The notes under the pieces: model-generated
The model's database searches: none
Seen by the model: only the letters and a program-made list of their open reading frames with translations
Told to the model about the DNA's origin: nothing
Program-made: the position numbers and the translations under genes
Source of the DNA: Opitutia bacterium
GTDB lineage: Bacteria; Verrucomicrobiota; Verrucomicrobiia; Opitutales; Seribacteraceae
Assembly: GCA_002730975.1 (NCBI GenBank)
Contig: PCBO01000010.1
Coordinates: 22,734-86,733, forward strand
Direction: 5' to 3'
Length of the DNA: 64,000 nucleotides
In this document: positions 1-64,000 of the stretch, in pieces
Layout: each line of letters opens with the position of its first letter
Position numbering within the stretch: the stretch's first letter is position 1

Positions 1-961
1 CTCCATCTTTTTCGGCATCCGTTCGCATGGTTCGAAGCTTATACAAAACATAATCGCTTCCTAAATACCCGGTACGGCGTTGAGAAAAGAAAACCGAACC
101 ACGTGAATCAAATAAAATGAGAATTGATGCAATTGCCAAAATAGGAATTGAAAAAATAAGCCCTATAATTGCCACCAGTATGTCCAACAATCTCTTCGCC
201 CGATGAAAAAGAGGATGACGAAGCCTCAGGTCGAGTCGAGCCAACCAAGCCTCGTCAACGTATTGTGGGGGAATACGTGCAAACGTTCGTTCCCAGAAAT
301 CCACGATATCGGAGACGCGGGTACCGCCAGTCAACAAGGCAACCACATTAAGCAAACCTTTGCTTTCGCTATCGCTTTGCGTAACCACTTCGTGGATACC
401 ATGCTCTTCGCAATATCCAACAAAATTCTCAACAGATTCTGGCATACCTTCGTTGAATAATTTCAACTGCAATTGCTCTCCGCCCTCCTTGAGAGCCATA
501 GAAAGTTCATTAGAAGCCTCCTCAGTAAGCAAAGCCAAAACCTTGGGGCGAGACCGTGATGCCATGCCCTCGATAGCCAATCTCATGATCATAACGCCGG
601 TCACAGAACAGCCGACAATTTTCGCCAAGGCAAACCGCCCAACGAATCGATACTCAATGGCCCAAACCATAAGCAATAAAACAAAACAAGCACCAATTGC
701 TGCAAGAGTGCAGGCCGCAACTCGAAATCGCCACGAACGAGTGGACCGTTTCTCATGCACGCCCAAAACTTCACCCGCAACCCAGAAGCCGAAACCGTAA
801 AAAAAGGCGTAGAAGACGAGACGCTCGGTCGGAACGGACCTCAATGTCTCGCTAATCGGCGACCAGTAAAGTGGCACGAAGGTCGCGGCACAGGATGCCG
901 TAACCAAGTCCAGCAAGGTCCAAGCCCCTTTACTCAAGTTCCAGTCCGATTTACGAGACAT
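1..961 (-). CDS. Polyprenyl glycosylphosphotransferase (initiating sugar transferase), 3' end outside window
   Basis: Not in the ORF track because the frame has no stop before the left edge; I translated it directly. It starts MSRKSDWNLSKG at 961 and stays open for 320 codons. Four hydrophobic segments come first (for example LDLVTASCAATF and LAAIGACFVLLL), then a soluble nucleotide-binding-like middle, then a hydrophobic hairpin (LLDILVAIIGLIF) leading into SQRRTGYLGSDY and YKLRTM. The last two are the signature of the bacterial sugar transferase (WbaP/WcaJ type) catalytic domain. This family moves a sugar-1-phosphate from a UDP-sugar onto undecaprenyl phosphate at the inner membrane, the first step of repeat-unit assembly. 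The remaining catalytic part (about 140 residues in relatives) lies beyond base 1. The gap to the upstream glycosyltransferase is 47 bp. It is the second initiating transferase of the locus (see 22401..23036). Family is certain; the sugar used is unknown. Confidence 0.93.
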   Translation of the reverse strand, partial: MSRKSDWNLSKGAWTLLDLVTASCAATFVPLYWSPISETLRSVPTERLVFYAFFYGFGFWVAGEVLGVHEKRSTRSWRFRVAACTLAAIGACFVLLLMVWAIEYRFVGRFALAKIVGCSVTGVMIMRLAIEGMASRSRPKVLALLTEEASNELSMALKEGGEQLQLKLFNEGMPESVENFVGYCEEHGIHEVVTQSDSESKGLLNVVALLTGGTRVSDIVDFWERTFARIPPQYVDEAWLARLDLRLRHPLFHRAKRLLDILVAIIGLIFSIPILAIASILILFDSRGSVFFSQRRTGYLGSDYVLYKLRTMRTDAEKDG

Positions 962-1008
962 AAGAAAGACTCTAAGAAAATAACAGGTTTAGCAACAATG
1001 CGAAACAA

Positions 1009-2148
1009 TTACTCAAGTGATTCTAAATGTTCCGCAAATCGAACGGATTGAAAGCGACGATCAAGTGATGGACGAAGGGTCCGAACATTCGTCGCCATTC
1101 GCTCTTGGCGCCCAGGGTCGTTTTTGAAGGCAACAATCGCGGATGCAATCGCCAATGGATCGGTTCGCTCGAAGGTCAATCCCACTCCTCGCTTCAAGAG
1201 AAAGGCAGATAGTTCTCCCATAGGCGAAGTCAAAACCGGCAAACCCGCACCGAGAAAATCGAAAACCTTAGCAGGTAATGCCTTCGTCATAGCCTCCGTT
1301 TCCTTAAGTAAGCAAATTCCAAGATGGCACTCGCTCAGAAACTCTGCGAGCATGCTTAGAGGCAACTCTTCAATAAACTCCGTTGCGCCCCAATCGCCCG
1401 ATGATCGAGCTTCCTCCAATTCGCCTGCAAGAACGAAACGAACCTCTCCATCTAACTTCTCCACCTCCAAGATAATACGCCTTAACGCATCAACCTCATA
1501 GAAACGCCCCAATCGCCCATGATATGCTATGGTAAAACTTTGACGTTTCGGACGGCTCAAATTCTCTTCGGTAAAATGCCTGCCATCGAAACCGTTAATG
1601 ACCTTGGCCACCTTCACAGAGCCCACTGATTTCTCTAAATCCTTGGTCAACCCACTCGTAACAGTAGTAAGCAGTCGAGCCCCAGCATAATTCCTTGTTT
1701 CAATCCTGCTGAGGGTTCTCCCAATAATACCCTCTGACGCAACCACCCCAAGATCGAACAAGACGGCTGGATATCTATCACGCACATCGAAGACATAGGG
1801 AATACCAGCACGCTTTGAGGCCCTAGCGCACAGGGAAGCCATAAAGAAAGGAGGTGAAGTGATTATGGCCAAGTCAACTTTCGGACTTAATCCTTCGAGT
1901 AAACGGCTTAGGTCACGCCCAAGCCTTATCTCTTGCAAGAATCGCCGGCCCAAACCTGCACGATTGGAAGGTGTAGGGAACCGAGAATTAACAATACGGA
2001 GATTCTCCCCGCTCACCTTCCCTTCCCGTGAGGTCAAGATCGATACATCGTGCCCTCGTTGTACCATGGCATCGGACCAAGGTCCCGTTCGGGATGCGGC
2101 GGCAGCCTTCATGGGATAAAACTCGGATGTAATAATCCCGACTTTCAC
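1009..2148 (-). CDS. GT4 glycosyltransferase (WbuB-like)
   Basis: A 379-residue glycosyltransferase with the two-Rossmann GT-B layout. The N-terminal MKVGIITSEFYPMK and the central EVRD-like stretch FDVRDRYPAVLF resemble the WbuB/WcaI group. The C-terminal KVFDFLGAGLPVLTS matches the nucleotide-sugar binding region of GT4 enzymes. It should add one sugar to the undecaprenyl-linked repeat unit at the cytoplasmic face of the membrane. The start is GTG at 2148, directly against the TGA of the upstream 2-epimerase, so translation is probably coupled. It is related to the glycosyltransferase at 24896..26131, which has EVRDVWPAILVD at the same place. Donor and acceptor cannot be told from sequence. 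Confidence 0.9.
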   Translation of the reverse strand: MKVGIITSEFYPMKAAAASRTGPWSDAMVQRGHDVSILTSREGKVSGENLRIVNSRFPTPSNRAGLGRRFLQEIRLGRDLSRLLEGLSPKVDLAIITSPPFFMASLCARASKRAGIPYVFDVRDRYPAVLFDLGVVASEGIIGRTLSRIETRNYAGARLLTTVTSGLTKDLEKSVGSVKVAKVINGFDGRHFTEENLSRPKRQSFTIAYHGRLGRFYEVDALRRIILEVEKLDGEVRFVLAGELEEARSSGDWGATEFIEELPLSMLAEFLSECHLGICLLKETEAMTKALPAKVFDFLGAGLPVLTSPMGELSAFLLKRGVGLTFERTDPLAIASAIVAFKNDPGRQERMATNVRTLRPSLDRRFQSVRFAEHLESLE

Positions 2149-3234
2149 TCACCAATGATCAATGATTGCTTGGGCAATCGTTTCGGAGGAATTTCCATCA
2201 CCGTATAGGTCGACCGACCAATCCGGATTCGAAGACAAAGCCTCCTCGGCCTTTTCGGATATAGATTCAATCATAGGACGAACCAACCTATTGTGACCGC
2301 CGGGCAACAATTCGATCCATTCCGTTTCCGAACGCAAGGTGACGCAAGGAACCTTTTGAAAGAAAGCTTCCTTCTGCATACCACCGGAATCGGTCATGAT
2401 CAGCGATGCAGAACTTTCCAACCTGAGTATGTCAAGATAACCAACAGGATCAACTATCTTGATTTCGGAGGCCAGTTGATCCATAAGTTCAAACTCTTTC
2501 ATGCGAGCGAGAGTTCGGGGGTGGACCGGCAGAACCACAGGCAGGTTCTCCGCAACTTGTCCAAGGCCCTCGATTAACCAATTTAGCACATCCCTCGAAT
2601 CCACGTTCTCGGCTCGGTGCAGGGTGCAAAGAGCGAATCCTTTTTCACGCAAGCTCAACCGATCGAGAATCGTACTTTTGGACCTCGACTTTTCACCAAA
2701 AAGAAGAGCTGCATCGAGCATGACGTCTCCGGTTCGAACCACCTTTTCGTCGGCAATCCCCTCACGATTCAAACGCTTGACGGCTTCCTCGGTAGGAGCG
2801 AACAACAAGTCACAAGCATGATCAGTAAGGATACGATTGATTTCTTCGGGCATAGCTCGGTTTTCCGAACGCAACCCAGCCTCCACATGGGCGCACGGAA
2901 CATTTAGCTTCGAGGCGGCAAGAGCTCCGGCCAAGGTCGAGTTCGTGTCTCCGTAAACGAGAACACAGTCAGGAGATTCATCAACCAGCAATTCCTCGAT
3001 TTTCAGCAACATCTGACCGGTCATGGCACCATGACCGCCACCTGATATTCCAAGATTGGCTGAAGGTTTTGGGATACCCATTTCCTCAAAAAAAACTTGG
3101 GACATATTGTCGTCGAAATGCTGACCTGTATGGACGAGAAACTCACTAGTTCCGGTTTTTTCCATTAAAGCCTTTGAAACTACAGCTGCCTTGACGAACT
3201 GCGGGCGCGCCCCGATGACACTAAAAACCTTCAC
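2149..3234 (-). CDS. wecB: UDP-N-acetylglucosamine 2-epimerase, non-hydrolysing (WecB/WbpI family)
   Basis: At 361 residues this is the usual length. Family motifs are all present: GARPQFVKAA (8-17), GDTNST (95-100), HVEAGLR (116-122), PEEINR (129-134), TLHRAENVD and DSGGMQKEAFF. The enzyme interconverts UDP-GlcNAc-type and UDP-ManNAc-type sugars by epimerising C2. Details such as HTGQHFDDNMS and the late IVDPVGYLD/TEWIELL segments look closer, from memory, to WbpI, which works on UDP-2,3-diacetamido-glucuronate. That choice would fit the WbpA/B/D/E-like genes at 44-50 kb. The start is GTG at 3234, sharing a GTGA overlap with the stop of the upstream glycosyltransferase. Class is certain; the exact substrate is inference. 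Confidence 0.95.
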   Translation of the reverse strand: MKVFSVIGARPQFVKAAVVSKALMEKTGTSEFLVHTGQHFDDNMSQVFFEEMGIPKPSANLGISGGGHGAMTGQMLLKIEELLVDESPDCVLVYGDTNSTLAGALAASKLNVPCAHVEAGLRSENRAMPEEINRILTDHACDLLFAPTEEAVKRLNREGIADEKVVRTGDVMLDAALLFGEKSRSKSTILDRLSLREKGFALCTLHRAENVDSRDVLNWLIEGLGQVAENLPVVLPVHPRTLARMKEFELMDQLASEIKIVDPVGYLDILRLESSASLIMTDSGGMQKEAFFQKVPCVTLRSETEWIELLPGGHNRLVRPMIESISEKAEEALSSNPDWSVDLYGDGNSSETIAQAIIDHW

Positions 3235-4388
3235 GTCTCAAGTCGGACTTTGGGGATCAATCTCCGGTATAGATCGCCGAGTGCCTTTTCCTGCTTTTCC
3301 CAGCATCGCTCTTCTGCCATTAGCCTGGCTCTCACGCCCATGGTCCTGACATCCGCAACCAACCATTCATCAACCGCCATACGGATACCGTCGGCGGTAA
3401 GTTCCGAGCAGATTACCCCGCAACCATAACGTTCCACCACTTCCCTCAGCTCTGGCAAATCACTCACCACTACGGAAGTACCAGCCATTCCGTACTCAAA
3501 CAACTTGTTAGGTAGACAATAGCGGTAACTCAAGCACTCGTCCTCAATTAAACATAAACCTCCATCTGCAGAGGACGCGTATTCCACTACTTTGCTTCCA
3601 GGCACAGGCTCCAAAAAAAACACGTTCGCTTCACAACTCGCCCGCTCTCGGACTAGAGCTTCCAATCTATTTCCCTCACGGGAAGTCCCTCCACTTCCCA
3701 TCAGGACCAAGACTCTGTCCTCGCAACCAGAAAATGCGTCAAGCATGGCTTCCACCGAACGTCCCGGCGACAAAGCACCCAAGTAAAGAAAAAGTCGCGT
3801 CTCTAGAGAAATCCCAATACGCTTACGCAAGGCTTCAGATTTTTTCGGATTATGAAGCCTGGGCGAGTTCATTACAACACGGGGCTTCCTCCGAGAATAC
3901 TTTTTTGCGTACCAATCAGCAATTCGTTCGCCCACCGTGATCAGCTCATCCACAAACGGCATCAAGGCGCGTTCCATCACCTTGTAAATGATTTTTCGCG
4001 ATCCACGAGCTGCCATCTTCTCAGTCTCCAGCTCGTGCGCATCGTAAACGATCTTCATTCGACCACCACGAATAAGTTTACCGATGACGGCAAGTGGCAA
4101 AGGTTCCAAATCGTGACAATGCACCAAGTGGAAACCGTTCACGGAGGTCAAAAAACGCCAACTCAACGCGACAAGAGCCCACAACCTCCGGCCACTCCCG
4201 CACCTAATGACTTCCCACCCGTCTCGTTTTTCCTTGGCGGGCAACCCCACTCCCCCAAAGGCGAGCACCCTCACCGAGAACCCAGCAACAGACAAACTAT
4301 CGCAAGTTTTTTCAACACGTGAATCGTTCCTGAATTCGTTAAAAACAAGATGTAGAACCGCCCCTCGCTCCTTTTTTCTTTTTTTCAT
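3231..4388 (-). CDS. GT4 glycosyltransferase
   Basis: The ORF track starts this at 4472, but that would overlap the upstream asparagine synthase by 83 bp and add residues unlike the family. I take the internal ATG at 4388 (MKKRKKERG), one base after the upstream stop. The protein is then about 385 residues. It has LHLVFNEFRNDSRVEK at the start, YDAHELETEKMA in the linker region and PNKLFEYGMAGTSVVVSDLPE in the C-terminal donor-binding domain, all typical of GT4 enzymes in polysaccharide loci. It is a paralogue of the gene at 34076..35215, which shares VYDAHELETE and the LPNKFFEY region. Cytoplasmic, membrane-associated assembly of the repeat unit is expected. Linkage is unknown. Confidence 0.9.
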   Translation of the reverse strand: MKKRKKERGAVLHLVFNEFRNDSRVEKTCDSLSVAGFSVRVLAFGGVGLPAKEKRDGWEVIRCGSGRRLWALVALSWRFLTSVNGFHLVHCHDLEPLPLAVIGKLIRGGRMKIVYDAHELETEKMAARGSRKIIYKVMERALMPFVDELITVGERIADWYAKKYSRRKPRVVMNSPRLHNPKKSEALRKRIGISLETRLFLYLGALSPGRSVEAMLDAFSGCEDRVLVLMGSGGTSREGNRLEALVRERASCEANVFFLEPVPGSKVVEYASSADGGLCLIEDECLSYRYCLPNKLFEYGMAGTSVVVSDLPELREVVERYGCGVICSELTADGIRMAVDEWLVADVRTMGVRARLMAEERCWEKQEKALGDLYRRLIPKVRLET

Positions 4389-4389
4389 A

Positions 4390-6342
4390 TCAGGGTATTG
4401 AGACGGAAAAGCAGTCCAACCATTCGCCGAAACACAGAGCCCGCCAGTAACGCGAGTCAAAACCTGAACCATGCTTTACCATACGCTCAGCCTCGGCTTT
4501 CAATTCTGAGCTAAATAAGCCTGCACCAAGCTCTACGGACTTGTCGATCTTTGAGAGAAACCAATCCGGACGCTTACGGACGAACCACTCGTGTTCAGAT
4601 GCGGCAAAACCTATTTTGTCTCGTCGAGCCACCAATTGGCTTGGCAAAATATCCCGCATAGCCTCACGCAGCACTCGCTTAGTAGTTGCCTGCGAAACCT
4701 TGAGCTCGTCAGGCAATCTCATGGCGAATTCAACAAGTCGGTAATCTAAAAAAGGAACCCGACCTTCGACAGACCAAGCCATCGAATTCCGGTCTTCCCA
4801 ATGCAACAATTTCGGCAAGCTCGTAAAGGCAATCTGAGCATAGTTCAATTCACCCACGCTTCTCGCACGACCTCCATACTGGGATGGAACATTGCTGCCG
4901 CTTACGCCGAGCTTGTCAAGATTCAGCCAACTCGGACCAATGTGATTTTTTTTCAAAAACATACGAAACCTTTGCCGCAAAGCATCGGGCAACAAATAGT
5001 CTCCGATTTCCATGAAAGTTCTTGTTAAGGAAACACCTGTTCTGCGCATGGCCATTATTTCTCCAATGGCTTCCGTCAAATGCCCCTTGCTCAACATACC
5101 GGCGAGAGCACACGAACGATAAAAAGTGTAACCGCCAAATAATTCGTCAGCACCCTGTCCGTCGAGTACGACCTTCACCCCTCCTTTTTTTGCCAAGGAA
5201 AAGACCAAGCTTTGAACAAAAATACTGGCCGAGCCAAAGGGCTCGTCTTGTGTGTAAATCAAGTCGGACAACTCGTCTGCCAAGAGATCAAATTGAGGCA
5301 TAACAAAGGACGGATCGATTTGTCTTCCCTTCAAAACCATCTCCATCCATCGACTCTCGTCTAACCTCGGGTCTTCCGCCCGAGCGGAAAACGAACGCTG
5401 CCCAGAACCACTGGCCTTCTGTATCCGCTCGTCAATCAAGCATACGATAGCAGAGGAATCGATCCCTCCGGAAAGGCAGGAACCGACTTCGACATCCGCC
5501 CGTAGGCGCAGTCTAATGGAGTCGCGCATCAAGTCTCGCAAAGTGGCAGCAGCCTCTTCCATGCTTATCTCAGAACGCGCAACCGTCTCCAGACGATACC
5601 ATTTTGTAATGGTCGATAGGATTTTTCCACCCACGAAACTCTTCCCAGCATCAATCTCCAACCTCTCTCCAGGAGCAAGCTGGCTTACACCTTTGAAAAA
5701 AGTGCTAGTTCCATGATCCTGCATACCCCAAGCAAGAAAATCATAAGCCGTTTGAGAATCTAATTTTGGATTCCAGTCAGGAAGTGCTTCGAATTGCTTA
5801 ATTTCAGAAGCGAAAAAAATAGAATTACCTTCTTTTCCCCTGTAAAAATAAAGAGGTTTAATCCCGAATCTGTCCCTGACAGCATGAATCACTTTCAGTC
5901 TTTGGTCATAAATGACGAAAGCAAACATTCCATTAAAACGGTTGAGGCAGGCAGGTCCCCATTTTTCCCAGCAAGCCAGAATAGTCTCTGTATCAGTTCC
6001 TGAATCGAAACAAACTCCATCCCGTTCTAATTCGGCTCGCAATTCCGGGTGGTTGTAGATCTCTCCGTTGAAGACAATCCATAAATCTCCAGAAGCCGAA
6101 CGCATAGGTTGCAGACCCGCATCGGACAAGTCCACTATTGAAAGACGTCTGTGTCCCAATGCTAAACGCAAGAACTGTGTTTTCTCTTGTTCATTACCGA
6201 AAGGTTCAACGCATTCATCTAGGCCAAACATTCCAGCATATCCTTCACCATCCGGCCCTCTGTGGGCTACTGCGTTTGTCATACGCTGAAGGACTGCTGT
6301 CGAGATAGGTTCATTGGATAGCCAAGCAGCTATTCCGCACAT
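4390..6342 (-). CDS. asnB: Asparagine synthase-like glutamine amidotransferase (paralogue 1)
   Basis: 650 residues. Met-Cys2 gives the N-terminal nucleophile of a class II glutaminase; HRGPDGEG (28-34), GHRRLSIVDLS (63-73) and FNGEIYN (91-97) complete that domain. The synthetase half has the PP-loop SGGIDSS (291-297), LDGQGADELFGGY and EGRVPFLDYRLVE. AsnB-type enzymes adenylate a carboxylate and replace AMP with ammonia from glutamine. In surface-glycan loci such paralogues are often thought to amidate uronic acids or amino-acid substituents rather than make asparagine. The gene lies between two glycosyltransferases: the upstream one overlaps it by 13 bp and the downstream one follows after one base. 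That placement supports a glycan role. Two further paralogues lie in the window at 14565 and 40341. Confidence 0.92.
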   Translation of the reverse strand: MCGIAAWLSNEPISTAVLQRMTNAVAHRGPDGEGYAGMFGLDECVEPFGNEQEKTQFLRLALGHRRLSIVDLSDAGLQPMRSASGDLWIVFNGEIYNHPELRAELERDGVCFDSGTDTETILACWEKWGPACLNRFNGMFAFVIYDQRLKVIHAVRDRFGIKPLYFYRGKEGNSIFFASEIKQFEALPDWNPKLDSQTAYDFLAWGMQDHGTSTFFKGVSQLAPGERLEIDAGKSFVGGKILSTITKWYRLETVARSEISMEEAAATLRDLMRDSIRLRLRADVEVGSCLSGGIDSSAIVCLIDERIQKASGSGQRSFSARAEDPRLDESRWMEMVLKGRQIDPSFVMPQFDLLADELSDLIYTQDEPFGSASIFVQSLVFSLAKKGGVKVVLDGQGADELFGGYTFYRSCALAGMLSKGHLTEAIGEIMAMRRTGVSLTRTFMEIGDYLLPDALRQRFRMFLKKNHIGPSWLNLDKLGVSGSNVPSQYGGRARSVGELNYAQIAFTSLPKLLHWEDRNSMAWSVEGRVPFLDYRLVEFAMRLPDELKVSQATTKRVLREAMRDILPSQLVARRDKIGFAASEHEWFVRKRPDWFLSKIDKSVELGAGLFSSELKAEAERMVKHGSGFDSRYWRALCFGEWLDCFSVSIP

Positions 6343-7490
6343 AAGCTCTTTCCTCGCTTTCTCAAAGCATTTGTATAATCACCATTTATTTTCGAAACTA
6401 TACGAACAGGGTCATGCCATTTTTCGACGAAAGCCCTACTGGCTTTTGCAATCCTAAGGAGTTCTTCCCTCGGCATGCCAAGAACTTTTTTAAGTCCTTC
6501 TTTTATATTGTCAGGAGTAACTTGAATAAAAGGAAGATCATCTTTCATCTCGGAGGGAATGAATTGAAGATCATTCTCGCGAATATAAACCAATACGGGC
6601 TTACCCAAGGCCATCGCTTCCACTGCCAAACCGCCATACCAACCTGCAAACAACTGATCGACCAGTACATCTATGGCCTTATATTGCCGGCATGCCTCTT
6701 GATGGCTGACGCCTTCGACCAAAATCAGATCAAACTCAAATCCTTCTTTCTTCAAAGATTCCAGTGCATTGAGAATCAAATAAGTCCCTTTTGCCTTCCG
6801 ATGGCTGGGGGCATGACCGATCCTAAGAGGACGCGCAGACACCTGTGTAAATGAAGGTAACCATTTCGAAAGGTCTAGATGGCTATATGGAATAAACTTT
6901 GATCCTTTTGGTAAAACATGCAGCAAATCGGGATTAAGAGCATAAATACCATCGGCAAACCGAGACATCCTTTCGATGCATTTGCGCTTAAAGGAATCGG
7001 AAGATTTATTGTAATAATGATGATCGACTTGTGAGGCTATAGAATATTTAAATTCTTTTAGACTGTATGCCCCCTGCCTAGCATCATCTCCCTGATAATG
7101 AACGAAAATGGGTTTGCCCAAACCCTTTACCAAGCAAAGTTCAAAGTACTGCAATGTCCATGTGTACAAAGAATATACTTTTCTTAAAAATCTCCTAAGG
7201 AATCCATCGCCTGGTTTTTCAGGATAAAGCGGAGAAGCAAAAGAGGTCCCGAAATTGTAATGCACAATATGAAACTTCCAGTAGATGGTTAGGATCGCAA
7301 AAATCCTTTTCAGTTCGACCTTAAACAGATTATCTCTTTCTTCAAAAAGGATTCTGTCGACACCGTAGTCGAGATAATTGCTCTTGAGGGTAATCAGACA
7401 ACTATCCAATCCAAGTTCATTCTGAACCCTCCTGATTTGGCTTGGGTTCCCCCCTACGACCGTTGGGCAATGCAAGACTCTAGTTTTCAA
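6330..7490 (-). CDS. Glycosyltransferase, GT-B fold
   Basis: 386 residues. The start is TTG at 7490 (reads TTG AAA ACT AGA); no better ATG lies nearby and the N-terminus KTRVLHCPTVVGGNPSQ looks complete. Motifs include HYNFGTSF, FVHYQGDDARQG, IGHAPSHRKAKGT and VDQLFAGWYGGLAVEAMALGKPV. The last two are the nucleotide-sugar side of a GT4-like enzyme. The glycosyltransferase at 10137..11444 shares the HAP-HR-KG pattern and the late E-Q-L-G-AVE pattern, so the two are paralogues. It ends inside the start of asnB paralogue 1 (13 bp overlap). Upstream lies a broken methyltransferase whose last reading frame overlaps this start, so the original translational coupling may have been lost. Donor and acceptor are unknown. 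Confidence 0.86.
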   Translation of the reverse strand: MKTRVLHCPTVVGGNPSQIRRVQNELGLDSCLITLKSNYLDYGVDRILFEERDNLFKVELKRIFAILTIYWKFHIVHYNFGTSFASPLYPEKPGDGFLRRFLRKVYSLYTWTLQYFELCLVKGLGKPIFVHYQGDDARQGAYSLKEFKYSIASQVDHHYYNKSSDSFKRKCIERMSRFADGIYALNPDLLHVLPKGSKFIPYSHLDLSKWLPSFTQVSARPLRIGHAPSHRKAKGTYLILNALESLKKEGFEFDLILVEGVSHQEACRQYKAIDVLVDQLFAGWYGGLAVEAMALGKPVLVYIRENDLQFIPSEMKDDLPFIQVTPDNIKEGLKKVLGMPREELLRIAKASRAFVEKWHDPVRIVSKINGDYTNALRKRGKSLCAE

Positions 7491-7805
7491 TAGAAAGAAA
7501 ATTCAAAATAATTTCACCATCTATCCATTGTTCTCCAAGGTGCATTCGATAAGGAGAATTCTCAAATCGTTCAGATTGTTGTTACTCATCGACAACTAAA
7601 CCAAATATTTGAATTCAAAAGATGAGCATTCGAATAGCAGTGCGTTAGCCTTTCCATTCCCGCAACCTGCATCAAGAATCCTTTTTTTATTGGATAAAGA
7701 CTTCTTAAATTCAGATAAATTTCGAAAGCCATTTCTGTTAAGAATCCAATTCTGCGTATTAGAACCCTCTAGTAAAACATCTTTCAAAAAACTTTTGGAA
7801 TTCAT
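7480..7805 (-). pseudogene. Remnant of a class I SAM methyltransferase
   Basis: The ORF at 7596..7805 (69 residues, MNSKSFLKDVLLEG) contains ILDAGCGNGKANALLF. This is the glycine-rich SAM-binding motif I of class I methyltransferases. It then stops at KYLV just where motif II (usually GxD) should begin; real enzymes of this type run past 200 residues. After the stop, a different frame reads QQSERFENSPYRMHLGEQW and onwards to LNFLSIEN and a TAG at 7480..7482, overlapping the next gene's start. The simplest reading is a methyltransferase that lost most of its middle and now has frame-disrupted ends. I am sure of motif I and the truncation. Whether the second fragment belongs to the same gene is less certain. 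No function is expected unless the short peptide is kept for translational coupling. Confidence 0.6.
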
Positions 7806-7843
7806 TTCCCGTTTATCTCTAAAGCCTTTTTATGAATTGGATT

Positions 7844-8698
7844 TCATAAAAGATCTAAAATTCCAGTCTTAATCTTTACTTTAGGATCATACAGTTTGTT
7901 TTTCATTAAGGATATGTCTGCAATCAAATCAGAGGGTTCGCCATCTTTTCTCCGAAAAATTGGTTTTTTGCCCAATTTTGATCCAATTTCACAGCAAATA
8001 TCTCGAATCGAAAGCGTTTCACTGCCTGCAATGTTGATGACCAAACTGGTCGGCATTCCAAGTGTTGCAACAACTGCTTTACTTGCATCACTAATATGTA
8101 TGGGGTTAATTCTAATACCATTTTCACCTTCCAAGATAATAGGTTTCCCCAACTTTACTAAATCCACTAATCGCGGAAGAAGCATTGAACGATTCTGGCG
8201 ACGACCATACATAAAGAAAAACCTTAAAACTTCTACCTTCATTAATGGTGAATAGCTCTGAGCAAGTAATTCACTACTGAGCTTGCTTCCCAAGTAATAT
8301 CCTAAATTTCCCGAAGATGTAATTTGGGAATTTTCATTAAAGGCAGTCTTTCCTGATCCATAAACCCCTCCGGAAGAGGCGTAAACGAATTGTTCGACAC
8401 CTATCGTTTTGGCATAGTCGAGAAGACGCGCAGTTGAATCGACATTCACCTTGAATATGTGCAAGGCTGAATCGGGGAAATCCCGAAAGTGCGCCGACTG
8501 CGCTAGATGAATGACCACCTTAATCCCACTAGGCAGATGCTCTACTGACCATTGTTCATTCAAATCTAGAACATGGTATTTAACCGAGGGAACAGGATTT
8601 TTCGGCATGCATCGAACGATCGCATGAAGCTCAACGCCTTGCAATCTTTCAAGCAAGTCACGGCCAAGTAGGCCATTTGCTCCAGTAACCAGAATCAT
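7844..8698 (-). CDS. NAD-dependent epimerase/dehydratase (extended SDR)
   Basis: 284 residues with the SDR dinucleotide site TGANGLLG (5-12), the active-site serine region YASSGGVYG and the catalytic Tyr-Lys pair in YYLGSKLSSE. Extended SDRs of this kind reduce or epimerise 4-keto nucleotide sugars. Candidate substrates in the window are the 4-keto products of Gmd (45161..46156) or of the WbpM-like dehydratase (16626..18569), because no other obvious 4-ketoreductase is present. The start overlaps the stop of the upstream flippase as ATGA. The C-terminus is short (about 284 against the usual 300-320 residues) and ends at the edge of the degraded methyltransferase region. The fold is secure; the substrate is not. 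Confidence 0.85.
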   Translation of the reverse strand: MILVTGANGLLGRDLLERLQGVELHAIVRCMPKNPVPSVKYHVLDLNEQWSVEHLPSGIKVVIHLAQSAHFRDFPDSALHIFKVNVDSTARLLDYAKTIGVEQFVYASSGGVYGSGKTAFNENSQITSSGNLGYYLGSKLSSELLAQSYSPLMKVEVLRFFFMYGRRQNRSMLLPRLVDLVKLGKPIILEGENGIRINPIHISDASKAVVATLGMPTSLVINIAGSETLSIRDICCEIGSKLGKKPIFRRKDGEPSDLIADISLMKNKLYDPKVKIKTGILDLL

Positions 8699-10137
8699 CC
8701 CACAGTCTGTCTGAAACTTATTGTCCTAAAAGGTAGTAAAAAGTAAGCCAAAACGACGCAGACGGTTATCAAGATTATTTTCGAAATCACAACAAACCAA
8801 ACGAATTCTCCAGTGACCCAGGAAATCGCAACACAAGCAAGGGTTCCACCAAGAAAAAAAATAAATCCCAGTCTCCACCATGGGATAGGCAATGGGTGCA
8901 ACCGTTGCGTAAAGTAGAGATAGCACCCAGTCATTACCGTGTAGGAGACAAGTGTAGCCGTAGCAGCACCTGAGGCTCCATGCAAAGGAATCAGCAAGTA
9001 ATTCAGACCTAAATTAATAAGGGCAGTTACCCATGCTACCCGGGCAAAAAGAAAAACTTTCTTCTCCAAGGAAATACCAATGGCTGTTACTTGTAGAGTA
9101 GACTGCAGAACAGACCCGAAGCAGAGTATCGCCAATGGAAGAGATGCAGATGAGTAAGTAGGTGGCATGAACAGTCCAATGACTTCTCCGGAAAAAAGAG
9201 CCAAACTGCCACCCACTGCGAGCATCAAAAGCAAAAGCGCAAACAACACGTTAACATAAATCTCTCTATACTTTTGAGGGTATTCAGTACGCATTTTAAT
9301 GGATAAAGGGCTCCAAGCCTGTCCAAAAGCAGTGGAAACGAAAAATACGGCTAACCCAAAACGGCTGGCGACCGAGTAGATGCCAACTTCATTCACAGAG
9401 GTCATGCCGGCAAGCATCCAACGATCCATAGAAGTAAACAACCAGTAAGCCAACCCAACGAAAATGAAGGGATATCCAAAACCCGTCAACTTCCGGACCC
9501 AACTAAAATCGAAACGAAATGTCAGGTCGCGCCTGATCACGCACAACGCCACCGGTAGCGCCGACATGAGAGCCAGCACTTGGGCTCCGATCCATCCGTC
9601 GATACCCCATTCAAATACCACTACAGCTAAAACACCTAGCACTGCTGCACCACCTCTAGAAAATATAGATATGGAAAAGAAGCACCACGGAGCTTCGTGC
9701 AATCTAGCCACATCGAGAGCATACTGATTCCACTGAAATAATACCATCAAACAAGTCCCCAAAAAAAGAGCGGTCTTGGATATGGGCAGTTCCTCACACT
9801 GAGCGATTGCGTGCAACTCGGGAATAGAAATACAGAGTAATATAAAAGCAATAGATCCAAAAACGAACTGTGCCATAAACCCAGAAGACACAGCAGATGG
9901 TCGATCCACTTTAAGAGTATTCTCATCCCAGTAAAAACGTTGAAGCGCATTATTCAGCCCGCAATTGACAACAACTCCCAGAAGCCTTCCAGATGCGAGG
10001 ATAAGCTCAAGAGCACCAAAAGCCAATGGAGACAATACTGCAGCCACTAAAGGAAAGGAAAAGAAGGTAAGTGTTTTCCCAATAAAGTCAGCACCGCCAT
10101 AAATTGCGGAATCCTTGGCAAGACGCCGAAAAATCAT
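8695..10137 (-). CDS. Oligosaccharide flippase (Wzx / polysaccharide transporter family)
   Basis: 480 residues, almost entirely hydrophobic segments with short polar loops, about a dozen or more. The N-terminus reads RRLAKDSAIYGGADFIGKTL, the amphipathic start common to Wzx-type MOP-superfamily transporters. Later stretches such as LLIPLHGASGAATATLVSY are typical of the second half. The protein would move undecaprenyl-diphosphate-linked repeat units from the cytoplasmic to the periplasmic leaflet. Its stop overlaps the SDR start, and its ATG shares a base with the stop of the upstream glycosyltransferase (TAATG). A second flippase is encoded at 42510..43820, so this locus has two. Role confidence is high; substrate specificity is unknown. 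Confidence 0.9.
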   Translation of the reverse strand: MIFRRLAKDSAIYGGADFIGKTLTFFSFPLVAAVLSPLAFGALELILASGRLLGVVVNCGLNNALQRFYWDENTLKVDRPSAVSSGFMAQFVFGSIAFILLCISIPELHAIAQCEELPISKTALFLGTCLMVLFQWNQYALDVARLHEAPWCFFSISIFSRGGAAVLGVLAVVVFEWGIDGWIGAQVLALMSALPVALCVIRRDLTFRFDFSWVRKLTGFGYPFIFVGLAYWLFTSMDRWMLAGMTSVNEVGIYSVASRFGLAVFFVSTAFGQAWSPLSIKMRTEYPQKYREIYVNVLFALLLLMLAVGGSLALFSGEVIGLFMPPTYSSASLPLAILCFGSVLQSTLQVTAIGISLEKKVFLFARVAWVTALINLGLNYLLIPLHGASGAATATLVSYTVMTGCYLYFTQRLHPLPIPWWRLGFIFFLGGTLACVAISWVTGEFVWFVVISKIILITVCVVLAYFLLPFRTISFRQTVG

Positions 10138-11444
10138 TAATCGACAATGCGGTTGTTCACTAAAGGATGCTGAATTTTTGGCTGACGTTTGGGAAAATCG
10201 CCAAGTAATGGATGATAGAGATTAATTAGAGAATCTCTTCGACCATAAAGGAACTCAATCACCTCTCCAAATAAATATTGAGCAGAATCCAATCCCAGAT
10301 ACTTTTCCGCATATTGTCGACCAGCTGTTCCAAGTTGAGAGCGTAGTGCAGGTCGAGTGACAAGCTTCCGAAGAACATCCACAATCGATTCCGGTGAAGC
10401 TGACGCAATCGGACATTCATTCAAGAATGACCAACGACGAAACATGGTGGTGCAATCATCATCCTCCAAGTTCGAGACAACGGGTAGACCTGAGGCAAAA
10501 CCTTCGACAGCGTTCATGCCATGACCTGTACAAATAAGTTGCTCGACAAGAATATCCGTTGAGTTCTGAAGAATCTCACGAACCTCTGCATTGGGCTTTT
10601 TCTCCAAAAGAAGTAGTTCGACCTTCAAGCCTTCGTCTTTTAAGGTTGCAACAGCATCGACGATAAATTCGCTTCCCTTGAAACCTCGATGATTGGGAGC
10701 ATGAGCGATAAAGACTGATGCGTTGGTTCCATCGGCTGTGCTTTTAATGCCTGAAACCGACCAATCGCTTAAATCCAAACATAATGAAGTAGGTGCCAGA
10801 ACATCCCACCGGCCAAACCCATCGGGAGCCATAATTCCGGGAATCACAACATCAGCATGACGGCACCAATAATCCAAGCGTGAAGCTACTTTTTTTTGAT
10901 TTCTAGATGCAACAGGATAAGACATCATCAATCCATGAGCCGTTTCGTTTGATCTGATCCTTCGGTAACAATATGCATCACCTCCGTATGGAATAAGTAC
11001 AGTTTTTTTTCCGGCTAACTTAAAAAAGAAAGCCTGCATCCGCCACAAAACTGTATGTCCTATAAAAAAACCATCCGCCGATATAAAAAAAACATCATAC
11101 CGTAACAAAGAACCAGAAAAAGCCATTAGCTTACGCAATGGGTGAGGACAATACCGATACTCATCTTGAAGAATACGCCCCCAATCGTTTCTCTTATTTA
11201 TGCGCGAATAAAACTGGTTGGTAAAAGTCTCAGAGGCAAAGCCTAGTTCGCTCATAGCACGGGACCAATAAGCGTTGTTGATAATGGGGGTACTACCCCA
11301 CACTAATCTCGGTTTTCCTCCCCGGCAAGAAAACAGCCTAGCAAGTATTCCCACCAAAAGAAAGAGGACCCAGAAAAACGGAGCGAAGAAGATAAGAAGG
11401 AACGCATTCAGAGTTGTTACCAAAATAGATGAGTTAGAAGGCAT
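10137..11444 (-). CDS. Glycosyltransferase with N-terminal membrane anchor
   Basis: 435 residues. A strong hydrophobic stretch near the start (LLIFFAPFFWVLFLLVGILA) suggests a single N-terminal membrane anchor. The catalytic part carries LIPYGGDAYCYRR, FIAHAPNHRGFKGSEF and LICTGHGMNAVEGFASGLPVV, matching the pattern of the GT-B enzyme at 6330..7490. It should add a sugar to the lipid-linked repeat unit. It follows the FAD oxidoreductase after 16 bp and joins the flippase through a TAATG junction. I cannot assign donor or linkage. Confidence 0.82.
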   Translation of the reverse strand: MPSNSSILVTTLNAFLLIFFAPFFWVLFLLVGILARLFSCRGGKPRLVWGSTPIINNAYWSRAMSELGFASETFTNQFYSRINKRNDWGRILQDEYRYCPHPLRKLMAFSGSLLRYDVFFISADGFFIGHTVLWRMQAFFFKLAGKKTVLIPYGGDAYCYRRIRSNETAHGLMMSYPVASRNQKKVASRLDYWCRHADVVIPGIMAPDGFGRWDVLAPTSLCLDLSDWSVSGIKSTADGTNASVFIAHAPNHRGFKGSEFIVDAVATLKDEGLKVELLLLEKKPNAEVREILQNSTDILVEQLICTGHGMNAVEGFASGLPVVSNLEDDDCTTMFRRWSFLNECPIASASPESIVDVLRKLVTRPALRSQLGTAGRQYAEKYLGLDSAQYLFGEVIEFLYGRRDSLINLYHPLLGDFPKRQPKIQHPLVNNRIVD

Positions 11445-11460
11445 CGATGTGGGTTACTCC

Positions 11461-12843
11461 TCAGCAAGCAAAACGAGCAGCCCGTTCAAAAACGTCTTTC
11501 ATGATTTCATTCTGAAAGAACAATCCCGGACGAGCGCCGATTCCCGCGATTCTGGTATGGGGATAAAGTAAATTCTCCAAATGTATACCCAAAGACTCAA
11601 GCGCCTTCATATTTCGAACCGTTGGAACAGGGAAGCCCGCGGGCAGACGCTGTAGTCGCGAAAATGTAAATTCCTCATTGGACAAGAAACCAAGGGCTTG
11701 CAATTGATTTGTCAAAGAAGGAACAAGAACCTCCGGGTTAAGTTGCTTTTGCCCCAAAACTTCAATGGTAAGACGACAATCATCAGCTAAGTTCGTTAAA
11801 GCTCGATAATTGGTGATTCGAAAGAAATCACTTTTGGAATCAAGTCCATAAAAGTAACAGAGGTCACTATCAACAGGCTCTTTTAGTTCAAGATGTATGA
11901 GATCATGAGGCATAGGACGATCAAAACCGAACGAAGCTAGATCCAAGCCGAGTAATTTAGCCACTCCTATGACTCCTGTGGCCAAAACTATTCCATCTAA
12001 GTTCTTGATTGTTTCGAATTGGCCCATGCTGTTCTCCAAATGGAGAGATGCTGTCTCAAGGTCTAGGTTAACGATTGATGTTCCTAGCTTAAAGTGAACT
12101 CCCGAACTTTCCAGAAACTTCGTTATGCCCTCAACGAAGGCAAAAGAACCTCTTTTGCGAGAATAAAAGCTACGTTTGGAATTGCGATATTCCTGAGGGA
12201 GGAGTCTCTGATCAGGCACCCCAAAGAGAGAGCGATATTTTTCATCTTTTGATTGGGCAAGCCAATCGGGGAAGTCATCAACGACAACTCGTGTAAGTCC
12301 AAGGAGAAGTAATGCGAATCCAGATAGAGTCTCTGCGGACCGACCGAAGACATGCTCAAGCATCGGAGCGATGACTTGGGATGCATAAGCTTTCCCAAAT
12401 CGGAGATTAGCAACATCCAACAATGAAGCACAACGATCGAGCGATGGAAAATCCTTAATGCCTGCAAAATGAGAACGCAGAGAGGCAACCATTTCATCTG
12501 TATCTCCAACCCAGTGACGTAAGTCGGTAAAATGAGTGTTGGTCTGAAGATGGCCTGAGAAAAAAGAGCCCGCAAGATCCCCTTGTCCAACATCAAAATG
12601 AATTAATTCTTCGGGGGGAACAATACTGAAAAGAAACTCGTCAATGTCAGGGTTTCCCGTTTCCTGAAACACATGAGTCCCTAAATCAAAATAACGACCT
12701 TTTCCGTAATCAACACCAGCAAGAAGACCGCCGAGTTGATGATCTCGCTCGATTAAAGTGATCGACGCATCAGGATAGTCGACACGCAAACGATGGGCGG
12801 ACAATAGGCCGGCAACACCACCACCGATTACTAAAAAATTCAT
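11461..12843 (-). CDS. FAD-dependent oxidoreductase / amine-oxidase-like protein
   Basis: 460 residues. FLVIGGGVAGLLSAHRL (3-19) is a Rossmann FAD-binding motif with the ribose-binding glutamate shortly after in TLIERDHQLGGLL. The region DLGTHVFQETGNPDIDEF resembles the flavin contacts of protoporphyrinogen-oxidase and UDP-galactopyranose-mutase-like proteins. It is not close enough to either for me to name the reaction. Such proteins occur in polysaccharide loci, where they may oxidise or rearrange a sugar or a lipid-linked intermediate. Its ATG overlaps the stop of the upstream methyltransferase by 4 bp, so the two are probably made together. Function remains open. Confidence 0.75.
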   Translation of the reverse strand: MNFLVIGGGVAGLLSAHRLRVDYPDASITLIERDHQLGGLLAGVDYGKGRYFDLGTHVFQETGNPDIDEFLFSIVPPEELIHFDVGQGDLAGSFFSGHLQTNTHFTDLRHWVGDTDEMVASLRSHFAGIKDFPSLDRCASLLDVANLRFGKAYASQVIAPMLEHVFGRSAETLSGFALLLLGLTRVVVDDFPDWLAQSKDEKYRSLFGVPDQRLLPQEYRNSKRSFYSRKRGSFAFVEGITKFLESSGVHFKLGTSIVNLDLETASLHLENSMGQFETIKNLDGIVLATGVIGVAKLLGLDLASFGFDRPMPHDLIHLELKEPVDSDLCYFYGLDSKSDFFRITNYRALTNLADDCRLTIEVLGQKQLNPEVLVPSLTNQLQALGFLSNEEFTFSRLQRLPAGFPVPTVRNMKALESLGIHLENLLYPHTRIAGIGARPGLFFQNEIMKDVFERAARFAC

Positions 12844-13511
12844 TCTGTCATAGGAAAGTAATCTACTGAGTAAATATTCTCGGGACGCTGTATTTGCGAA
12901 TCTTTCCAGACGATTAGGGTGAATTCGTAAGGCAATAGATCATGTCGGATAACAAAACGACGACCGAGACTCCGAAAACAGAATTCGGTAATCTCTTCAA
13001 CTGCAAAATGCAGAGCTTTGGGTTGCATGAAATCAACAAAAGGGCTGAGGAAATCACATACGAGAACTTGCCTTGTAGCAACAAAAAGCTGCTCGAGACG
13101 TTCGAATGCATAGGACTTAGATTCTTCTCGGTCGGCATGTGTCTGCAAATTGAAAACGCCTGAAGAAAAAACGACATCGTAATGACCGCTTATGGAAGCA
13201 TTCGGATCTATGTTCTCGAAAGTAGCACCAGATGAATACTTTTTAATACAAGACTCAACGAATTCGGGCATTACATCCATTCCACAATATGAGAATTTAA
13301 TTCTCTCATTTCGGAGATACTCAAACAAATAGCCGAGTCCACATCCATAATCCAAAACACTCGTAATGCCAGAACCCTTAACGAAAGGATCTATGGCGCG
13401 AAAACGAAGCTCATTTCGACCCTTGGGTGTAAGCAGTGAAGCAGGAGAATCTCCATGTAGACGAAAACTTTCTCCATACATTAGTTTGATTTTTTCGAAT
13501 TCTTCGCCCAT
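12840..13511 (-). CDS. Class I SAM-dependent methyltransferase
   Basis: The ORF track begins at 13634, but the first 41 residues are out-of-family and lie over the end of the upstream FemAB-like gene. The ATG at 13511 (MGEEFEKIKLMYGESF) starts 7 bp after that gene's stop and gives about 223 residues. VLDYGCGLGYLFEYL is motif I and CGMDVMPEFVESC is motif II with the ribose-binding acidic residue. The family moves a methyl group from SAM to a sugar hydroxyl, amine or carboxylate. The operon setting (FemAB-like transferase before, FAD oxidoreductase after with ATGA overlap) suggests these three modify the same residue. Substrate unknown. Confidence 0.83.
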   Translation of the reverse strand: MGEEFEKIKLMYGESFRLHGDSPASLLTPKGRNELRFRAIDPFVKGSGITSVLDYGCGLGYLFEYLRNERIKFSYCGMDVMPEFVESCIKKYSSGATFENIDPNASISGHYDVVFSSGVFNLQTHADREESKSYAFERLEQLFVATRQVLVCDFLSPFVDFMQPKALHFAVEEITEFCFRSLGRRFVIRHDLLPYEFTLIVWKDSQIQRPENIYSVDYFPMTE

Positions 13512-13518
13512 AGATCGT

Positions 13519-14562
13519 CTAGTATTTAAACAAGTAAAAGAAGGGAAATGCTTGGTTGAGCACTTCCCTCGAGTGAGACTTGAAATTAGAGTCAGTAAGG
13601 CGATTAAAGTAGCGATAGGGACACTCCGCCGCACCCCAACGGCTCTTAAATCGGTAAACGCCCTCTTGGCTACGCCAAGTACCGCCCCAGTTCCACGCTC
13701 GATAACCTTCTTTTGCCAACTCGGTCATCGCCCGAAATATCAAACCTGAAAGCACTTGCTTGTCTCGATGTTCCTCTACCGCAACGGGCGTAAAGTATTC
13801 GACCATATCTTGATACAAAAGCAAAAGCAGGCCACTAACTGGTTCTCCATCGATTCGACCAACGTATAATCGAGACGAAGTGCCAAGAGGGAACTCGGCT
13901 ATGAGGGATTCAAATATCTCAAGAGTCTTCGGGACTCCACCCAAAGAACGAATCGATTGCTCATGCACGCACTGCAACCAAGCAAGATTTTCAACATTCT
14001 CGCAAAGCTCAATTATCTGACCCGATTTTTGACCTTTTCGAATAGCATTGCGTGTCTTCACATGAAAGGAAGCGAAGAGTTTTTCTTCGATGTCGCCCCC
14101 CGCGGGGAGTGAAGTGATTTGACCAATACGATCATCGACAACATCAAGATCCAGACGACTAATCGCAGAATTACTAAGTGGGTAGAAAGAGTTTTCGATA
14201 AAAGTCACAGTAGCAGCGCCACAGTTCTGAGACTCGGCAAGGAATGATTCGTACAATGAATTCAAAACTCCACTGCCTCCATCTGGTAAATCTTTATCCA
14301 CCAAAACTCCTCCGTGACTTCCAAAAAAAGGCAATGAATTTATCACTGTTCCAAGCTTAGGGTCATCCAAGCGTGCAAATGGCACCACACCAATAAGCCG
14401 ATCGCCATCAAATGCACTAAAGTATTGCAATTCAGCTTTGGGAATAGACCGTGAGAGAAAACGCATGTAAGCACCAGAGTAATGGATAAGCGCATTGTCG
14501 TTTCGATGTAAGAAATCATCACACAATACAGACTGATCCAAGCCAAGAGAAGTTACTTCCAT
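13519..14562 (-). CDS. FemAB-like GNAT-fold acyl/aminoacyl transferase
   Basis: 347 residues. It has the double GNAT-like layout of the FemAB/LPG-synthase-related proteins: FSAFDGDRLIGVVPFARLDD in the first half, SFHVKTRNAIRKGQKSG in the centre and YVGRIDGEPVSGLLLLLYQD in the second half. It ends with GYRAWNWGGTWRSQEGVYRFKS. The HVKTRNAIRKG segment is shared with many FemAB-like proteins found in exopolysaccharide loci. Known FemAB enzymes add amino acids to lipid II. Here, between asnB paralogue 2 (2 bp upstream) and a methyltransferase, it may attach an amino acid or acyl group to a glycan. That role is inference. Confidence 0.8.
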   Translation of the reverse strand: MEVTSLGLDQSVLCDDFLHRNDNALIHYSGAYMRFLSRSIPKAELQYFSAFDGDRLIGVVPFARLDDPKLGTVINSLPFFGSHGGVLVDKDLPDGGSGVLNSLYESFLAESQNCGAATVTFIENSFYPLSNSAISRLDLDVVDDRIGQITSLPAGGDIEEKLFASFHVKTRNAIRKGQKSGQIIELCENVENLAWLQCVHEQSIRSLGGVPKTLEIFESLIAEFPLGTSSRLYVGRIDGEPVSGLLLLLYQDMVEYFTPVAVEEHRDKQVLSGLIFRAMTELAKEGYRAWNWGGTWRSQEGVYRFKSRWGAAECPYRYFNRLTDSNFKSHSREVLNQAFPFFYLFKY

Positions 14563-14564
14563 CT

Positions 14565-16448
14565 TCAGGCTAGCTCGAACTGCTTCAAGAACTCTTCAAA
14601 ATTAATCAGGGACCAAATTAAAAGACGGCGATTCCGTTTCCCGTCCAAATGCTCTTTTACCAAGGACTGAACCGTAGAGCAATCTAACCATTGGTAAATA
14701 GCGGCATTACCATCAAATAATGTTTGCCGAACAAAATCAATACTCTCACCCTTAAACCAACTCGCATCAGGAGCGGAAAATCCTTGCTTTTCCGCTTGCG
14801 TGATTTTCTCGGGAATATATCTACGCATCACTTCACGAAGGATTTGCTTCCCATCTCGAGTTTTCTGAAAGAACTTACTAGTCTTTTTCCCAGACTCGTT
14901 CTCGTTGAGACGAATGACATCAGTCAGATTGTTTAGCTTCAAACCGACAGGGCACTTCATGGCAAAATCTACAAGATCGTTGTCCATGAAAGGAACACGA
15001 GTTTCCAAACCATGGGCCATGCTTAATTTGTCTTCCACAACAAAGAGTCCATGCAGAAAAGTCTTAGCCTCAAAATAGAGAGATTGATTAATGTAATCTT
15101 CCGGTCGGTCCATCTCATTGTCGTGACGATGGAAAACATCACGGAATATATCCCTAGTCCAGACATCCTTCACTTCATTCCAAATCGGAGCGAAGACTTT
15201 ACGAATCTCCTGATTGGGTATTAGTCGATGCCAGAATTCATAGTACTTATCAATGTAGTGATCGAAGTCTTGATTGACTACAGCACGATAATAACGCCAA
15301 GGATAACCACCGAAAAGTTCGTCACCACCAGCCCCGGAGAGAACCACTTTGACAAATTTCCCGGCCAACTTCGCAGCATGAAAGTTAGGATAACTTTGGC
15401 CAACTCGAGGTTCCTCCAAATGCCAAGCCAACTCTGGCAAACAGCGCTCCATATCTCCAGCTTTAAGGATCATTTCATAGTGCTCGGTCTTAAACTGAGC
15501 TGACATTGCCTCCGCTTTGATCCGTTCGTCAAAACCCAGTTCGATGCCAGAGGCCGAACTAAGGTCGAACCCACAGGTAAACGTTTTAAGATAAGGAAAA
15601 GATTGGGCTGTTATAGCAGTTATAGAACCTGAATCCATTCCGCCACTCAAATAGCTTCCAAGTTCAACATCAGTTACAAGTTGTCGGTTAACTGCTTGAT
15701 TGAATAAGCGATCGAGTTCCTCTCGGTACTCATGATCGCTGAGTGATTTATCTGGTTCCCGAAAGCGATAATCCCAATACTGCGTGCTTCGAAAGGTTGA
15801 TTGCTTATCACATACGTTAAGTATACCATAATGGCCTGATGGTAGTAACCGAATGTCCTCCAACAAAGTGCGATCAGTAAAGATATTCTGGAAAGTAAAA
15901 TACTCGATGAGAGCGGGCTTATCAAGGACGCGACGAAAATCGGGTCGAGCGAGTATGGCTTTTTGCTCGGAACCAAAAGTAAAAGTGCTACCTTGCTGGC
16001 TAAAGTAGAGAGGCTTAATGCCGTAACGGTCACGGGCCAAAAGCAACTGCTTCTCCTTCCTGTCATAAAAAGCAAAAGCAAACATGCCATTGAACCGCAC
16101 CAGGGCTTCTACCCCCCACTCCATTAAAGAATACAGCACGACTTCGCTATCGGTATTTGAGCTGAAACAATAACCTAGAGATTCTAATTCGGTGCGAAGT
16201 TCCGGATAATTGTAAACCTCACCATTATAACTGAGTACATACCGAGTATCGACCGATAACATTGGTTGGTGTCCTGCCGAAGACAGGTCGATGATTGCCA
16301 ACCTTCGATGCCCGAATCCGACATTGCCTTCAATCCAATGACCCTCCCCATCTGGCCCGCGATGAGCAATAGCATTAGTCATTTGCTTCAAAACAACTGA
16401 GGAGACATGCGCACCTTCAAGATGAACAATTCCCGCAATGCCACACAT
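14565..16448 (-). CDS. asnB: Asparagine synthase-like glutamine amidotransferase (paralogue 2)
   Basis: 627 residues. Cys2 follows Met, then HRGPDGEGHW (29-38), GHRRLAIIDLS (46-56) and YNGEVYN (74-80) complete the class II glutaminase. The synthetase PP-loop is SGGMDSGS (268-275), followed by LSGAGGDELFGGY and LETRVPFMDNDLVDF. It keeps all residues expected for glutamine hydrolysis and acyl-adenylate formation. It differs from paralogue 1 in length, in the PP-loop and in lacking the insert before GHRRLS, so the copies are diverged and not a recent duplication. The downstream FemAB-like gene starts after 2 bp. An amidation of a sugar carboxylate or of an amino-acid side group on the glycan is plausible but unproven. 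Confidence 0.92.
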   Translation of the reverse strand: MCGIAGIVHLEGAHVSSVVLKQMTNAIAHRGPDGEGHWIEGNVGFGHRRLAIIDLSSAGHQPMLSVDTRYVLSYNGEVYNYPELRTELESLGYCFSSNTDSEVVLYSLMEWGVEALVRFNGMFAFAFYDRKEKQLLLARDRYGIKPLYFSQQGSTFTFGSEQKAILARPDFRRVLDKPALIEYFTFQNIFTDRTLLEDIRLLPSGHYGILNVCDKQSTFRSTQYWDYRFREPDKSLSDHEYREELDRLFNQAVNRQLVTDVELGSYLSGGMDSGSITAITAQSFPYLKTFTCGFDLSSASGIELGFDERIKAEAMSAQFKTEHYEMILKAGDMERCLPELAWHLEEPRVGQSYPNFHAAKLAGKFVKVVLSGAGGDELFGGYPWRYYRAVVNQDFDHYIDKYYEFWHRLIPNQEIRKVFAPIWNEVKDVWTRDIFRDVFHRHDNEMDRPEDYINQSLYFEAKTFLHGLFVVEDKLSMAHGLETRVPFMDNDLVDFAMKCPVGLKLNNLTDVIRLNENESGKKTSKFFQKTRDGKQILREVMRRYIPEKITQAEKQGFSAPDASWFKGESIDFVRQTLFDGNAAIYQWLDCSTVQSLVKEHLDGKRNRRLLIWSLINFEEFLKQFELA

Positions 16449-16529
16449 TTAAATAAGAGCGTTTTCCACTCGATTGATCATCAGTAGTTGTATGGACATG
16501 GGCATTCTAAGGTAAAGAGAGACATCCTC

Positions 16530-16570
16530 CCCAAGTGGAAATACAAGCCCTAAAAAGGGAAATCCTTGGG
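16530..16570 (-). terminator. Nested inverted repeat between the WbpM-like gene and asnB paralogue 2
   Basis: The 177-bp gap between these genes contains CCCAAG (16530-16535) pairing with CTTGGG (16565-16570). Enclosed within it is a second stem, CCCT/AGGG (16548-16551 and 16556-16559) with an AAAA loop. On the transcribed strand the inner loop is T-rich. It may be an attenuator or processing site, but there is no clear downstream U-run, so a terminator is not established. Confidence 0.25.
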
Positions 16571-16625
16571 ATCAGAAGAATAAAGACTTCAACAAGAAGT
16601 GTTAAAATAAGTACAAATTAAAAGA

Positions 16626-18569
16626 TCAGCCAAAATTCACAACTTTATCTTGGGTTGCTATATCCTGAACAGAAGAACCGTCGTATCTTTTGTAACCCTC
16701 AACGGCCTGTTGTAAAACAAGAATCGCTTTTTCATGATCATTTGCAGCGCAGGCACTTCTGAGATCATCTAATACGGATTCAAGTTCACTCGATGGCATA
16801 CACTTTTCTAAAACACCCATTATTTTGGGGTGCTTTGTACCGAAAACATCACCGTCAATTAAAAGCTCTTCGTAGAGCTTTTCCCCGGGACGCAATCCGG
16901 TGAACTTAATACCAACGTCATTAGCCGTGTTGGTAGGAGATGAATCACGACCCATTAATCGAATAAGTTTTTCTGCTAAAGTAACGATTTTAACAGGCTT
17001 TCCCATATCTAAAACGAAGACATCCCCGCCCCTGGCCATAGAACTTGCTTGAATAACTAATTCCGAGGCCTCCCTAATAGTCATAAAATATCGTTGAACC
17101 TCAGGATGCGTAACGGTAACAGGACCGCCTTGGCGGATTTGCTCCTTGAATAACGGAGCTACCGAACCTGAGGAGTTTAACACATTACCAAAGCGAACCA
17201 TACAGTATGTGCAGTCAGACCTAAGCGAACGATCTTGCAATATCATTTCAGCCAATCGCTTGGTCGCACCCATAACATTGGTTGGTCGCACGGCTTTGTC
17301 CGTAGATATAAGTACCAAGCACTTAACTCCATTTTCTGAAGCAGCTCTAGCTAGAGTAAGTGTCCCGAAGACATTATTTTTAATTCCCTCAACAGGATTG
17401 TCTTCCACCAAAGGAACATGCTTGTAAGCCGCAGCATGATAAATGGTGTCAATGCTATAACGATGAATCAATTCAGATACTCGCTCCATATCTTGAACTG
17501 AACCAAGCTTACCTACAATTTCCACTCCCCCCCCTGATTCACGAGACAAAGTCAGCAACTCTCTTTCAATAGAATATAAATTATACTCGGATAGTTCATA
17601 AACAACTAATCGAACTGGTTTTAAAAACAAAATCTGCCGGCACAATTCGGAACCAATGGAACCACCCCCTCCACAAACCAAGATCGATTGCCCTTTAATC
17701 CTCCCTTCCAACAAGCTGGACTCGGCGGGAACTACTTCTCTTTCCAAAAGGTCATCTACTTCAATTTCTTTAATTTGCTCAAAATAATCTTCAGAAGAGG
17801 AATCAAGTGAGCTAAAATCGCTAACTAGCCTTACCTCTACTCCCAAATCGGCAAGTTTGTCTAAGATTTTGCGACGACGAGCAGGAGTGGCTGAAGGTAT
17901 AGAGAGAATAATTAAAGATGGAGAATAACGCTCAAATTGCTTAATAAACATTTTCCAAGCAAGTACAGGCAATCCATGAATTTTACGACCGATCAAGCTG
18001 GCATTATCATCGACAAACGCGATTGGTAAGAAGCGACGACTACCTTGAAGAGCGGTAGCAGTAGCTCGGCCCGATTCACCTGCACCATAGATGACTAATC
18101 GCCGATACCCGTAAGGTCGGGAATCGAAAGCCAACAAAAGGGTGCGAGCAAACATTCTAACACCACCTACGAAAAAGTTACCTGATAAAAAGAAAATGCA
18201 AGGGACGGACCATTGAAGGTCACCTGAATGCCCGGAAACCGCAAGAAGGAGGGCAAGAACTATAGCAGATACAGCCAGCCCACCTATGACGGAAGGCAAC
18301 GTACGGAAACTGATGTAGCGAACCATCTCCCTGTAAAGACCAAGAACTGCAAAAGACAAAAGCCCAACAACTGTAACAATGAGATAGACCCATTTCAGTT
18401 CTTGTTTTGCTAATTCACCGAGTCCTTGCCGCAGTGCAAAAGCGATGAACAAGGAAAGTGGCAAAACGATTATATCGGTAAAAACCACGATGACAGTCTT
18501 GGATCTACGAGATAAGGACAGTACCGAAGAATGCCATAATTTTAGACTTTTCAGGATTGCTAGTTTCAC
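16626..18569 (-). CDS. Membrane-bound UDP-GlcNAc 4,6-dehydratase (WbpM/PglF/CapD family)
   Basis: 647 residues. About four N-terminal membrane segments (VIVVFTDIIVLPLSLFIAF and others) precede a first Rossmann domain (GAGESGRATA) and the catalytic SDR domain (CGGGGSIGSELC). The active site reads ISTDKAVRPTNVMGATKR, so the usual SDR YxxxK is MxxxK. This is the SMK triad characteristic of WbpM, FlaA1 and PglF. Such enzymes turn UDP-GlcNAc into a UDP-4-keto-6-deoxy sugar at the inner membrane face. That product is the precursor of FucNAc, QuiNAc, bacillosamine and related sugars. Length and layout match full-size WbpM. The neighbouring E1alpha/E1beta pair and deacetylase/formyltransferase may act on the resulting 4-keto sugar. 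No aminotransferase of the PglE kind is adjacent. Confidence 0.93.
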   Translation of the reverse strand: MKLAILKSLKLWHSSVLSLSRRSKTVIVVFTDIIVLPLSLFIAFALRQGLGELAKQELKWVYLIVTVVGLLSFAVLGLYREMVRYISFRTLPSVIGGLAVSAIVLALLLAVSGHSGDLQWSVPCIFFLSGNFFVGGVRMFARTLLLAFDSRPYGYRRLVIYGAGESGRATATALQGSRRFLPIAFVDDNASLIGRKIHGLPVLAWKMFIKQFERYSPSLIILSIPSATPARRRKILDKLADLGVEVRLVSDFSSLDSSSEDYFEQIKEIEVDDLLEREVVPAESSLLEGRIKGQSILVCGGGGSIGSELCRQILFLKPVRLVVYELSEYNLYSIERELLTLSRESGGGVEIVGKLGSVQDMERVSELIHRYSIDTIYHAAAYKHVPLVEDNPVEGIKNNVFGTLTLARAASENGVKCLVLISTDKAVRPTNVMGATKRLAEMILQDRSLRSDCTYCMVRFGNVLNSSGSVAPLFKEQIRQGGPVTVTHPEVQRYFMTIREASELVIQASSMARGGDVFVLDMGKPVKIVTLAEKLIRLMGRDSSPTNTANDVGIKFTGLRPGEKLYEELLIDGDVFGTKHPKIMGVLEKCMPSSELESVLDDLRSACAANDHEKAILVLQQAVEGYKRYDGSSVQDIATQDKVVNFG

Positions 18570-18686
18570 TGAATAGAAGGAGTTGGTAAAACTTTGAATT
18601 TCAGGACAAAATGTCTAAAAAAATAATATTTTCTCTAGGAATAAAAGACATGAATCTTGAAATTCACTATCGCTTTGAGAACAAAA

Positions 18687-19664
18687 TCATCGAACTAGGT
18701 TTATTATACAATCAATTAGTCTGTCATTTGACAAATAATATTCCCTCTCTAGGGTAGCGGATGTTGGAGCAGGAGCAGAAGGTAAAGTGATTCGCAAAGG
18801 TTTCGATTTCAACGCTCCAAGTTCTAATTCCTCGGTCACGCTAGAAATAACTTCACTAGCCATTCCGCAAGCTTTCCAACCACCATCAACGACAAGCAAC
18901 CTGCCAGTCTTTCGAACGGACTCCAAAATTTTGCTAGCATCAAAAGGGTTAAGAATTCTTAAATCTATTATCTCCAAGCTTATTCCCTTATTTGCCACTA
19001 AGTCGCAAACTTCTCTAGCTTGCATACTCGAAAAACCGGAAGCAACAAGAGTCAAATCATTACCTTCCATCAAGCATTCGGGACCTTCTTTAGACAAATC
19101 CAATTCAACGATTTCTTCTAGTTCGTCAGTCTGAGAATAAAGCCATCTATCATCGATATAAATGACCGGGTCCGGGCTTAATACGGATGCAATAAGAAGA
19201 TCACGGGCATCTGTAACTGTTGATGGCATGACTACTCTTAGTCCGGGTATATGAGCAAACAAAGCGTGCAAGGCTTGGGAATGCTGAGCACCCTGTTCTC
19301 CTCCGCGATTAATGATACCACGAATCGTAACGCCTGGATGAGCCTGACCGCCAAACATGTGAGACCATTTGGCGGCTTGATTGACGATTGCATCCATCGC
19401 ATAAAGCATAAAGTCCATTCTGGGATGGACAATTATTGGTCGCATTCCAGTAAGAGAGGCACCGATTGCTGCTCCGGTACAAGCGGATTCGGAAACTGGC
19501 GTGTCAATAACTCGCTCCTTACCAAATTTTTTATCAAGATCGGTCATTGTAGTTCCGACATACCATGGACTCCACAACCCTTGGCCAATAACGAAAACCT
19601 CGGGATAATTTTCTAGTAAATAATCGAATCCACTTAAAATTGCTGTTCCAAAATCAGTTTTCAT
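18687..19664 (-). CDS. Thiamine-diphosphate 2-oxoacid dehydrogenase E1 beta-like subunit
   Basis: 325 residues of the transketolase pyrimidine-binding plus C-terminal domains. Typical E1beta segments are DTPVSESACTGAAIGASLTG, GGEQGAQHSQALHALFAHIPG, VVMPSTVTDARDLLIASV and the late LLVVDGGWKACGMASEV. E1beta normally pairs with E1alpha to decarboxylate a 2-oxoacid and pass the acyl group to an E2 lipoyl domain. No E2 or E3 gene is in the window. The start is 27 bp after the E1alpha stop, so they form one two-subunit enzyme. In avilamycin-type antibiotic clusters a similar orphan pair (AviB1/AviB2) is proposed to add a two-carbon branch to a sugar; a comparable role here is inference. Confidence 0.85.
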   Translation of the reverse strand: MKTDFGTAILSGFDYLLENYPEVFVIGQGLWSPWYVGTTMTDLDKKFGKERVIDTPVSESACTGAAIGASLTGMRPIIVHPRMDFMLYAMDAIVNQAAKWSHMFGGQAHPGVTIRGIINRGGEQGAQHSQALHALFAHIPGLRVVMPSTVTDARDLLIASVLSPDPVIYIDDRWLYSQTDELEEIVELDLSKEGPECLMEGNDLTLVASGFSSMQAREVCDLVANKGISLEIIDLRILNPFDASKILESVRKTGRLLVVDGGWKACGMASEVISSVTEELELGALKSKPLRITLPSAPAPTSATLEREYYLSNDRLIDCIINLVR

Positions 19665-19691
19665 AAAATCTGGAAAATATAAGTCAAAAGC

Positions 19692-20717
19692 CTAAGCATA
19701 AACTCCTTCTAATAATTTGTCTTTAGCTGGAAAAGGATCCTCTAAAGCAAGTTCCCAAGCAGACTGAACATTTAAGTTAAGTTCATCATTCAAATCATTT
19801 AGTTTATCTTCGATTGTTTCATTTATCTCAAGGAGCGATTCGGTGAGTCTCTTGATTGGATCTCTTGAACGCCAATCGTTTATGTCTTCCATCGACCGGT
19901 TGACTCCCACATCCACGTCCTCACGCCAATCGACATGACCATAAAAGCGATAGGTCAAGCATTCGATAAGTTGAGGTCCTTGACCTGAACGAATATCGTT
20001 GATAGAGTTCCTTGCCGTTTTAAAAACCTCAACGACGTCGTTGCCATCAAGAATGTGCGATGGAACCAGACTGGCATCTGCAAATCGTGAAATGTAAGAG
20101 GATGGTTGCCGTAAGGAGATGTGCATATGGCTCGCAAACAAATTATTTTCAACGATGAATAATATCGGGGCTTTTTGAATTTTAGCTAGATTCATTGATT
20201 CGATTACGATCCCCTCCTCAACTGCCCCGTCACCCAGATAAGCCACTGCGATTGACGAGGATTTTCTTAACTTGGCTGAAATCGCGGCACCAACCGCAAG
20301 CGGTACTGTTCCAGCCATAATTGGTACGGAACCATAAAACCCAGATGGCTCATCCCAAAGGTGCATGGAACCGCCCATTCCTTTGGAGTGACCGGTTTCT
20401 TTTCCAAGAACTTCTGCAAACAGTTTGTGTAAACTTGAACCAAGAGCTAATAAATGACCGTGAGAACGATGTGCGCCAAAGACAAAATCAGAAGAATTTA
20501 AAGATGGGGAAACCCCAACTGGTATAGCTTCTTGACCGGCTCCCAAGTGGACAGGTCCGCCAATAAATCCATCACGCCTTTTAACGGCGAGTAAATCCTC
20601 AGCTTTGCGAATCATGGACATTGACTCATAAAACTTAATAAGGAGATCAAGATCCATTCCCGAAACATTGATAGGAGAATGAAAATTCTTGGGATTCGTG
20701 AGATCGGGTTTTTCCAT
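19692..20717 (-). CDS. Thiamine-diphosphate 2-oxoacid dehydrogenase E1 alpha-like subunit
   Basis: 341 residues. The thiamine-diphosphate motif is intact: GDG (162-164) through ENN (190-192), preceded by GMGGSMHLWD. At the position of the usual RYxGHS loop, which in E1alpha carries the regulatory serine and helps contact the lipoyl partner, the sequence reads YGHVDWREDVDVG (259-271). The serine is therefore absent. This fits an enzyme that does not work with an E2. Together with the E1beta gene just downstream it should bind thiamine diphosphate and form an active aldehyde from a 2-oxoacid such as pyruvate. Placement between a WbpM-like dehydratase and a sugar deacetylase argues that the acceptor is a keto-sugar nucleotide. 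Class is secure; the reaction is inference. Confidence 0.85.
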   Translation of the reverse strand: MEKPDLTNPKNFHSPINVSGMDLDLLIKFYESMSMIRKAEDLLAVKRRDGFIGGPVHLGAGQEAIPVGVSPSLNSSDFVFGAHRSHGHLLALGSSLHKLFAEVLGKETGHSKGMGGSMHLWDEPSGFYGSVPIMAGTVPLAVGAAISAKLRKSSSIAVAYLGDGAVEEGIVIESMNLAKIQKAPILFIVENNLFASHMHISLRQPSSYISRFADASLVPSHILDGNDVVEVFKTARNSINDIRSGQGPQLIECLTYRFYGHVDWREDVDVGVNRSMEDINDWRSRDPIKRLTESLLEINETIEDKLNDLNDELNLNVQSAWELALEDPFPAKDKLLEGVYA

Positions 20718-20813
20718 CGAATTAAATAAGGGACATGCTAGAAAATTGAGAGAGCGAGGAGCGAGATTCTTAAAGTTCGAATAATTTTTAGATCAGGTAG
20801 AAGTTTAAAAGCA

Positions 20814-21479
20814 TCACATGACATTTCGAACATTCATGAAAGCCTCGGCTGCAGGCAGGTGCATTGAGGACCCCCTAACCCTCGCCAATGACCTCAGGGT
20901 CTCGATTGATCTTTCGTGAGGAAATTTCTTGGACTGTGAACGGTAAAGCTTCATCGCTTCAATTTTCATATCAACAAAATTAGAGATGTTTACGAAAACT
21001 GATGGAATAAAATCTGGTGTAGATAATGGAATATCCCAATATGTTTCAGATAAAGTCTCGTAAGCAAGAATTGTGGAGGGAGCAAAGTCATAAAATGGTC
21101 TTGATGCAACCATTGCAGCATTTGAAAACCATTTGTGGTCTTGGTGCACATCACCAATAAAGGGGATGAAAAGGACATCTGGACTGACGCGGCGCATTAA
21201 GTCAGTGATGGATTTATTAACTTTTACATGCCCAACTGAATCAAGATTAAGAACAGGCAGGTCTAGGAAAATAGTTTCTTTAACGCCAAGCAACTGATGG
21301 GCTAGATATGCCTCTTGACGACCGATTACAGATATTTGCTCGTCAAAATCAGGAGCTTTAACACATGTTAAAATTGCGATGTAAACCTCATCACCCTCAC
21401 TGGACCATTTTGCAATAGTGCCGCCAACACCTAAGACTTCGTCGTCGGGATGGGGAGCAAGTACTAGGATTTTTCTCAT
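20814..21479 (-). CDS. PIG-L family N-deacetylase
   Basis: 221 residues with both zinc motifs of the PIG-L/LmbE family: LAPHPDDEVLGVGG near the N-terminus and GDVHQDHKWFSNAA in the middle. These enzymes remove N-acetyl groups from GlcNAc-type substrates. The start overlaps the stop of the formyltransferase by four bases (ATGA), so the two are translated together. A deacetylase paired with a formyltransferase suggests that one sugar loses N-acetyl and gains N-formyl. A 96-bp gap without obvious features separates it from E1alpha. Family confidence is high. Confidence 0.9.
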   Translation of the reverse strand: MRKILVLAPHPDDEVLGVGGTIAKWSSEGDEVYIAILTCVKAPDFDEQISVIGRQEAYLAHQLLGVKETIFLDLPVLNLDSVGHVKVNKSITDLMRRVSPDVLFIPFIGDVHQDHKWFSNAAMVASRPFYDFAPSTILAYETLSETYWDIPLSTPDFIPSVFVNISNFVDMKIEAMKLYRSQSKKFPHERSIETLRSLARVRGSSMHLPAAEAFMNVRNVM

Positions 21480-22444
21480 TTGTTATTTTGACCGATTATT
21501 TTAGAGACTAGATCGTATCCAGAAAGGCCCATTCTACTTTGAACCTTGAGAACCTCGGATGGAATCTCTTCATTGTGTCCTGATACTTGTACTTTCTTGA
21601 CAATTAAATTAGTGTCGCCTCCACAAGAAACTATGGCATGTCCATTTTCAATGGCTTGTATTTGGCCAGGAATACCAGTGTACATTGGGCTTTTAATCAA
21701 ATCCGCTTCCCAAATGACAATTTCGCTGCCTCCATATAAGCTAAATGCGCCTGGATAAGGTTTCGAACTTGCTCGAATAAGAGTCCAAATATCAAGTGCA
21801 GGGAGTTCCCAGTTAATAAAGCCATCGATACGCGTTCTTTTAGAACAATAAGTCGCCGTTCCGTGGTTTTGAGCAGTACGAGGTAACACACCATCTTTCA
21901 AGAGAGGAAGAGCCTCATTTAACATGTTCTCAAGACCCAAAACCTGCTTGTCATACAAAGTTGACGCGGACTCATCATAATCTACTGAAATGGGGTTCTG
22001 AATTATAATGTCACCAGAATCAACCCCCTTATCAAGCCAAAACAAAGTTCCGGCAGTTTTGGTTCTGCCTTGCAAGATTGTCCACGGTATAACGGCTCGT
22101 CCACGATTTTCAGGTAAAGCAGATGGATGAAAACCAACGCAACCCACTTGCGGGATTTCTAGGAGATTGCGAGATAAAATCTGTGACCAGCCAATGCAAA
22201 ATATAAAATCTGGCTCATAGCTTTTAATTTTTTTTATGGATTCAGAAGAATTAATAAAGTCCGTGTGAACACATTCTATTCCATTTAAATTGGCAATTGG
22301 TACGAGATCTACATAGTCTGAATGACGATGACCTTTATCAAAGGGTAGCGTAAAAATAGCATTTAGGGGAAAGTCTAGAGCGATAAATCGCTCCAATGCC
22401 CTAAGTGATATTTGGACTGTCCCTATAAAAACTGCGGAACTCAT
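21476..22444 (-). CDS. Formyltransferase-family protein with altered catalytic triad
   Basis: 322 residues. The N-terminal VFIGTVQISLRALERFI and the central GFHPSALPENRGRAVIPW, with WLDKGVDSGDII after it, are the formyl-transferase fold found in methionyl-tRNA and sugar N-formyltransferases. The usual catalytic triad is Asn-His-Asp. Here His (GFHPS) and Asp (GVDSG) are kept, but the Asn two residues before His is a Gly. From memory a subgroup in surface-glycan loci shares the GFHP-RGR form. It should use 10-formyl-tetrahydrofolate or a related donor to modify an amino sugar. The gene start lies 44 bp inside the end of the sugar transferase, in another frame; the N-terminus fits the fold, so I keep this start. 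Confidence 0.84.
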   Translation of the reverse strand: MSSAVFIGTVQISLRALERFIALDFPLNAIFTLPFDKGHRHSDYVDLVPIANLNGIECVHTDFINSSESIKKIKSYEPDFIFCIGWSQILSRNLLEIPQVGCVGFHPSALPENRGRAVIPWTILQGRTKTAGTLFWLDKGVDSGDIIIQNPISVDYDESASTLYDKQVLGLENMLNEALPLLKDGVLPRTAQNHGTATYCSKRTRIDGFINWELPALDIWTLIRASSKPYPGAFSLYGGSEIVIWEADLIKSPMYTGIPGQIQAIENGHAIVSCGGDTNLIVKKVQVSGHNEEIPSEVLKVQSRMGLSGYDLVSKIIGQNNK

Positions 22445-23036
22445 TTAATGATCGTATAATTTCGGTTTCATTTCGTCGTTCACCGCAAAAGACAACTGAA
22501 ATAGTTTTAAAAAAAATTAAGACATCAATGAAAAGAGAACGATTTTCAACATACCACAAATCCAGTGAAAACATCTCGTCAATTGATAATTTAGTATTAC
22601 CACTAACCTGCGCCCAGCCTGTCAAACCTGGACGCATTGATTGCCTTTTCCGGGATAAAGCCAGTCTAGATTCGACCTCACTGACCAGTTTTGCCCTAGG
22701 ACCGACAATACTCATTTCACCCTTTAAAATGTTAATTAGATTCGGAAGCTCATCTAACTTACAGCGCCTTAAAACCTTACCGAATTTGGTAATTCTTAAA
22801 TCTGGCGGAAGAAGTTCATTAGAATCATCATACAAATCCAACATAGTTCTGAATTTGAAAATTAAAAATGGTCGATTCTGGTAACCTGCTCTAGACTGTG
22901 GAAAAAAAATACCGTCTTTGTTAGTCAAAAAAAGAATGATAGATATAAATAAAAGCAGAGGCAATGTAGTAAATAAAACAGCGCAAGTAACGACTATTTC
23001 GAAGATGCGAAACAGGAAAATATAAATTTTCAACAA
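22401..23036 (-). CDS. Initiating sugar transferase, short monotopic type (PglC-like)
   Basis: 211 residues. There is one N-terminal hydrophobic re-entrant segment (FEIVVTCAVLFTTLPLLLFI), then SRAGYQNRPF, FKFRTM, DELPNLINILKGEMSIVGPRA and RPGLTGWAQVSGN. These are the complete core motifs of monotopic phosphoglycosyl transferases. It lacks the N-terminal multi-pass domain of the WbaP-type protein at 1..961. It would load a sugar-phosphate onto undecaprenyl phosphate. Close relatives such as PglC use UDP-diNAc-bacillosamine or similar 6-deoxy amino sugars, which would match the WbpM-like dehydratase and modifying enzymes downstream. The end overlaps the formyltransferase start by 44 bp. Confidence 0.93.
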   Translation of the reverse strand: MLKIYIFLFRIFEIVVTCAVLFTTLPLLLFISIILFLTNKDGIFFPQSRAGYQNRPFLIFKFRTMLDLYDDSNELLPPDLRITKFGKVLRRCKLDELPNLINILKGEMSIVGPRAKLVSEVESRLALSRKRQSMRPGLTGWAQVSGNTKLSIDEMFSLDLWYVENRSLFIDVLIFFKTISVVFCGERRNETEIIRSLNEFRSFYRDSPNIT

Positions 23037-23060
23037 AGGGTATTGAATAAGTGAGCTAAA

Positions 23061-24020
23061 TCAAACAGTAGCCACTTGAGTTAATTGTGAAATGCACCTA
23101 ACCTGTTCAAGTAAATCAGAACCAATCGGACAAGTGGAGGGCTCTATGTTTTCAGTGAATTGTTGCCTTCCTTTAACACCTACAACCGAGCAAGAATGCG
23201 GTAATTCTTCAAGAACAAACTTGATTGCAAGTTGGGCTACCGACCAAGGAGGATGCTTCTGAGCCAAATGCCTGAGTTTATAAACAAGTTTAAGGTTTTC
23301 AAGGTACTTTTCCCCCTTGAAATTCTCGCTAGTGCCTCTTGAACGTCTATCGCAAGTATCAAAAGTGGATTTTTCCGAGTATTTCCCAGACAATAAACCT
23401 TGAGCCAAAACTCCGTAAGCAAGAAAAATAAGACCTTTGTTGAGGCAGATGTCGTTGATTCGGAGTTTTTCATTACAATTCAACAAATTGAACCCCATGG
23501 AAAAGAATTTAAAACCAGGCCAGTATCCTGCCAAGTTATCGATTTTATCCAAAGAGAAATTGCTAACCCCATAGCAACGGATTCTCCCATCTTCACGACA
23601 ACTTTCAAGTTTTTCAAATAAGCGATGCAATGGTGTTTTCCGATCTGGCCAGTGCACAAGATACAAATCTATGTAGTCAGTATTCAACCTCTCTAGGCTT
23701 GAGTCCAGAGCTCTCTCACAATAATCGGGGCTGTTATCGTAAAACACAGATCCATGTTCATCGAATCTCACCCCAAACTTGGTGGCAATAAAGGCATTGG
23801 AACGCGAATTACAAAGTGCCTTTCCCAATCGCTTTTCGGACTCACCTTTCCCGTAGCAATCAGCTGTATCAAATAAAAAGCAACCATTATTGACAGCGAA
23901 ATCAACTGCTAGCTCTATAGCCTCCAAATCGATCGCACCCCAATCATAACCTCCTAATTGCTCAGTACCAAAAGCGACTCTTTCAATCTCAACACCACTT
24001 AGCGTAGCGAGTTTGCCCAT
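23061..24020 (-). CDS. Aldo/keto reductase
   Basis: 319 residues with the AKR catalytic tetrad in context: Asp and Tyr in FDTADCYGKGESE, Lys in FIATKFGVRFD and His in YLVHWPDRK. The barrel pattern continues with GVSNFSLDKID and ends with a cofactor-binding SVVGVKGRQQF. These enzymes reduce carbonyls with NADPH. In polysaccharide loci they can reduce keto sugars or act on side chains. A keto intermediate made by the E1-like pair or the WbpM-like enzyme is a possible substrate. It lies 24 bp from both neighbours on the same strand, so it belongs to the operon. Substrate unknown. Confidence 0.88.
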   Translation of the reverse strand: MGKLATLSGVEIERVAFGTEQLGGYDWGAIDLEAIELAVDFAVNNGCFLFDTADCYGKGESEKRLGKALCNSRSNAFIATKFGVRFDEHGSVFYDNSPDYCERALDSSLERLNTDYIDLYLVHWPDRKTPLHRLFEKLESCREDGRIRCYGVSNFSLDKIDNLAGYWPGFKFFSMGFNLLNCNEKLRINDICLNKGLIFLAYGVLAQGLLSGKYSEKSTFDTCDRRSRGTSENFKGEKYLENLKLVYKLRHLAQKHPPWSVAQLAIKFVLEELPHSCSVVGVKGRQQFTENIEPSTCPIGSDLLEQVRCISQLTQVATV

Positions 24021-24044
24021 TTCTTATAAATCAAATTCTGAGGT

Positions 24045-24887
24045 TTACTTCCTAGGATTAGAAAGTTCTATTAACATGAGCCAACCATATTTGCCTATAA
24101 ATCGTGAGGACAATAAAATTCTATCTAAAAAATTAAAAAGTGGTAGCAGGACTGGAAAAAGAAATGTTTTTCTTAAAGGCACAAGGGATAAACTGATCAA
24201 ATGAAAATATTTCACCTCTACGTTGTGGAAAAATTTCTTCATAACATCAAAACTCTCCACTCCAAGTATATGCTCGACTTCCCACTCCGTACGTAAGTGT
24301 GGAGTTCTCTTGCGATACCAATGAATTAGTGGATTATGCCGCATTGCCTCCACGCAAATCATTTGTCCATTTGGTTTCATTACTCGAGCGAGTTCGGATA
24401 AAGCTGCTTCAAGATCTACATGGTGGAGTGCTCCATATTCTACACCTAAATCGAAAGTATTGTCTTCAAAAGTCATTTTTTCGCCGTCCATGACGACGAA
24501 CTTACACCTGTCTGCAACTTCAAATTTCTCCGCATTCTTATTCGCATTTGCCACTCCTTCAGGTGAAATGTCTATTCCGATACATTCGGCGCCGCAATTT
24601 GCTGCATAGACACCGTTTTCACCATTTCCACACGCAAAATCTAATATTTTTGTTGTTGGGGAACATTTCCGGTCCAGCCAATCGTGCTTGTATGCTTCAC
24701 TTGTTCCGGTAATCGAATAATACTTCATGTTAGCGAAGTAGTAGTTAAACTTTTCCTTATCAGCAATTAGATCATCGAGGTCTTCCGCCTGATGGGCGAC
24801 ATGGGTATCAGAGATGCGTTCAAAACCCTGAAGGATCTCTCGACGTTTTTTTGAATGCTCAATTTCTTTAAGTTTTCTTTCTTCCAT
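24045..24887 (-). CDS. Class I SAM-dependent methyltransferase
   Basis: 280 residues. An N-terminal charged helix (MEERKLKEIEHSKKRRE) precedes KILDFACGNGENGVYAA (motif I), CIGIDISPEGVANAN (motif II) and LGVEYGALHHVDLEAALSELARVMKPNG, the classic post-motif region. The C-terminal part has a moderately hydrophobic stretch near FLFPVLLPLFNFLDR that might touch the membrane. It transfers a methyl group from SAM, probably to a glycan residue or its lipid-linked precursor. It follows the glycosyltransferase by 8 bp. Target not identifiable. Confidence 0.87.
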   Translation of the reverse strand: MEERKLKEIEHSKKRREILQGFERISDTHVAHQAEDLDDLIADKEKFNYYFANMKYYSITGTSEAYKHDWLDRKCSPTTKILDFACGNGENGVYAANCGAECIGIDISPEGVANANKNAEKFEVADRCKFVVMDGEKMTFEDNTFDLGVEYGALHHVDLEAALSELARVMKPNGQMICVEAMRHNPLIHWYRKRTPHLRTEWEVEHILGVESFDVMKKFFHNVEVKYFHLISLSLVPLRKTFLFPVLLPLFNFLDRILLSSRFIGKYGWLMLIELSNPRK

Positions 24888-24895
24888 AATAAATT

Positions 24896-26131
24896 TCAGA
24901 TTACATTAATATTAGATGTATTGATGAGAAGTTGCTCCATCTTCTCCCCCAAGAAGTTCATATTGTATTTACTCTCGACATGCTGCCTACCAATCTCCCC
25001 CATCCGTTTCCTTTGAGATGGAGTCATTGCTAACAATTCCTCAAAAGCATTGGCTAACAAATCAGGTTTCTCTGGGTCAACGCTTATGCCTGAACCAGAT
25101 TCCTTTGCTGGGTCGTTTGGTGCTGTACCTGAAAAAACTACGGGGCGGGAAGATCCGTAATAATCATAAATTTTGTTGAGATTCAAACCAAATCGATATG
25201 AATCCGACTGAGTAACGCATGCTACAAGAATATCCGACTCCATTTGTACATTCGGAACTTCCGACTTTGGTACTGAATCTCTAAATTCAATATTAGTTAA
25301 GCCCAATTTTTTGGATTCATCAACGCATTCTTGCTTTTTTACTCCATCACCAATCATTATAAATTTGAACTTACCTCTTTGTCGTTTGTTAAGAATGTTC
25401 GCTGCTCGAACCAAGGTAATAACATCATGTGCTTGCCCAAAACCACCTACGTACATGACAGTAAGCGGCATATTTTTTCCACCATCATACGTATCCTTGC
25501 CAGTAAAACGATTAAGGCTAACTCCATTGGGAGTCCAATGAACTTTAACAGGGTCACCACCACTTTCCGCCACATGGTCGCACAGATAGGGTAAAGTTGA
25601 AGAAATGACACTGGCTTGCCGGTACAATTGCTTTTCCAAATGCCTAAAGGCGAAATAAATCGGGCTCCATTTCGACAAACCTCCATCATCGACAAGAATC
25701 GCAGGCCAAACATCTCGAACCTCAAAAACAAATGGTGCATTTTTACGCTTTGCGATTCTGGCAGCTGCCCAGCCGGTACCAAGAGGAACTGAAGGACCAA
25801 GAACCACATCGGGCACATCAGATAAAACACTGGCAACTTGAAGACAACGAAGCGCATTAGATAACATATTCAAACCCCGCCCAAGCCCATTCCCGGAATA
25901 TGGAATTGTCTTTAGCCAAACAATACGGATCCCATCGATGTTTTCGATTCGCCACTTTTCCGATTGCTCTAAGATATCTAGGTGACTCCAATGGCAAAAG
26001 CTATTGGTAAAAAAAGTCACCTTGTGCCCCCTTTTTACTAATTCCAAAGAATAATCATACGTCCTCGAAGATAATCCACGGGGTTGATCGTGAGCAGAAA
26101 AATACCAAATATTCAATGAAACCACTATCAA
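24896..26131 (-). CDS. GT4 glycosyltransferase (WbuB-like)
   Basis: 411 residues, close in pattern to WbuB and related L-fucosamine-type transferases as I recall them. Motifs are SLNIWYFSAHDQPRGLSSRT at the start, FEVRDVWPAILVDDGGLSK in the first domain, MYVGGFGQAHDVITLVRAA at the domain junction and LNKIYDYYGSSRPVVFSG in the donor domain. It would transfer a hexose or 6-deoxy amino sugar onto the lipid carrier-linked chain. Being near the PglC-like transferase, it is a candidate for the second sugar. It starts 25 bp after the stop of the glutaminase-WbpG fusion gene. Confidence 0.9.
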   Translation of the reverse strand: MIVVSLNIWYFSAHDQPRGLSSRTYDYSLELVKRGHKVTFFTNSFCHWSHLDILEQSEKWRIENIDGIRIVWLKTIPYSGNGLGRGLNMLSNALRCLQVASVLSDVPDVVLGPSVPLGTGWAAARIAKRKNAPFVFEVRDVWPAILVDDGGLSKWSPIYFAFRHLEKQLYRQASVISSTLPYLCDHVAESGGDPVKVHWTPNGVSLNRFTGKDTYDGGKNMPLTVMYVGGFGQAHDVITLVRAANILNKRQRGKFKFIMIGDGVKKQECVDESKKLGLTNIEFRDSVPKSEVPNVQMESDILVACVTQSDSYRFGLNLNKIYDYYGSSRPVVFSGTAPNDPAKESGSGISVDPEKPDLLANAFEELLAMTPSQRKRMGEIGRQHVESKYNMNFLGEKMEQLLINTSNINVI

Positions 26132-26156
26132 AGGGTGCGAAAAATCAAGGTGTCGA

Positions 26157-27974
26157 CTAGTATAACTTAGAGACTTGATTTATAGTTTTTATAGCATACT
26201 CGAAATCGATGCCCACTGCATCAAGATACCAACGAATGTTTTGATACCTAGGACGATTTTCTTCTTCAATTAACTCTAGAGCCTCAAGTCTAGTAAGTTG
26301 ACCTTCCCGAATTTGGTTGCTTCTAAAGGTGTCGTGTTCAGTAAAACCGGCAATGGTATAATAGGCGTAATTGTAAAATGCAGCAGTTCCATCCCCAATA
26401 CGCCATGTTGTTTTGGTATCGGGAGCCTTTTCCCAATCATAGATATCCAGTGTACGATCAGATTCCTGCTCTTCCCAAGAAAAATAGTCAAAAAGGTGAA
26501 AATAATCAGTTTTCTTATGAATACTCCTCCAATATTCTCCTGAAATCGTATCATACAATGAACCATTCAAGTATCCCGGGTTTCTGAGATACTGAAAGGT
26601 CCTATTAAACTGATATCTAAGTTGCCTACGGATGCCTTGACTATAAACTAATTCTTCTTCGAATGCAGGAGGAATTCCGAGAAAACCAGCTTTGAAGTGA
26701 GTCACCTCGAGCGGATTTACACCCCATAAGTTAAGTCCTATACCTGTCTGCTTTTTGACTGTCTCCACATGCTGAAAAAAGTGTTTATCCCCTGCCGTTA
26801 AAACGCTGAGCATGCCGAGATGCGGACGTTGCAACCACGCAGACAGATTTTTTCTTATATTGTCTCTCTTTTTCTCGATATCTGCAGCAACTATAATATT
26901 TTCAACATTCAAGGCTGAACACATTCTACTAATATTTCGCCTAGCCAGATCGGTAACCATTCCCCAGTCATAGGTATAAGTTATGGGTCTCATCCCTAAC
27001 TCTTCAACAGCAAGATGCAAAGAGTAACTGCTATCCCTTCCCCCCGAAAAAGGTATTATGCAATCTGGCTTTCCGGATCTTTTATATGGTTCTACTAGTT
27101 CCCTTAGAACACTGATTGGCTTAGTTTTATTTTTGGACTTGTAGTTGTGACAGTAATTACAAACACCATCTTCACCAAATCTGATGAATGGCATAGTTTC
27201 AGGCAACACGCAACATGAGCATCGTCTAAGAGAAGATTTATCATAGACAAGCAAACTTTCCTGTTGTGAATTTTTCTGAAGTGATGGCAAAAGATCTCTT
27301 GAACTCTTTTGAACGAATTGATGCTCACGCATGAGCGGAGATGACTTGTTGATGTCAATAATCAGGGTCTTTGGTACTGCGGAAATGTCATCACAAGATA
27401 TTTTTAATAGTGGGTACTCTTCAGAAGAAAAAAATGTCGTTCCATTTTTATTTCCAGTATAAAGGCTTCCATTATTTGTCATCAGTAAGACACAACCATG
27501 CATTGGCATCAAAATAGCGGCCGAAACGACACCTTTGCATTTTTTGAGAACCTCACCGGCCGCATCTTTTACGCTGACGCCATTACTTAAATATTCACTC
27601 ATTAACGCTGGTATGATTTCAGTATCTATAGTCAGGTTTCGTTCTTGTTTAGTGGTTTCCCATAGTTCATCAGCATTAACGACTATTCCGTTATGCAAAG
27701 TAACAATTCCATCTCGCACAATAGGCTGGTTGTCATGCATCCCATCCGTAACCAAACGACTGTGCCCCATAGTAAGATATGAATCACCAAAATCAACTTT
27801 TCTCAGTAAATCGAGAAGGGTCGAGTCCGAACGAGACACATTACAAATCTCATCTCCGCAGATAACGACACCTGAAGAATCACGACCTCTTTGCTGGGCA
27901 TATTTCGCAAGAATTCTTACATCCTTGGTATAATTGCCTTTAGTCTCGGATATAAAGCCGAATATTCCACACAT
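26157..27974 (-). CDS. Fusion of class II glutaminase and N-acetyl sugar amidotransferase (WbpG-like)
   Basis: 605 residues. Residues 1-200 are a class II glutamine amidotransferase: Cys2 nucleophile, QQRGRDSSGV (27-36), GHSRLVTDG (70-78) and LHNGIVVNADEL (93-104). Residues 250-600 are a WbpG/PseA-type synthetase: Cys pairs CSCC (252-255) and CNYC (272-275), likely a zinc site, then the PP-loop PFSGGRDSSYS (308-318). WbpG enzymes normally obtain ammonia from separate HisH2 and HisF2 proteins, to turn an N-acetyl into an acetamidino group on a uronic acid. Here the glutaminase is built in and is of a different fold class. It starts with CGIFGF like AsnB but lacks the AsnB synthetase. The stand-alone WbpG system lies at 31567..34072. 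The domain assignment is strong; the substrate is inference. Confidence 0.88.
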   Translation of the reverse strand: MCGIFGFISETKGNYTKDVRILAKYAQQRGRDSSGVVICGDEICNVSRSDSTLLDLLRKVDFGDSYLTMGHSRLVTDGMHDNQPIVRDGIVTLHNGIVVNADELWETTKQERNLTIDTEIIPALMSEYLSNGVSVKDAAGEVLKKCKGVVSAAILMPMHGCVLLMTNNGSLYTGNKNGTTFFSSEEYPLLKISCDDISAVPKTLIIDINKSSPLMREHQFVQKSSRDLLPSLQKNSQQESLLVYDKSSLRRCSCCVLPETMPFIRFGEDGVCNYCHNYKSKNKTKPISVLRELVEPYKRSGKPDCIIPFSGGRDSSYSLHLAVEELGMRPITYTYDWGMVTDLARRNISRMCSALNVENIIVAADIEKKRDNIRKNLSAWLQRPHLGMLSVLTAGDKHFFQHVETVKKQTGIGLNLWGVNPLEVTHFKAGFLGIPPAFEEELVYSQGIRRQLRYQFNRTFQYLRNPGYLNGSLYDTISGEYWRSIHKKTDYFHLFDYFSWEEQESDRTLDIYDWEKAPDTKTTWRIGDGTAAFYNYAYYTIAGFTEHDTFRSNQIREGQLTRLEALELIEEENRPRYQNIRWYLDAVGIDFEYAIKTINQVSKLY

Positions 27975-28158
27975 AATATAATTTAATAATCAGGAGGTTA
28001 TATAAAGGAATCAGTAAAATTGCCTTGAAGGTATTTGCCCAAGTGAACCAATCCATCAAAGATCATCCAAAGTGGATTTCAAATGAGAGGAAGATTAAAA
28101 TCTTTTTAATATGAGATTTCCAGTGGGTTTAAATTACTCGAATCGTATGAATTCAGTT

Positions 28159-28956
28159 CTAATGATCAACAGATTTCAATCCCACCGGTTCCCTCTCAAT
28201 TTTTTTACGAATGCGGACCGCATCACGATTAGAAATGCCTCTGGTCATATTGCTAGGTTCAAGAAACGTATCAATGAATTCAACTTGTCCAGTCTCATAC
28301 ATTCCAATTACCTTTGAAAACATTTCGGCCTGAGATTGCAGAGAATATATTTCACCTTGTTGACCAAGAGTAGCTGCATCGGCTTTGATTGTTTCTCTTA
28401 ATATTACGGGCCCAGTGTCTATACCCTCGTCTACGATATGTACGGATATTGCAGGCAAAAAACCATCGCGCACCATACACAAAGTAGAACCTAAACCTCT
28501 GTATGAAGGAATCCATCCCGGATGAGCATTCAGTGTTCCGTATTTGGGCAAAGAAAAAGTTCCGCAACCAACCAGACAGTCAACGGAAAGTAAAAGTAAG
28601 TCTAACTTAGCGGCTTTAATCTTTGTCCTACAATCTTCACTATTAACACTGTCCACAAAATGTAACTCAGGTGGCAAAAAGGTGCTTTGATCAACTGGTT
28701 TATTTTTTTTTATTTTTTTTGATGATATCGCATAAAAAACCCGAAGGAGTGTTGCCTTCAAACCCGCAGCTTTTAGTTTTCTTACCAGTCTCGTGAACTG
28801 AATTTTGAAACTTGGCTGTAACAAAAAAGCGACGTCGGGAGGATACCCAAAATTATTAAGTTCTTGTAACAGAACTTTTGTGGCAGAGTTGTCAGCCATA
28901 CCCAAAAGACCAACACGAAGCCCTTGACCGCTTGCTATAGGGTTAGGACAACTCAT
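28159..28956 (-). CDS. Formyltransferase-family protein (sugar N-formyltransferase-like)
   Basis: 265 residues. The core reads GTLNAHPGWIPSYRGLGST, then SVHIVDEGIDTGPVIL, so the Asn-His-Asp triad of the formyl-transferase fold is intact, unlike the second copy at 21476. The N-terminal RVGLLGMADNSATKVLL fits the nucleotide-fold start. Such proteins in O-antigen loci formylate amino groups of 4-amino sugars. The start ATG at 28956 overlaps the end of the upstream deacetylase by 14 bp, mirroring the deacetylase/formyltransferase coupling seen at 20.8-22.4 kb with unrelated deacetylase folds. After it lies a 184-bp AT-rich gap with a small AT-only hairpin (28094-28110). Confidence 0.85.
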   Translation of the reverse strand: MSCPNPIASGQGLRVGLLGMADNSATKVLLQELNNFGYPPDVAFLLQPSFKIQFTRLVRKLKAAGLKATLLRVFYAISSKKIKKNKPVDQSTFLPPELHFVDSVNSEDCRTKIKAAKLDLLLLSVDCLVGCGTFSLPKYGTLNAHPGWIPSYRGLGSTLCMVRDGFLPAISVHIVDEGIDTGPVILRETIKADAATLGQQGEIYSLQSQAEMFSKVIGMYETGQVEFIDTFLEPSNMTRGISNRDAVRIRKKIEREPVGLKSVDH

Positions 28957-30379
28957 TCCTTCTTTGGTGCCAGTGCTTGGTAAGTTCCCAAGGAGTAGTC
29001 ACCCAAACATCGTCATGGGCAAGAATTTTATGTAAAATTTTATCCAAAACCTGAATATGACCTTTGTAAAAATAACTATTACAAGCAGATTCAGTATGCC
29101 AATCCAAAGTCAGAACACCGCCATTTTCAGATACACTCCTGATAACATCTTCGGCCGCTTTGCTGCATTCCTCAATATCAAAGTCATCACCATCTCGCAT
29201 GGGAATTATGTGTCCATCCATGATGGCCGTAGGAATCGAATAAATATCCAATCCCTTTTCCCTGGCTGGATCCCAAGGGCGGAAAGGCAAACAAGTTCCA
29301 GCGCGAAAACCAACAGAATCCCGCCATGCGATTGACAGGTCATATCTAAATCCAGAATTCACATGTTTGCGGTAAGTCAAATGAGGTTTGCGCCAATCAA
29401 GAGCCCAATAATGATGCCTCAGGCCAAAAATGGGTTGCTCCAATTTGTCTTCGAGGAATTCCTTACCTTTGATAAACTCGTTGATACTAGTTTTTGCATG
29501 AATGGGCGGATGCAATCCAAATTCCCAACCATCCTTAGCCATGGACCTAAGTTCTTCCCATTTGAAATCTGCATCCCCTACGGAAGAACGCCAGTCACTT
29601 AAGTCTAGAGACAATCCATGACGAAAATATAAATAGAAGGCACTTTGAATGTCTTTTGCATTCTCAGCTTCTTTCCACTTAGAAAAACCGTAAAGAGGAT
29701 TTTTCTCCAGAGGCTTTAGCATATGTCGGAAACCATCCAGAACCATTTTAAACCTCAATGGATGTCGAGTGATGCCCTTCACGAAATTAAAAGCTAATTC
29801 TGGCTTTGCGCTTATGGAAACCGCATCCGTATCATGCGTAAGTAATAAAGCCCATTTCTTACCTCCGGGCCATTTATCAATAGTTGACTGGTTCGGGTTT
29901 AGTTGATGAAGAGATCGAAGAATAACTTTGGTATGATTCTCAACAATCGGTTCAGCTCGGACGGCAAATCTCTGCTTGGGCAGAGAAGTCGTACTGAAAA
30001 TTCCCCTTCTATCTCTATCTTTGGGACAAACTTGTAATTCGTCTGAGAATGCAAGGAGTCTAAAGACACCGCCGATAATGTCTGTTGCCTCGGGCTTATC
30101 CACACTTTCATGGGCCCACAACAAAGGGTCACCAAGAGCCTTGAATAAGCCTGTGCCATCATAACAACGCGGATTGTAGGGCAAGCAAACCGTTCGAGCA
30201 TCAGTCACTTCCTCACCGTAAACCAAATGAAAAGGCCCCTTACTCCGATCACATGAAACTTCGATGCGAATCCCAAGTCGGGCAGAGATTTCCGAAATGC
30301 TATACTCGATTTGCGGCAGATGCTCAACAGCAGCACCAGCCACAAAACACTGAATATCAGAAGTATTAGTTTCACTCAT
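28943..30379 (-). CDS. Polysaccharide deacetylase-like protein (WalW type)
   Basis: 478 residues. After an N-terminal domain of about 160 residues the NodB-like part begins with ALLLTHDTDAVS, whose HDTD supplies the metal-binding acidic residue. Then comes GWEFGLHPPIHAKTS with the HxxxH metal pair, and it ends with GGVLTLDWHTESACNS. The deacetylase metal triad is therefore complete. This arrangement is common in exopolysaccharide loci and is usually annotated without a known substrate. It is not obviously secreted: no signal peptide is visible. It is coupled to the formyltransferase downstream by a 14-bp overlap. Removal of an acetyl group from a sugar intermediate is the likely role. Confidence 0.83.
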   Translation of the reverse strand: MSETNTSDIQCFVAGAAVEHLPQIEYSISEISARLGIRIEVSCDRSKGPFHLVYGEEVTDARTVCLPYNPRCYDGTGLFKALGDPLLWAHESVDKPEATDIIGGVFRLLAFSDELQVCPKDRDRRGIFSTTSLPKQRFAVRAEPIVENHTKVILRSLHQLNPNQSTIDKWPGGKKWALLLTHDTDAVSISAKPELAFNFVKGITRHPLRFKMVLDGFRHMLKPLEKNPLYGFSKWKEAENAKDIQSAFYLYFRHGLSLDLSDWRSSVGDADFKWEELRSMAKDGWEFGLHPPIHAKTSINEFIKGKEFLEDKLEQPIFGLRHHYWALDWRKPHLTYRKHVNSGFRYDLSIAWRDSVGFRAGTCLPFRPWDPAREKGLDIYSIPTAIMDGHIIPMRDGDDFDIEECSKAAEDVIRSVSENGGVLTLDWHTESACNSYFYKGHIQVLDKILHKILAHDDVWVTTPWELTKHWHQRRNELS

Positions 30380-30406
30380 CTGGTGGCAATAATATAAAAG
30401 GTGATG

Positions 30407-31546
30407 CTAATTGATTAACAGTTTGTTATACAATTCGACTAGTTTCAAACCTTCACTCTTCCAATTGTAAGTTTTCTCAACCGCCTCTCTACCCCGAACA
30501 CCCATCGCTTCCGCCTCATATGGATTTGAGAATATCCATCTGATAGCGTCGGCAATAGAACTGGAACTCAGGGGGTCGACCAGAAGACCGCATTTTGCTC
30601 CATCAATTATCTCTCTCCATAGAGGGAAATCAGAGCCAATTACCGGTAAACCTGCAGCCATATATTCAAAAATTTTGTTGGGCTGGGCGTTAATATGGTT
30701 AGCGGAAGGATGAAAGAGGACTAAACCCGCTCTTGTATTGCCGAGAATTCTGGCCATGGTAGATCTAGAAACATGACCGTGATAGTTTACGAAACGCCAA
30801 CCTGAAAGAATCATGAGTTCATTACGCAAGGTTGGAGGATCAATTACACCGGCAAACTCAAATGAAAAATCATCAAGGTCTTCTAATTCTTCAATAGCCT
30901 GAACCATCTCCTTGGACCCGCGATTGGAAGTCGCATATCCTATGTATGAAACTGACATTGCCCTATTTTCAAAATCGATTTTTTGCTCTAGGATAAGCTC
31001 TTGAGGCAGGGGGAAATTCTGGACTGTAATTGTATTGGACTGAGGGAAATTCCTAGAAATGCTTTTTGTCGCCGCAATATTGGCGTTAAAAAAAGTTGCA
31101 CCGACGCGTTCTGAAAAACGAATCGCTAACTTAAGAGGATACCTAATTGGCCATGGAATCCATTCTCGACTATACGCAACAAGACCAAAGTCTTCATGCA
31201 CATCGTAAACGACTTTGTAGCCTAAAAATCTCAGAATGATTCCCAAGGGAATGATTTCAGGGTCATGAAAATGAATAATGAGAGGTTTGACTTTTCGTAT
31301 AAGAAGAAAAGCTTTGAAGAGACCTTTTAGAATACGAATGATTCTGTTTCCATGAATCCTTCCCAAATCCTTGACACAAAAATTGTTATCGGCTTGCTTG
31401 CTGTCGCCTTCACCATCAGCGACAATTAGCATGATCTGGTGGTTGAATGCGGACGAAAGAGTCTGAATCTGTTTAACGAAAATACGAGTATCCGTTCGTG
31501 GATGCAGAGTGCTTACGTGCACAAGTGTTTCCGAAGGACTGCTCAC
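30407..31546 (-). CDS. GT4 glycosyltransferase
   Basis: 379 residues. VHVSTLHPRTDTRIFVKQ opens the first domain and KPLIIHFHDPEIIPLG and YDVHEDFGLVAYSREW lie in the acceptor half. PNKIFEYMAAGLPVIGSDFP is the GT4 donor signature in the second half. It sits directly downstream of wbpG, in the same position as wbpH in the P. aeruginosa O5 cluster. It may therefore transfer the amidino-uronic acid made by the HisH-HisF-WbpG system. That is an inference from order only. The gap to wbpG is 20 bp. Confidence 0.9.
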   Translation of the reverse strand: MSSPSETLVHVSTLHPRTDTRIFVKQIQTLSSAFNHQIMLIVADGEGDSKQADNNFCVKDLGRIHGNRIIRILKGLFKAFLLIRKVKPLIIHFHDPEIIPLGIILRFLGYKVVYDVHEDFGLVAYSREWIPWPIRYPLKLAIRFSERVGATFFNANIAATKSISRNFPQSNTITVQNFPLPQELILEQKIDFENRAMSVSYIGYATSNRGSKEMVQAIEELEDLDDFSFEFAGVIDPPTLRNELMILSGWRFVNYHGHVSRSTMARILGNTRAGLVLFHPSANHINAQPNKIFEYMAAGLPVIGSDFPLWREIIDGAKCGLLVDPLSSSSIADAIRWIFSNPYEAEAMGVRGREAVEKTYNWKSEGLKLVELYNKLLIN

Positions 31547-31566
31547 TAGGAGAAAAAACTTACAAC

Positions 31567-32703
31567 TTACCAGTTTCGCCTAACGCGAATACCTCTTTTT
31601 TCTAAGGTCTCCTTAAGCCAAGTTCTATATTTATGCCATATCAATTCATTAGGATATTCATCATGCTTTTGTGGAGAATCAGCCATTATCTTCTCCCAAT
31701 CAGAATGTTTTAAACCTAATTTCTTAAGGAAATAGTCTTTGTCCGATCTCAGTGATTGTGGATCATAGAGAGGTTTTGTGAGTAGGTTCAAGGCTTCCTC
31801 TCTAGTAATTTGCCCATCCACAATCAGGCTGGAATAATGGGCGCGGCGCTTATCAAATCCAAATTTAACTGGTAAATAATGTGCTTGGAAGAATTTAGTG
31901 AACCTAGATTCATGATGTTTACCGCCATAATCCTTCCATCCGTAATCAACTTTCAGAGTATCAATGGCTTGTTCCCTATGATAATCGACATCGTTGAGGA
32001 TTCTGTAATTACGAACTCCTCTAACAAAAGGAAGCCAGAAATATGATTTTAACATACCCATGGAGGGGTACCCTCTTAAGCCATGTGTTCCATAAAGTCG
32101 CGATATTGCCTTAATATGCTTGAGGTCGCGAGCATCATGCCCCCAGGAACCCGGAAGAATAGATTCACTGGCAAAGTTGCCTCCGGAGACAAAGTCTTTT
32201 AACCTAAATTTAGAAGCGACAAGATTGTTTACCGCAACAATAGCATGATCTTGCGGTATGTCGCAATTAGGTACTGATGCTCGAAAGAAAGCAGCCTGCA
32301 AATCTCTCATCGACTCCCAATCCACAACAATGGTTTCTAGGTCAATTCCCAGCGTGTTGACCAAAGAATGTATGTTATGGGTTGCTTCTTCGCTATTCCA
32401 ACCGGTATCACAATGAACCGCTAAAAGCCTAAGACCGGCTTTATGCGCCATTGCAGTCGCGTAGGTGCTATCTACTCCCCCGCTTAGACCAACAAGAGCA
32501 TCAAAATCTCTATTTTTATTTCTTTTCTTTATGCCATCAACCGTTCTCTCTAAATTATCTATTCCCTTTTTTCCCTTCGACACAAAGGAGTCCATCACCG
32601 AGATAGCATTGACACAGTGGTTGCAATAACCACTAGCGTTAAATGTAATCTCATAGTCAGATGTATTCATGACACATCGCCTGCATTCTTGCTGATTTTT
32701 CAT
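31567..32703 (-). CDS. wbpG: N-acetyl sugar amidotransferase (WbpG/PseA family)
   Basis: 378 residues, the normal length. Four cysteines in two pairs (C7/C10 in CRRC and C27/C30 in CNHC) form the expected zinc knuckle. The ATP-pyrophosphatase loop is GLSGGVDSTYATAM (72-85) and a conserved VHCDTGWNSEEATHN follows. The enzyme uses ATP and ammonia to convert an N-acetyl group of a UDP-uronic acid to an acetamidino group. Ammonia comes from HisH2 through the HisF2 barrel, whose genes lie directly upstream with 4-bp ATGA overlaps. In P. aeruginosa O5 this set makes UDP-ManNAc3NAmA. The gene order here, hisH-hisF-wbpG-GT, is the same. Confidence 0.94.
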   Translation of the reverse strand: MKNQQECRRCVMNTSDYEITFNASGYCNHCVNAISVMDSFVSKGKKGIDNLERTVDGIKKRNKNRDFDALVGLSGGVDSTYATAMAHKAGLRLLAVHCDTGWNSEEATHNIHSLVNTLGIDLETIVVDWESMRDLQAAFFRASVPNCDIPQDHAIVAVNNLVASKFRLKDFVSGGNFASESILPGSWGHDARDLKHIKAISRLYGTHGLRGYPSMGMLKSYFWLPFVRGVRNYRILNDVDYHREQAIDTLKVDYGWKDYGGKHHESRFTKFFQAHYLPVKFGFDKRRAHYSSLIVDGQITREEALNLLTKPLYDPQSLRSDKDYFLKKLGLKHSDWEKIMADSPQKHDEYPNELIWHKYRTWLKETLEKRGIRVRRNW

Positions 32704-33455
32704 TGGACTAACGAATTAAGTTCCTTCTCGGACAAGTAATTAATCAAAACACCACGTCGAGGCCCCTGAAAAACAAACATACTACCAGCAGCAACGGCAT
32801 GCGCTCCTGCTTTAAGCGCTTGTTGCAAGTGTGCATGAGTACCCGCTCCCCCTACTGCAACCACGGGAACTGAAACACTTTCTGAAACACGAGAAATTAA
32901 GTTAAGGTGCATTCCTTGCATCTGCCCATCATGGGGTATCGATCTAATAATAATCTCTCCGACTCCAAAATCTACACATTTCATAGCAAAAGCAATTGGA
33001 TCGAGATGGGTTTTATGCTTCCCCCGTGAAGTGAATACTTTGTTTTTGCCAAACCAGGAATTACCCACGTCAATCGATACGACGATACTTTGCCCTCCAA
33101 AAGCAGATACTGCATCTTTCAACAAATCGGGAGTTTTCTCTGCCCATGTGTTCAACACTACTTTCTCAAAACCAGCTCGAAAAACTTCTTCAATACGGTG
33201 CAAGGAATTCAAGTGCCCACCAAATCCCATTGGCATAAAAGCTTCGGGAGCCATTTCCTTTACGAACTCAAACGTCTTGATAGAGGGCTCTTTGCTTATA
33301 TCGAAAATTAACAATTCATCTACCTCTTTATCATTAAATATTCTTAAAGCGTTTAGGGGATCACCAACATACACGGGGGATTTGAATGAACGCGTTCGAA
33401 ATAGGCCAATTCCATCTAGAGTCAGGACAGGAATTACGCGGGGGCGAATTATCAT
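32700..33455 (-). CDS. hisF2: HisF2-like barrel subunit of the sugar amidotransferase
   Basis: 251 residues with a full HisF beta/alpha barrel: RVIPVLTLDGIGLFRT, YVGDPLNALRIFNDKEVDE, VVSIDVGNSWF, IIIRSIPHDGQMQGM and VVAVGGAGTHAHLQQAL. In histidine-pathway HisF the first strand carries a catalytic Asp (CLDVKDG). Here that place is Thr12 (VLTLDG), while the later Asp (SIDVG) and the HDG Asp are kept. Loss of the first catalytic Asp is typical of the HisF2 proteins in WbpG systems, where the barrel is thought only to channel ammonia. So this is not the histidine enzyme. Both ends overlap neighbours by 4 bp. Confidence 0.93.
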   Translation of the reverse strand: MIIRPRVIPVLTLDGIGLFRTRSFKSPVYVGDPLNALRIFNDKEVDELLIFDISKEPSIKTFEFVKEMAPEAFMPMGFGGHLNSLHRIEEVFRAGFEKVVLNTWAEKTPDLLKDAVSAFGGQSIVVSIDVGNSWFGKNKVFTSRGKHKTHLDPIAFAMKCVDFGVGEIIIRSIPHDGQMQGMHLNLISRVSESVSVPVVAVGGAGTHAHLQQALKAGAHAVAAGSMFVFQGPRRGVLINYLSEKELNSLVQ

Positions 33456-34072
33456 GTCAGATTAATAAAATCACGAATAAGCGCTTTGCCAGATCGATGG
33501 CTTTTTTCTGGATGGAATTGAACACCAAGCAATCGACCATGACGGATACCACTAGCAAAACGAATACCCTCATATTCTGTTGTTGATAAACATTCAGATC
33601 TATTTGCACCATCAACAAAGAAAGAATGTACAAAATAAAACCTTTCACATTCGCTTAAATGAGGAAAGTCAACTTCAGGTCGGAAGGAAGCGGAGTTCCA
33701 ACCCATATGAGGAACTTTGATACTTCTATCTATATGATCCTTTTCGGGAAAACGCTTTGTATCGAGGTCAAACCAACCTAGTCCTTCGCAGTTTCCTTCA
33801 GCACTAAATCTAGTCATTAATTGCATGCCTAGACAAATTCCCATTATCCATGTGTTACGATTTTTTGCGTTTTCTAATGCGGAGAGCCAGCCAGTTTTAC
33901 GCATACGCTTCATAGCTTCGCCAAAATGACCAACACCAGGCAGAATAACTTTTTCGTAGTTATCGAGAGCGTCTGGTTGATCGACAACAAAAGGACGGAA
34001 ACCTAAATGAGTGACCATATTTACAATCGAACCAATATTACCCATTCCATAATCTACAATACAAATAGACAT
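33452..34072 (-). CDS. hisH2: HisH2-like glutaminase subunit
   Basis: 206 residues of the class I (triad) glutaminase family. It has PGVGHFGEAM, the nucleophile elbow IMGICLGMQLMT with Cys80, and the late GVQFHPEKSHRSG carrying His and Glu. It hydrolyses glutamine and feeds ammonia into the HisF2 barrel for WbpG. It starts at 34072, 3 bp after the stop of the upstream glycosyltransferase, and ends in the ATGA start of hisF2. No other histidine biosynthesis genes are in the window, which supports a polysaccharide role. Confidence 0.93.
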   Translation of the reverse strand: MSICIVDYGMGNIGSIVNMVTHLGFRPFVVDQPDALDNYEKVILPGVGHFGEAMKRMRKTGWLSALENAKNRNTWIMGICLGMQLMTRFSAEGNCEGLGWFDLDTKRFPEKDHIDRSIKVPHMGWNSASFRPEVDFPHLSECERFYFVHSFFVDGANRSECLSTTEYEGIRFASGIRHGRLLGVQFHPEKSHRSGKALIRDFINLT

Positions 34073-34075
34073 AAC

Positions 34076-35215
34076 TTACACAATTTTGAATTGTTTATAT
34101 GCTTCCAACATAACCTCTTCTTGCGCTTCCCAGCATAAGGTGTCTCTGGCTTTTCTTATATCATCGTTAAATTTGGATTTATCCATTTTAAAAATGACTC
34201 GTAAGGAATTCTTTATTTCTTCGGTTGATAAAAAACTTGCAACGTAACCAATATTAAATTTCTCTACAACTTTACGCATCTCTGGAACATCGTTAACGAT
34301 AACAGGTAAACCAGCCATGATGTACTCGAAAAACTTATTAGGTAAACAAAAGTAATCATTTAAACTGTTATTATCGATATAAGATATCCCAACATCAGCT
34401 GAAGACGTATATTTAAGAACAGAATCCGGGGAAGCAGCAGGTCGTAAGAATATGCTTGAATGATTGGAAGCATACTTTCTTACTAAATGTGTTAGAGGAC
34501 CAGCACCCATGAAGACCATAACATATTGTTCGTCATTCCATTTTGAAAAAATAGACAAAAGACCTTCAATGCCACGGCCAGATTGGAGTCCGCCTTGATA
34601 TAGTAAGATTTTTTTTGAATGATCTAAACCTAATTCATGATGAAGAATCTTAGATCTAATTGGTTTATAATATTTAGGACAGTTAAGTACAGTTACTATA
34701 TTGTTTATATTGTAATTTTCCTGATACCAACTTTTTATACCATCTGATACAACTATTATAAGATCTGGGAATCCGATAAGCAAACTTTCTAAACATTTCG
34801 CACAGTATTTCCTAAAGCCGTTGAGACCGTGAATTTCAGTTTCTAATTCATGTGCATCATATACTAGCCTTGCACAACATAATTTAGATAATACAACACC
34901 AATCGGAAGCAAAACAAAGTGATGTATATTTATTACATCAATTTTCTTCATCTTACAGAAGATAAAACATTTAATTAAATATTCAATATATTTGAAAATT
35001 TGAAAAAATAAAATCTTTGGTAAGAATCTACAAAACAGAGGAAACCTGTGAACAGACCTTTTACAATCAATAGACTGATTGATGGAAAGACCATGTGCAT
35101 GTAAAGAAATAATATAAACATAATCAACTAGATTTGCATCTGCTAATGATTCAGTTTCCTTAAGAACACGACTATCGTGAGTGAAATGATTGGGAACTAT
35201 ATGAAGATTTTTAAT
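34076..35215 (-). CDS. GT4 glycosyltransferase with no conventional start codon (ATT start proposed)
   Basis: The ORF track begins at 34951 (MKKIDVINIHHF), giving 291 residues and lacking most of the acceptor domain. Translating upstream in the same frame gives 88 more codons without a stop, reading IKNLHIVPNHFTHDSRVLKE at the front. That is exactly how GT4 proteins of this type start (compare the paralogue at 3231, LHLVFNEFRNDSRVEK). Full length would be about 379 residues, the family norm. Between the preceding in-frame TAA and the homologous region there is no ATG, GTG, TTG or CTG; ATT at 35213-35215 sits at the expected first residue. Later motifs are VYDAHELETEIHG and LPNKFFEYIMAGLPVIVND. 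Either a rare ATT start is used, or the start was mutated or misread. The gene is AT-rich. Confidence 0.8.
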   Translation of the reverse strand: MKNLHIVPNHFTHDSRVLKETESLADANLVDYVYIISLHAHGLSINQSIDCKRSVHRFPLFCRFLPKILFFQIFKYIEYLIKCFIFCKMKKIDVINIHHFVLLPIGVVLSKLCCARLVYDAHELETEIHGLNGFRKYCAKCLESLLIGFPDLIIVVSDGIKSWYQENYNINNIVTVLNCPKYYKPIRSKILHHELGLDHSKKILLYQGGLQSGRGIEGLLSIFSKWNDEQYVMVFMGAGPLTHLVRKYASNHSSIFLRPAASPDSVLKYTSSADVGISYIDNNSLNDYFCLPNKFFEYIMAGLPVIVNDVPEMRKVVEKFNIGYVASFLSTEEIKNSLRVIFKMDKSKFNDDIRKARDTLCWEAQEEVMLEAYKQFKIV

Positions 35216-35277
35216 AAGAGAAGCTCTGTCAGTTGTACTATGAAGTTTTTATAAATTGAAAAATATTAGAATACTTT

Positions 35278-36657
35278 TTATCTATACCTAAAACGCATAA
35301 TTCCTTTCCCGGTAAAAAAAGACAGAATTATAAATATAGTAATTATTGAGAGCATATAAATATCCATAAAAAAACTTGTTATACTGGTTTGCGCAATCAC
35401 TTTGAAGTGTAATATCAACCAAACAAATAAGCCAACTGAAAGCGGGTTAAATGCTTGGCGTAAAACAATTGAATTAATAAAATATATTAAGTATCCAACA
35501 AAAAAAGGAACAAATAATACACCTAAAATTCCGAAATTAGCATACATGTCTCCCCAGAATATGGTGGGCATTGAACCGACGATACCAAGTGCGATTTCAT
35601 TTGGGAATTGCCACGCCATAACCTCTGTAGTGATCTCAGTGTGCTCGAAAGGAAATATGCCCCCGGGATTCGGGAAAGATCTGCCCAAAAGGTAATCATG
35701 ATTATTTTGGAAATAATCGAGATAATGGTATGCAGACTGAATCTGACCTGTAAAAAGACGACTTGAAAGGGAGAAAATTGCAGACTCTAGATTTTCACTG
35801 TCCATGAAGTAAATATAAAACAAAGAGAGTATAGAAACCAATACAATAACGACTGGTAAAAATTTCTTTATCGATATTTTCCCTTCATTTTTAATCAAAG
35901 CGTAGACTAGAAATAAAGATATTACGAGTTCTGCCATCTGAGTTTTTTCAGTAGCCATTACCATTACTAACGTTGCGATAATAAAAGTTGGTACCAACAA
36001 AACAAAAGTAATGATTCTCTTTTGGATTAAATACAATCCAGTTAATACTAATAAAGAAAAGATTAAAACATCATGCGTGAATAATTTGTACCAGTGGTAA
36101 CTTCCATCAAATGAAGTGCCCATTGCAGATCTTGCCTCACCTGTTGACAGTTCACCTGATGTTGTGTTTAAAGCAACAAATAGAGCTACGTTTTGAATAC
36201 CAACTTTTGAAAGGTAAACTATTAGTACTAGGAAAGAGGCAGTAATGCTTAATAACAATCCTACATGAAGTCTAAATACGGAGTATTTTGAATAATTAAA
36301 ATTCCATATCATTGAAGTATTAAAAATATTAGATTTCAGATTAACATATTTTCGATAATCCAGTGATCCACAGTGTCCACGAGCAATGATAAATCCAAAG
36401 AGCATAAAAAACATTGTAATGGAGGTAAAGAAAAAGACCTGTAAAATCAGGTATTTATCGGTAACTAGAACAGCTCTTTGCCAATCTAATTTGAAATACA
36501 GTACTGGTAATCCGACATACTGATAAATATAAATTGCTACAATTACAATAGAGGGAATTGATACACGAAGTATACTTAACCCTGCCGACTTGAGGAGTAA
36601 ATGCCATAAAAAAGGAAACAAGAACCAAAGGAACAGGAAACACAAATCTTCGACCAT
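35278..36657 (-). CDS. O-antigen/repeat-unit polymerase (Wzy-like) integral membrane protein
   Basis: 459 residues with about ten or more hydrophobic segments spread over the whole length (for example HLLLKSAGLSILRVSIPSIVIVAI and FVLLVPTFIIATLVMVMA). A larger polar loop in the second half includes AYHYLDYFQNNHDYLLGRSF and GGIFPFEHTEITTEV. This is the layout of Wzy-type oligosaccharide repeat-unit polymerases, which join lipid-linked units in the periplasm. Sequence conservation in this family is low, so the call rests on topology, the loop and context. It stands directly before the GT-hisH-hisF-wbpG block, like wzy in P. aeruginosa O5. Base composition is markedly AT-rich compared with the flanks. 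The 117-bp gap upstream is almost pure AT and shows nothing else. Confidence 0.8.
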   Translation of the reverse strand: MVEDLCFLFLWFLFPFLWHLLLKSAGLSILRVSIPSIVIVAIYIYQYVGLPVLYFKLDWQRAVLVTDKYLILQVFFFTSITMFFMLFGFIIARGHCGSLDYRKYVNLKSNIFNTSMIWNFNYSKYSVFRLHVGLLLSITASFLVLIVYLSKVGIQNVALFVALNTTSGELSTGEARSAMGTSFDGSYHWYKLFTHDVLIFSLLVLTGLYLIQKRIITFVLLVPTFIIATLVMVMATEKTQMAELVISLFLVYALIKNEGKISIKKFLPVVIVLVSILSLFYIYFMDSENLESAIFSLSSRLFTGQIQSAYHYLDYFQNNHDYLLGRSFPNPGGIFPFEHTEITTEVMAWQFPNEIALGIVGSMPTIFWGDMYANFGILGVLFVPFFVGYLIYFINSIVLRQAFNPLSVGLFVWLILHFKVIAQTSITSFFMDIYMLSIITIFIILSFFTGKGIMRFRYR

Positions 36658-36774
36658 TAACTATATCTTAATAAATTTAAGAATTAAAATTACTAATATG
36701 TAATTAATTTTTCGATGTAGAAAAAGATTTTCTTTCCTATTCTCATCTTATATCTCTTATTTTATTAAACGATA

Positions 36775-38151
36775 TTACTGAATAAGGGCTAGGTAAAACT
36801 CCCGATCTTTCTCAGTAGTGAAATTAGAATTATGCCACAATAGAGTGAAATCACCACCAAACTGCATTGCCCTTTTCTTTAGTGTAAGCATTAAATCTAT
36901 TGCCTTGTCAGTATGACCAAGTCCTAAGTATAAGTCATCCATAGCGGAAACCTCCATTACTATGAGTGGAAGTTGACTTATCTTCAAAGCACAACATTTT
37001 CCCCAGTCCCACATCTGAAATGAATGCGCAGTTCCATAACGAAATCCTGGCGCGTCGGCAAAAGACCCTGTACTATCGTAACTGAAACCGGCTGCGTCGA
37101 GACATGATGGCGTTTTTTTGCTATCCCAACGTAAGTAATGTTGGCGGTTACTAGAAATATCCTGATTAATGCCGAATTGCGCGCAAGTCTGCTGCAACAA
37201 GATATTTTCGGCCCGTAGTTGTACAGAATCACAAACCGCATTGTAGCTACCATGCATGGCAATCTGATGTTCGCGTTGATTAATTTTCAATAAAAGATTT
37301 TTAATGAATGGTTCGTCTAGGTTATATGACACATCATAGATTGAACTTCTCCCTGAAACAAAAAAGAATGTTACCTGACTATTAACTGCTTCATTTGCAT
37401 CCATAATCCAATCGAAAGTATTGTTGGGGTCATGTGACCAGTTCCCGCGTCTCTGAGCCAAAGCATTATTTAATGTTTTAAAAGCTTTTGACCACGAATG
37501 TCGTTTAAGAAGATCTCCTGCGACTCTCTTGGCAATGCAAGGAAGAGTCTTCAACGTATCATCATAAGGAACATCGACATCACAAGTTACGAGCACTTTA
37601 CCTTGTTTTTCTTTTCGTTTGAGGCGCGGCCATATTCTAGTCATTGCAGAAAATAAGATCCCCACATATTCATCAACAATAGGACGGTTAAGAAAGTCAG
37701 CCTTTTGGGCAATGGATGCAATTGCAGGAAAGCGGTCGTGTTGATCCCGCTCTGACTTCACAGTCTCTTCATAGCGCGAAAGCATAAAAAAAACGGATCC
37801 GAATATATCGAGATTCAAATAACCATTACCGGTTACATCCAAGTAAAAACCGGGTGCTCCAAAAAGTACGGGGACAACATCGTCGACTAGATTAACATCT
37901 AACCCTGAAGTAGAGACAGACCAACAGGCAAGTGGAAGTTCCGGCAGGGATTCCAGTTCTAGCCAATTGGACGATGCAGAAGAGAAGAAAACGTCAGGAA
38001 TAGTAAGTTTACGATTGGCATGATGGATCGTGTAGTCACTAGACGTTTCGTTCGAAATTCTTAAAGGCAGACCAAGTATCTCCCCGAAAATGAAAGAACA
38101 TATCCAATCGCGTTCAGCCAAAAAACTAGAAGGCTGTTTGAAATCAAGCAC
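36775..38151 (-). CDS. Polysaccharide deacetylase-like protein (WbmS-like, DUF7033-type N-terminus)
   Basis: 458 residues. The first 190 residues form a separate N-terminal domain (DWICSFIFGEILGLPLRIS, then FGSVFFMLSRYEETV). The NodB-like domain starts with VLVTCDVDVPYDD, whose CDVD supplies the acidic metal ligand. It continues with HQIAMHGSYNAVCDS, where the second metal His of HxxxH is replaced by Asn (HGSYN). From memory this HxSYN form is usual in the WbmS-like group, so it need not be dead. It ends with DFTLLWHNSNFTTEKDR. No signal peptide is visible. It is a different subgroup from the WalW-like protein at 28943. Substrate unknown. Confidence 0.8.
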   Translation of the reverse strand: MLDFKQPSSFLAERDWICSFIFGEILGLPLRISNETSSDYTIHHANRKLTIPDVFFSSASSNWLELESLPELPLACWSVSTSGLDVNLVDDVVPVLFGAPGFYLDVTGNGYLNLDIFGSVFFMLSRYEETVKSERDQHDRFPAIASIAQKADFLNRPIVDEYVGILFSAMTRIWPRLKRKEKQGKVLVTCDVDVPYDDTLKTLPCIAKRVAGDLLKRHSWSKAFKTLNNALAQRRGNWSHDPNNTFDWIMDANEAVNSQVTFFFVSGRSSIYDVSYNLDEPFIKNLLLKINQREHQIAMHGSYNAVCDSVQLRAENILLQQTCAQFGINQDISSNRQHYLRWDSKKTPSCLDAAGFSYDSTGSFADAPGFRYGTAHSFQMWDWGKCCALKISQLPLIVMEVSAMDDLYLGLGHTDKAIDLMLTLKKRAMQFGGDFTLLWHNSNFTTEKDREFYLALIQ

Positions 38152-38279
38152 TGTAGGATTTAAAACTTAACGAATCTGAAACAACCCATTGACGCGCTGA
38201 ACCGGAACTAAGACTTCATCCAGATGGCAATTTAGGAAATTACAAAATACCCCAATCATTACATTGATTTAAAGTTGTA

Positions 38280-39254
38280 TTATTTATATGCGAACACATG
38301 AAAGCCCGGGGTTTGTGAGACACGAAACCCTATAGACTTAAGATAATCCGCAATTCTGGGACCTACTTTACCTTGGCCATCATCGTACCAACCAGGTGCA
38401 ATAATTCGTAAAGATGTAGTGTTAATTAGAAACTCTCGACATGCCTCAAGTATAAGCAACTCAGCACCATTTACTGTTAATATCAAAAAATTAGGCTCCA
38501 TACTATTTTCGGAGAGAATAGTTTTAATGCTCTTTGCTTTGACTTTGGATACTTCGCCATCTTCAATAACGCCTTCTACAATAGAATTCGAAGTGCTACC
38601 TGCTTTGTAGATATCAAGTTCGTCTTCGTCTACATCAGCAACAGTACAATACAAACTGGTCACATTGGTAATATTGTTTTGCTCCAGATTTAGATTAAGA
38701 ACATTAAAATGTTCTTCATCCGCTTCGATGCTTAACACCCGACCTTCAGCACCGACTATTCTACTCATCCTTAGAGCTCCAAATCCAATAAATGCTCCGA
38801 TCTCGAGAACTTGGTCTCCTTTTTTTAATTCAAGAGCAGATTGAAATTCGTCTATATCCTGCGGAGGCAGTTCATACAATGTATTGGATTTTTGAGGATC
38901 AAGAAACAACGGAAAATGATTCCTTGGAATCAGTCCCGTCCTAATACGCGCACTTGGCATGAAATGGGGATATTTATAGCGAGTTATATATTCTACAACT
39001 ACTCCGCAGTACTCAGAGGGGATGGTAGCGCCTTTGTAATAAGGAATCTCACCATCAATTGCTGAAAGAGAAGTCCCATCCCTCAAAGTGATGGAAGAGT
39101 AGCCGGATACAATTTCAAATCGAGATACTTCGCCTTGATCAATATTGTTTCTAATTAATGCGTGTAAACACAATTTTCTACCAAGCAATCTAACCCAATT
39201 ACCAAGTAACGAAGATTTTGGAATTTTCACCAAATATTTCTGCAATGTTTTCAT
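38280..39254 (-). CDS. FkbM-family methyltransferase
   Basis: 324 residues. The SAM-binding core is VLEIGAFIGFGALRMSRI, followed by RVLSIEADEEHFNVLNLNLEQ and a late NFLILTVNGAELLILEACRE. These match the FkbM family, which methylates sugar hydroxyls in glycans and natural products. The N-terminal 110 residues are less typical. It ends 128 bp after the start of the deacetylase and follows the sulfotransferase by 27 bp. A plausible role is O-methylation of a repeat-unit sugar. The target cannot be read from sequence. Confidence 0.85.
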   Translation of the reverse strand: MKTLQKYLVKIPKSSLLGNWVRLLGRKLCLHALIRNNIDQGEVSRFEIVSGYSSITLRDGTSLSAIDGEIPYYKGATIPSEYCGVVVEYITRYKYPHFMPSARIRTGLIPRNHFPLFLDPQKSNTLYELPPQDIDEFQSALELKKGDQVLEIGAFIGFGALRMSRIVGAEGRVLSIEADEEHFNVLNLNLEQNNITNVTSLYCTVADVDEDELDIYKAGSTSNSIVEGVIEDGEVSKVKAKSIKTILSENSMEPNFLILTVNGAELLILEACREFLINTTSLRIIAPGWYDDGQGKVGPRIADYLKSIGFRVSQTPGFHVFAYK

Positions 39255-39281
39255 ATGCTTCTTGCTTCTCTTTTAATTTTT

Positions 39282-40184
39282 CTAAACTTTATAACCAAAA
39301 TCTTCGGCCATTCCCCCTGCTATTTTTCTCATATGAGTATGCATACAATCGGACCAATCAGCAACTTTCGGGAATGAACCGGATTCTTGTCGGTTAAGTT
39401 TTTTGCCAATGATCGATGATATCTTTCTATGAGGCGGTAATGAACTTCCCAAGAATGAAAACAGCTTATCCATTTCCTCGTCTCTAGTATTAAAAATATC
39501 CTCTGAGCGTATCAAAAGCTTACGGTTTTGAGGTAGAGAGGAAGTAAAGTCACAAATCCATCTGTTTGTTTCCGCCCAAAGCCAAACATTTTTTTGAAAG
39601 CTATCAAGAGTTTCCCAATTCTCCCCCATTGGAGATTTAGTACGACAAATAATCCTGTTTCTATCATCAGGGTTTCCGGAATACCAGTTCCGCCTCATAG
39701 CAGATCTAACGACATATCTGGGATCTCGGACTACATGAATAAATTTCACATTGGGAACTGCCTTGAGGATAATCGGGGCTAAAAAAGACCCCTCTGGAGA
39801 TGTCTCGATATATCCTTTTTCAAAAGATAAAGCATCTGTGAGCAACTCCATTCTCAAGGAGAAGAAAGTCTCTAAAATCACCTCAGAGACGAGATCGTTA
39901 TCCGAATGCTCATACGAAAGTTTGGATATTCCTGTCAATTGAGGACTGGGTTCATGGTATGCAAATACATTGTCTACCAGATTTAATAACCTTGCAAGAG
40001 TCTGGGTCCCTGTACGGCCTGTTGAAAGAACAAAGACACATGGCCGTTTTTCATCAAATTTCTTCAGTAAATCTGTATCACCATAATTCAGCAGGGTCTT
40101 TTTTTTTAATTTTAATCTAACATATTGGTATAACTGCCTTGGTGAACGATCTATCAGCAGTGAGAACAGTTTTGTGAGAAGCAT
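39282..40184 (-). CDS. PAPS-dependent sulfotransferase
   Basis: 300 residues. CVFVLSTGRTGTQTLARLL is the 5'-phosphosulfate loop and KFIHVVRDPRYVVRSAM is the 3'-phosphate binding motif of carbohydrate sulfotransferases. The later RKLLIRSEDIFN and FSFLGSSLPPHRK fit the Sulfotransfer_3-type fold. It would add sulfate to a sugar hydroxyl from PAPS in the cytoplasm, giving an anionic surface glycan. Sulfated polysaccharides are often seen in marine bacteria, which agrees with but does not prove a marine host. No PAPS synthesis genes are in the window. The gap upstream to asnB paralogue 3 is 156 bp. Confidence 0.88.
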   Translation of the reverse strand: MLLTKLFSLLIDRSPRQLYQYVRLKLKKKTLLNYGDTDLLKKFDEKRPCVFVLSTGRTGTQTLARLLNLVDNVFAYHEPSPQLTGISKLSYEHSDNDLVSEVILETFFSLRMELLTDALSFEKGYIETSPEGSFLAPIILKAVPNVKFIHVVRDPRYVVRSAMRRNWYSGNPDDRNRIICRTKSPMGENWETLDSFQKNVWLWAETNRWICDFTSSLPQNRKLLIRSEDIFNTRDEEMDKLFSFLGSSLPPHRKISSIIGKKLNRQESGSFPKVADWSDCMHTHMRKIAGGMAEDFGYKV

Positions 40185-40340
40185 TATAAAACAATAAAAT
40201 ATATTATTAAACTAGTGCGATTTTTCCACTCAAGTTCAATTGAATGACTCAGTTTCTGCAAAAGTACCTTGCACAGGAAATCTGAGGGAGGGAATTATCA
40301 TGACACCACCTCTGCAAATATTGTTTCACTCGAACCAACT

Positions 40341-42305
40341 TCACCCTTGCTCCATACCAAATTCCTTTAACCACAAACCTAATGCCCCTAGAAACCAAAT
40401 CCTGTTGTGATAAGGAAATTTTCCGGTCAGGAAATCAGTTTTGGTTTGTTCGATTGCTTTCTCATGCATTACGCCAGTTTTCTTGACAATATCCAACCCG
40501 ACTTCGAGCTCATTTCTTAGAGCTCCTTGAATCCAGTGACCGACAGGTAAACCGAATCCTTTTTTCTTTGATGAAATATTTCTTTTATTAATGAAATTCT
40601 TAGCAACTTGCTTCAGCATGTACTTGCCAACGCCTTTTTTCACTTTGAGATTAGAGGGCATTCTAGAGGACAATTCAACGAGTTCGTGGTCCAGAAAAGG
40701 AAATCTACCTTCTAGCGAAAACCTCATCGTGAACTGGTCGTTTCTGTAAAGATGATGATTACCGATATAATTGATAGTATCGAAATACCCGAGAGCTTCT
40801 ATTGGATCCTTAAATGACAAATCGTCTAGCTTGTACAATTCCTTGAACACCTCAAAACTATTCCAGTGGCGTGAATCAGGAAGGCGAAACAAATCCTTTT
40901 TATTTTGTTCCGTAAATGTTGAAAACCCGAACAAGTAAGTTTCGGCCACGTCCTTTAACTCTGAAAGTTCTTTAAGTTTTCCAAGTTTTCCATTCCGAAA
41001 GGGTATTCGAGAAAGCACTCCGCTAAAAGATCTAGCCAAACTCCATAAACGCACTGTATTGTCACGACCGTAACCACAAAGAAGTTCGTCGGGACCCAAG
41101 CCCCATAAGACAACTTTAGCATCTCTTTCAGCAACTGTTTTGCACATCATGAAATTTGGAGATAAACTAAAGAAAGGTTCTTCATGGCATCTTATCATGT
41201 CCATGAGGTACTTCATCGCTTCTTCTTGCTCTATAACGTCCACGACATGCTCCATTGGCCACATGGCTGCGGTGGCTCTAGCTAATGATGTTTCATCCAA
41301 CTCAGGATGTTCTTTTCCATTCGTTAAGGTATAGGCTTTTATTCCAGAATGCTGCTGAGAGGCCAATGCCGCAAGAGTCGTTGAATCTACGCCTCCGCTC
41401 AGGAAAACTCCTACCGGGACATCCGCGACCAGACGTCTTTTAACAGCACTCTGCAGCGTCTCTAAATAAACCTCTTTCCATTCACTTTCTTTTCTCCCAT
41501 AGACAGTTTCTCCCACAGGAATATGCCAATATCGCTGCGTGATTATTTTTCTAATTGGATCAATCTTCATCCAATGCGCCTGTTCCAAGGCTTTAATACC
41601 CTTAAAACAAGTCATGGGCCGGGGGGCACAATAAAAACTCATTGAATGGTAAATCCCTTCCCAATCGGGGGATGCTCGATATAATCTTGAGGCAATTAGC
41701 GCCTTAATATCGGAAGCAAATAGAAAATAATTCTCTGATTGGTAATAGTAAAAGGGTTTTATTCCTAAACGGTCCCGTGAGCAAAAGAGCTTTTTCTCAT
41801 GACTGTCCCAAATAGCAAAAGCCCACATGCCGTTAAAACGGTCCAAGCAACTTGGACCCCAAACGCGATAGGCCTTTAAAATTACTTCCGTATCAGTATT
41901 GCTCGTGAAGCTTTCGCCTTTTTGAAGTAGTAAATCTCGAACCTCTTTAAAATTATAAACCTCCCCATTATGCACAATCCAGTATCGCTTGTCTTCAGTA
42001 GACATGGGCTGGTGTCCAGCAGCCGAAAGGTCCAAAATCGAGAGACGAGTGTGCCCTAAAGCCAAAAATGCATCGCTAGGAACCTGACCATCAAATTGAT
42101 CCTCAGGGGTATAAGGAACACTCGACTCATACACACTCTCAGGTGTATTTTTGCCCCCACGAATCAAAACTTTACCAGATTTTCCGAAAACAGCTATTCC
42201 TTCATCATCTGGCCCACGGTGACGCATCGATTGAGTCATCAACCGAATGTTTTGAAGAGGAAGACAAGTGTCTTTAAAGTTCAAAATTCCTGCAATACCA
42301 CACAT
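40341..42305 (-). CDS. asnB: Asparagine synthase-like glutamine amidotransferase (paralogue 3)
   Basis: 654 residues. Cys2, HRGPDDEG (29-36), GHTRLSILDLS (84-94) and HNGEVYN (112-118) form the glutaminase. The synthetase has SGGVDSTT (303-310). Two features set it apart from the other paralogues: a long insert between residues about 40 and 80 before GHTRLS, and a changed synthetase motif, LWGLGPDELLCGYGR, where AsnB enzymes usually have LSGxGADELFGGY. EGRFPFLDHELVEL is intact. It probably amidates a glycan component. It lies between a flippase and a sulfotransferase, separated by gaps of 204 and 156 bp, so it may be transcribed with some independence. Confidence 0.91.
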   Translation of the reverse strand: MCGIAGILNFKDTCLPLQNIRLMTQSMRHRGPDDEGIAVFGKSGKVLIRGGKNTPESVYESSVPYTPEDQFDGQVPSDAFLALGHTRLSILDLSAAGHQPMSTEDKRYWIVHNGEVYNFKEVRDLLLQKGESFTSNTDTEVILKAYRVWGPSCLDRFNGMWAFAIWDSHEKKLFCSRDRLGIKPFYYYQSENYFLFASDIKALIASRLYRASPDWEGIYHSMSFYCAPRPMTCFKGIKALEQAHWMKIDPIRKIITQRYWHIPVGETVYGRKESEWKEVYLETLQSAVKRRLVADVPVGVFLSGGVDSTTLAALASQQHSGIKAYTLTNGKEHPELDETSLARATAAMWPMEHVVDVIEQEEAMKYLMDMIRCHEEPFFSLSPNFMMCKTVAERDAKVVLWGLGPDELLCGYGRDNTVRLWSLARSFSGVLSRIPFRNGKLGKLKELSELKDVAETYLFGFSTFTEQNKKDLFRLPDSRHWNSFEVFKELYKLDDLSFKDPIEALGYFDTINYIGNHHLYRNDQFTMRFSLEGRFPFLDHELVELSSRMPSNLKVKKGVGKYMLKQVAKNFINKRNISSKKKGFGLPVGHWIQGALRNELEVGLDIVKKTGVMHEKAIEQTKTDFLTGKFPYHNRIWFLGALGLWLKEFGMEQG

Positions 42306-42313
42306 GAAAAAAA

Positions 42314-42526
42314 TTATGCTTGAGGCAGATGCAGTAAATTAAAGCATAACTTTCTGCAGTTTATTCCAGAAGACTTCGCTCCTTCAAACAATTCTAGAGT
42401 TTCTCTCAAACGAACCTGAATTTCTTCCCGCCAGAATACAGAGAGGAGTAAATCGGCGATAGGCACTCTACAAAAAATATGTCTCCATACCAGTGCTGAA
42501 ACCTTAGATTCATTGCACAATTTCAC
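42314..42526 (-). CDS. Doubtful small ORF between the flippase and asnB
   Basis: 70 codons (MKLCNESKVSALVWRHIF to LHLPQA), overlapping the end of the flippase by 17 bp and ending 8 bp before asnB paralogue 3. I recognise no motif and it has no clear signal peptide or membrane segment. It fills a 204-bp gap on the coding strand, which is the only support. It may be a chance frame, a gene remnant or a small unknown protein. Confidence 0.22.
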   Translation of the reverse strand: MKLCNESKVSALVWRHIFCRVPIADLLLSVFWREEIQVRLRETLELFEGAKSSGINCRKLCFNLLHLPQA

Positions 42527-43820
42527 GAGGAGACCGACATATAGGATTCCTCGGGTTTCCAGCTGATTTCCAAATGAGAGACCAGTAAAAAAGATAAAGC
42601 ATTATATCCATCAAAACGACAGCCTTGAACAAAAGAATGGCATCGCGCTGTGGAGCGAAAATACCATAAACAATGATCGTGACCAGAAAGGCCGTGACTT
42701 TCCAGATGGCTCCAAAGTGGTTGTTATGGGTTGCCGAAATCATAGTGGCTAGGGTAGATGCGACAAATCTCACCGCCAAAGCCGGCATCAGAATCTGTAA
42801 ATAGACTCCAGATTCACGCCACTCTTCACCGAATACATATGAAAAGATTGTTGGGGAAAATATAGTCAAAATAATCGCTGGAAAAAGAACGATTGCTGAT
42901 AGACCGAGTGTTAATTTTAAAAGGTGTGATCTGAGATCGGTTTGCTCATTCACTAGATCAGCTGTTTTCTTTAAATTCACCTCAGAAACAGAAGAAGCTA
43001 TAAATGACAAGGGTGTATCAGCAACGCGCAATAGCAATGCATAGTAGCCCACAATCGCTCCAGAAAAATAATTGGTCAAAAAGAATACGGGCATCGCCAA
43101 AGTAACGCCGTCTAGCAATCCTGTGGTAGCATTGAATATGGGGAATTCCCGATACTGTTTCATCAAGGCGACCTTCTCCTTTCCCCATACCAACAAGTCA
43201 GATGTCAATTCTGATCTGTATAAAAACAGCAGGTAGGTGGTCGCACATAGTGCTCCCGAGAAAAAGCCCGCCAGGAGCCCCTCAAATCCGGCGCCAAGGA
43301 ATCCGAGGGCAATGCTGGTGACGGTAATAAAAAAGGAATTCATCATCTTTCCCTTTGCCATACGGCCATAATCCGTACGACGATTTGCATAATAAATCAT
43401 TGCCGACATTGCTCCCGTCAGAAACAACATCAATGGGAGAAGATATATCCAGTTTTCTAAATTGGATGCATCGAGGAATGTAAGAATATTCTCTTTGAAC
43501 AATACCACTACAAATAAAGATGTAAGAGAGATCACTGTGGCGACACCAAAAGAGATTCCAAGCAGTTCTTTCCCTTCTGTTTCACTCTTAGGCAACACCA
43601 TTGCCACCTCATATTTACCACAAATAATTGGACTCAAAGAAGACAATACAGCAATAAAAACCGCCACTAAGCCGAAATCAGCAGGAGTGTAGAGTCGAGT
43701 CAAAACCGGACTGGCAAGAAGAGGAGCAACCTTGGCTAAAGCTGAACCACTGACTAATATGGCGACACTTTTAAAAAAAGAACTATTCCACGAACTTTGA
43801 TATAATTTGGCTAAGCGCAA
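42510..43820 (-). CDS. Oligosaccharide flippase (Wzx-like, MOP superfamily)
   Basis: 436 residues with about twelve hydrophobic segments. The N-terminus KSVAILVSGSALAKVAPLLASPVLTRLYTPADFG is the well-known start of Wzx-type polysaccharide transporters. A central FFLTNYFSGAIVGYYALLLR and FIASSVSEVNLKKTADL fit the same family. It should flip lipid-linked repeat units across the inner membrane. It is clearly different from the other flippase at 8695..10137. It starts a new block after a 239-bp AT-rich gap, where a separate promoter could lie, although I see no convincing -35/-10 pair. Confidence 0.9.
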   Translation of the reverse strand: MRLAKLYQSSWNSSFFKSVAILVSGSALAKVAPLLASPVLTRLYTPADFGLVAVFIAVLSSLSPIICGKYEVAMVLPKSETEGKELLGISFGVATVISLTSLFVVVLFKENILTFLDASNLENWIYLLPLMLFLTGAMSAMIYYANRRTDYGRMAKGKMMNSFFITVTSIALGFLGAGFEGLLAGFFSGALCATTYLLFLYRSELTSDLLVWGKEKVALMKQYREFPIFNATTGLLDGVTLAMPVFFLTNYFSGAIVGYYALLLRVADTPLSFIASSVSEVNLKKTADLVNEQTDLRSHLLKLTLGLSAIVLFPAIILTIFSPTIFSYVFGEEWRESGVYLQILMPALAVRFVASTLATMISATHNNHFGAIWKVTAFLVTIIVYGIFAPQRDAILLFKAVVLMDIMLYLFYWSLIWKSAGNPRNPICRSPREIVQ

Positions 43821-44059
43821 GTCTCGTTAAAATTCTCTTTGGAGATAGCAAAACTGGTCCATAAATTAGTCATTTAGTTTAGAAATGGGATAGGGAACTA
43901 GCCATTTGAACCAATGAAATATTAAAAAAAACGTTGCTCCAAACAAACCTAAATCTTACGCGAGTTGATCGCATTCAGCTTCAGGATAATTTAATTTTTC
44001 TTTCGGATGTGACAGCGACATAAATAAAAGGAAACAAGAAAATATATATCTAAAACCAA
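43821..44059. other. AT-rich 239-bp gap before the flippase gene
   Basis: This is one of the longest non-coding stretches in the minus-strand series. It separates the nucleotide-sugar synthesis genes from the flippase. No ORF of note, tRNA or clean terminator is visible. A run of eight T on the transcribed strand (around 43924-43931) lacks a stable stem directly before it. It is the most likely place for an internal promoter, but I find no consensus elements. Confidence 0.3.
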
Positions 44060-45157
44060 TCAAATATTACATTCCAGCAATGTTTCCATAACTTCCCCTT
44101 GATCCTCCTCGGTGAGATATGGACCCATAGGTAGACTTAAGCACTGATCTGCAAGATTTTCAGTAACGGGAAAATCACCTTTGGAATATCCAAGGGACGA
44201 AAATACCGGCTGAAGATGAAGAGGGACTGTGTAGTAAGGAACAGATGGAATAGCCTTGGACTTAAGAATTTCCTGCAATTTCGATCGATCCGCGGACTGG
44301 ATGGTATATTGAGCGTAAACGGACGTCGAGTCTGCCGCAATCATGGGGACACCAAGCACCCCGCCTTCCCCTAGATTCGATGAGTAACGCTCTCCGATTT
44401 CCTGCCTCTTTTTTACTTCTTCGGAAAATACTTCTAGGACTGCCAAAAGAATGGCGGCCTGAAGTGTGTCAAGTCGACCATTGATTCCTAAAATGGGATG
44501 ATGATGCTTACGTTCTTGACCGTGTACTCGAATCCAACGGAATTTTTCGGCTAATTCATCGTCTGATGTAAATAAAGCGCCACCATCTCCATAACACCCT
44601 AATGGCTTTGAAGGGAAAAAAGACGTGCTGCCGATGGTCGATAGATTACAGGATTTTTTATTTTTGTAAGTAGCTCCAAAGCTCTGCGCAGCATCTTCTA
44701 TAACTGGAATATTATATTTTTTGGCGATTTCGTTGATTGAATCCATGTCAGGTGTCTGACCATAGATAGAAACAGGCATGATTGCCTTGGTTTTTGAAGT
44801 TATAGCGACTTCGAGAAGTTTTTCATCCATGTTCCATGTATCCGGACGGATATCGACGAAGACCGGAGTGGCACCAAGCAAAGCTATAACCTCGGCCGAA
44901 GATATCCAAGTATATGGAACTGTAATGACTTCATCTCCTTGTCCAATGCCAAGAGCCATCAGTGCGATAAGCAGAGAGTCGGTACCGCTGGAAACGGACA
45001 CACAGTGCTTGACCCCGACATACTCAGCAAGCTTTTGCTCGAGTTGCCGAACTTCAGGACCAAGGATGAATTGCCCGTGCTCCATAACTGCTTGGATTCT
45101 TGTATCAATCTGATCTTTGATCAGGCGGTGACGAGACTTTAAGTCAATGAATTGCAT
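44060..45157 (-). CDS. wbpE: UDP-sugar 3-aminotransferase, DegT/DnrJ/EryC1 family (WbpE-like)
   Basis: 365 residues. PLP-enzyme landmarks are SVSSGTDSLLIAL (54-66), VIEDAAQSFGATY (152-164) with the cofactor-binding Asp, and the Schiff-base Lys184 in SFFPSKPLGCYGDGG. RFRWIRVHGQERKHHH and GRLDTLQAAIL follow. The combination KSCNLSTIGSTSFFPSKPLG is very close to WbpE as I remember it. WbpE transfers an amino group from glutamate to C3 of UDP-3-keto-GlcNAcA. The WbpA-, WbpB- and WbpD-like genes upstream supply and finish this reaction series. The gene follows gmd after 3 bp. Confidence 0.93.
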   Translation of the reverse strand: MQFIDLKSRHRLIKDQIDTRIQAVMEHGQFILGPEVRQLEQKLAEYVGVKHCVSVSSGTDSLLIALMALGIGQGDEVITVPYTWISSAEVIALLGATPVFVDIRPDTWNMDEKLLEVAITSKTKAIMPVSIYGQTPDMDSINEIAKKYNIPVIEDAAQSFGATYKNKKSCNLSTIGSTSFFPSKPLGCYGDGGALFTSDDELAEKFRWIRVHGQERKHHHPILGINGRLDTLQAAILLAVLEVFSEEVKKRQEIGERYSSNLGEGGVLGVPMIAADSTSVYAQYTIQSADRSKLQEILKSKAIPSVPYYTVPLHLQPVFSSLGYSKGDFPVTENLADQCLSLPMGPYLTEEDQGEVMETLLECNI

Positions 45158-45160
45158 GAT

Positions 45161-46156
45161 TTATAAGATATTAGCTTTTGCCGAAAGACACATGTCATGA
45201 ATTATTTCAGTAAAAGAATGAGTGGTTCGCCAACCTAGATTTTTTTTGGCCTTACTAGGATCACCACAAAGTCTTTGAGGCTCATTTGGACGTAAAAACC
45301 TATTGTTAATTGAAACGAAATTACGATAATCTAGTTCGAAATATTCAAAAGCCACAGAAAGAAATTCCCTGAGGCTATGAGCCACGCCGGTAGCCAAAAC
45401 ATAATCATTCGGATTCTCCTGCTGAAGCATCTGCCACATTCCCTCTACGTAATCTTTAGCATGCCCCCAATCTCTCTCCACATCCAAGTTACCAAGCTCC
45501 AACGAATCTTTTTTTTCTGCTGCAATTTCGGCTGCAGATCGAACGATTTTCTGGGTCACGAAGTTTTCGCCCCGCCGCGGAGACTCATGATTATAAAGAA
45601 TACCATTGCATACGAACAAACCATAAGATTGTCGAAAAATGCGTCCCATATGAACGCAAAATGCTTTTGAGGCCCCATAGGGAGAAGTCGGATTGAAATT
45701 TGATTCTTCGTTTTGATGGGGTTCCTGAGCATCACCAAAAATTTCTGAGGAGCAGGCTAGATAAATTTTGGGTCGGAATTCCTGATCTCGGCATATTTCG
45801 AGAAGTTTGACAGTGCAACCGGCAATTTCCTGCGTAGTAAGTTCGGGAATTTCAAAGCTTAGCCCTACATGGCTTTGTCCGGCTAGATGGTAAAACTCAT
45901 CGGGACCCACTTTTTTGAAAATTCTGCGCAGGGAAGCATCGTCATTTAAGTCCGCATAATGAAGATACAATTTATTCCCATAAATTCGATCATCCTTTAT
46001 CAGGTGATCGATACGCCACCTATTAAACGAACTGGAACGCCGGACAACGCCATGTACTTGATATCCTTTTTTCAACAAGAGCTCGGTAAGGTAAGAACCG
46101 TCTTGCCCGGTAATTCCCGTAACAAGTGCGGTTTTATGGAATTCATCCATAATCAC
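45161..46156 (-). CDS. gmd: GDP-mannose 4,6-dehydratase
   Basis: 331 residues. ALVTGITGQDGSYLTELLL is the Gmd-specific cofactor motif, then VHGVVRRSSSFNRWRIDHL, ACSSEIFGDAQE, YGASKAFCVHMGR with the Tyr-Lys pair, and NHESPRRGENFVTQKI. It makes GDP-4-keto-6-deoxy-D-mannose. The ATG at 46156 or the one two codons later (MDEFHKT) could be used; the first overlaps the upstream acetyltransferase stop by 4 bp. The usual next enzymes (fucose synthase, rhamnose reductase or perosamine aminotransferase) are not adjacent. The SDR at 7844..8698 is a possible reductase. Final sugar unknown. Confidence 0.94.
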   Translation of the reverse strand: MIMDEFHKTALVTGITGQDGSYLTELLLKKGYQVHGVVRRSSSFNRWRIDHLIKDDRIYGNKLYLHYADLNDDASLRRIFKKVGPDEFYHLAGQSHVGLSFEIPELTTQEIAGCTVKLLEICRDQEFRPKIYLACSSEIFGDAQEPHQNEESNFNPTSPYGASKAFCVHMGRIFRQSYGLFVCNGILYNHESPRRGENFVTQKIVRSAAEIAAEKKDSLELGNLDVERDWGHAKDYVEGMWQMLQQENPNDYVLATGVAHSLREFLSVAFEYFELDYRNFVSINNRFLRPNEPQRLCGDPSKAKKNLGWRTTHSFTEIIHDMCLSAKANIL

Positions 46157-46800
46157 GGTATCTTGAATGAATCGTAAGTTTTAGAACCAGTAGCTAGTTC
46201 CATTGGCAAGGTTTTCTCCTCATCGAGGTCAAGACAGTGGACGACTTCTCCCACTCTCTCATAATAATAATTCGATTCGGGACAAGCCGCTCGGTTCGAT
46301 TCATCGAATGTCAAGCGATGTCCATGACGGCTCATATGGCCTGATAATTTAGCCGGGTTGCCCAGAACTAATCCGTAATCCGGCACATTCTTGGTGACGA
46401 CTGAACCAGCACCAATGAAGCAGTAGCGTCCTAGAGTGACCCCGCAGACGATGGTAGCGTTCGCCCCAACGGTGGCACCTCGACGAATCAAGGTCTTTTC
46501 GTACAGTGTTTTCCGACTAACTTGAGAACGCGGGTTGGTGACATTGGTAAGCACGCAGGATGGTCCCAAGAACACGTCATCCTCAATAGTAACGCCTCCG
46601 TAGACCGCAACGTTGTTCTGGACCTTTACATCGTTGCCAAGGACAGCTTTGTCTGCAACCAAAACATTTTGACCCAGCGAGCAATTTCTTCCGATCACCG
46701 CCTCGGAACAAACATGGGAAAAATGCCAAACTCTCGTACCTTCGCCAATTACTGCACCATCGTCGACGACGGCTGAGTGATGAACCTTCAAATCACTCAT
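46153..46800 (-). CDS. wbpD: UDP-2-acetamido-3-amino-glucuronate N-acetyltransferase (WbpD-like)
   Basis: I use the ATG at 46800 (MSDLKVHHSAVVDDG) rather than the track start at 46848. It makes an ATGA overlap with the upstream oxidoreductase and removes 16 non-family residues; length becomes 215. The body is a left-handed beta-helix of hexapeptide repeats (IGEGTRVWHFSHVCSEAVIG, VKVQNNVAVYGGVTIEDDVF, VGANATIVCGVTLGRYCFIG). A C-terminal tail with HGHRLTFDE and a CPESN motif follows. WbpD acetylates the 3-amino group made by WbpE, giving UDP-GlcNAc3NAcA. Context with WbpA, B and E-like genes makes this call strong. Confidence 0.93.
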   Translation of the reverse strand: MSDLKVHHSAVVDDGAVIGEGTRVWHFSHVCSEAVIGRNCSLGQNVLVADKAVLGNDVKVQNNVAVYGGVTIEDDVFLGPSCVLTNVTNPRSQVSRKTLYEKTLIRRGATVGANATIVCGVTLGRYCFIGAGSVVTKNVPDYGLVLGNPAKLSGHMSRHGHRLTFDESNRAACPESNYYYERVGEVVHCLDLDEEKTLPMELATGSKTYDSFKIP

Positions 46801-47795
46801 TGGGAGAGAGAAACAGGTATCCCATTTTGATCGATGCTCGACTGGCAAGCATGAAGGACCTTCAACACCTCTATGCCGGATTGGGCATCAGTGAGAGGTT
46901 TGCTACGATTCGTGACGCAATCCAAGAAATGACGACATTCTTCACGAAGAGGTTCGACATCGATATATTCTATGGGTTCGCAATCCTCCTTTTTGAGTAC
47001 GGGAACCTTTCCATCAAATTCTACGGTTTGCGGATAAAGGAGTAGTTTTTCTCCGTAAGGAACAACGTCATTGAAGATGGCCATCTTCTTTTCACCCACG
47101 ACAACAAGGCGTTGCTCCTTGAAGGGATGCAACCAGCTGACGAATATGTGTGCACGCGATTCGTCCTTGAACCGCAAATTCGACACGGTCGCATCAACTA
47201 ATCCCTTGGTTAGATAGGAACCTCCGGTGGCGGCAATTTCGACAGGAGACTGTCCGAGCAAGCGGAGGATGACTGCGACGTCGTGCGGGGCAAAACTCCA
47301 AAGTGCATTTTCCTCGGTACGCACCTTTCCAAAGCTTAATCGGTTGGAATAGACGTAATTAATTTTCCCAAGTTCAGAGGAATCAATCAATTCACGCAAT
47401 TTGAGTACCGCAGGGTGGTACTCCAACAAATGTCCGACCATGAGGATACTTTCGGTTTGATCAGCAACTGCCTTCATTCGTTCCGCATCTTCAACGCTCA
47501 AAGCCATGGGCTTTTCGACATACACGTCCTTTCCTGCCTTCATCGCCTTGATAGCCAATTCCGCATGAGTTTCGGCAGGTGTTGCGATAGCAACAGCTTG
47601 AATTTGAGTATCATTCAAAGCATCCTCAAAATGAGAAGACACTTTGATTCTCGGAGCGATCAAGCGGGCTTGAGCTTGTCCGGATTCAGTGGCATCGACC
47701 ACACGAGCCAAGGCATTGAGAGCATGAAAATTCCGGCATAGGTTCTTGCCCCAGTAGCCGCAGCCGACCAAAGCAATTTTAGTTATATCGTTCAT
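46797..47795 (-). CDS. wbpB: Gfo/Idh/MocA oxidoreductase (WbpB/WlbA-type role)
   Basis: 332 residues. IALVGCGYWGKNLCRNF is the dinucleotide fold, VYVEKPMALSVEDAER carries the family EKP motif, and SFAPHDVAVILRLLG gives the catalytic His region. In this pathway the enzyme oxidises C3 of UDP-GlcNAcA to the 3-keto form for WbpE. Its overlap with wbpD downstream (ATGA) and with the SDR upstream (4 bp) supports that role. By sequence alone it is a general Gfo/Idh protein, so the gene symbol rests on context. Confidence 0.87.
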   Translation of the reverse strand: MNDITKIALVGCGYWGKNLCRNFHALNALARVVDATESGQAQARLIAPRIKVSSHFEDALNDTQIQAVAIATPAETHAELAIKAMKAGKDVYVEKPMALSVEDAERMKAVADQTESILMVGHLLEYHPAVLKLRELIDSSELGKINYVYSNRLSFGKVRTEENALWSFAPHDVAVILRLLGQSPVEIAATGGSYLTKGLVDATVSNLRFKDESRAHIFVSWLHPFKEQRLVVVGEKKMAIFNDVVPYGEKLLLYPQTVEFDGKVPVLKKEDCEPIEYIDVEPLREECRHFLDCVTNRSKPLTDAQSGIEVLKVLHACQSSIDQNGIPVSLSQ

Positions 47796-48778
47796 AATTC
47801 AATATCCTTCAACCATTCCCGGTTGTCCACGTACCATTGGACGGACTTTTCCAATCCTACGTCAAGAGTTGCTTCCGGTTCCCATCCGAGCAAGTTCTTG
47901 GCCTTATCGATATCAGCCCAAGTTTCCTTGAGGTCGGCAATGTGAAAAGGTTCATGATTGATCTTGGCTTTTTTGCCTAACAAAGATTCAAGCCTCTCGA
48001 TAATCGCATTGAGTGTAACCGGGTTGCGACCACCCCCGAGGTTAATGATCTCATATCCTACCTGTTGCAAGGCGGCAACAGAACCTCTTGCAATATCGTC
48101 GACAAAAGTAAAGTCGCGAGACTGGGAACCATCACCGAACATTTGAATGGTTTCTTCCTCAGCAATCCACTTGATGAATCGATAAGGCGACATGTCGGGA
48201 CGTCCTGCTGGACCGTATACGGAGAAGTAACGAACTACAGAGACATCGATTCCATAAAGACTGTGGTAACTGTAAGCCATCAACTCGGCCGCTTTCTTCG
48301 AGGCGGCGTAGGGGGAAAGAGGTTCGTTAACCGCTAGATCTTCAGTAAAGGGCATGGATTGCCCAGCATAGAGCGATGATGTGGATGCAAGAACAAACTT
48401 CTTACAACCCGACTGCCGCATACATTCAAGTAGATTAAGGGTGCCTCCCGCATTGGTAGGCAAGTAAACATGCGGATTTTTCATGCTGCATCGCACACCG
48501 ACCCGAGCAGCTAGGTTGAGCACGGCGTCAAACTGATCTTCACCATTGAAGAGGTTTTTCAACCCTTCCTCATCTTCGATATCTAGATTGTGAAAACGAA
48601 AGTTTTGGGACTGTGAATGTGCTTTGAGCTGGCCCAATCGCCAATCTTTTAGTCTAACGTCATAATAATCGTTGAGATTGTCGACACCGACCACTTGATA
48701 GCCATGATCCAACAGTTCCCGTGATAACCGAGAGGCGATAAAGCCTCCAACACCGGTAACGAGGTATTTCTTACTCAA
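47792..48778 (-). CDS. NAD-dependent nucleotide-sugar epimerase (UDP-glucuronate 4-epimerase-like)
   Basis: The track start (ATG 48814) lies 40 bp inside the upstream dehydrogenase gene and gives 12 atypical residues. A TTG at 48778 forms a TTGA overlap with that gene's stop and starts right before KKYLVTGVGGFIASRL, so I prefer it; the ATG remains possible. VDNLNDYYDVRLKDWRL is the hallmark of UDP-glucuronate/galacturonate 4-epimerases. The active site is LASTSSLYAGQSMPF plus YAASKKAAELMAYSY. It may epimerise UDP-GlcA or the UDP-GlcNAcA made by the adjacent WbpA-like enzyme. Fold is certain; substrate is uncertain. Confidence 0.88.
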   Translation of the reverse strand: MSKKYLVTGVGGFIASRLSRELLDHGYQVVGVDNLNDYYDVRLKDWRLGQLKAHSQSQNFRFHNLDIEDEEGLKNLFNGEDQFDAVLNLAARVGVRCSMKNPHVYLPTNAGGTLNLLECMRQSGCKKFVLASTSSLYAGQSMPFTEDLAVNEPLSPYAASKKAAELMAYSYHSLYGIDVSVVRYFSVYGPAGRPDMSPYRFIKWIAEEETIQMFGDGSQSRDFTFVDDIARGSVAALQQVGYEIINLGGGRNPVTLNAIIERLESLLGKKAKINHEPFHIADLKETWADIDKAKNLLGWEPEATLDVGLEKSVQWYVDNREWLKDIEL

Positions 48779-50055
48779 GCTTGAAAATATTTTGCCGGTC
48801 TTTGAATAATACAATCTCGGGTATCCACAATCGGGCAGTTGAAATTGCTAAAATCAAACCTCCTGTACTCGGTATGGTCAGTGGACAGCAAAATCAGATC
48901 GTATTTATCCTCTATGAGAACGGACTGTTTGCCTGAAAGATGGGCGTGCTCGCGAGTCTCAGGAATCACAGGGACATATGAGTCATTGTATTCAACCCGA
49001 GCTCCTTTACTTACCAAATTTTCCATGAGAACGAAAGATGGCGATTCCCGGCAATCATCGACGTTCGCCTTGTAGGCCAAGCCGAGAATCAAGATTTTGG
49101 AACCGTTCACAGCCTTACCTTGGTCGTTTAGAACGTCCACTACTTTTGCGACTACATAATCGGGCATGGCGGTGTTAATCTCTCCCGCCAATTCGATAAA
49201 GCGTGTATGCTTACCGAATTCACGAGCTTTCCAAGTCAAGTAAAATGGATCGATCGGTATACAGTGCCCGCCGAGTCCCGGACCGGGGCGAAAGGGCATG
49301 AATCCAAAAGGTTTTGTCGCGGCTGCTGAAATCACCTCGTGCACATCGATACCCATGGCTTCGTAAACCACCTTAAGCTCGTTTACCAATGCAATGTTCA
49401 CGCTCCGAAAAATGTTTTCCAAAAGTTTAGTGGCTTCCGCAGCACGGCAGGAAGACACCCGATGAATATTGTCCAAGGCTTGCCCATACAGGGTTTGGGC
49501 CAAATTCCCACAATTGGGAGTAAATCCACCAACGACCTTAGGAATGGTCTTTACGCTGGCATCCTCTCTTCCCGGATCTTCGCGTTCCGGGGAATAGGCG
49601 AGATGGAAATCGACACCTGCCTTCATTCCCGAACCATCCTCCAATACTTGACGAAGTTCGTCCTCGGTGGTTCCCGGATAGGTGGTCGACTCCAAGGTGA
49701 CTAGCACGCCCGGGGAAAGACAGGGAGCCAAAGACTTGGCAGTATCCAGCACGAAGGACAGGTCGGGTTCACGATGTTCGTCTAGAGGTGTGGGAACGCA
49801 AATGAGAATCGCCTCGACTTCCGAAATACGAACAGGATCAGTGGTGGCCTCGAAACGGCCGGCATTGACCTGCTCTGAGATACTTTCGGAAGAATAATGT
49901 TTGAGGTATGATTGTCCCGAATTGATAGCATCAACCTTCGCAGGGTCGAGGTCGAGACCGAGTACGGACACACCTGAGCGGGCGAATTGAAGGGACAAGG
50001 GGAGACCAACGTAACCGAGTCCTACCACCGAAATTTTAGAGAAGTGCTTAGACAT
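48775..50055 (-). CDS. wbpA: UDP-N-acetyl-D-glucosamine 6-dehydrogenase (WbpA-like)
   Basis: The start chosen is ATG 50055 (MSKHFSKISVVGLGYVG) instead of 50130, because the extra 25 residues are not family-like. The 8-bp overlap with the Wzz gene fits the tight operon. The protein is about 426 residues with NAD motif VVGLGYVGLPLS, LICVPTPLDEHREPDL, LESTTYPGTTEDEL, the helix EATKLLENIFRSVNIALVNE and the catalytic Cys in GPGLGGHCIPIDPFYL. It oxidises the C6 hydroxyl of UDP-GlcNAc to the uronic acid in two NAD-dependent steps. It is the entry point to the diacetamido-uronic acid route encoded here. A UDP-GalNAc dehydrogenase cannot be excluded. Confidence 0.93.
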   Translation of the reverse strand: MSKHFSKISVVGLGYVGLPLSLQFARSGVSVLGLDLDPAKVDAINSGQSYLKHYSSESISEQVNAGRFEATTDPVRISEVEAILICVPTPLDEHREPDLSFVLDTAKSLAPCLSPGVLVTLESTTYPGTTEDELRQVLEDGSGMKAGVDFHLAYSPEREDPGREDASVKTIPKVVGGFTPNCGNLAQTLYGQALDNIHRVSSCRAAEATKLLENIFRSVNIALVNELKVVYEAMGIDVHEVISAAATKPFGFMPFRPGPGLGGHCIPIDPFYLTWKAREFGKHTRFIELAGEINTAMPDYVVAKVVDVLNDQGKAVNGSKILILGLAYKANVDDCRESPSFVLMENLVSKGARVEYNDSYVPVIPETREHAHLSGKQSVLIEDKYDLILLSTDHTEYRRFDFSNFNCPIVDTRDCIIQRPAKYFQA

Positions 50056-50986
50056 GGGACGGATTGCTTCTTTCTTTACTGGAAGATTTAATTTTTGCCA
50101 AGAACTGGAGAAAATACACTGAAAAAACACCTAGGAATGCACCGCAGACACCACCGAGAACAACGATCAATTTTCGCTTGGGCTTATCGCGAGTTTCCGG
50201 AGCAACGGCGGGATCGATAACTTCAAGGGCAAAGTCCTCATTCACATTGGCTAGCATCGCCTTTTGCTTTTCGGATTCAAGCAATTTGTATAGTACTTCT
50301 CGCATATCCTTAAGGGTTGTCTTGGCCAGTTCCTTCTCTAGATACCCAACCCGTTTCTGAGAGTCCTCAATGGCTTGTTCACGAAGTTGTTCGTTTAATT
50401 GCTTAACCAGATCATTTGCCCATTGTGCTGCAATTTCGGGCTCCTTCCATGAAACGGATAGTGTGACCAGCCCAGACTTCTTGTCCTCGTTGACAGAAAG
50501 GATTTCCTTGAAAAACTCAACCGAAGCTTGCTCGTTGGGTTCATCCTCTTTTGAATCAACGATCCAAACTTTTTTATCCGCATCCCATAAATTATCGTAT
50601 AAAACACTGAGTAGGCTGTTATCCTTAATGAAGCGGAATAAAAATTTTCGAGATTCTAGGGTGGCTATGACTTGCTCGGTATTAGAACCGCTAGGTATCG
50701 AAATTCCCGCCATCGCGGCTAAACCACCGAGTTGGCCGATAGAAGACGGAACTCCTGATTTTTCCTCTTGGGCAGGTGCCAGCAAAACCTCAGCTTTGAA
50801 GATCTCTTGAGAATACAAGGCGTAAGTAACCGCCAAACCAGTAGAGATAATAGTTATGAAGACTATCAATTTCCAAGACTGCAGGAGAGAGCGGATCAAT
50901 TCGAGAAGCTCAACCTCATCATCATCCACTATAGGACTGGATTCGACCATGACGTATTTAGTATCTGATTTATTATCTGTATTCAT
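50048..50986 (-). CDS. wzz: Wzz-like chain-length determinant / polysaccharide co-polymerase
   Basis: 312 residues. Two membrane segments bracket a periplasmic domain: LIVFITIISTGLAVTYALYS near residue 45 and LIVVLGGVCGAFLGVFSVYFL near the end. Before the first is a short acidic N-terminus; the periplasmic part has charged coiled-coil-like helices (VKQLNEQLREQAIEDSQKRV). The second segment follows the expected proline-rich DPAVAPETRDKPKRK. There is no cytoplasmic tyrosine kinase domain, so this is the Wzz rather than the Wzc type. It controls chain length together with Wzy and may contact the Wza-like protein. It lies 84 bp after the GbsR-type gene. Confidence 0.9.
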   Translation of the reverse strand: MNTDNKSDTKYVMVESSPIVDDDEVELLELIRSLLQSWKLIVFITIISTGLAVTYALYSQEIFKAEVLLAPAQEEKSGVPSSIGQLGGLAAMAGISIPSGSNTEQVIATLESRKFLFRFIKDNSLLSVLYDNLWDADKKVWIVDSKEDEPNEQASVEFFKEILSVNEDKKSGLVTLSVSWKEPEIAAQWANDLVKQLNEQLREQAIEDSQKRVGYLEKELAKTTLKDMREVLYKLLESEKQKAMLANVNEDFALEVIDPAVAPETRDKPKRKLIVVLGGVCGAFLGVFSVYFLQFLAKIKSSSKERSNPSHV

Positions 50987-51042
50987 ATTTCAACAAGCTA
51001 CCGCCCTTGGCCGCTCGGATAATCCCGAAGCCAATCAATTGA

Positions 51043-51057
51043 GGCGACATGTACGCC
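51043..51057. promoter_or_regulatory. Weak inverted repeat upstream of wzz
   Basis: The 84-bp gap between the GbsR-like gene and wzz contains GGCG ACATGTA CGCC, short arms around a near-palindromic centre, 57 bp before the wzz start. It could be an operator for the adjacent regulator, but a 4-bp arm occurs often by chance. Confidence 0.15.
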
Positions 51058-51070
51058 ATAAAACTTAATT

Positions 51071-51661
51071 CTATTTTTTATGGGAACGTTCGGTCTTCCC
51101 CACGATCAACTTTACCAAGGGTAACAATTTGCCCACCTGCCTGTGCCAACCAGATAAAATATTCGTTCTTCTCCGACCTCGTTCAGCAGAATTTCCATCT
51201 TTCGTTGCATCGACCAATTTCTGCAAATGACTTAAACGAGCTTTCCCTTTTTCCAGATGAGGTTCCGCCTGCTCCTTCAAAAAGCCGGAAACAAGTTTGC
51301 GTAAACGAATCTCAGCCACAAAGTGCTCCTTGCGCTGACCGGGAAGAAATTGACTTTTCACCGCACCCAAATGCCGTAGAGATCTGAGACCCTGACTGGC
51401 GGAACCCTTGCTTACTGACAAGACTTCCATGATTTCATCCATCGCTAAGGGTTCGTCGCGACAAAAAAGCAATCCATAGATTTGGCCCAAGGACTTCGGT
51501 AACCCCACGGACATAGCTGCATTAAGGAACAAGTCAATGACGGCGGTTTCCCATTCGGAAAGAGAGGCAGTATGATGAGAGTCACTGGAAGACTGTACGG
51601 AGTATGCGGTCAAACTACTAATATAAACTTGTTGACTAATGGAGAAAGCATGCTTGTTCAA
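51071..51661 (-). CDS. GbsR/MarR-type transcriptional regulator
   Basis: 196 residues. A winged-helix domain lies at about 50-115: GLPKSLGQIYGLLFCRDEPL, then MDEIMEVLSVSKGSASQGLR with the recognition helix, and GQRKEHFVAEI in the wing. The C-terminal part is helical and charged (EPHLEKGKARLSHLQKLVDA). This is the GbsR group of MarR-like repressors. GbsR senses choline in Bacillus; group members in other bacteria sit beside envelope or polysaccharide genes. Here it is inside the export module, between the Wza-like and Wzz genes, and probably controls the locus. Ligand and operator are unknown. Confidence 0.88.
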   Translation of the reverse strand: MNKHAFSISQQVYISSLTAYSVQSSSDSHHTASLSEWETAVIDLFLNAAMSVGLPKSLGQIYGLLFCRDEPLAMDEIMEVLSVSKGSASQGLRSLRHLGAVKSQFLPGQRKEHFVAEIRLRKLVSGFLKEQAEPHLEKGKARLSHLQKLVDATKDGNSAERGRRRTNILSGWHRQVGKLLPLVKLIVGKTERSHKK

Positions 51662-51728
51662 GAAAATATGAACAAAATGAACTTGCCGCTCCAGGGCACT
51701 AAGCTAACCCACCGGAAGGCAAGGAAAG

Positions 51729-54380
51729 CTAGAAGGAATTAACAGCAGCAGCAGCTACGGCAAGCTGATAGACAATCTGAGTGCCATTCACAATGTTCTC
51801 CGCCAGACGACTCTTCTCCATATTTATGGGGACAACGATTACATCACCTGCAGCCATGCCCTTCCCAGAACCGCCGCCTCCGAACCAACCGGTTAAGCCT
51901 TTGCTCAAAACCGAACCATTCGCTCGAACAACAAAGACGCGGTCCTTGTCCGCATTAGTAGTAAAGCCACCGCTTCTTTTGACAAAGTCATCCTGGTTCA
52001 AATTTTTCTCATACAAGTGAGATGTGGGAAATTGAACTTCACCTACAACGCTTACCTCATATGGGATTCGGGGTATCAATAGACGATCTCCTCCCCGAAC
52101 CTCAATACTACTTTTGTTGGTAGCGCTAAAGGTATCTGAAGGAAGCACTAGCCTGCCTTGAGATTTCATCGACTTGAGCCTCGCCAAAAGGGAGGAAGCA
52201 ACAGTTTGGGATTGTTGGGCTTCGGACTGAGATTCAGCGCGAATGCTAAGGTTGGCAACGTCGGATTCCAGTTGAGCAATCAAGCGATCCCGTTGCTCTT
52301 GTTCCTTGATCTTCAAGCTCTCTCTCGAAAAGACCGCTCCTCCAGAAAATGCTTGTTCGGTAAGACCGCCCGCTCGCAAAACAACTTGAGATAGCGATTC
52401 ACCGGGTTTTATGGGATAAGACCCGGGGAAACGAACTTCTCCCAGGATCTCGACAAGTTCACGCTCTCGCCATGACGGTATAGGCTTTACGTTTAAGGAA
52501 TCGTAAGGTTGAAGAAATATGTTGTTGGTATCATTGGCATCCAGTCGAAAAAGGGATGGCACAAGTACATGATCGATTTCCGCTCCCGAGGCTTCCTTCA
52601 CTTTCATTCGCGTCAATTCCGATGAAAGTGCATATGCTGCGTCTAGCATACCGCCTGCTGCATTCAAAAGATCCGACAAACGCATTTCTTTGGAAAGAGG
52701 ATAATCACCCGGGAAATGCACCATTCCGGAAACCGATACGATTGGAACCCCATCCCCAGGAGAACTTTGCTTGCTCAACTCTTTAACCAATGGAGACAGT
52801 AAGCGTTCTCTTGCTTCAGAATTCGACGAACTAAAAAAATAAATTGCGTCACGCGCCTCCAATTCAATATTGAAAGGTGAGGACGAGTCCCGAAAGATTT
52901 CGATTACTCGGAATTGCCTCACGGACAATGACCCATCTGCATGTTCCCGACGAATTAGGGCATAACTATAATCCGTTCCCGGGAGCAAAGCACTCATATC
53001 GGGTATCAAATCGCTGATTCTCAAACCTTTTTTCCACTCGTAAACTCCGGGACGCTCGACGTTTCCAGAAACTGAAACGACGTTCCGAACTCGAACAGAG
53101 GCCGAGGGAACGGAAATAAGATCCCCGCTCAAGATAGGGAATCCAGAATCGCTTTTCAGTTGCAAATTACGCACAAGTGGCTGCCCGTCAGGGCCTATGC
53201 GTTCAAGCCGAATGCCACTAACATCAGCCCTAGAATCAACTCCTCCCCCCAAAGCAATAACGTCAGACAGTGTTTCACCTCCGAGAAGTTCATATTGAGC
53301 AGAACGTAAAACCGCACCGCTGAGTGTTGCTCTTCGTACGATGGTGGGCACAAAAATAACATCGCCCGGAAGAACCATCACATCACCAGAAGTGTCTCCT
53401 TGAAGAAGAAGATCGTAAAGATCCAATCGGGAAATTACTTTCCCTTGCCGCTTTAGCTGTATGTTCCGCAAACTGCCGATCTCCTTTATTCCACCGCTAA
53501 CAAGTAAGGCATTCGTAATAGTTGAGAGAGAACTAACCACAAACGCACCGGGTTTACGGACATCCCCGAGCAAGAAAATCCGTATAGAGCGCAAAGATCC
53601 CATGGAAATCGAACTTTGCACACCATCACCTAATTGATCTTTTATCTTTTCCTTAATTAAATTCTTGAGGCTCAGAAAGTCAGTACCCTTTTCAAAAACG
53701 TTGATTGGCCCAATCCCGGGAAACTTTATCAATCCTTCACGAGAAATCATAAGTGAATACGCATTGTTCAGACGCCCGAAAAGTTGGATTTCAAGAACAT
53801 CGCCGGGTCCGATTCCATAATCCGGAGGAACCGGCACTTCGTTGCCCGGAGCAAAAGTAGAGGGAGATCCAGCGAAAAGGTCGTAACCGAATGGCTTGCT
53901 TGCCTGAAGTCCATCTTGAAGAAACTCTTCGGCTCTTTTTTCAATTTCCCTACGTTCCAACCCTTTGATCTTGCGAAGAAGTGATCTAGTTTCCTCGATA
54001 GTTTGTAACAACTCGGAGTCAGGGGAGTCGGCACTCGCATCCAACTCAGATTCCATACGATTCAAATCGGAGCGAATGGAGGTGGCCATCGCCTGCAATT
54101 CGGAAAGAAATTTACTTCGTTCCTGAAAGGAACCGACTTCAGGAACCTCTTCTTGCAATTCACCAGAAGGAGCAATGGCGGTAGGTTTATTGTGAACTGG
54201 AGCAGTCTGACTGCCCTTATTAAAATCCCCAGACTTGAGTAAAGTCGCTTTTTCTGCAGAAGATAAACTGTTGAACTTAGCCATCAATGCAGGATCAATA
54301 TTTTGCCCGGCCAATTTTCCGCTTCCACAGGAAAGGCAAAGCGAAATTAGTAAAAGGGCTAGCATAGAAGTTCTACTCAT
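51729..54380 (-). CDS. Polysaccharide export outer-membrane protein, Wza-like with multiple SLBB domains
   Basis: 883 residues, much longer than classical Wza (about 380). A signal peptide (MSRTSMLALLLISLCLSCGSG) may be of lipoprotein type, although the lipobox is not ideal. A coiled region with SELQAMATSIRSDLNRMESE follows. The polysaccharide export domain starts at about 185 (PVPPDYGIGPGDVLEIQLFG). Several SLBB repeats then show the pattern V-G-V-PG-Y: IFLLGDVRKPGAFVV, VVSVSGNVERPGVYEW, VSVSGMVHFPGDYPLS, VEILGEVRFPGSYPIK and VSVVGEVQFPTSHLYE. Such proteins form the outer-membrane and periplasmic channel for the polymer. It lies just after the Wzi-like gene (15 bp) and before the regulator. 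Confidence 0.93.
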   Translation of the reverse strand: MSRTSMLALLLISLCLSCGSGKLAGQNIDPALMAKFNSLSSAEKATLLKSGDFNKGSQTAPVHNKPTAIAPSGELQEEVPEVGSFQERSKFLSELQAMATSIRSDLNRMESELDASADSPDSELLQTIEETRSLLRKIKGLERREIEKRAEEFLQDGLQASKPFGYDLFAGSPSTFAPGNEVPVPPDYGIGPGDVLEIQLFGRLNNAYSLMISREGLIKFPGIGPINVFEKGTDFLSLKNLIKEKIKDQLGDGVQSSISMGSLRSIRIFLLGDVRKPGAFVVSSLSTITNALLVSGGIKEIGSLRNIQLKRQGKVISRLDLYDLLLQGDTSGDVMVLPGDVIFVPTIVRRATLSGAVLRSAQYELLGGETLSDVIALGGGVDSRADVSGIRLERIGPDGQPLVRNLQLKSDSGFPILSGDLISVPSASVRVRNVVSVSGNVERPGVYEWKKGLRISDLIPDMSALLPGTDYSYALIRREHADGSLSVRQFRVIEIFRDSSSPFNIELEARDAIYFFSSSNSEARERLLSPLVKELSKQSSPGDGVPIVSVSGMVHFPGDYPLSKEMRLSDLLNAAGGMLDAAYALSSELTRMKVKEASGAEIDHVLVPSLFRLDANDTNNIFLQPYDSLNVKPIPSWRERELVEILGEVRFPGSYPIKPGESLSQVVLRAGGLTEQAFSGGAVFSRESLKIKEQEQRDRLIAQLESDVANLSIRAESQSEAQQSQTVASSLLARLKSMKSQGRLVLPSDTFSATNKSSIEVRGGDRLLIPRIPYEVSVVGEVQFPTSHLYEKNLNQDDFVKRSGGFTTNADKDRVFVVRANGSVLSKGLTGWFGGGGSGKGMAAGDVIVVPINMEKSRLAENIVNGTQIVYQLAVAAAAVNSF

Positions 54381-54395
54381 AATGGAAAGAGTATG

Positions 54396-55910
54396 TCAGA
54401 AAACTCTGGTGATGGAAAGAAAACCCGTAGGTCCATTTTCAGCACTTTGCAGTGAGGGTTTCTTCAGTTCCTCCCAACCTAATCCACAAGTCATTTGAGC
54501 ATCCCACTTGGGCAAAATATATTCTTGGAATAACTGCAAAGACTTCATCTCAGTGGCAACTGAATTAGAAACGGCATTTTGTCCGGCACCATCACGATTG
54601 AGCTTTCCAATTCTGGCGGTAACACCCCAACCGTTGCCATTAGAACTAGATAACAAACCTCCGAGAGAAACGATTTCAGAATCAGAATCCGCCCAATGAC
54701 CAACACTTCGTCCATGATGGCGATAACCATCACCATATATGTGATGGCTATAACTTACGTTGCGGAGATGGGTTTCATCCGTCCACCAAGTGGAGGCAGT
54801 GTCGACGTACTCCAAGAACATTCGCCACGAGGATGACTTCCATTCACCCCAAGTCTCGACTCCATACTGCAACATAAGGGCATTCGGCAAGAAGTGGTCC
54901 TCGTCTTCGCCAATGAATTGACCGTATAAGGCAAGGGGAAAGGCAAATATCGGTCGCCAACGAAAATCAACTCCTGCCAACTGATTTCCCGGCTCTTGAT
55001 TCTTGGAAATTCCAGTAGTGGTATTCGCGTTGTCATGACTAATGAACGCTTCCATGAATATATCGAAGTGCCTTGGTCTACCCTGCCCTCCTAATTGCAT
55101 TACCCGAGAAAGACCGATCTCCAAACCATTTAAGATGGTTGGAGAAAATTCAACCCGCATGCCCCACAGGTAAGGTTCAGGATAATCTTTAACAAGAGGC
55201 ATTTCATTTCCACGGTCCTTCTCCATTTGTCCGAGGAACATGGTACCGTTCCAAGGCCCGATCCAAGAAAGCCACTTAGTCTCGAAAGGTTCGGGAGTAA
55301 GACGATCAATTGAGAATGCGGGAACTGGTCGAGCATTGGTAGACAAAATCAGGCTTCCATCCCACCCGGGTCCCCAAGAACGCTCCACTTGCCCGAATCC
55401 GGCAGACCAGTTCCCTAAACGGGTCGCAAAATAAGATCCATCGAAAAGAAAGCCATCGTCAACCCGCCCTCGCCAATCAGGTTCTATGTCCCGAAGGTTG
55501 GTTAAACAAAGCTTTCCGGCAAAGCGATCTCCCATCCACGATCGCTCCACCCCTGCAGAGATTCCTCCTTGCGGTTGAGACAGAAAAGATCGAGCAACTC
55601 CCCTATCACTCCTGAGACCAATCCTCGTAATCGTAGGGCTCCAACCGGCTTCTCGCTCCTTATCGAGACGATCCCGAACACGACCGAATACCGGATCCTG
55701 AACGGCCTCCTTAAGTCTTGAATCAACACCCCCCCATGAGATCGGCCAAGTATTGAGCGGAACCTCAAGAAGACCGTCGTCGCGCAACCAACGCAACTCA
55801 TGTCGCATAAAGGGATCCTCAGGGGACAAAAATGGACTAGCGAAGGAAGAAATCGTCCAGCAGGAATAAAAGAAAAGCAAAAGGAAGATTCGATAAGACA
55901 AGCTAAGCAT
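54396..55910 (-). CDS. Capsule assembly Wzi family outer-membrane protein
   Basis: 504 residues. The signal peptide is FLLLFFYSCWTISSFASPFL, then DPFMRHELRWLRDDGLLEVPLNTWPISWG, which resembles the periplasmic helix-bundle start of Wzi-like barrels. Alternating beta strands rich in aromatic and glycine residues fill the rest (GNWSAGFGQVERSWGPGWDG, LSWIGPWNGTMFLGQMEKDR, VDFRWRPIFAFPLALYGQFI), ending in a terminal aromatic TRVF. Wzi helps hold capsule on the cell surface. As the first gene of the minus-strand series it marks the start of the locus. Its presence hints at a capsule-like polymer rather than only LPS. Confidence 0.9.
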   Translation of the reverse strand: MLSLSYRIFLLLFFYSCWTISSFASPFLSPEDPFMRHELRWLRDDGLLEVPLNTWPISWGGVDSRLKEAVQDPVFGRVRDRLDKEREAGWSPTITRIGLRSDRGVARSFLSQPQGGISAGVERSWMGDRFAGKLCLTNLRDIEPDWRGRVDDGFLFDGSYFATRLGNWSAGFGQVERSWGPGWDGSLILSTNARPVPAFSIDRLTPEPFETKWLSWIGPWNGTMFLGQMEKDRGNEMPLVKDYPEPYLWGMRVEFSPTILNGLEIGLSRVMQLGGQGRPRHFDIFMEAFISHDNANTTTGISKNQEPGNQLAGVDFRWRPIFAFPLALYGQFIGEDEDHFLPNALMLQYGVETWGEWKSSSWRMFLEYVDTASTWWTDETHLRNVSYSHHIYGDGYRHHGRSVGHWADSDSEIVSLGGLLSSSNGNGWGVTARIGKLNRDGAGQNAVSNSVATEMKSLQLFQEYILPKWDAQMTCGLGWEELKKPSLQSAENGPTGFLSITRVF

Positions 55911-56016
55911 TTCAAAAAACTTACAGTGCGAGACAGCAGTGAAACTAGCAATCTCAAAGGCGATCCCGGTTTAAGCTCGCACTTAAGGATTTGCAGGCTA
56001 TGAGAATAAAAGCGAA
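55911..56016. promoter_or_regulatory. Divergent intergenic region between the polysaccharide locus and glnD
   Basis: 106 bp separate the ATG of the Wzi-like gene (minus) from the GTG of glnD (plus). Promoters for both must lie here or close by, since no other gene-free region of this kind exists upstream of the locus. I see no convincing sigma-70 or sigma-54 boxes. Confidence 0.4.
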
Positions 56017-58800
56017 GTGCAAGACGATCCTCTTTTTCGACGAATTCGGCAACATGCCCAAAAACGACTTCTCTTATCTGAGACTCAATCGGACAAGGGT
56101 CGTCTCGCTCACCTAAAGGAATTCCTTCGATTGGAAAACGAGATGCTCCATAGATATCACCTAAAGGGGGATTCCGGCATACGTGTAACCCGCGCTAGAT
56201 CAGTATTGATAGACGTCTTGATACAATCGCTTCATGCCTATACCTTGAAAATAACAAGCGATTTCCTAAGTAAGAAAAAGCCTGTAGCTTTGATCGCAAC
56301 GGGAGGATATGGTCGAGGAGAACTTAGCCCTCACAGCGACATCGACTTGATGTTCCTGTACCCGAAGTCGGCTTACGGGAAAGCTCTCGAAAGCCTTGAG
56401 GAAACCATGAACCGTGAAATCCTCTATCCTTTGTGGGACTTAGGCATGAAAGTGGGACATGCCACTCGGGCAGTTAATGAAACATTGGACGAATCCCGCC
56501 GTGACATTCGGACGAAGAATGCACTCCTAGACTCACGATACATTTGTGGAGATAATAAAGTAGCGGACAACTTCTTAAGGAAATTCAAAGGGTTTTGCAG
56601 AAAGGACAACCCCGAGGGGTATCTAATGGAAATTCTGGAAACACAACGGGCACGTAGGGTCGAAAAGGGAGGGACGATTTGCTTGCAGGCGCCGGACGTA
56701 AAGAATGGGGCAGGAGGATTACGCGACTATCAAGCTGTCCTCTGGATGGCAAAAGTGAAGTTTGAAAGCGAGAATCTCGATGACCTCGTAAAGCGTGATT
56801 ATATTACGGGATCGGAGGCGAAATCATTCGGAGAAGCCTATTCTTTTTTATTGCGCGTAAGAAATGAACTGCACTTTCGAAGCAAGCGACCGACCGACAT
56901 CCTGCACCTTGAAAAGCAATCAGACGTCGCTCTAGGGCTTGGTTATGAGCAGGATGATCTTTTCGATCGGATAGAAACCTTCATGGGCGACTATTACTCC
57001 AGAGCTCGAACTATTCGTAAAACCGCAGACGTACTTGAAGACCGCTTGGCGCTTGGTGGCGAAAAAGGATTAAGCCTATCCTTCACTTCGATCCTAAAGA
57101 AGTGTCGATCAAAACCTAAGAAAGAGGTGGACGGTTTTCAGCTTTGCGAAGGGCAGCTGGAAGCTCCCGACACCACTATTCTCGACCAAGACTCCGAAAG
57201 AATTCTACGCCTTTTTCGCCATGCCCAGAAATTGGATGCCAAACTTTCTCCGGGGTTGCGATCACTGGTACGGAATCGGCTCAAGCTTGTCGATGCCGCA
57301 CTGATGACTAATCCTGCCGCCAACGTCACATTCCGTTCCATTCTTCAGCAAGTGGGTTCGGTGGGTCCTACCCTTGCTGAGATGCATGACCTCGGTCTTC
57401 TCGGAAGGTTTATTCCCGAGTTCGACCGGCTCACCTGCAAAGTACAGCATGAGTTGTATCACAGATACACGGCAGACGTGCACGTGCTCCAATGCATCAC
57501 TCAACTCGACAAGGTTTTTCAGGGAAAGGACGAGATTTCTCGTCGCTACCGTGAAGTACTTGGAAAAACAGAAGTTCCGGCATTGCTTTACTTGATGTTG
57601 TTTTTACATGACCTTGGAAAGGACGAGGGACCAAAAGGCCATTGCGAACGTGGTATAGGCATCGCCACATCACTGATGGAACGTTTGTCTATACCCGAAG
57701 AGATGAGAGACCGCGTCCTTTTCGTGATCCGAAATCACCTTGAAATGGTCCGCTATTTCTACAAGTACGACTTGGAAGACCCAAAAGTGATTGAGTCTTT
57801 CGCTGCATTCGTAGGAAGTGAACAACGACTCCGTTACCTCTATGTGCATACTTATTGTGATGCAAACGGAACGGCTCCCGACTTATGGAATCAGCACAAA
57901 GATGATCTCCACCACCAGCTCTTTTCAAATACCCTTCAAGTGTTGCGAGGGAAATCCGTTAAAAGAGACCCAGCAGCCCTTCGTAAATCCTATGCCAATT
58001 TGGAATTGGAAGACATCTCGCCCCCACAGATCGCGGAACAACTGGAACAATTCCCCAACCGCTATTTCGCACATGTTGGAGAAGAGGAAGTCGCCCTCCA
58101 TGTTTCGATGACGAGCGGTTTTTTAATCGAAGGAGAACAGAACGGAAGCGAACCCATTTCCATAGTCGAGTGGCGAGACGATGTTCGCCGATCTCTAACA
58201 ATCGTCCACATCGTCACTCGCGACCAAAAAGGTCTTTTCGAAAAACTTGCGGGATCCTTTGCCATCGCAGGACTTAATATACTCGGGTCACGTGCCTTCA
58301 CCCGTTCCGACAATATAGCAATAGACGTCTTTTTCGTAGAGAAAGACGAAGGTGCGTCAAAGATGAAGGATGAGGATATTCGGACCATCTTCGAAAACAC
58401 TCTAATGGAGGTACTATCCGGAGAAATTTCAACCAATAATCTGATTCGTGAAAGAAGGCGAAAACTTAATACGAGAGCACCTTTCTCTCATGAAGACAGA
58501 CTGGGCGCAAAAATTGCACCGAACGTCGACGTTTATCGCGATGCCCTCGTCGATCGGACTATAGTAGAGGTTCGTGCTGCCGACCAGATCGGACTCCTAC
58601 ACCTAATCGCCAAAGCCATCGCAGATTGCGGGCTTAGTATCGCATTCGCTCGGGTAGCGACTGAACACGGGGTGGCCAACGACGTATTTCACGTCGAAGC
58701 GGCAAACCCCGAAGAAACCTTTTTACCTGCCCGATACCTCGAACTTCGCGAACGTCTAGGGCAAGACCTTTCCGCAGGCAAGTATCACATGGAAGTTTGA
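56017..58800 (+). CDS. glnD: Bifunctional PII uridylyltransferase / uridylyl-removing enzyme
   Basis: 927 residues, starting at GTG 56017. Domains in order: nucleotidyltransferase with ATGGYGRGELSPHSDIDLMF (95-114), the GlnD linker domain, an HD hydrolase with LHDLGKDEGPKGHCERG at about 530, and two C-terminal ACT domains (IVTRDQKGLFEKLAGSFAI and VRAADQIGLLHLIAKAIAD). The enzyme adds UMP to PII when glutamine is low and removes it when glutamine is high; the ACT domains sense glutamine. All key motifs are intact. It is the only gene on the plus strand in the window and faces away from the polysaccharide genes. No glnB is present nearby. Confidence 0.97.
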   Translation: MQDDPLFRRIRQHAQKRLLLSETQSDKGRLAHLKEFLRLENEMLHRYHLKGDSGIRVTRARSVLIDVLIQSLHAYTLKITSDFLSKKKPVALIATGGYGRGELSPHSDIDLMFLYPKSAYGKALESLEETMNREILYPLWDLGMKVGHATRAVNETLDESRRDIRTKNALLDSRYICGDNKVADNFLRKFKGFCRKDNPEGYLMEILETQRARRVEKGGTICLQAPDVKNGAGGLRDYQAVLWMAKVKFESENLDDLVKRDYITGSEAKSFGEAYSFLLRVRNELHFRSKRPTDILHLEKQSDVALGLGYEQDDLFDRIETFMGDYYSRARTIRKTADVLEDRLALGGEKGLSLSFTSILKKCRSKPKKEVDGFQLCEGQLEAPDTTILDQDSERILRLFRHAQKLDAKLSPGLRSLVRNRLKLVDAALMTNPAANVTFRSILQQVGSVGPTLAEMHDLGLLGRFIPEFDRLTCKVQHELYHRYTADVHVLQCITQLDKVFQGKDEISRRYREVLGKTEVPALLYLMLFLHDLGKDEGPKGHCERGIGIATSLMERLSIPEEMRDRVLFVIRNHLEMVRYFYKYDLEDPKVIESFAAFVGSEQRLRYLYVHTYCDANGTAPDLWNQHKDDLHHQLFSNTLQVLRGKSVKRDPAALRKSYANLELEDISPPQIAEQLEQFPNRYFAHVGEEEVALHVSMTSGFLIEGEQNGSEPISIVEWRDDVRRSLTIVHIVTRDQKGLFEKLAGSFAIAGLNILGSRAFTRSDNIAIDVFFVEKDEGASKMKDEDIRTIFENTLMEVLSGEISTNNLIRERRRKLNTRAPFSHEDRLGAKIAPNVDVYRDALVDRTIVEVRAADQIGLLHLIAKAIADCGLSIAFARVATEHGVANDVFHVEAANPEETFLPARYLELRERLGQDLSAGKYHMEV

Positions 58801-58845
58801 CTCGCCCATCCTTTCATAACGCCCGAGGATTGTGCGAGTATCTTT

Positions 58846-58863
58846 CTTAAGCAAAAGCTTAAG
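58846..58863. terminator. Candidate bidirectional hairpin between convergent glnD and the histidine kinase gene
   Basis: CTTAAGC AAAA GCTTAAG is a perfect 7-bp stem with a 4-base loop in the 71-bp convergent gap. Outer bases CGAG and CTCG can extend it across an asymmetric bulge. No long T-run follows on either strand, so termination efficiency is uncertain. Confidence 0.45.
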
Positions 58864-58871
58864 CTCGTACA

Positions 58872-60584
58872 CTAAACGACCAAGGGCAAGATGAGACGGA
58901 AAGCAGTTCCTTGTTCACTTGATTCCAAGAGTTCAAGATCACCTTCATGGCTTTTTAGGATTCGTTTTGAGATAGCCAAACCCAACCCCGTACCCTCTTT
59001 TCGCCCAGTCAAGAAGGATTCAAAAATGCGGTCCCGCAACTCCTCGGATATGCCGCCACCTGAATCCCGCACGCAAATGAAAACCCGGTGACCATCCCCC
59101 TGGTTCACAGCAATGGAAAGCAAACCACCATCGGGCATTGCGGACAAGGCATTCAGAATCAAGTTCAACAAAGCCTGTTGAAGTTGTCCCTTATCGGCCA
59201 TGACCACCAAATCCATTGGCGAATCCTCGAATTGTATCTCGACCTTGGCGCGGGCCAACTTCAGACGAACTAAACGAAAAACATCGTCCAACAACTCGGT
59301 AATCGATAATTCGAGACGTATCGACTCCCGATTTTTGCCAAAGTCCAAGATTCTGCCTGCGATTTGTTCAAGATGATTAAGCTTTTCGCGAATAACATCC
59401 AGATCTTTCTCTGTTTCTTTCTCCGACGTTGCGCCTGAGTTGATCGAATCGAACAACAGTCGCAAAACCATTAGAGGATTCCGGATTTCGTGAGCGATTT
59501 CCGCAGCAAGCATGCCCAAAGTCGTCAAGCGCTCGCTCTTTCGCAAACTTTCCTCCGTATCGAATACACGGCCGTACAACCTAGCATTTTCTATTGCGAT
59601 GGCTCCGAGGTCAGCTAACGCGCGAGCCAACAATCGTTCATCATCGTTGAATCGGTAAGGTTTATCCACATACAACGACAAGACTCCTATTGCCTCGTTT
59701 TCATAAACCAATGGCGTAGCCAGCATCGAGTGCAATTTCTCCTCACGGATCAAATGAATAAAGTGATGTTCCTCAGTACGGAACAAATCTCTGGTCTGAA
59801 TCTGCCTTAGACCTCGCAAGGCCGAGCCCAATGAGCTCTCTGTAGGCCTCAAAGTCTCTTCGACATCTACAAAACCATTAGGTCCACGCAAGGAATGCAA
59901 CCGCAACAAATCCTTGTCCCCATCATAAAGAAACAAAGCGGAAAACCGACACTCCATCAACCCAAGGGCTTCCCTCGCAATGGACCGCAAGACCTCCTCT
60001 ACTTCCCGCTTGTCCGCCATTGCCTGCCCAACACCCACCAAAGACTGTAACTGCCCAGCCTTATGTCGCAGTTGCCTGATGAGCCACATGTTTTGCAGGA
60101 CTCGACTGGCCTCGTTGGCAATAAGAGAGAGAAGGCGGAGATCATCCTCATCGAAATCATTCTTGCGGAATGAATCTACGTTCAAGGCACCGATAGTTCG
60201 GCCTCTCTCGCGGATCGGCGCAGCCATTTCAGACTTCACTCGATCATCCAGAGAAAAATAACGAGATTCGTCGTCAATATTCGGAGCAAGCAGAGGCTCG
60301 CCATGCAAAGCCACCCACCCAGTAATTCCACGCCCTAAAGGCAATTCAAAACCACGGGCATCTTCAGACAAACCTCGTTCCACCTCTATCAAAAGTTGAT
60401 TGGAATCGGCATTAATCAATGAAATCGATGCCGAACCCGCATCGAAAGTCCTCATCACCTCATCAATAATTCCCTCCAGCGCAATCTCGGGATCCTCGGA
60501 ATCTCCTGCCAGCGAACTAACCCGATAAAGTGCATCCAAAGCCCTTCGGTCCTTTGCTGCGACATTTCCTTGATTCGAACTCAT
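58872..60584 (-). CDS. Soluble GAF-domain sensor histidine kinase
   Basis: 570 residues, no membrane segment. The first GAF domain (about 20-165) includes GRGITGWVALHGEPLLAPN and IGALNVDSFRKNDFDEDDL. The second (about 185-335) includes HSMLATPLVYENEAIGVLSLY. The kinase core follows with the H-box LAAEIAHEIRNPLMVL (His near 360), the N-box LLNLILNALSAMPDGG, the G1 region RDSGGGISEELRDRIFE and the G2 box GTGLGLAISKRIL. It should autophosphorylate in response to a cytoplasmic signal bound by the GAF domains. No response regulator is adjacent. It converges with glnD, but nothing in the sequence links it to nitrogen control. Confidence 0.92.
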   Translation of the reverse strand: MSSNQGNVAAKDRRALDALYRVSSLAGDSEDPEIALEGIIDEVMRTFDAGSASISLINADSNQLLIEVERGLSEDARGFELPLGRGITGWVALHGEPLLAPNIDDESRYFSLDDRVKSEMAAPIRERGRTIGALNVDSFRKNDFDEDDLRLLSLIANEASRVLQNMWLIRQLRHKAGQLQSLVGVGQAMADKREVEEVLRSIAREALGLMECRFSALFLYDGDKDLLRLHSLRGPNGFVDVEETLRPTESSLGSALRGLRQIQTRDLFRTEEHHFIHLIREEKLHSMLATPLVYENEAIGVLSLYVDKPYRFNDDERLLARALADLGAIAIENARLYGRVFDTEESLRKSERLTTLGMLAAEIAHEIRNPLMVLRLLFDSINSGATSEKETEKDLDVIREKLNHLEQIAGRILDFGKNRESIRLELSITELLDDVFRLVRLKLARAKVEIQFEDSPMDLVVMADKGQLQQALLNLILNALSAMPDGGLLSIAVNQGDGHRVFICVRDSGGGISEELRDRIFESFLTGRKEGTGLGLAISKRILKSHEGDLELLESSEQGTAFRLILPLVV

Positions 60585-60756
60585 TCAAAGACCATGTACA
60601 CCATATCCCAAGGAGGTCACAACCACCAAAAATCGCTTTCAAAAGCCAATCGAAAAATCCAAACTACCCTTCAATGGAAGGCTTTCCGAAGCAGGTCAAA
60701 AGAGAAAACCGTCAAACCGAATGGATCCTGTTCAGACTCAAGAAAAACACTACTAC
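60585..60756. other. Gap between the HNH gene and the histidine kinase
   Basis: 172 bp upstream of the kinase start (its probable promoter region on the minus strand). The plus-strand ORFs listed here are chance frames. No tRNA, repeat or clear terminator is visible. Confidence 0.3.
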
Positions 60757-61344
60757 TTACTTTGCTTGGATGAAATGGCGCCATGAATCCTCGATTGGAC
60801 GACCGTACAAAAAACTCACAAATGGTCGCTGTCTTGGTCGAACAGGTTCTCGAAGCAAATGCATGCCAGCCTCCTTGGGATCGCGATTGCCCTTACGGCT
60901 ATTGCAGCGAATACAGGAAGTCACGACGTTTTCCCAGGAAGTTTTTCCACCGCGATCTCGGGGCACCACATGATCCATGTTCAATTTCTTTTCAACAAAA
61001 GAATTACCGCAGTACTGGCAAAGATGCCCATCCCGTTCGAACAAATTCTGACGATTGAACTTCATTTCCCTAAGCAGCATCCGGTCGTAGTTCCTAAGGA
61101 GAAGAACGCTAGGCACTCTCACCGCCTGATTCACAGTATGTATCAAGCGACTTCCTTCGGAAATTGGTGTCTCTGTCGAAAAAGCAAACCACGCATTAGC
61201 ATCGAAAAGGCGAAAACTCCCATCCTCGGCATAGATGACTTGGGCATGCTCAAGCGCAAGTAAACTGAAAGTTCTTTCAACACCCACCACATTAACGGCT
61301 TGCCACAATCGATTCAAAACAAGCGTTTGGTAAGAAGTGTCCAT
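60757..61344 (-). CDS. HNH endonuclease family protein
   Basis: 195 residues. An N-terminal domain (MDTSYQTLVLNRLWQAVNVV) is followed by a zinc-bound HNH domain: CQYCG, the first His in LNMDHVVPRDRGG, Asn in WENVVTSCIRC and the second half CNSRKGNRDP. This compact HNH protein is widely conserved as a single-copy chromosomal gene in several phyla. Its role is unclear, perhaps DNA repair or a housekeeping nuclease. It is not part of a visible mobile element or restriction system. The gap to purF downstream is 109 bp. Confidence 0.9.
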   Translation of the reverse strand: MDTSYQTLVLNRLWQAVNVVGVERTFSLLALEHAQVIYAEDGSFRLFDANAWFAFSTETPISEGSRLIHTVNQAVRVPSVLLLRNYDRMLLREMKFNRQNLFERDGHLCQYCGNSFVEKKLNMDHVVPRDRGGKTSWENVVTSCIRCNSRKGNRDPKEAGMHLLREPVRPRQRPFVSFLYGRPIEDSWRHFIQAK

Positions 61345-61453
61345 TGATGGAGGAACTTTAACTTAATAAACCCCGAGCATGTCAAAGGGATTTTCTTTAC
61401 AGGCAATCAACGCCAAGAGAACAATTGAGAAAGCGAATATTCTACCTGAAGGT

Positions 61454-63373
61454 TCAGTAGCTTCGACCGTCCTTGTTTTCGAAGTAATTGAGAAATGCCT
61501 TGTGTACCACTCGATATCCACCGGGCGTGGGATAGTCTCCGGTAAAATACCAGTCGCCTTTATGGTTGGGAAGAGCCAAGTGGAGGCTTTCTATGGTTTG
61601 GAAGATAATTTCCACATCCCCTTTCCAAGGTAAAGATTCGGGAGTCACGAGCTCGGCAATCTTGGAAGAGATTTCTTCTGCGGTAAAATTCTCGTAGATG
61701 CGCTTGACCTGGTTGGTTTCGGCCTCCTTTTCGTCGACCAGAGATTTGCGGCAAGCCTCGGCCACTTCCTCGAGCAAGCCGTCGAATCCTCTTTCCTTGA
61801 CTAGTGCTACGGCAGCCTGAAAGGCGACGAACTTTCCTAGTTCGGACATATCTATGCCGTAACAATCCGGATAGCGTATCTGGGGTGCAGTCGAAGCAAC
61901 TACAAGCTTGCGAGGGCATGCTCGGCTTAAAATCTTGAGGATGCTTCGCTTGAGGGTGGTGCCCCTGACGATAGAATCGTCAATACAAACGAGAGCATCT
62001 TCTCCTTCATTAACCACACCATAAGTGATGTCATATATATGAGAGACCAACTGAGCTCTGCCCGATTCTTGACTGATGAAGGTCCGGAGCTTGATGTCCT
62101 TGTTCGCAATTTTTTCTCCACGCGGCCAATTATCCATTACAAGATCATCTATCATTTCTGGACTAATCCCACCGTTCTTTGCGGCAAACCCGAGTTGATC
62201 CTTAACTTGTATTCGACGGATGCGTCGAAGTTCGTCCATCAGCCCGTAGTAAGCACTCTCAGCCGTATTTGGAACATAACTAAAAACGCTTTTGGAAAAG
62301 TCCATGCCAACGGAATCCAGGACCCGTTTTGCAAGCAAGGCTCCGAGATGTTTGCGCTCAGCATAAATCTCGGGATCATTGCCCCGGGAAAAATAAATTC
62401 GCTCGAAGGAACAACTGGCATGTGTGCCCGGATCGTCCGCAAAACGCTCTGTCAAAATTTCACCATTGGCACGAACGATGACCACGGTTCCGGGCTCTAT
62501 CTCCTCCACTTCATTCGCATCCTTCTCGAAAACCGTCATGAGAGGAGCTCGTTCCGAGGCGAAGGCAACCACTTCATCGTCACAGACGAAGAAACCGGGG
62601 CGAATTCCCAACGGATCTCGCATGACAAAGGAATCGCCGTTCCCGACAATCCCGGCGATCACGTAACCGCCGTCCCAATTCCTAGCTGCATCACAAAGGA
62701 TGGAAGCAAAGTCGAGACGTTCCCCGATCCATTTGGAAACCTCGGAACCGGCAATACCTTCAGACTCAGCTTGAGCAGCCAACTTATCGTTGGCTGCATC
62801 CAGATAATAACCGGCTTCTTCCAAAATAGCTTGGGTGTCGGTGTCGAAAACCGGGTGCTGACCACGTTCGACGAGGCTTAAGTTCAACTCGTCTCCGTTG
62901 GTCAGGTTGAAGTTGCCGGCAACCATAAGGTTTTTCGCCGGCCAATTGCTTTTGCGAAAGTAGGGATGACAGGAAGTGGCTCCATACCCACCGGAAGTCC
63001 CGTAGCGGAGATGGCCAAGGAGGATTTCGCCACCATAATCGAAGCGTTCCTTGACGGTTTCCGGAAATTCCGGATAAGCGTGCCCTTCGTCCAACAGTTT
63101 CTGATACCGCCTCAACTGCCCGCCGAAAATTTTCGATAAAGCCTTGGAACTGGTACTGCGTTCACGAAACATGAAGGCTTCACCGGCGGGAACGTTCAAT
63201 TTCATGGAACCGATACCGGCACCGTCTTGACCACGATTATGCTGCTTTTCCATGAGAAGAAAGAGCTGATTAAAACCCCATAAGGGCGTACCGTGGCGCT
63301 CAACGTAATGAGCAAGAGGCTTGCGAAGCCGTACGAGGGCTATCCCACAATGATGTCCGATTTCGTCGCTCAT
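61454..63373 (-). CDS. purF: Amidophosphoribosyltransferase, long type
   Basis: 639 residues, clearly longer than the usual 470-510. The glutaminase Cys is at position 9 (GHHCGIALVRLRKP), so a propeptide of eight residues would have to be removed, as happens in other PurF enzymes. MEKQHNRGQDGAGIGS is the glutaminase motif and LVCIDDSIVRGTTLKRSIL is the PRPP-binding site. The protein matches, from memory, the long form found in Bacteroidetes and relatives. It makes phosphoribosylamine, the first purine intermediate. Proximity to purL (8 bp upstream) supports the assignment. A paralogue of PurF with altered use is possible. Confidence 0.88.
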   Translation of the reverse strand: MSDEIGHHCGIALVRLRKPLAHYVERHGTPLWGFNQLFLLMEKQHNRGQDGAGIGSMKLNVPAGEAFMFRERSTSSKALSKIFGGQLRRYQKLLDEGHAYPEFPETVKERFDYGGEILLGHLRYGTSGGYGATSCHPYFRKSNWPAKNLMVAGNFNLTNGDELNLSLVERGQHPVFDTDTQAILEEAGYYLDAANDKLAAQAESEGIAGSEVSKWIGERLDFASILCDAARNWDGGYVIAGIVGNGDSFVMRDPLGIRPGFFVCDDEVVAFASERAPLMTVFEKDANEVEEIEPGTVVIVRANGEILTERFADDPGTHASCSFERIYFSRGNDPEIYAERKHLGALLAKRVLDSVGMDFSKSVFSYVPNTAESAYYGLMDELRRIRRIQVKDQLGFAAKNGGISPEMIDDLVMDNWPRGEKIANKDIKLRTFISQESGRAQLVSHIYDITYGVVNEGEDALVCIDDSIVRGTTLKRSILKILSRACPRKLVVASTAPQIRYPDCYGIDMSELGKFVAFQAAVALVKERGFDGLLEEVAEACRKSLVDEKEAETNQVKRIYENFTAEEISSKIAELVTPESLPWKGDVEIIFQTIESLHLALPNHKGDWYFTGDYPTPGGYRVVHKAFLNYFENKDGRSY

Positions 63374-63381
63374 TTATTAGC

Positions 63382-64000
63382 TCAAGAATTATTCATGGCA
63401 TGGGGAATGGCATTCTCCCAGCTCTCCCGCAACACTTTCACGTCTACGTCTAGAATGGTTTTTCCGTCGACAATTCCTTGGAAACGACCGCTTCGGTTGA
63501 CTATCCCGATTTGCTGCGCATCGACGCCGGCTTGCCTTGCGGAGGACAACACTTCGGAAAGTTTCTCCGGCTTTACAGCCAAAACAGCTCTGCCTTGGCT
63601 TTCTCCGAAGAGGAGAGCATCCAGCCGGTTGGAAGGGCCTCTCGACCCAAAATCCAAGTCCACGCCGAAGGTTGCGTCGTCAAAAAGCATTTCGGCCACC
63701 GTAACGAGCAGACCACCCTCCGATACGTCATGAGCGGCGGATACGCAACCTGCTTGGATTTGGCTAATGAGCAAGTCCTGCAAGTTTTTCTCGGCCTGCA
63801 GATTCACTTCGGGAACCTTGCCCTCCTTTCGATCGTGGTGGGTCTGCATGAAATAGCTTGCGCCTAGCTCAAAAGGTAGTCCTCCGAGAAGAACAAGAGT
63901 CTCGTCGCCGCCACTTATGAAACTGCGGGTGACGTCTTCACTTCCCTCGATAAGCCCGACCATCGAAACGACGGGCGTAGGATCGATGGCCCCGTCGCCA
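63382..64000 (-). CDS. purL: Phosphoribosylformylglycinamidine synthase, C-terminal part (start outside window)
   Basis: The frame is open to the right edge: before the track's first Met (63963) it reads GDGAIDPTPVVSMVGLIEG, the well-known PurL segment. Then GGDETLVLLGGLPFELGASYF, CVSAAHDVSEGGLLVTVAEM and a glutamate-rich ATP-site end follow. The ending at NAIPHAMNNS suits the small, three-subunit type PurL without its own glutaminase domain, which would need separate PurS and PurQ. It converts FGAR and ammonia to FGAM in purine synthesis. About 205 residues are seen; the rest is beyond base 64000. Confidence 0.95.
   Translation of the reverse strand, partial: GDGAIDPTPVVSMVGLIEGSEDVTRSFISGGDETLVLLGGLPFELGASYFMQTHHDRKEGKVPEVNLQAEKNLQDLLISQIQAGCVSAAHDVSEGGLLVTVAEMLFDDATFGVDLDFGSRGPSNRLDALLFGESQGRAVLAVKPEKLSEVLSSARQAGVDAQQIGIVNRSGRFQGIVDGKTILDVDVKVLRESWENAIPHAMNNS

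Follow-up and report, generated by a model that had tools for sequence, protein, structure and literature searches.

The window, a 64,000-nucleotide stretch of an Opitutia MAG (3.85 Mb, 152 contigs), contains a polysaccharide cluster in which one gene encodes both a glutaminase and an N-acetyl sugar amidotransferase (NASAT) synthetase (Table 1). The initial annotation had the extent and the length of this gene right; its strand needs correcting, as the gene lies on the minus strand.

Table 1. Features of the fused gene and of the surrounding cluster in the window.
Feature	Position	Strand	Details
Fused glutaminase–NASAT gene	26157..27974	(-)	Uninterrupted single ORF, 605 aa, start MCGIFGF
Class II (Ntn) glutaminase domain	27330..27974	(-)	Residues 1-215; GATase_7/6 matches; nucleophile Cys2 directly after Met1
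Interdomain linker	27234..27329	(-)	Residues 216-247; poorly conserved
NASAT (WbpG/WbuX-like) synthetase domain	26160..27233	(-)	Residues 248-605; TIGR03573, LpNASAT fold
Tetracysteine (metal-site) motif C252-C255-C272-C275	27150..27221	(-)	Residues 252-275
PP-loop SGGRDS	27030..27047	(-)	Residues 310-315
GT4 glycosyltransferase	24896..26131	(-)	Begins 25 bases after the fusion
Canonical stand-alone WbpG/WbuX NASAT	31567..32703	(-)	TIGR03573 245 bits, cut-off 203 passed
HisF2 (AglZ/HisF2) of trio	32700..33455	(-)	NF038364 291 bits, just under cut-off 310
HisH of trio	33452..34072	(-)	TIGR01855 197 bits, over cut-off
WbpA-like nucleotide-sugar 6-dehydrogenase	48775..50130	(-)	TIGR03026 422 bits
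WbpB-like UDP-HexNAcA 3-dehydrogenase (Gfo/Idh)	46797..47795	(-)	NF040723 E 3e-44, below cut-off
WbpD-like N-acetyltransferase	46153..46848	(-)	54% identity to WbpD of the E. coli cluster
WbpE-like DegT aminotransferase	44060..45157	(-)	PseC-family model 241 bits, below cut-off; adjoins wbpABD
Initiating sugar phosphotransferase (PglC/WbpL type)	22401..23036	(-)	42 loci, the window among them, have a homologue in the same operon position
PglF/WbpM-type 4,6-dehydratase	16626..18569	(-)	29 loci, the window among them, have a homologue; PseB/FnlA-like domain
AsnB-like genes (GATase + Asn_synthase)	14565-16448 and 40341-42305		Same cluster

Class II glutaminase similarity extends over residues 1–210 of the protein, with a match to the GlmS subfamily model at E 3e-18, and Pfam GATase_7 (35.7 bits, cut-off 25) and GATase_6 (34.5 bits, cut-off 27) match within residues 67–190. 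Residues 251–574 match TIGR03573 (WbuX, N-acetyl sugar amidotransferase; E 4e-38, 131.7 bits), below the curated cut-off of 203.2 bits, which the fusions of 38 genomes did not reach either (at most 154 bits). The closest sequence in the PDB is the Legionella N-acetyl sugar amidotransferase 8wex, which aligns with the C-terminal part (E 2.8e-10), and the best solved relative of the N-terminal part is GlmS. The cysteines (C252/C255/G270-V-C272-N-Y-C275) fit the pattern CXXC-Xn-[GN]XCXXC, and SGGRDS fits the NASAT motif SGGXDS (PMC10607449).

NCBIfam profiles for GlmS, PurF and AsnB match the fusion mainly through their glutaminase ends. We rejected an identity as GlmS, as SIS domains were unmatched at E ≤ 1 and the GlmS model was covered at its first ~218 positions only, and an identity as AsnB or WbpS, as Asn_synthase (PF00733) was unmatched at E ≤ 1 and TIGR01536 scored 42 bits against a cut-off of 267.

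An AlphaFold2 model built from a 57-row alignment (mean pLDDT 90, pTM 0.90) had its lowest-scoring block of the first 300 residues in the linker, around residues 221–230 (pLDDT 70). Searching the PDB with Foldseek, we recovered the GlmS glutaminase domain (1xff; TMt 0.74, rmsd 2.7) and LpNASAT (8wex_B; E 8e-13, TMt 0.57). Asparagine synthetases spanned both domains but superposed poorly (rmsd ~23 Å), and the domain placement of the fusion therefore differs from that of AsnB. Domain search, motifs and fold thus confirm the proposal made from the sequence at the outset, that an Ntn (GlmS-like) glutaminase and a WbpG/WbuX-like NASAT synthetase are joined in one chain, and the GATase_7/6 and 1xff matches bear out that its ammonia source and HisH have unrelated folds. 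All motifs named in that proposal are present, although the middle cysteine of its 'CSCC' (C254) varies among aligned fusions.

Distribution and conservation of the fusion

Searching 134 relatives brought two further fusions of full length, at 75% and 60% identity, together with a fragment that breaks off at its contig end; two others, also of full length but more distant, came from a phylum sample. When 85,462 species genomes were scanned once, 507 loci proved to encode a relative, and the best 80 of these 507 were essentially full-length matches of 55–75% identity, from at least ten phyla as named in the database records. Fusions occur in Verrucomicrobiota, Alpha-, Beta- and Gammaproteobacteria, Bacteroidota, Actinomycetota, Planctomycetota, Bacillota, Acidobacteriota, Spirochaetota, Campylobacterota and others, the nearest to that of the window being one in Opitutia bacterium SP85. 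A phage collection returned one weak match, to the glutaminase part only. The existence of ~80 independent full-length homologues across many phyla therefore excludes a sequencing error or chimera joining two ORFs, one of two objections that the initial annotation had raised against itself.

The other objection, that the N-terminal domain of homologues might not be a glutaminase, fared no better. Every one of the 57 sequences in the structure alignment matched GATase_7, and M1-C2, R73, N95-G96 and D117 are kept in all 61 aligned fusions, as are C252, C255 and the SGGRDS at 310–315. C272 and C275 are kept in 60 of the 61, the one exception being an assembly gap.

In the tree, the fused synthetase domains group together as one clade, apart from stand-alone NASATs (support 100/99), and a single origin therefore fits. 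We saw no case in the tree sample where the glutaminase had been lost, a judgement that leaves aside the fragment L004, which ends at a contig end. The fusion thus appears widespread and conserved. Its description as WbpG-like stands on the WbuX match and is narrowed by the score under the curated cut-off and by this separate clade. Homologues were misannotated in the public records examined, under the labels 'glucosamine 6-phosphate synthetase', '7-cyano-7-deazaguanine synthase' or 'hypothetical protein'.

Ammonia supply and the canonical trio

The window holds, in addition to the fusion, a canonical trio of NASAT, HisF2 and HisH (31567–34072). We scored the trio in 38 fusion-bearing species genomes by matches to NF038364 (HisF2) and TIGR03573 (NASAT), each over its cut-off. 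HisF2 was present in 17 genomes and the canonical NASAT in exactly those 17, a coincidence with a chance of 3.5e-11 if the two were independent; the stand-alone NASAT therefore comes with HisF2. Neither was detected in the other 21 of the 38 (genome completeness is unreported), which include named isolates of Devosia, Vibrio, Chryseobacterium and Reinekea. The fusion therefore needs no HisF2, in line with the original claim that no HisH/HisF partner is required and as expected if its own glutaminase supplies the ammonia.

The accompanying idea that homologues always lack hisH2/hisF2 neighbours did not hold, given the 17 genomes and the window itself, and for the same reason we ruled out the fusion as a replacement for the trio everywhere. 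Within 10-kb flanks, at least one trio gene was found in 21 of 73 fusion loci and all three in 9. It would be redundant for trio and fusion in one cluster to carry out an identical reaction on one sugar, and their joint presence in 45% of the genomes suggests that they target different residues or positions.

Two further observations concern these regions. Near the fusion of an Algoriphagus genome (at 50182-51147), G523:C74:48345-48686 shows a partial HisF2-like match (136 bits; model positions 134–247) in an open frame of 136 aa; this genome has no canonical NASAT, and the frame may be a decayed remnant of a trio. Between trio and fusion in the window, a 478-residue ORF (28943–30379) is unmatched in Pfam at E ≤ 0.0001.

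Gene neighbourhood and predicted reaction

Across 73 loci, the recurrent gene order is GT4, fusion, GT4, sugar phosphotransferase, PglD, DegT aminotransferase and PglF/WbpM, with the two flanking GT4 genes differing from each other. A homologue of the window GT4 lies within 10 kb of the fusion in 53 of the 73 loci and within 1 kb in 44 of these, and the median gap between the two genes is 8 bases. Wbp-pathway genes are common in 20 fusion-only clusters (up to 20 kb on each side). WbpD is the acetyltransferase of 2,3-diacetamido-uronic-acid synthesis; its homologue occurs in 35 of the 38 fusion genomes, in 32 of them on the contig of the fusion within 35 kb (median about 12 kb). In the background set, which covers the window's phylum and is unmatched to the fusion genomes in taxa or polysaccharide richness, 51 of 388 genomes have it, and WbpD may serve some other residue in the polysaccharide concerned. 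WbpI was found in 13 of the 38 genomes only, which weakens ManNAc3NAcA as the sole substrate.

E. coli Z1323CEC0003 offers the clearest example: its O-antigen cluster encodes, in order, WbpB, TviB/WbpA, an acyltransferase, an aminotransferase, Wzx, Wzy, a GT4, a WecB-type epimerase, the fusion and a GT4; from galF to gnd it contains neither the NASAT trio nor another sugar amidotransferase. This fusion gene (L113 13947-15776), annotated 'glucosamine 6-phosphate synthetase', is present in 2 of 5,426 E. coli genomes.

Elsewhere in the window, ORF 4390–6342 groups with the two AsnB-like genes by BLAST, and one of these two could be a WbpS-type uronamide enzyme. An E1/transketolase-like gene pair (18687–20717; TPP-dependent dehydrogenase alpha and beta types) lies inside the polysaccharide cluster and adjoins a PIG-L deacetylase (20814–21479) and a formyltransferase (21476–22444), with which it may build an N-acylated sugar.

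From domains and gene context, we infer that the fusion is probably a one-chain glutamine-dependent N-acetyl sugar amidotransferase, with a Wbp-type substrate and an acetamidino product most likely. The Ntn domain would hydrolyse glutamine via Cys2 once Met1 is removed; the ammonia would move to the C-terminal synthetase, where the PP-loop with ATP (to AMP and PPi) would activate the acyl oxygen of a sugar substituent for displacement by that ammonia. The most likely substrate would be a Wbp-pathway sugar nucleotide of the 2,3-diacetamido-2,3-dideoxy-uronic acid type; given a synthetase of NASAT type, the most likely product would be an acetamidino group formed from the N-acetyl of this substrate. 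This synthetase scores under the WbuX cut-off, and its reaction may therefore differ from that of WbuX. Where a trio is present, the fusion would probably act on a second residue within that repeat unit, with the adjoining glycosyltransferase as its partner.

The main alternative, in our view an unlikely one, is that the product of the fusion is a uronic acid with a carboxamide at C6 (a uronamide). It takes this rank because WbpS/WbqG-type AsnB-like enzymes and PGN_1234 of P. gingivalis, which also combine Ntn and PP-loop domains, are needed for uronamides in pathways of the same kind (PMC7468200); the presence of the trio in 17 of the 38 fusion genomes, suggestive of another reaction, and the score under the WbuX cut-off point the same way. 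However, tetracysteine motif, WbuX profile and LpNASAT fold mark the C-terminal domain as a NASAT rather than an Asn_synthase (PF00733), and separate AsnB-like genes exist in the window and in 14 of 73 fusion loci. We regard as improbable, too, a substrate that is some other N-acetyl sugar, such as the second residue on a QuiNAc/bacillosamine-type primer, which would become a 2-acetamidino sugar; L-GalNAmA and L-FucNAm are known sugars of this kind. A GT4 after the fusion, followed by PGT-PglD-DegT-PglF in many loci, would accord with such a substrate, as would marine O-units composed of GlcNAc3NAcylA(N), then L-GalNAmA or L-FucNAm, then QuiNAc (PMC3210612). Yet FnlA (L-FucNAc route) occurs in 1 of the 38 fusion genomes, and its absence from the other 37 makes L-FucNAc unlikely and led us to reject it as a general substrate; moreover, the E. 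coli cluster carries Wbp-type sugar genes only. Finally, a degenerate, structural N-terminal domain, with the synthetase fed by free ammonia or HisH/HisF, would suit the low Pfam scores (about 35 bits) but is highly improbable given the invariance of M1-C2 and every examined glutaminase residue, the GlmS-glutaminase fold and the 21 genomes without HisF2.

Returning to the acetamidino product, we tentatively extend it to the whole family, which could be one of undescribed single-chain, HisH/HisF-independent sugar amidinases of one origin, spread horizontally across phyla and acting on another residue where the trio is present. We found no description of a glutaminase–NASAT fusion in the open-access literature, including E. 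albertii O-antigen papers and other O-antigen studies (subscription journals fall mostly outside this search), which agrees with the initial impression of an architecture without a characterised enzyme; each half is known, and the combination is undescribed within the literature covered. Amidino sugars recur in bacterial surface glycans, and corrected annotation would bring to light the amidine or amide sugars predicted for many polysaccharide clusters. Expression, assay and crystallisation would also be easier with a one-chain enzyme than with a set of three proteins, and the mechanism of amidination could thereby become directly testable.

Comparison with known systems

WbpG/HisH2/HisF2 of P. 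aeruginosa O5 and WbuX/Y/Z of E. coli O145 are three-protein acetamidino systems. The fusion shares with them the SGGXDS PP-loop, the tetracysteine site, the synthetase fold and a Wbp-pathway gene context. By contrast, its ammonia source is a covalently attached Ntn (class II) glutaminase, whereas theirs is HisH (class I) with HisF, and its synthetase sits in its own clade, under the TIGR03573 cut-off. The solved NASAT contains a tetracysteine zinc site and a PP-loop (PMC10607449), and this LpNASAT structure (8wex) was reported without partners.

WbpS, WbqG and PGN_1234 (eps_aminotran_1, AsnB-like) resemble the fusion in joining an Ntn glutaminase to a PP-loop synthetase and in their location in polysaccharide clusters, but their C-terminal domain is Asn_synthase and has no NASAT tetracysteine. 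GlmS has the same N-terminal glutaminase fold and catalytic residues, whereas the fusion lacks the isomerase domains. A Tannerella AsnB-type protein of 605 residues has been proposed for an acetamidino group; judged by its stated AsnB domain, it belongs to another C-terminal family than the fusion (PMC6120980). O-units that contain both an amidine sugar and a uronamide show that a single repeat unit can call for two or more amidotransferases (PMC3210612).

A HisF2–NASAT fusion of 682 aa (L011 598-2646) matches WbuZ (242 bits), HisF and, over the cut-off, WbuX (301 bits); its HisH is a separate upstream ORF whose stop overlaps the HisF2–NASAT start. As predicted from these profiles, it is a second case of a NASAT fused to an ammonia-delivery partner. 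Both this protein and the window fusion carry that partner N-terminally, and in the former it is a HisF barrel.
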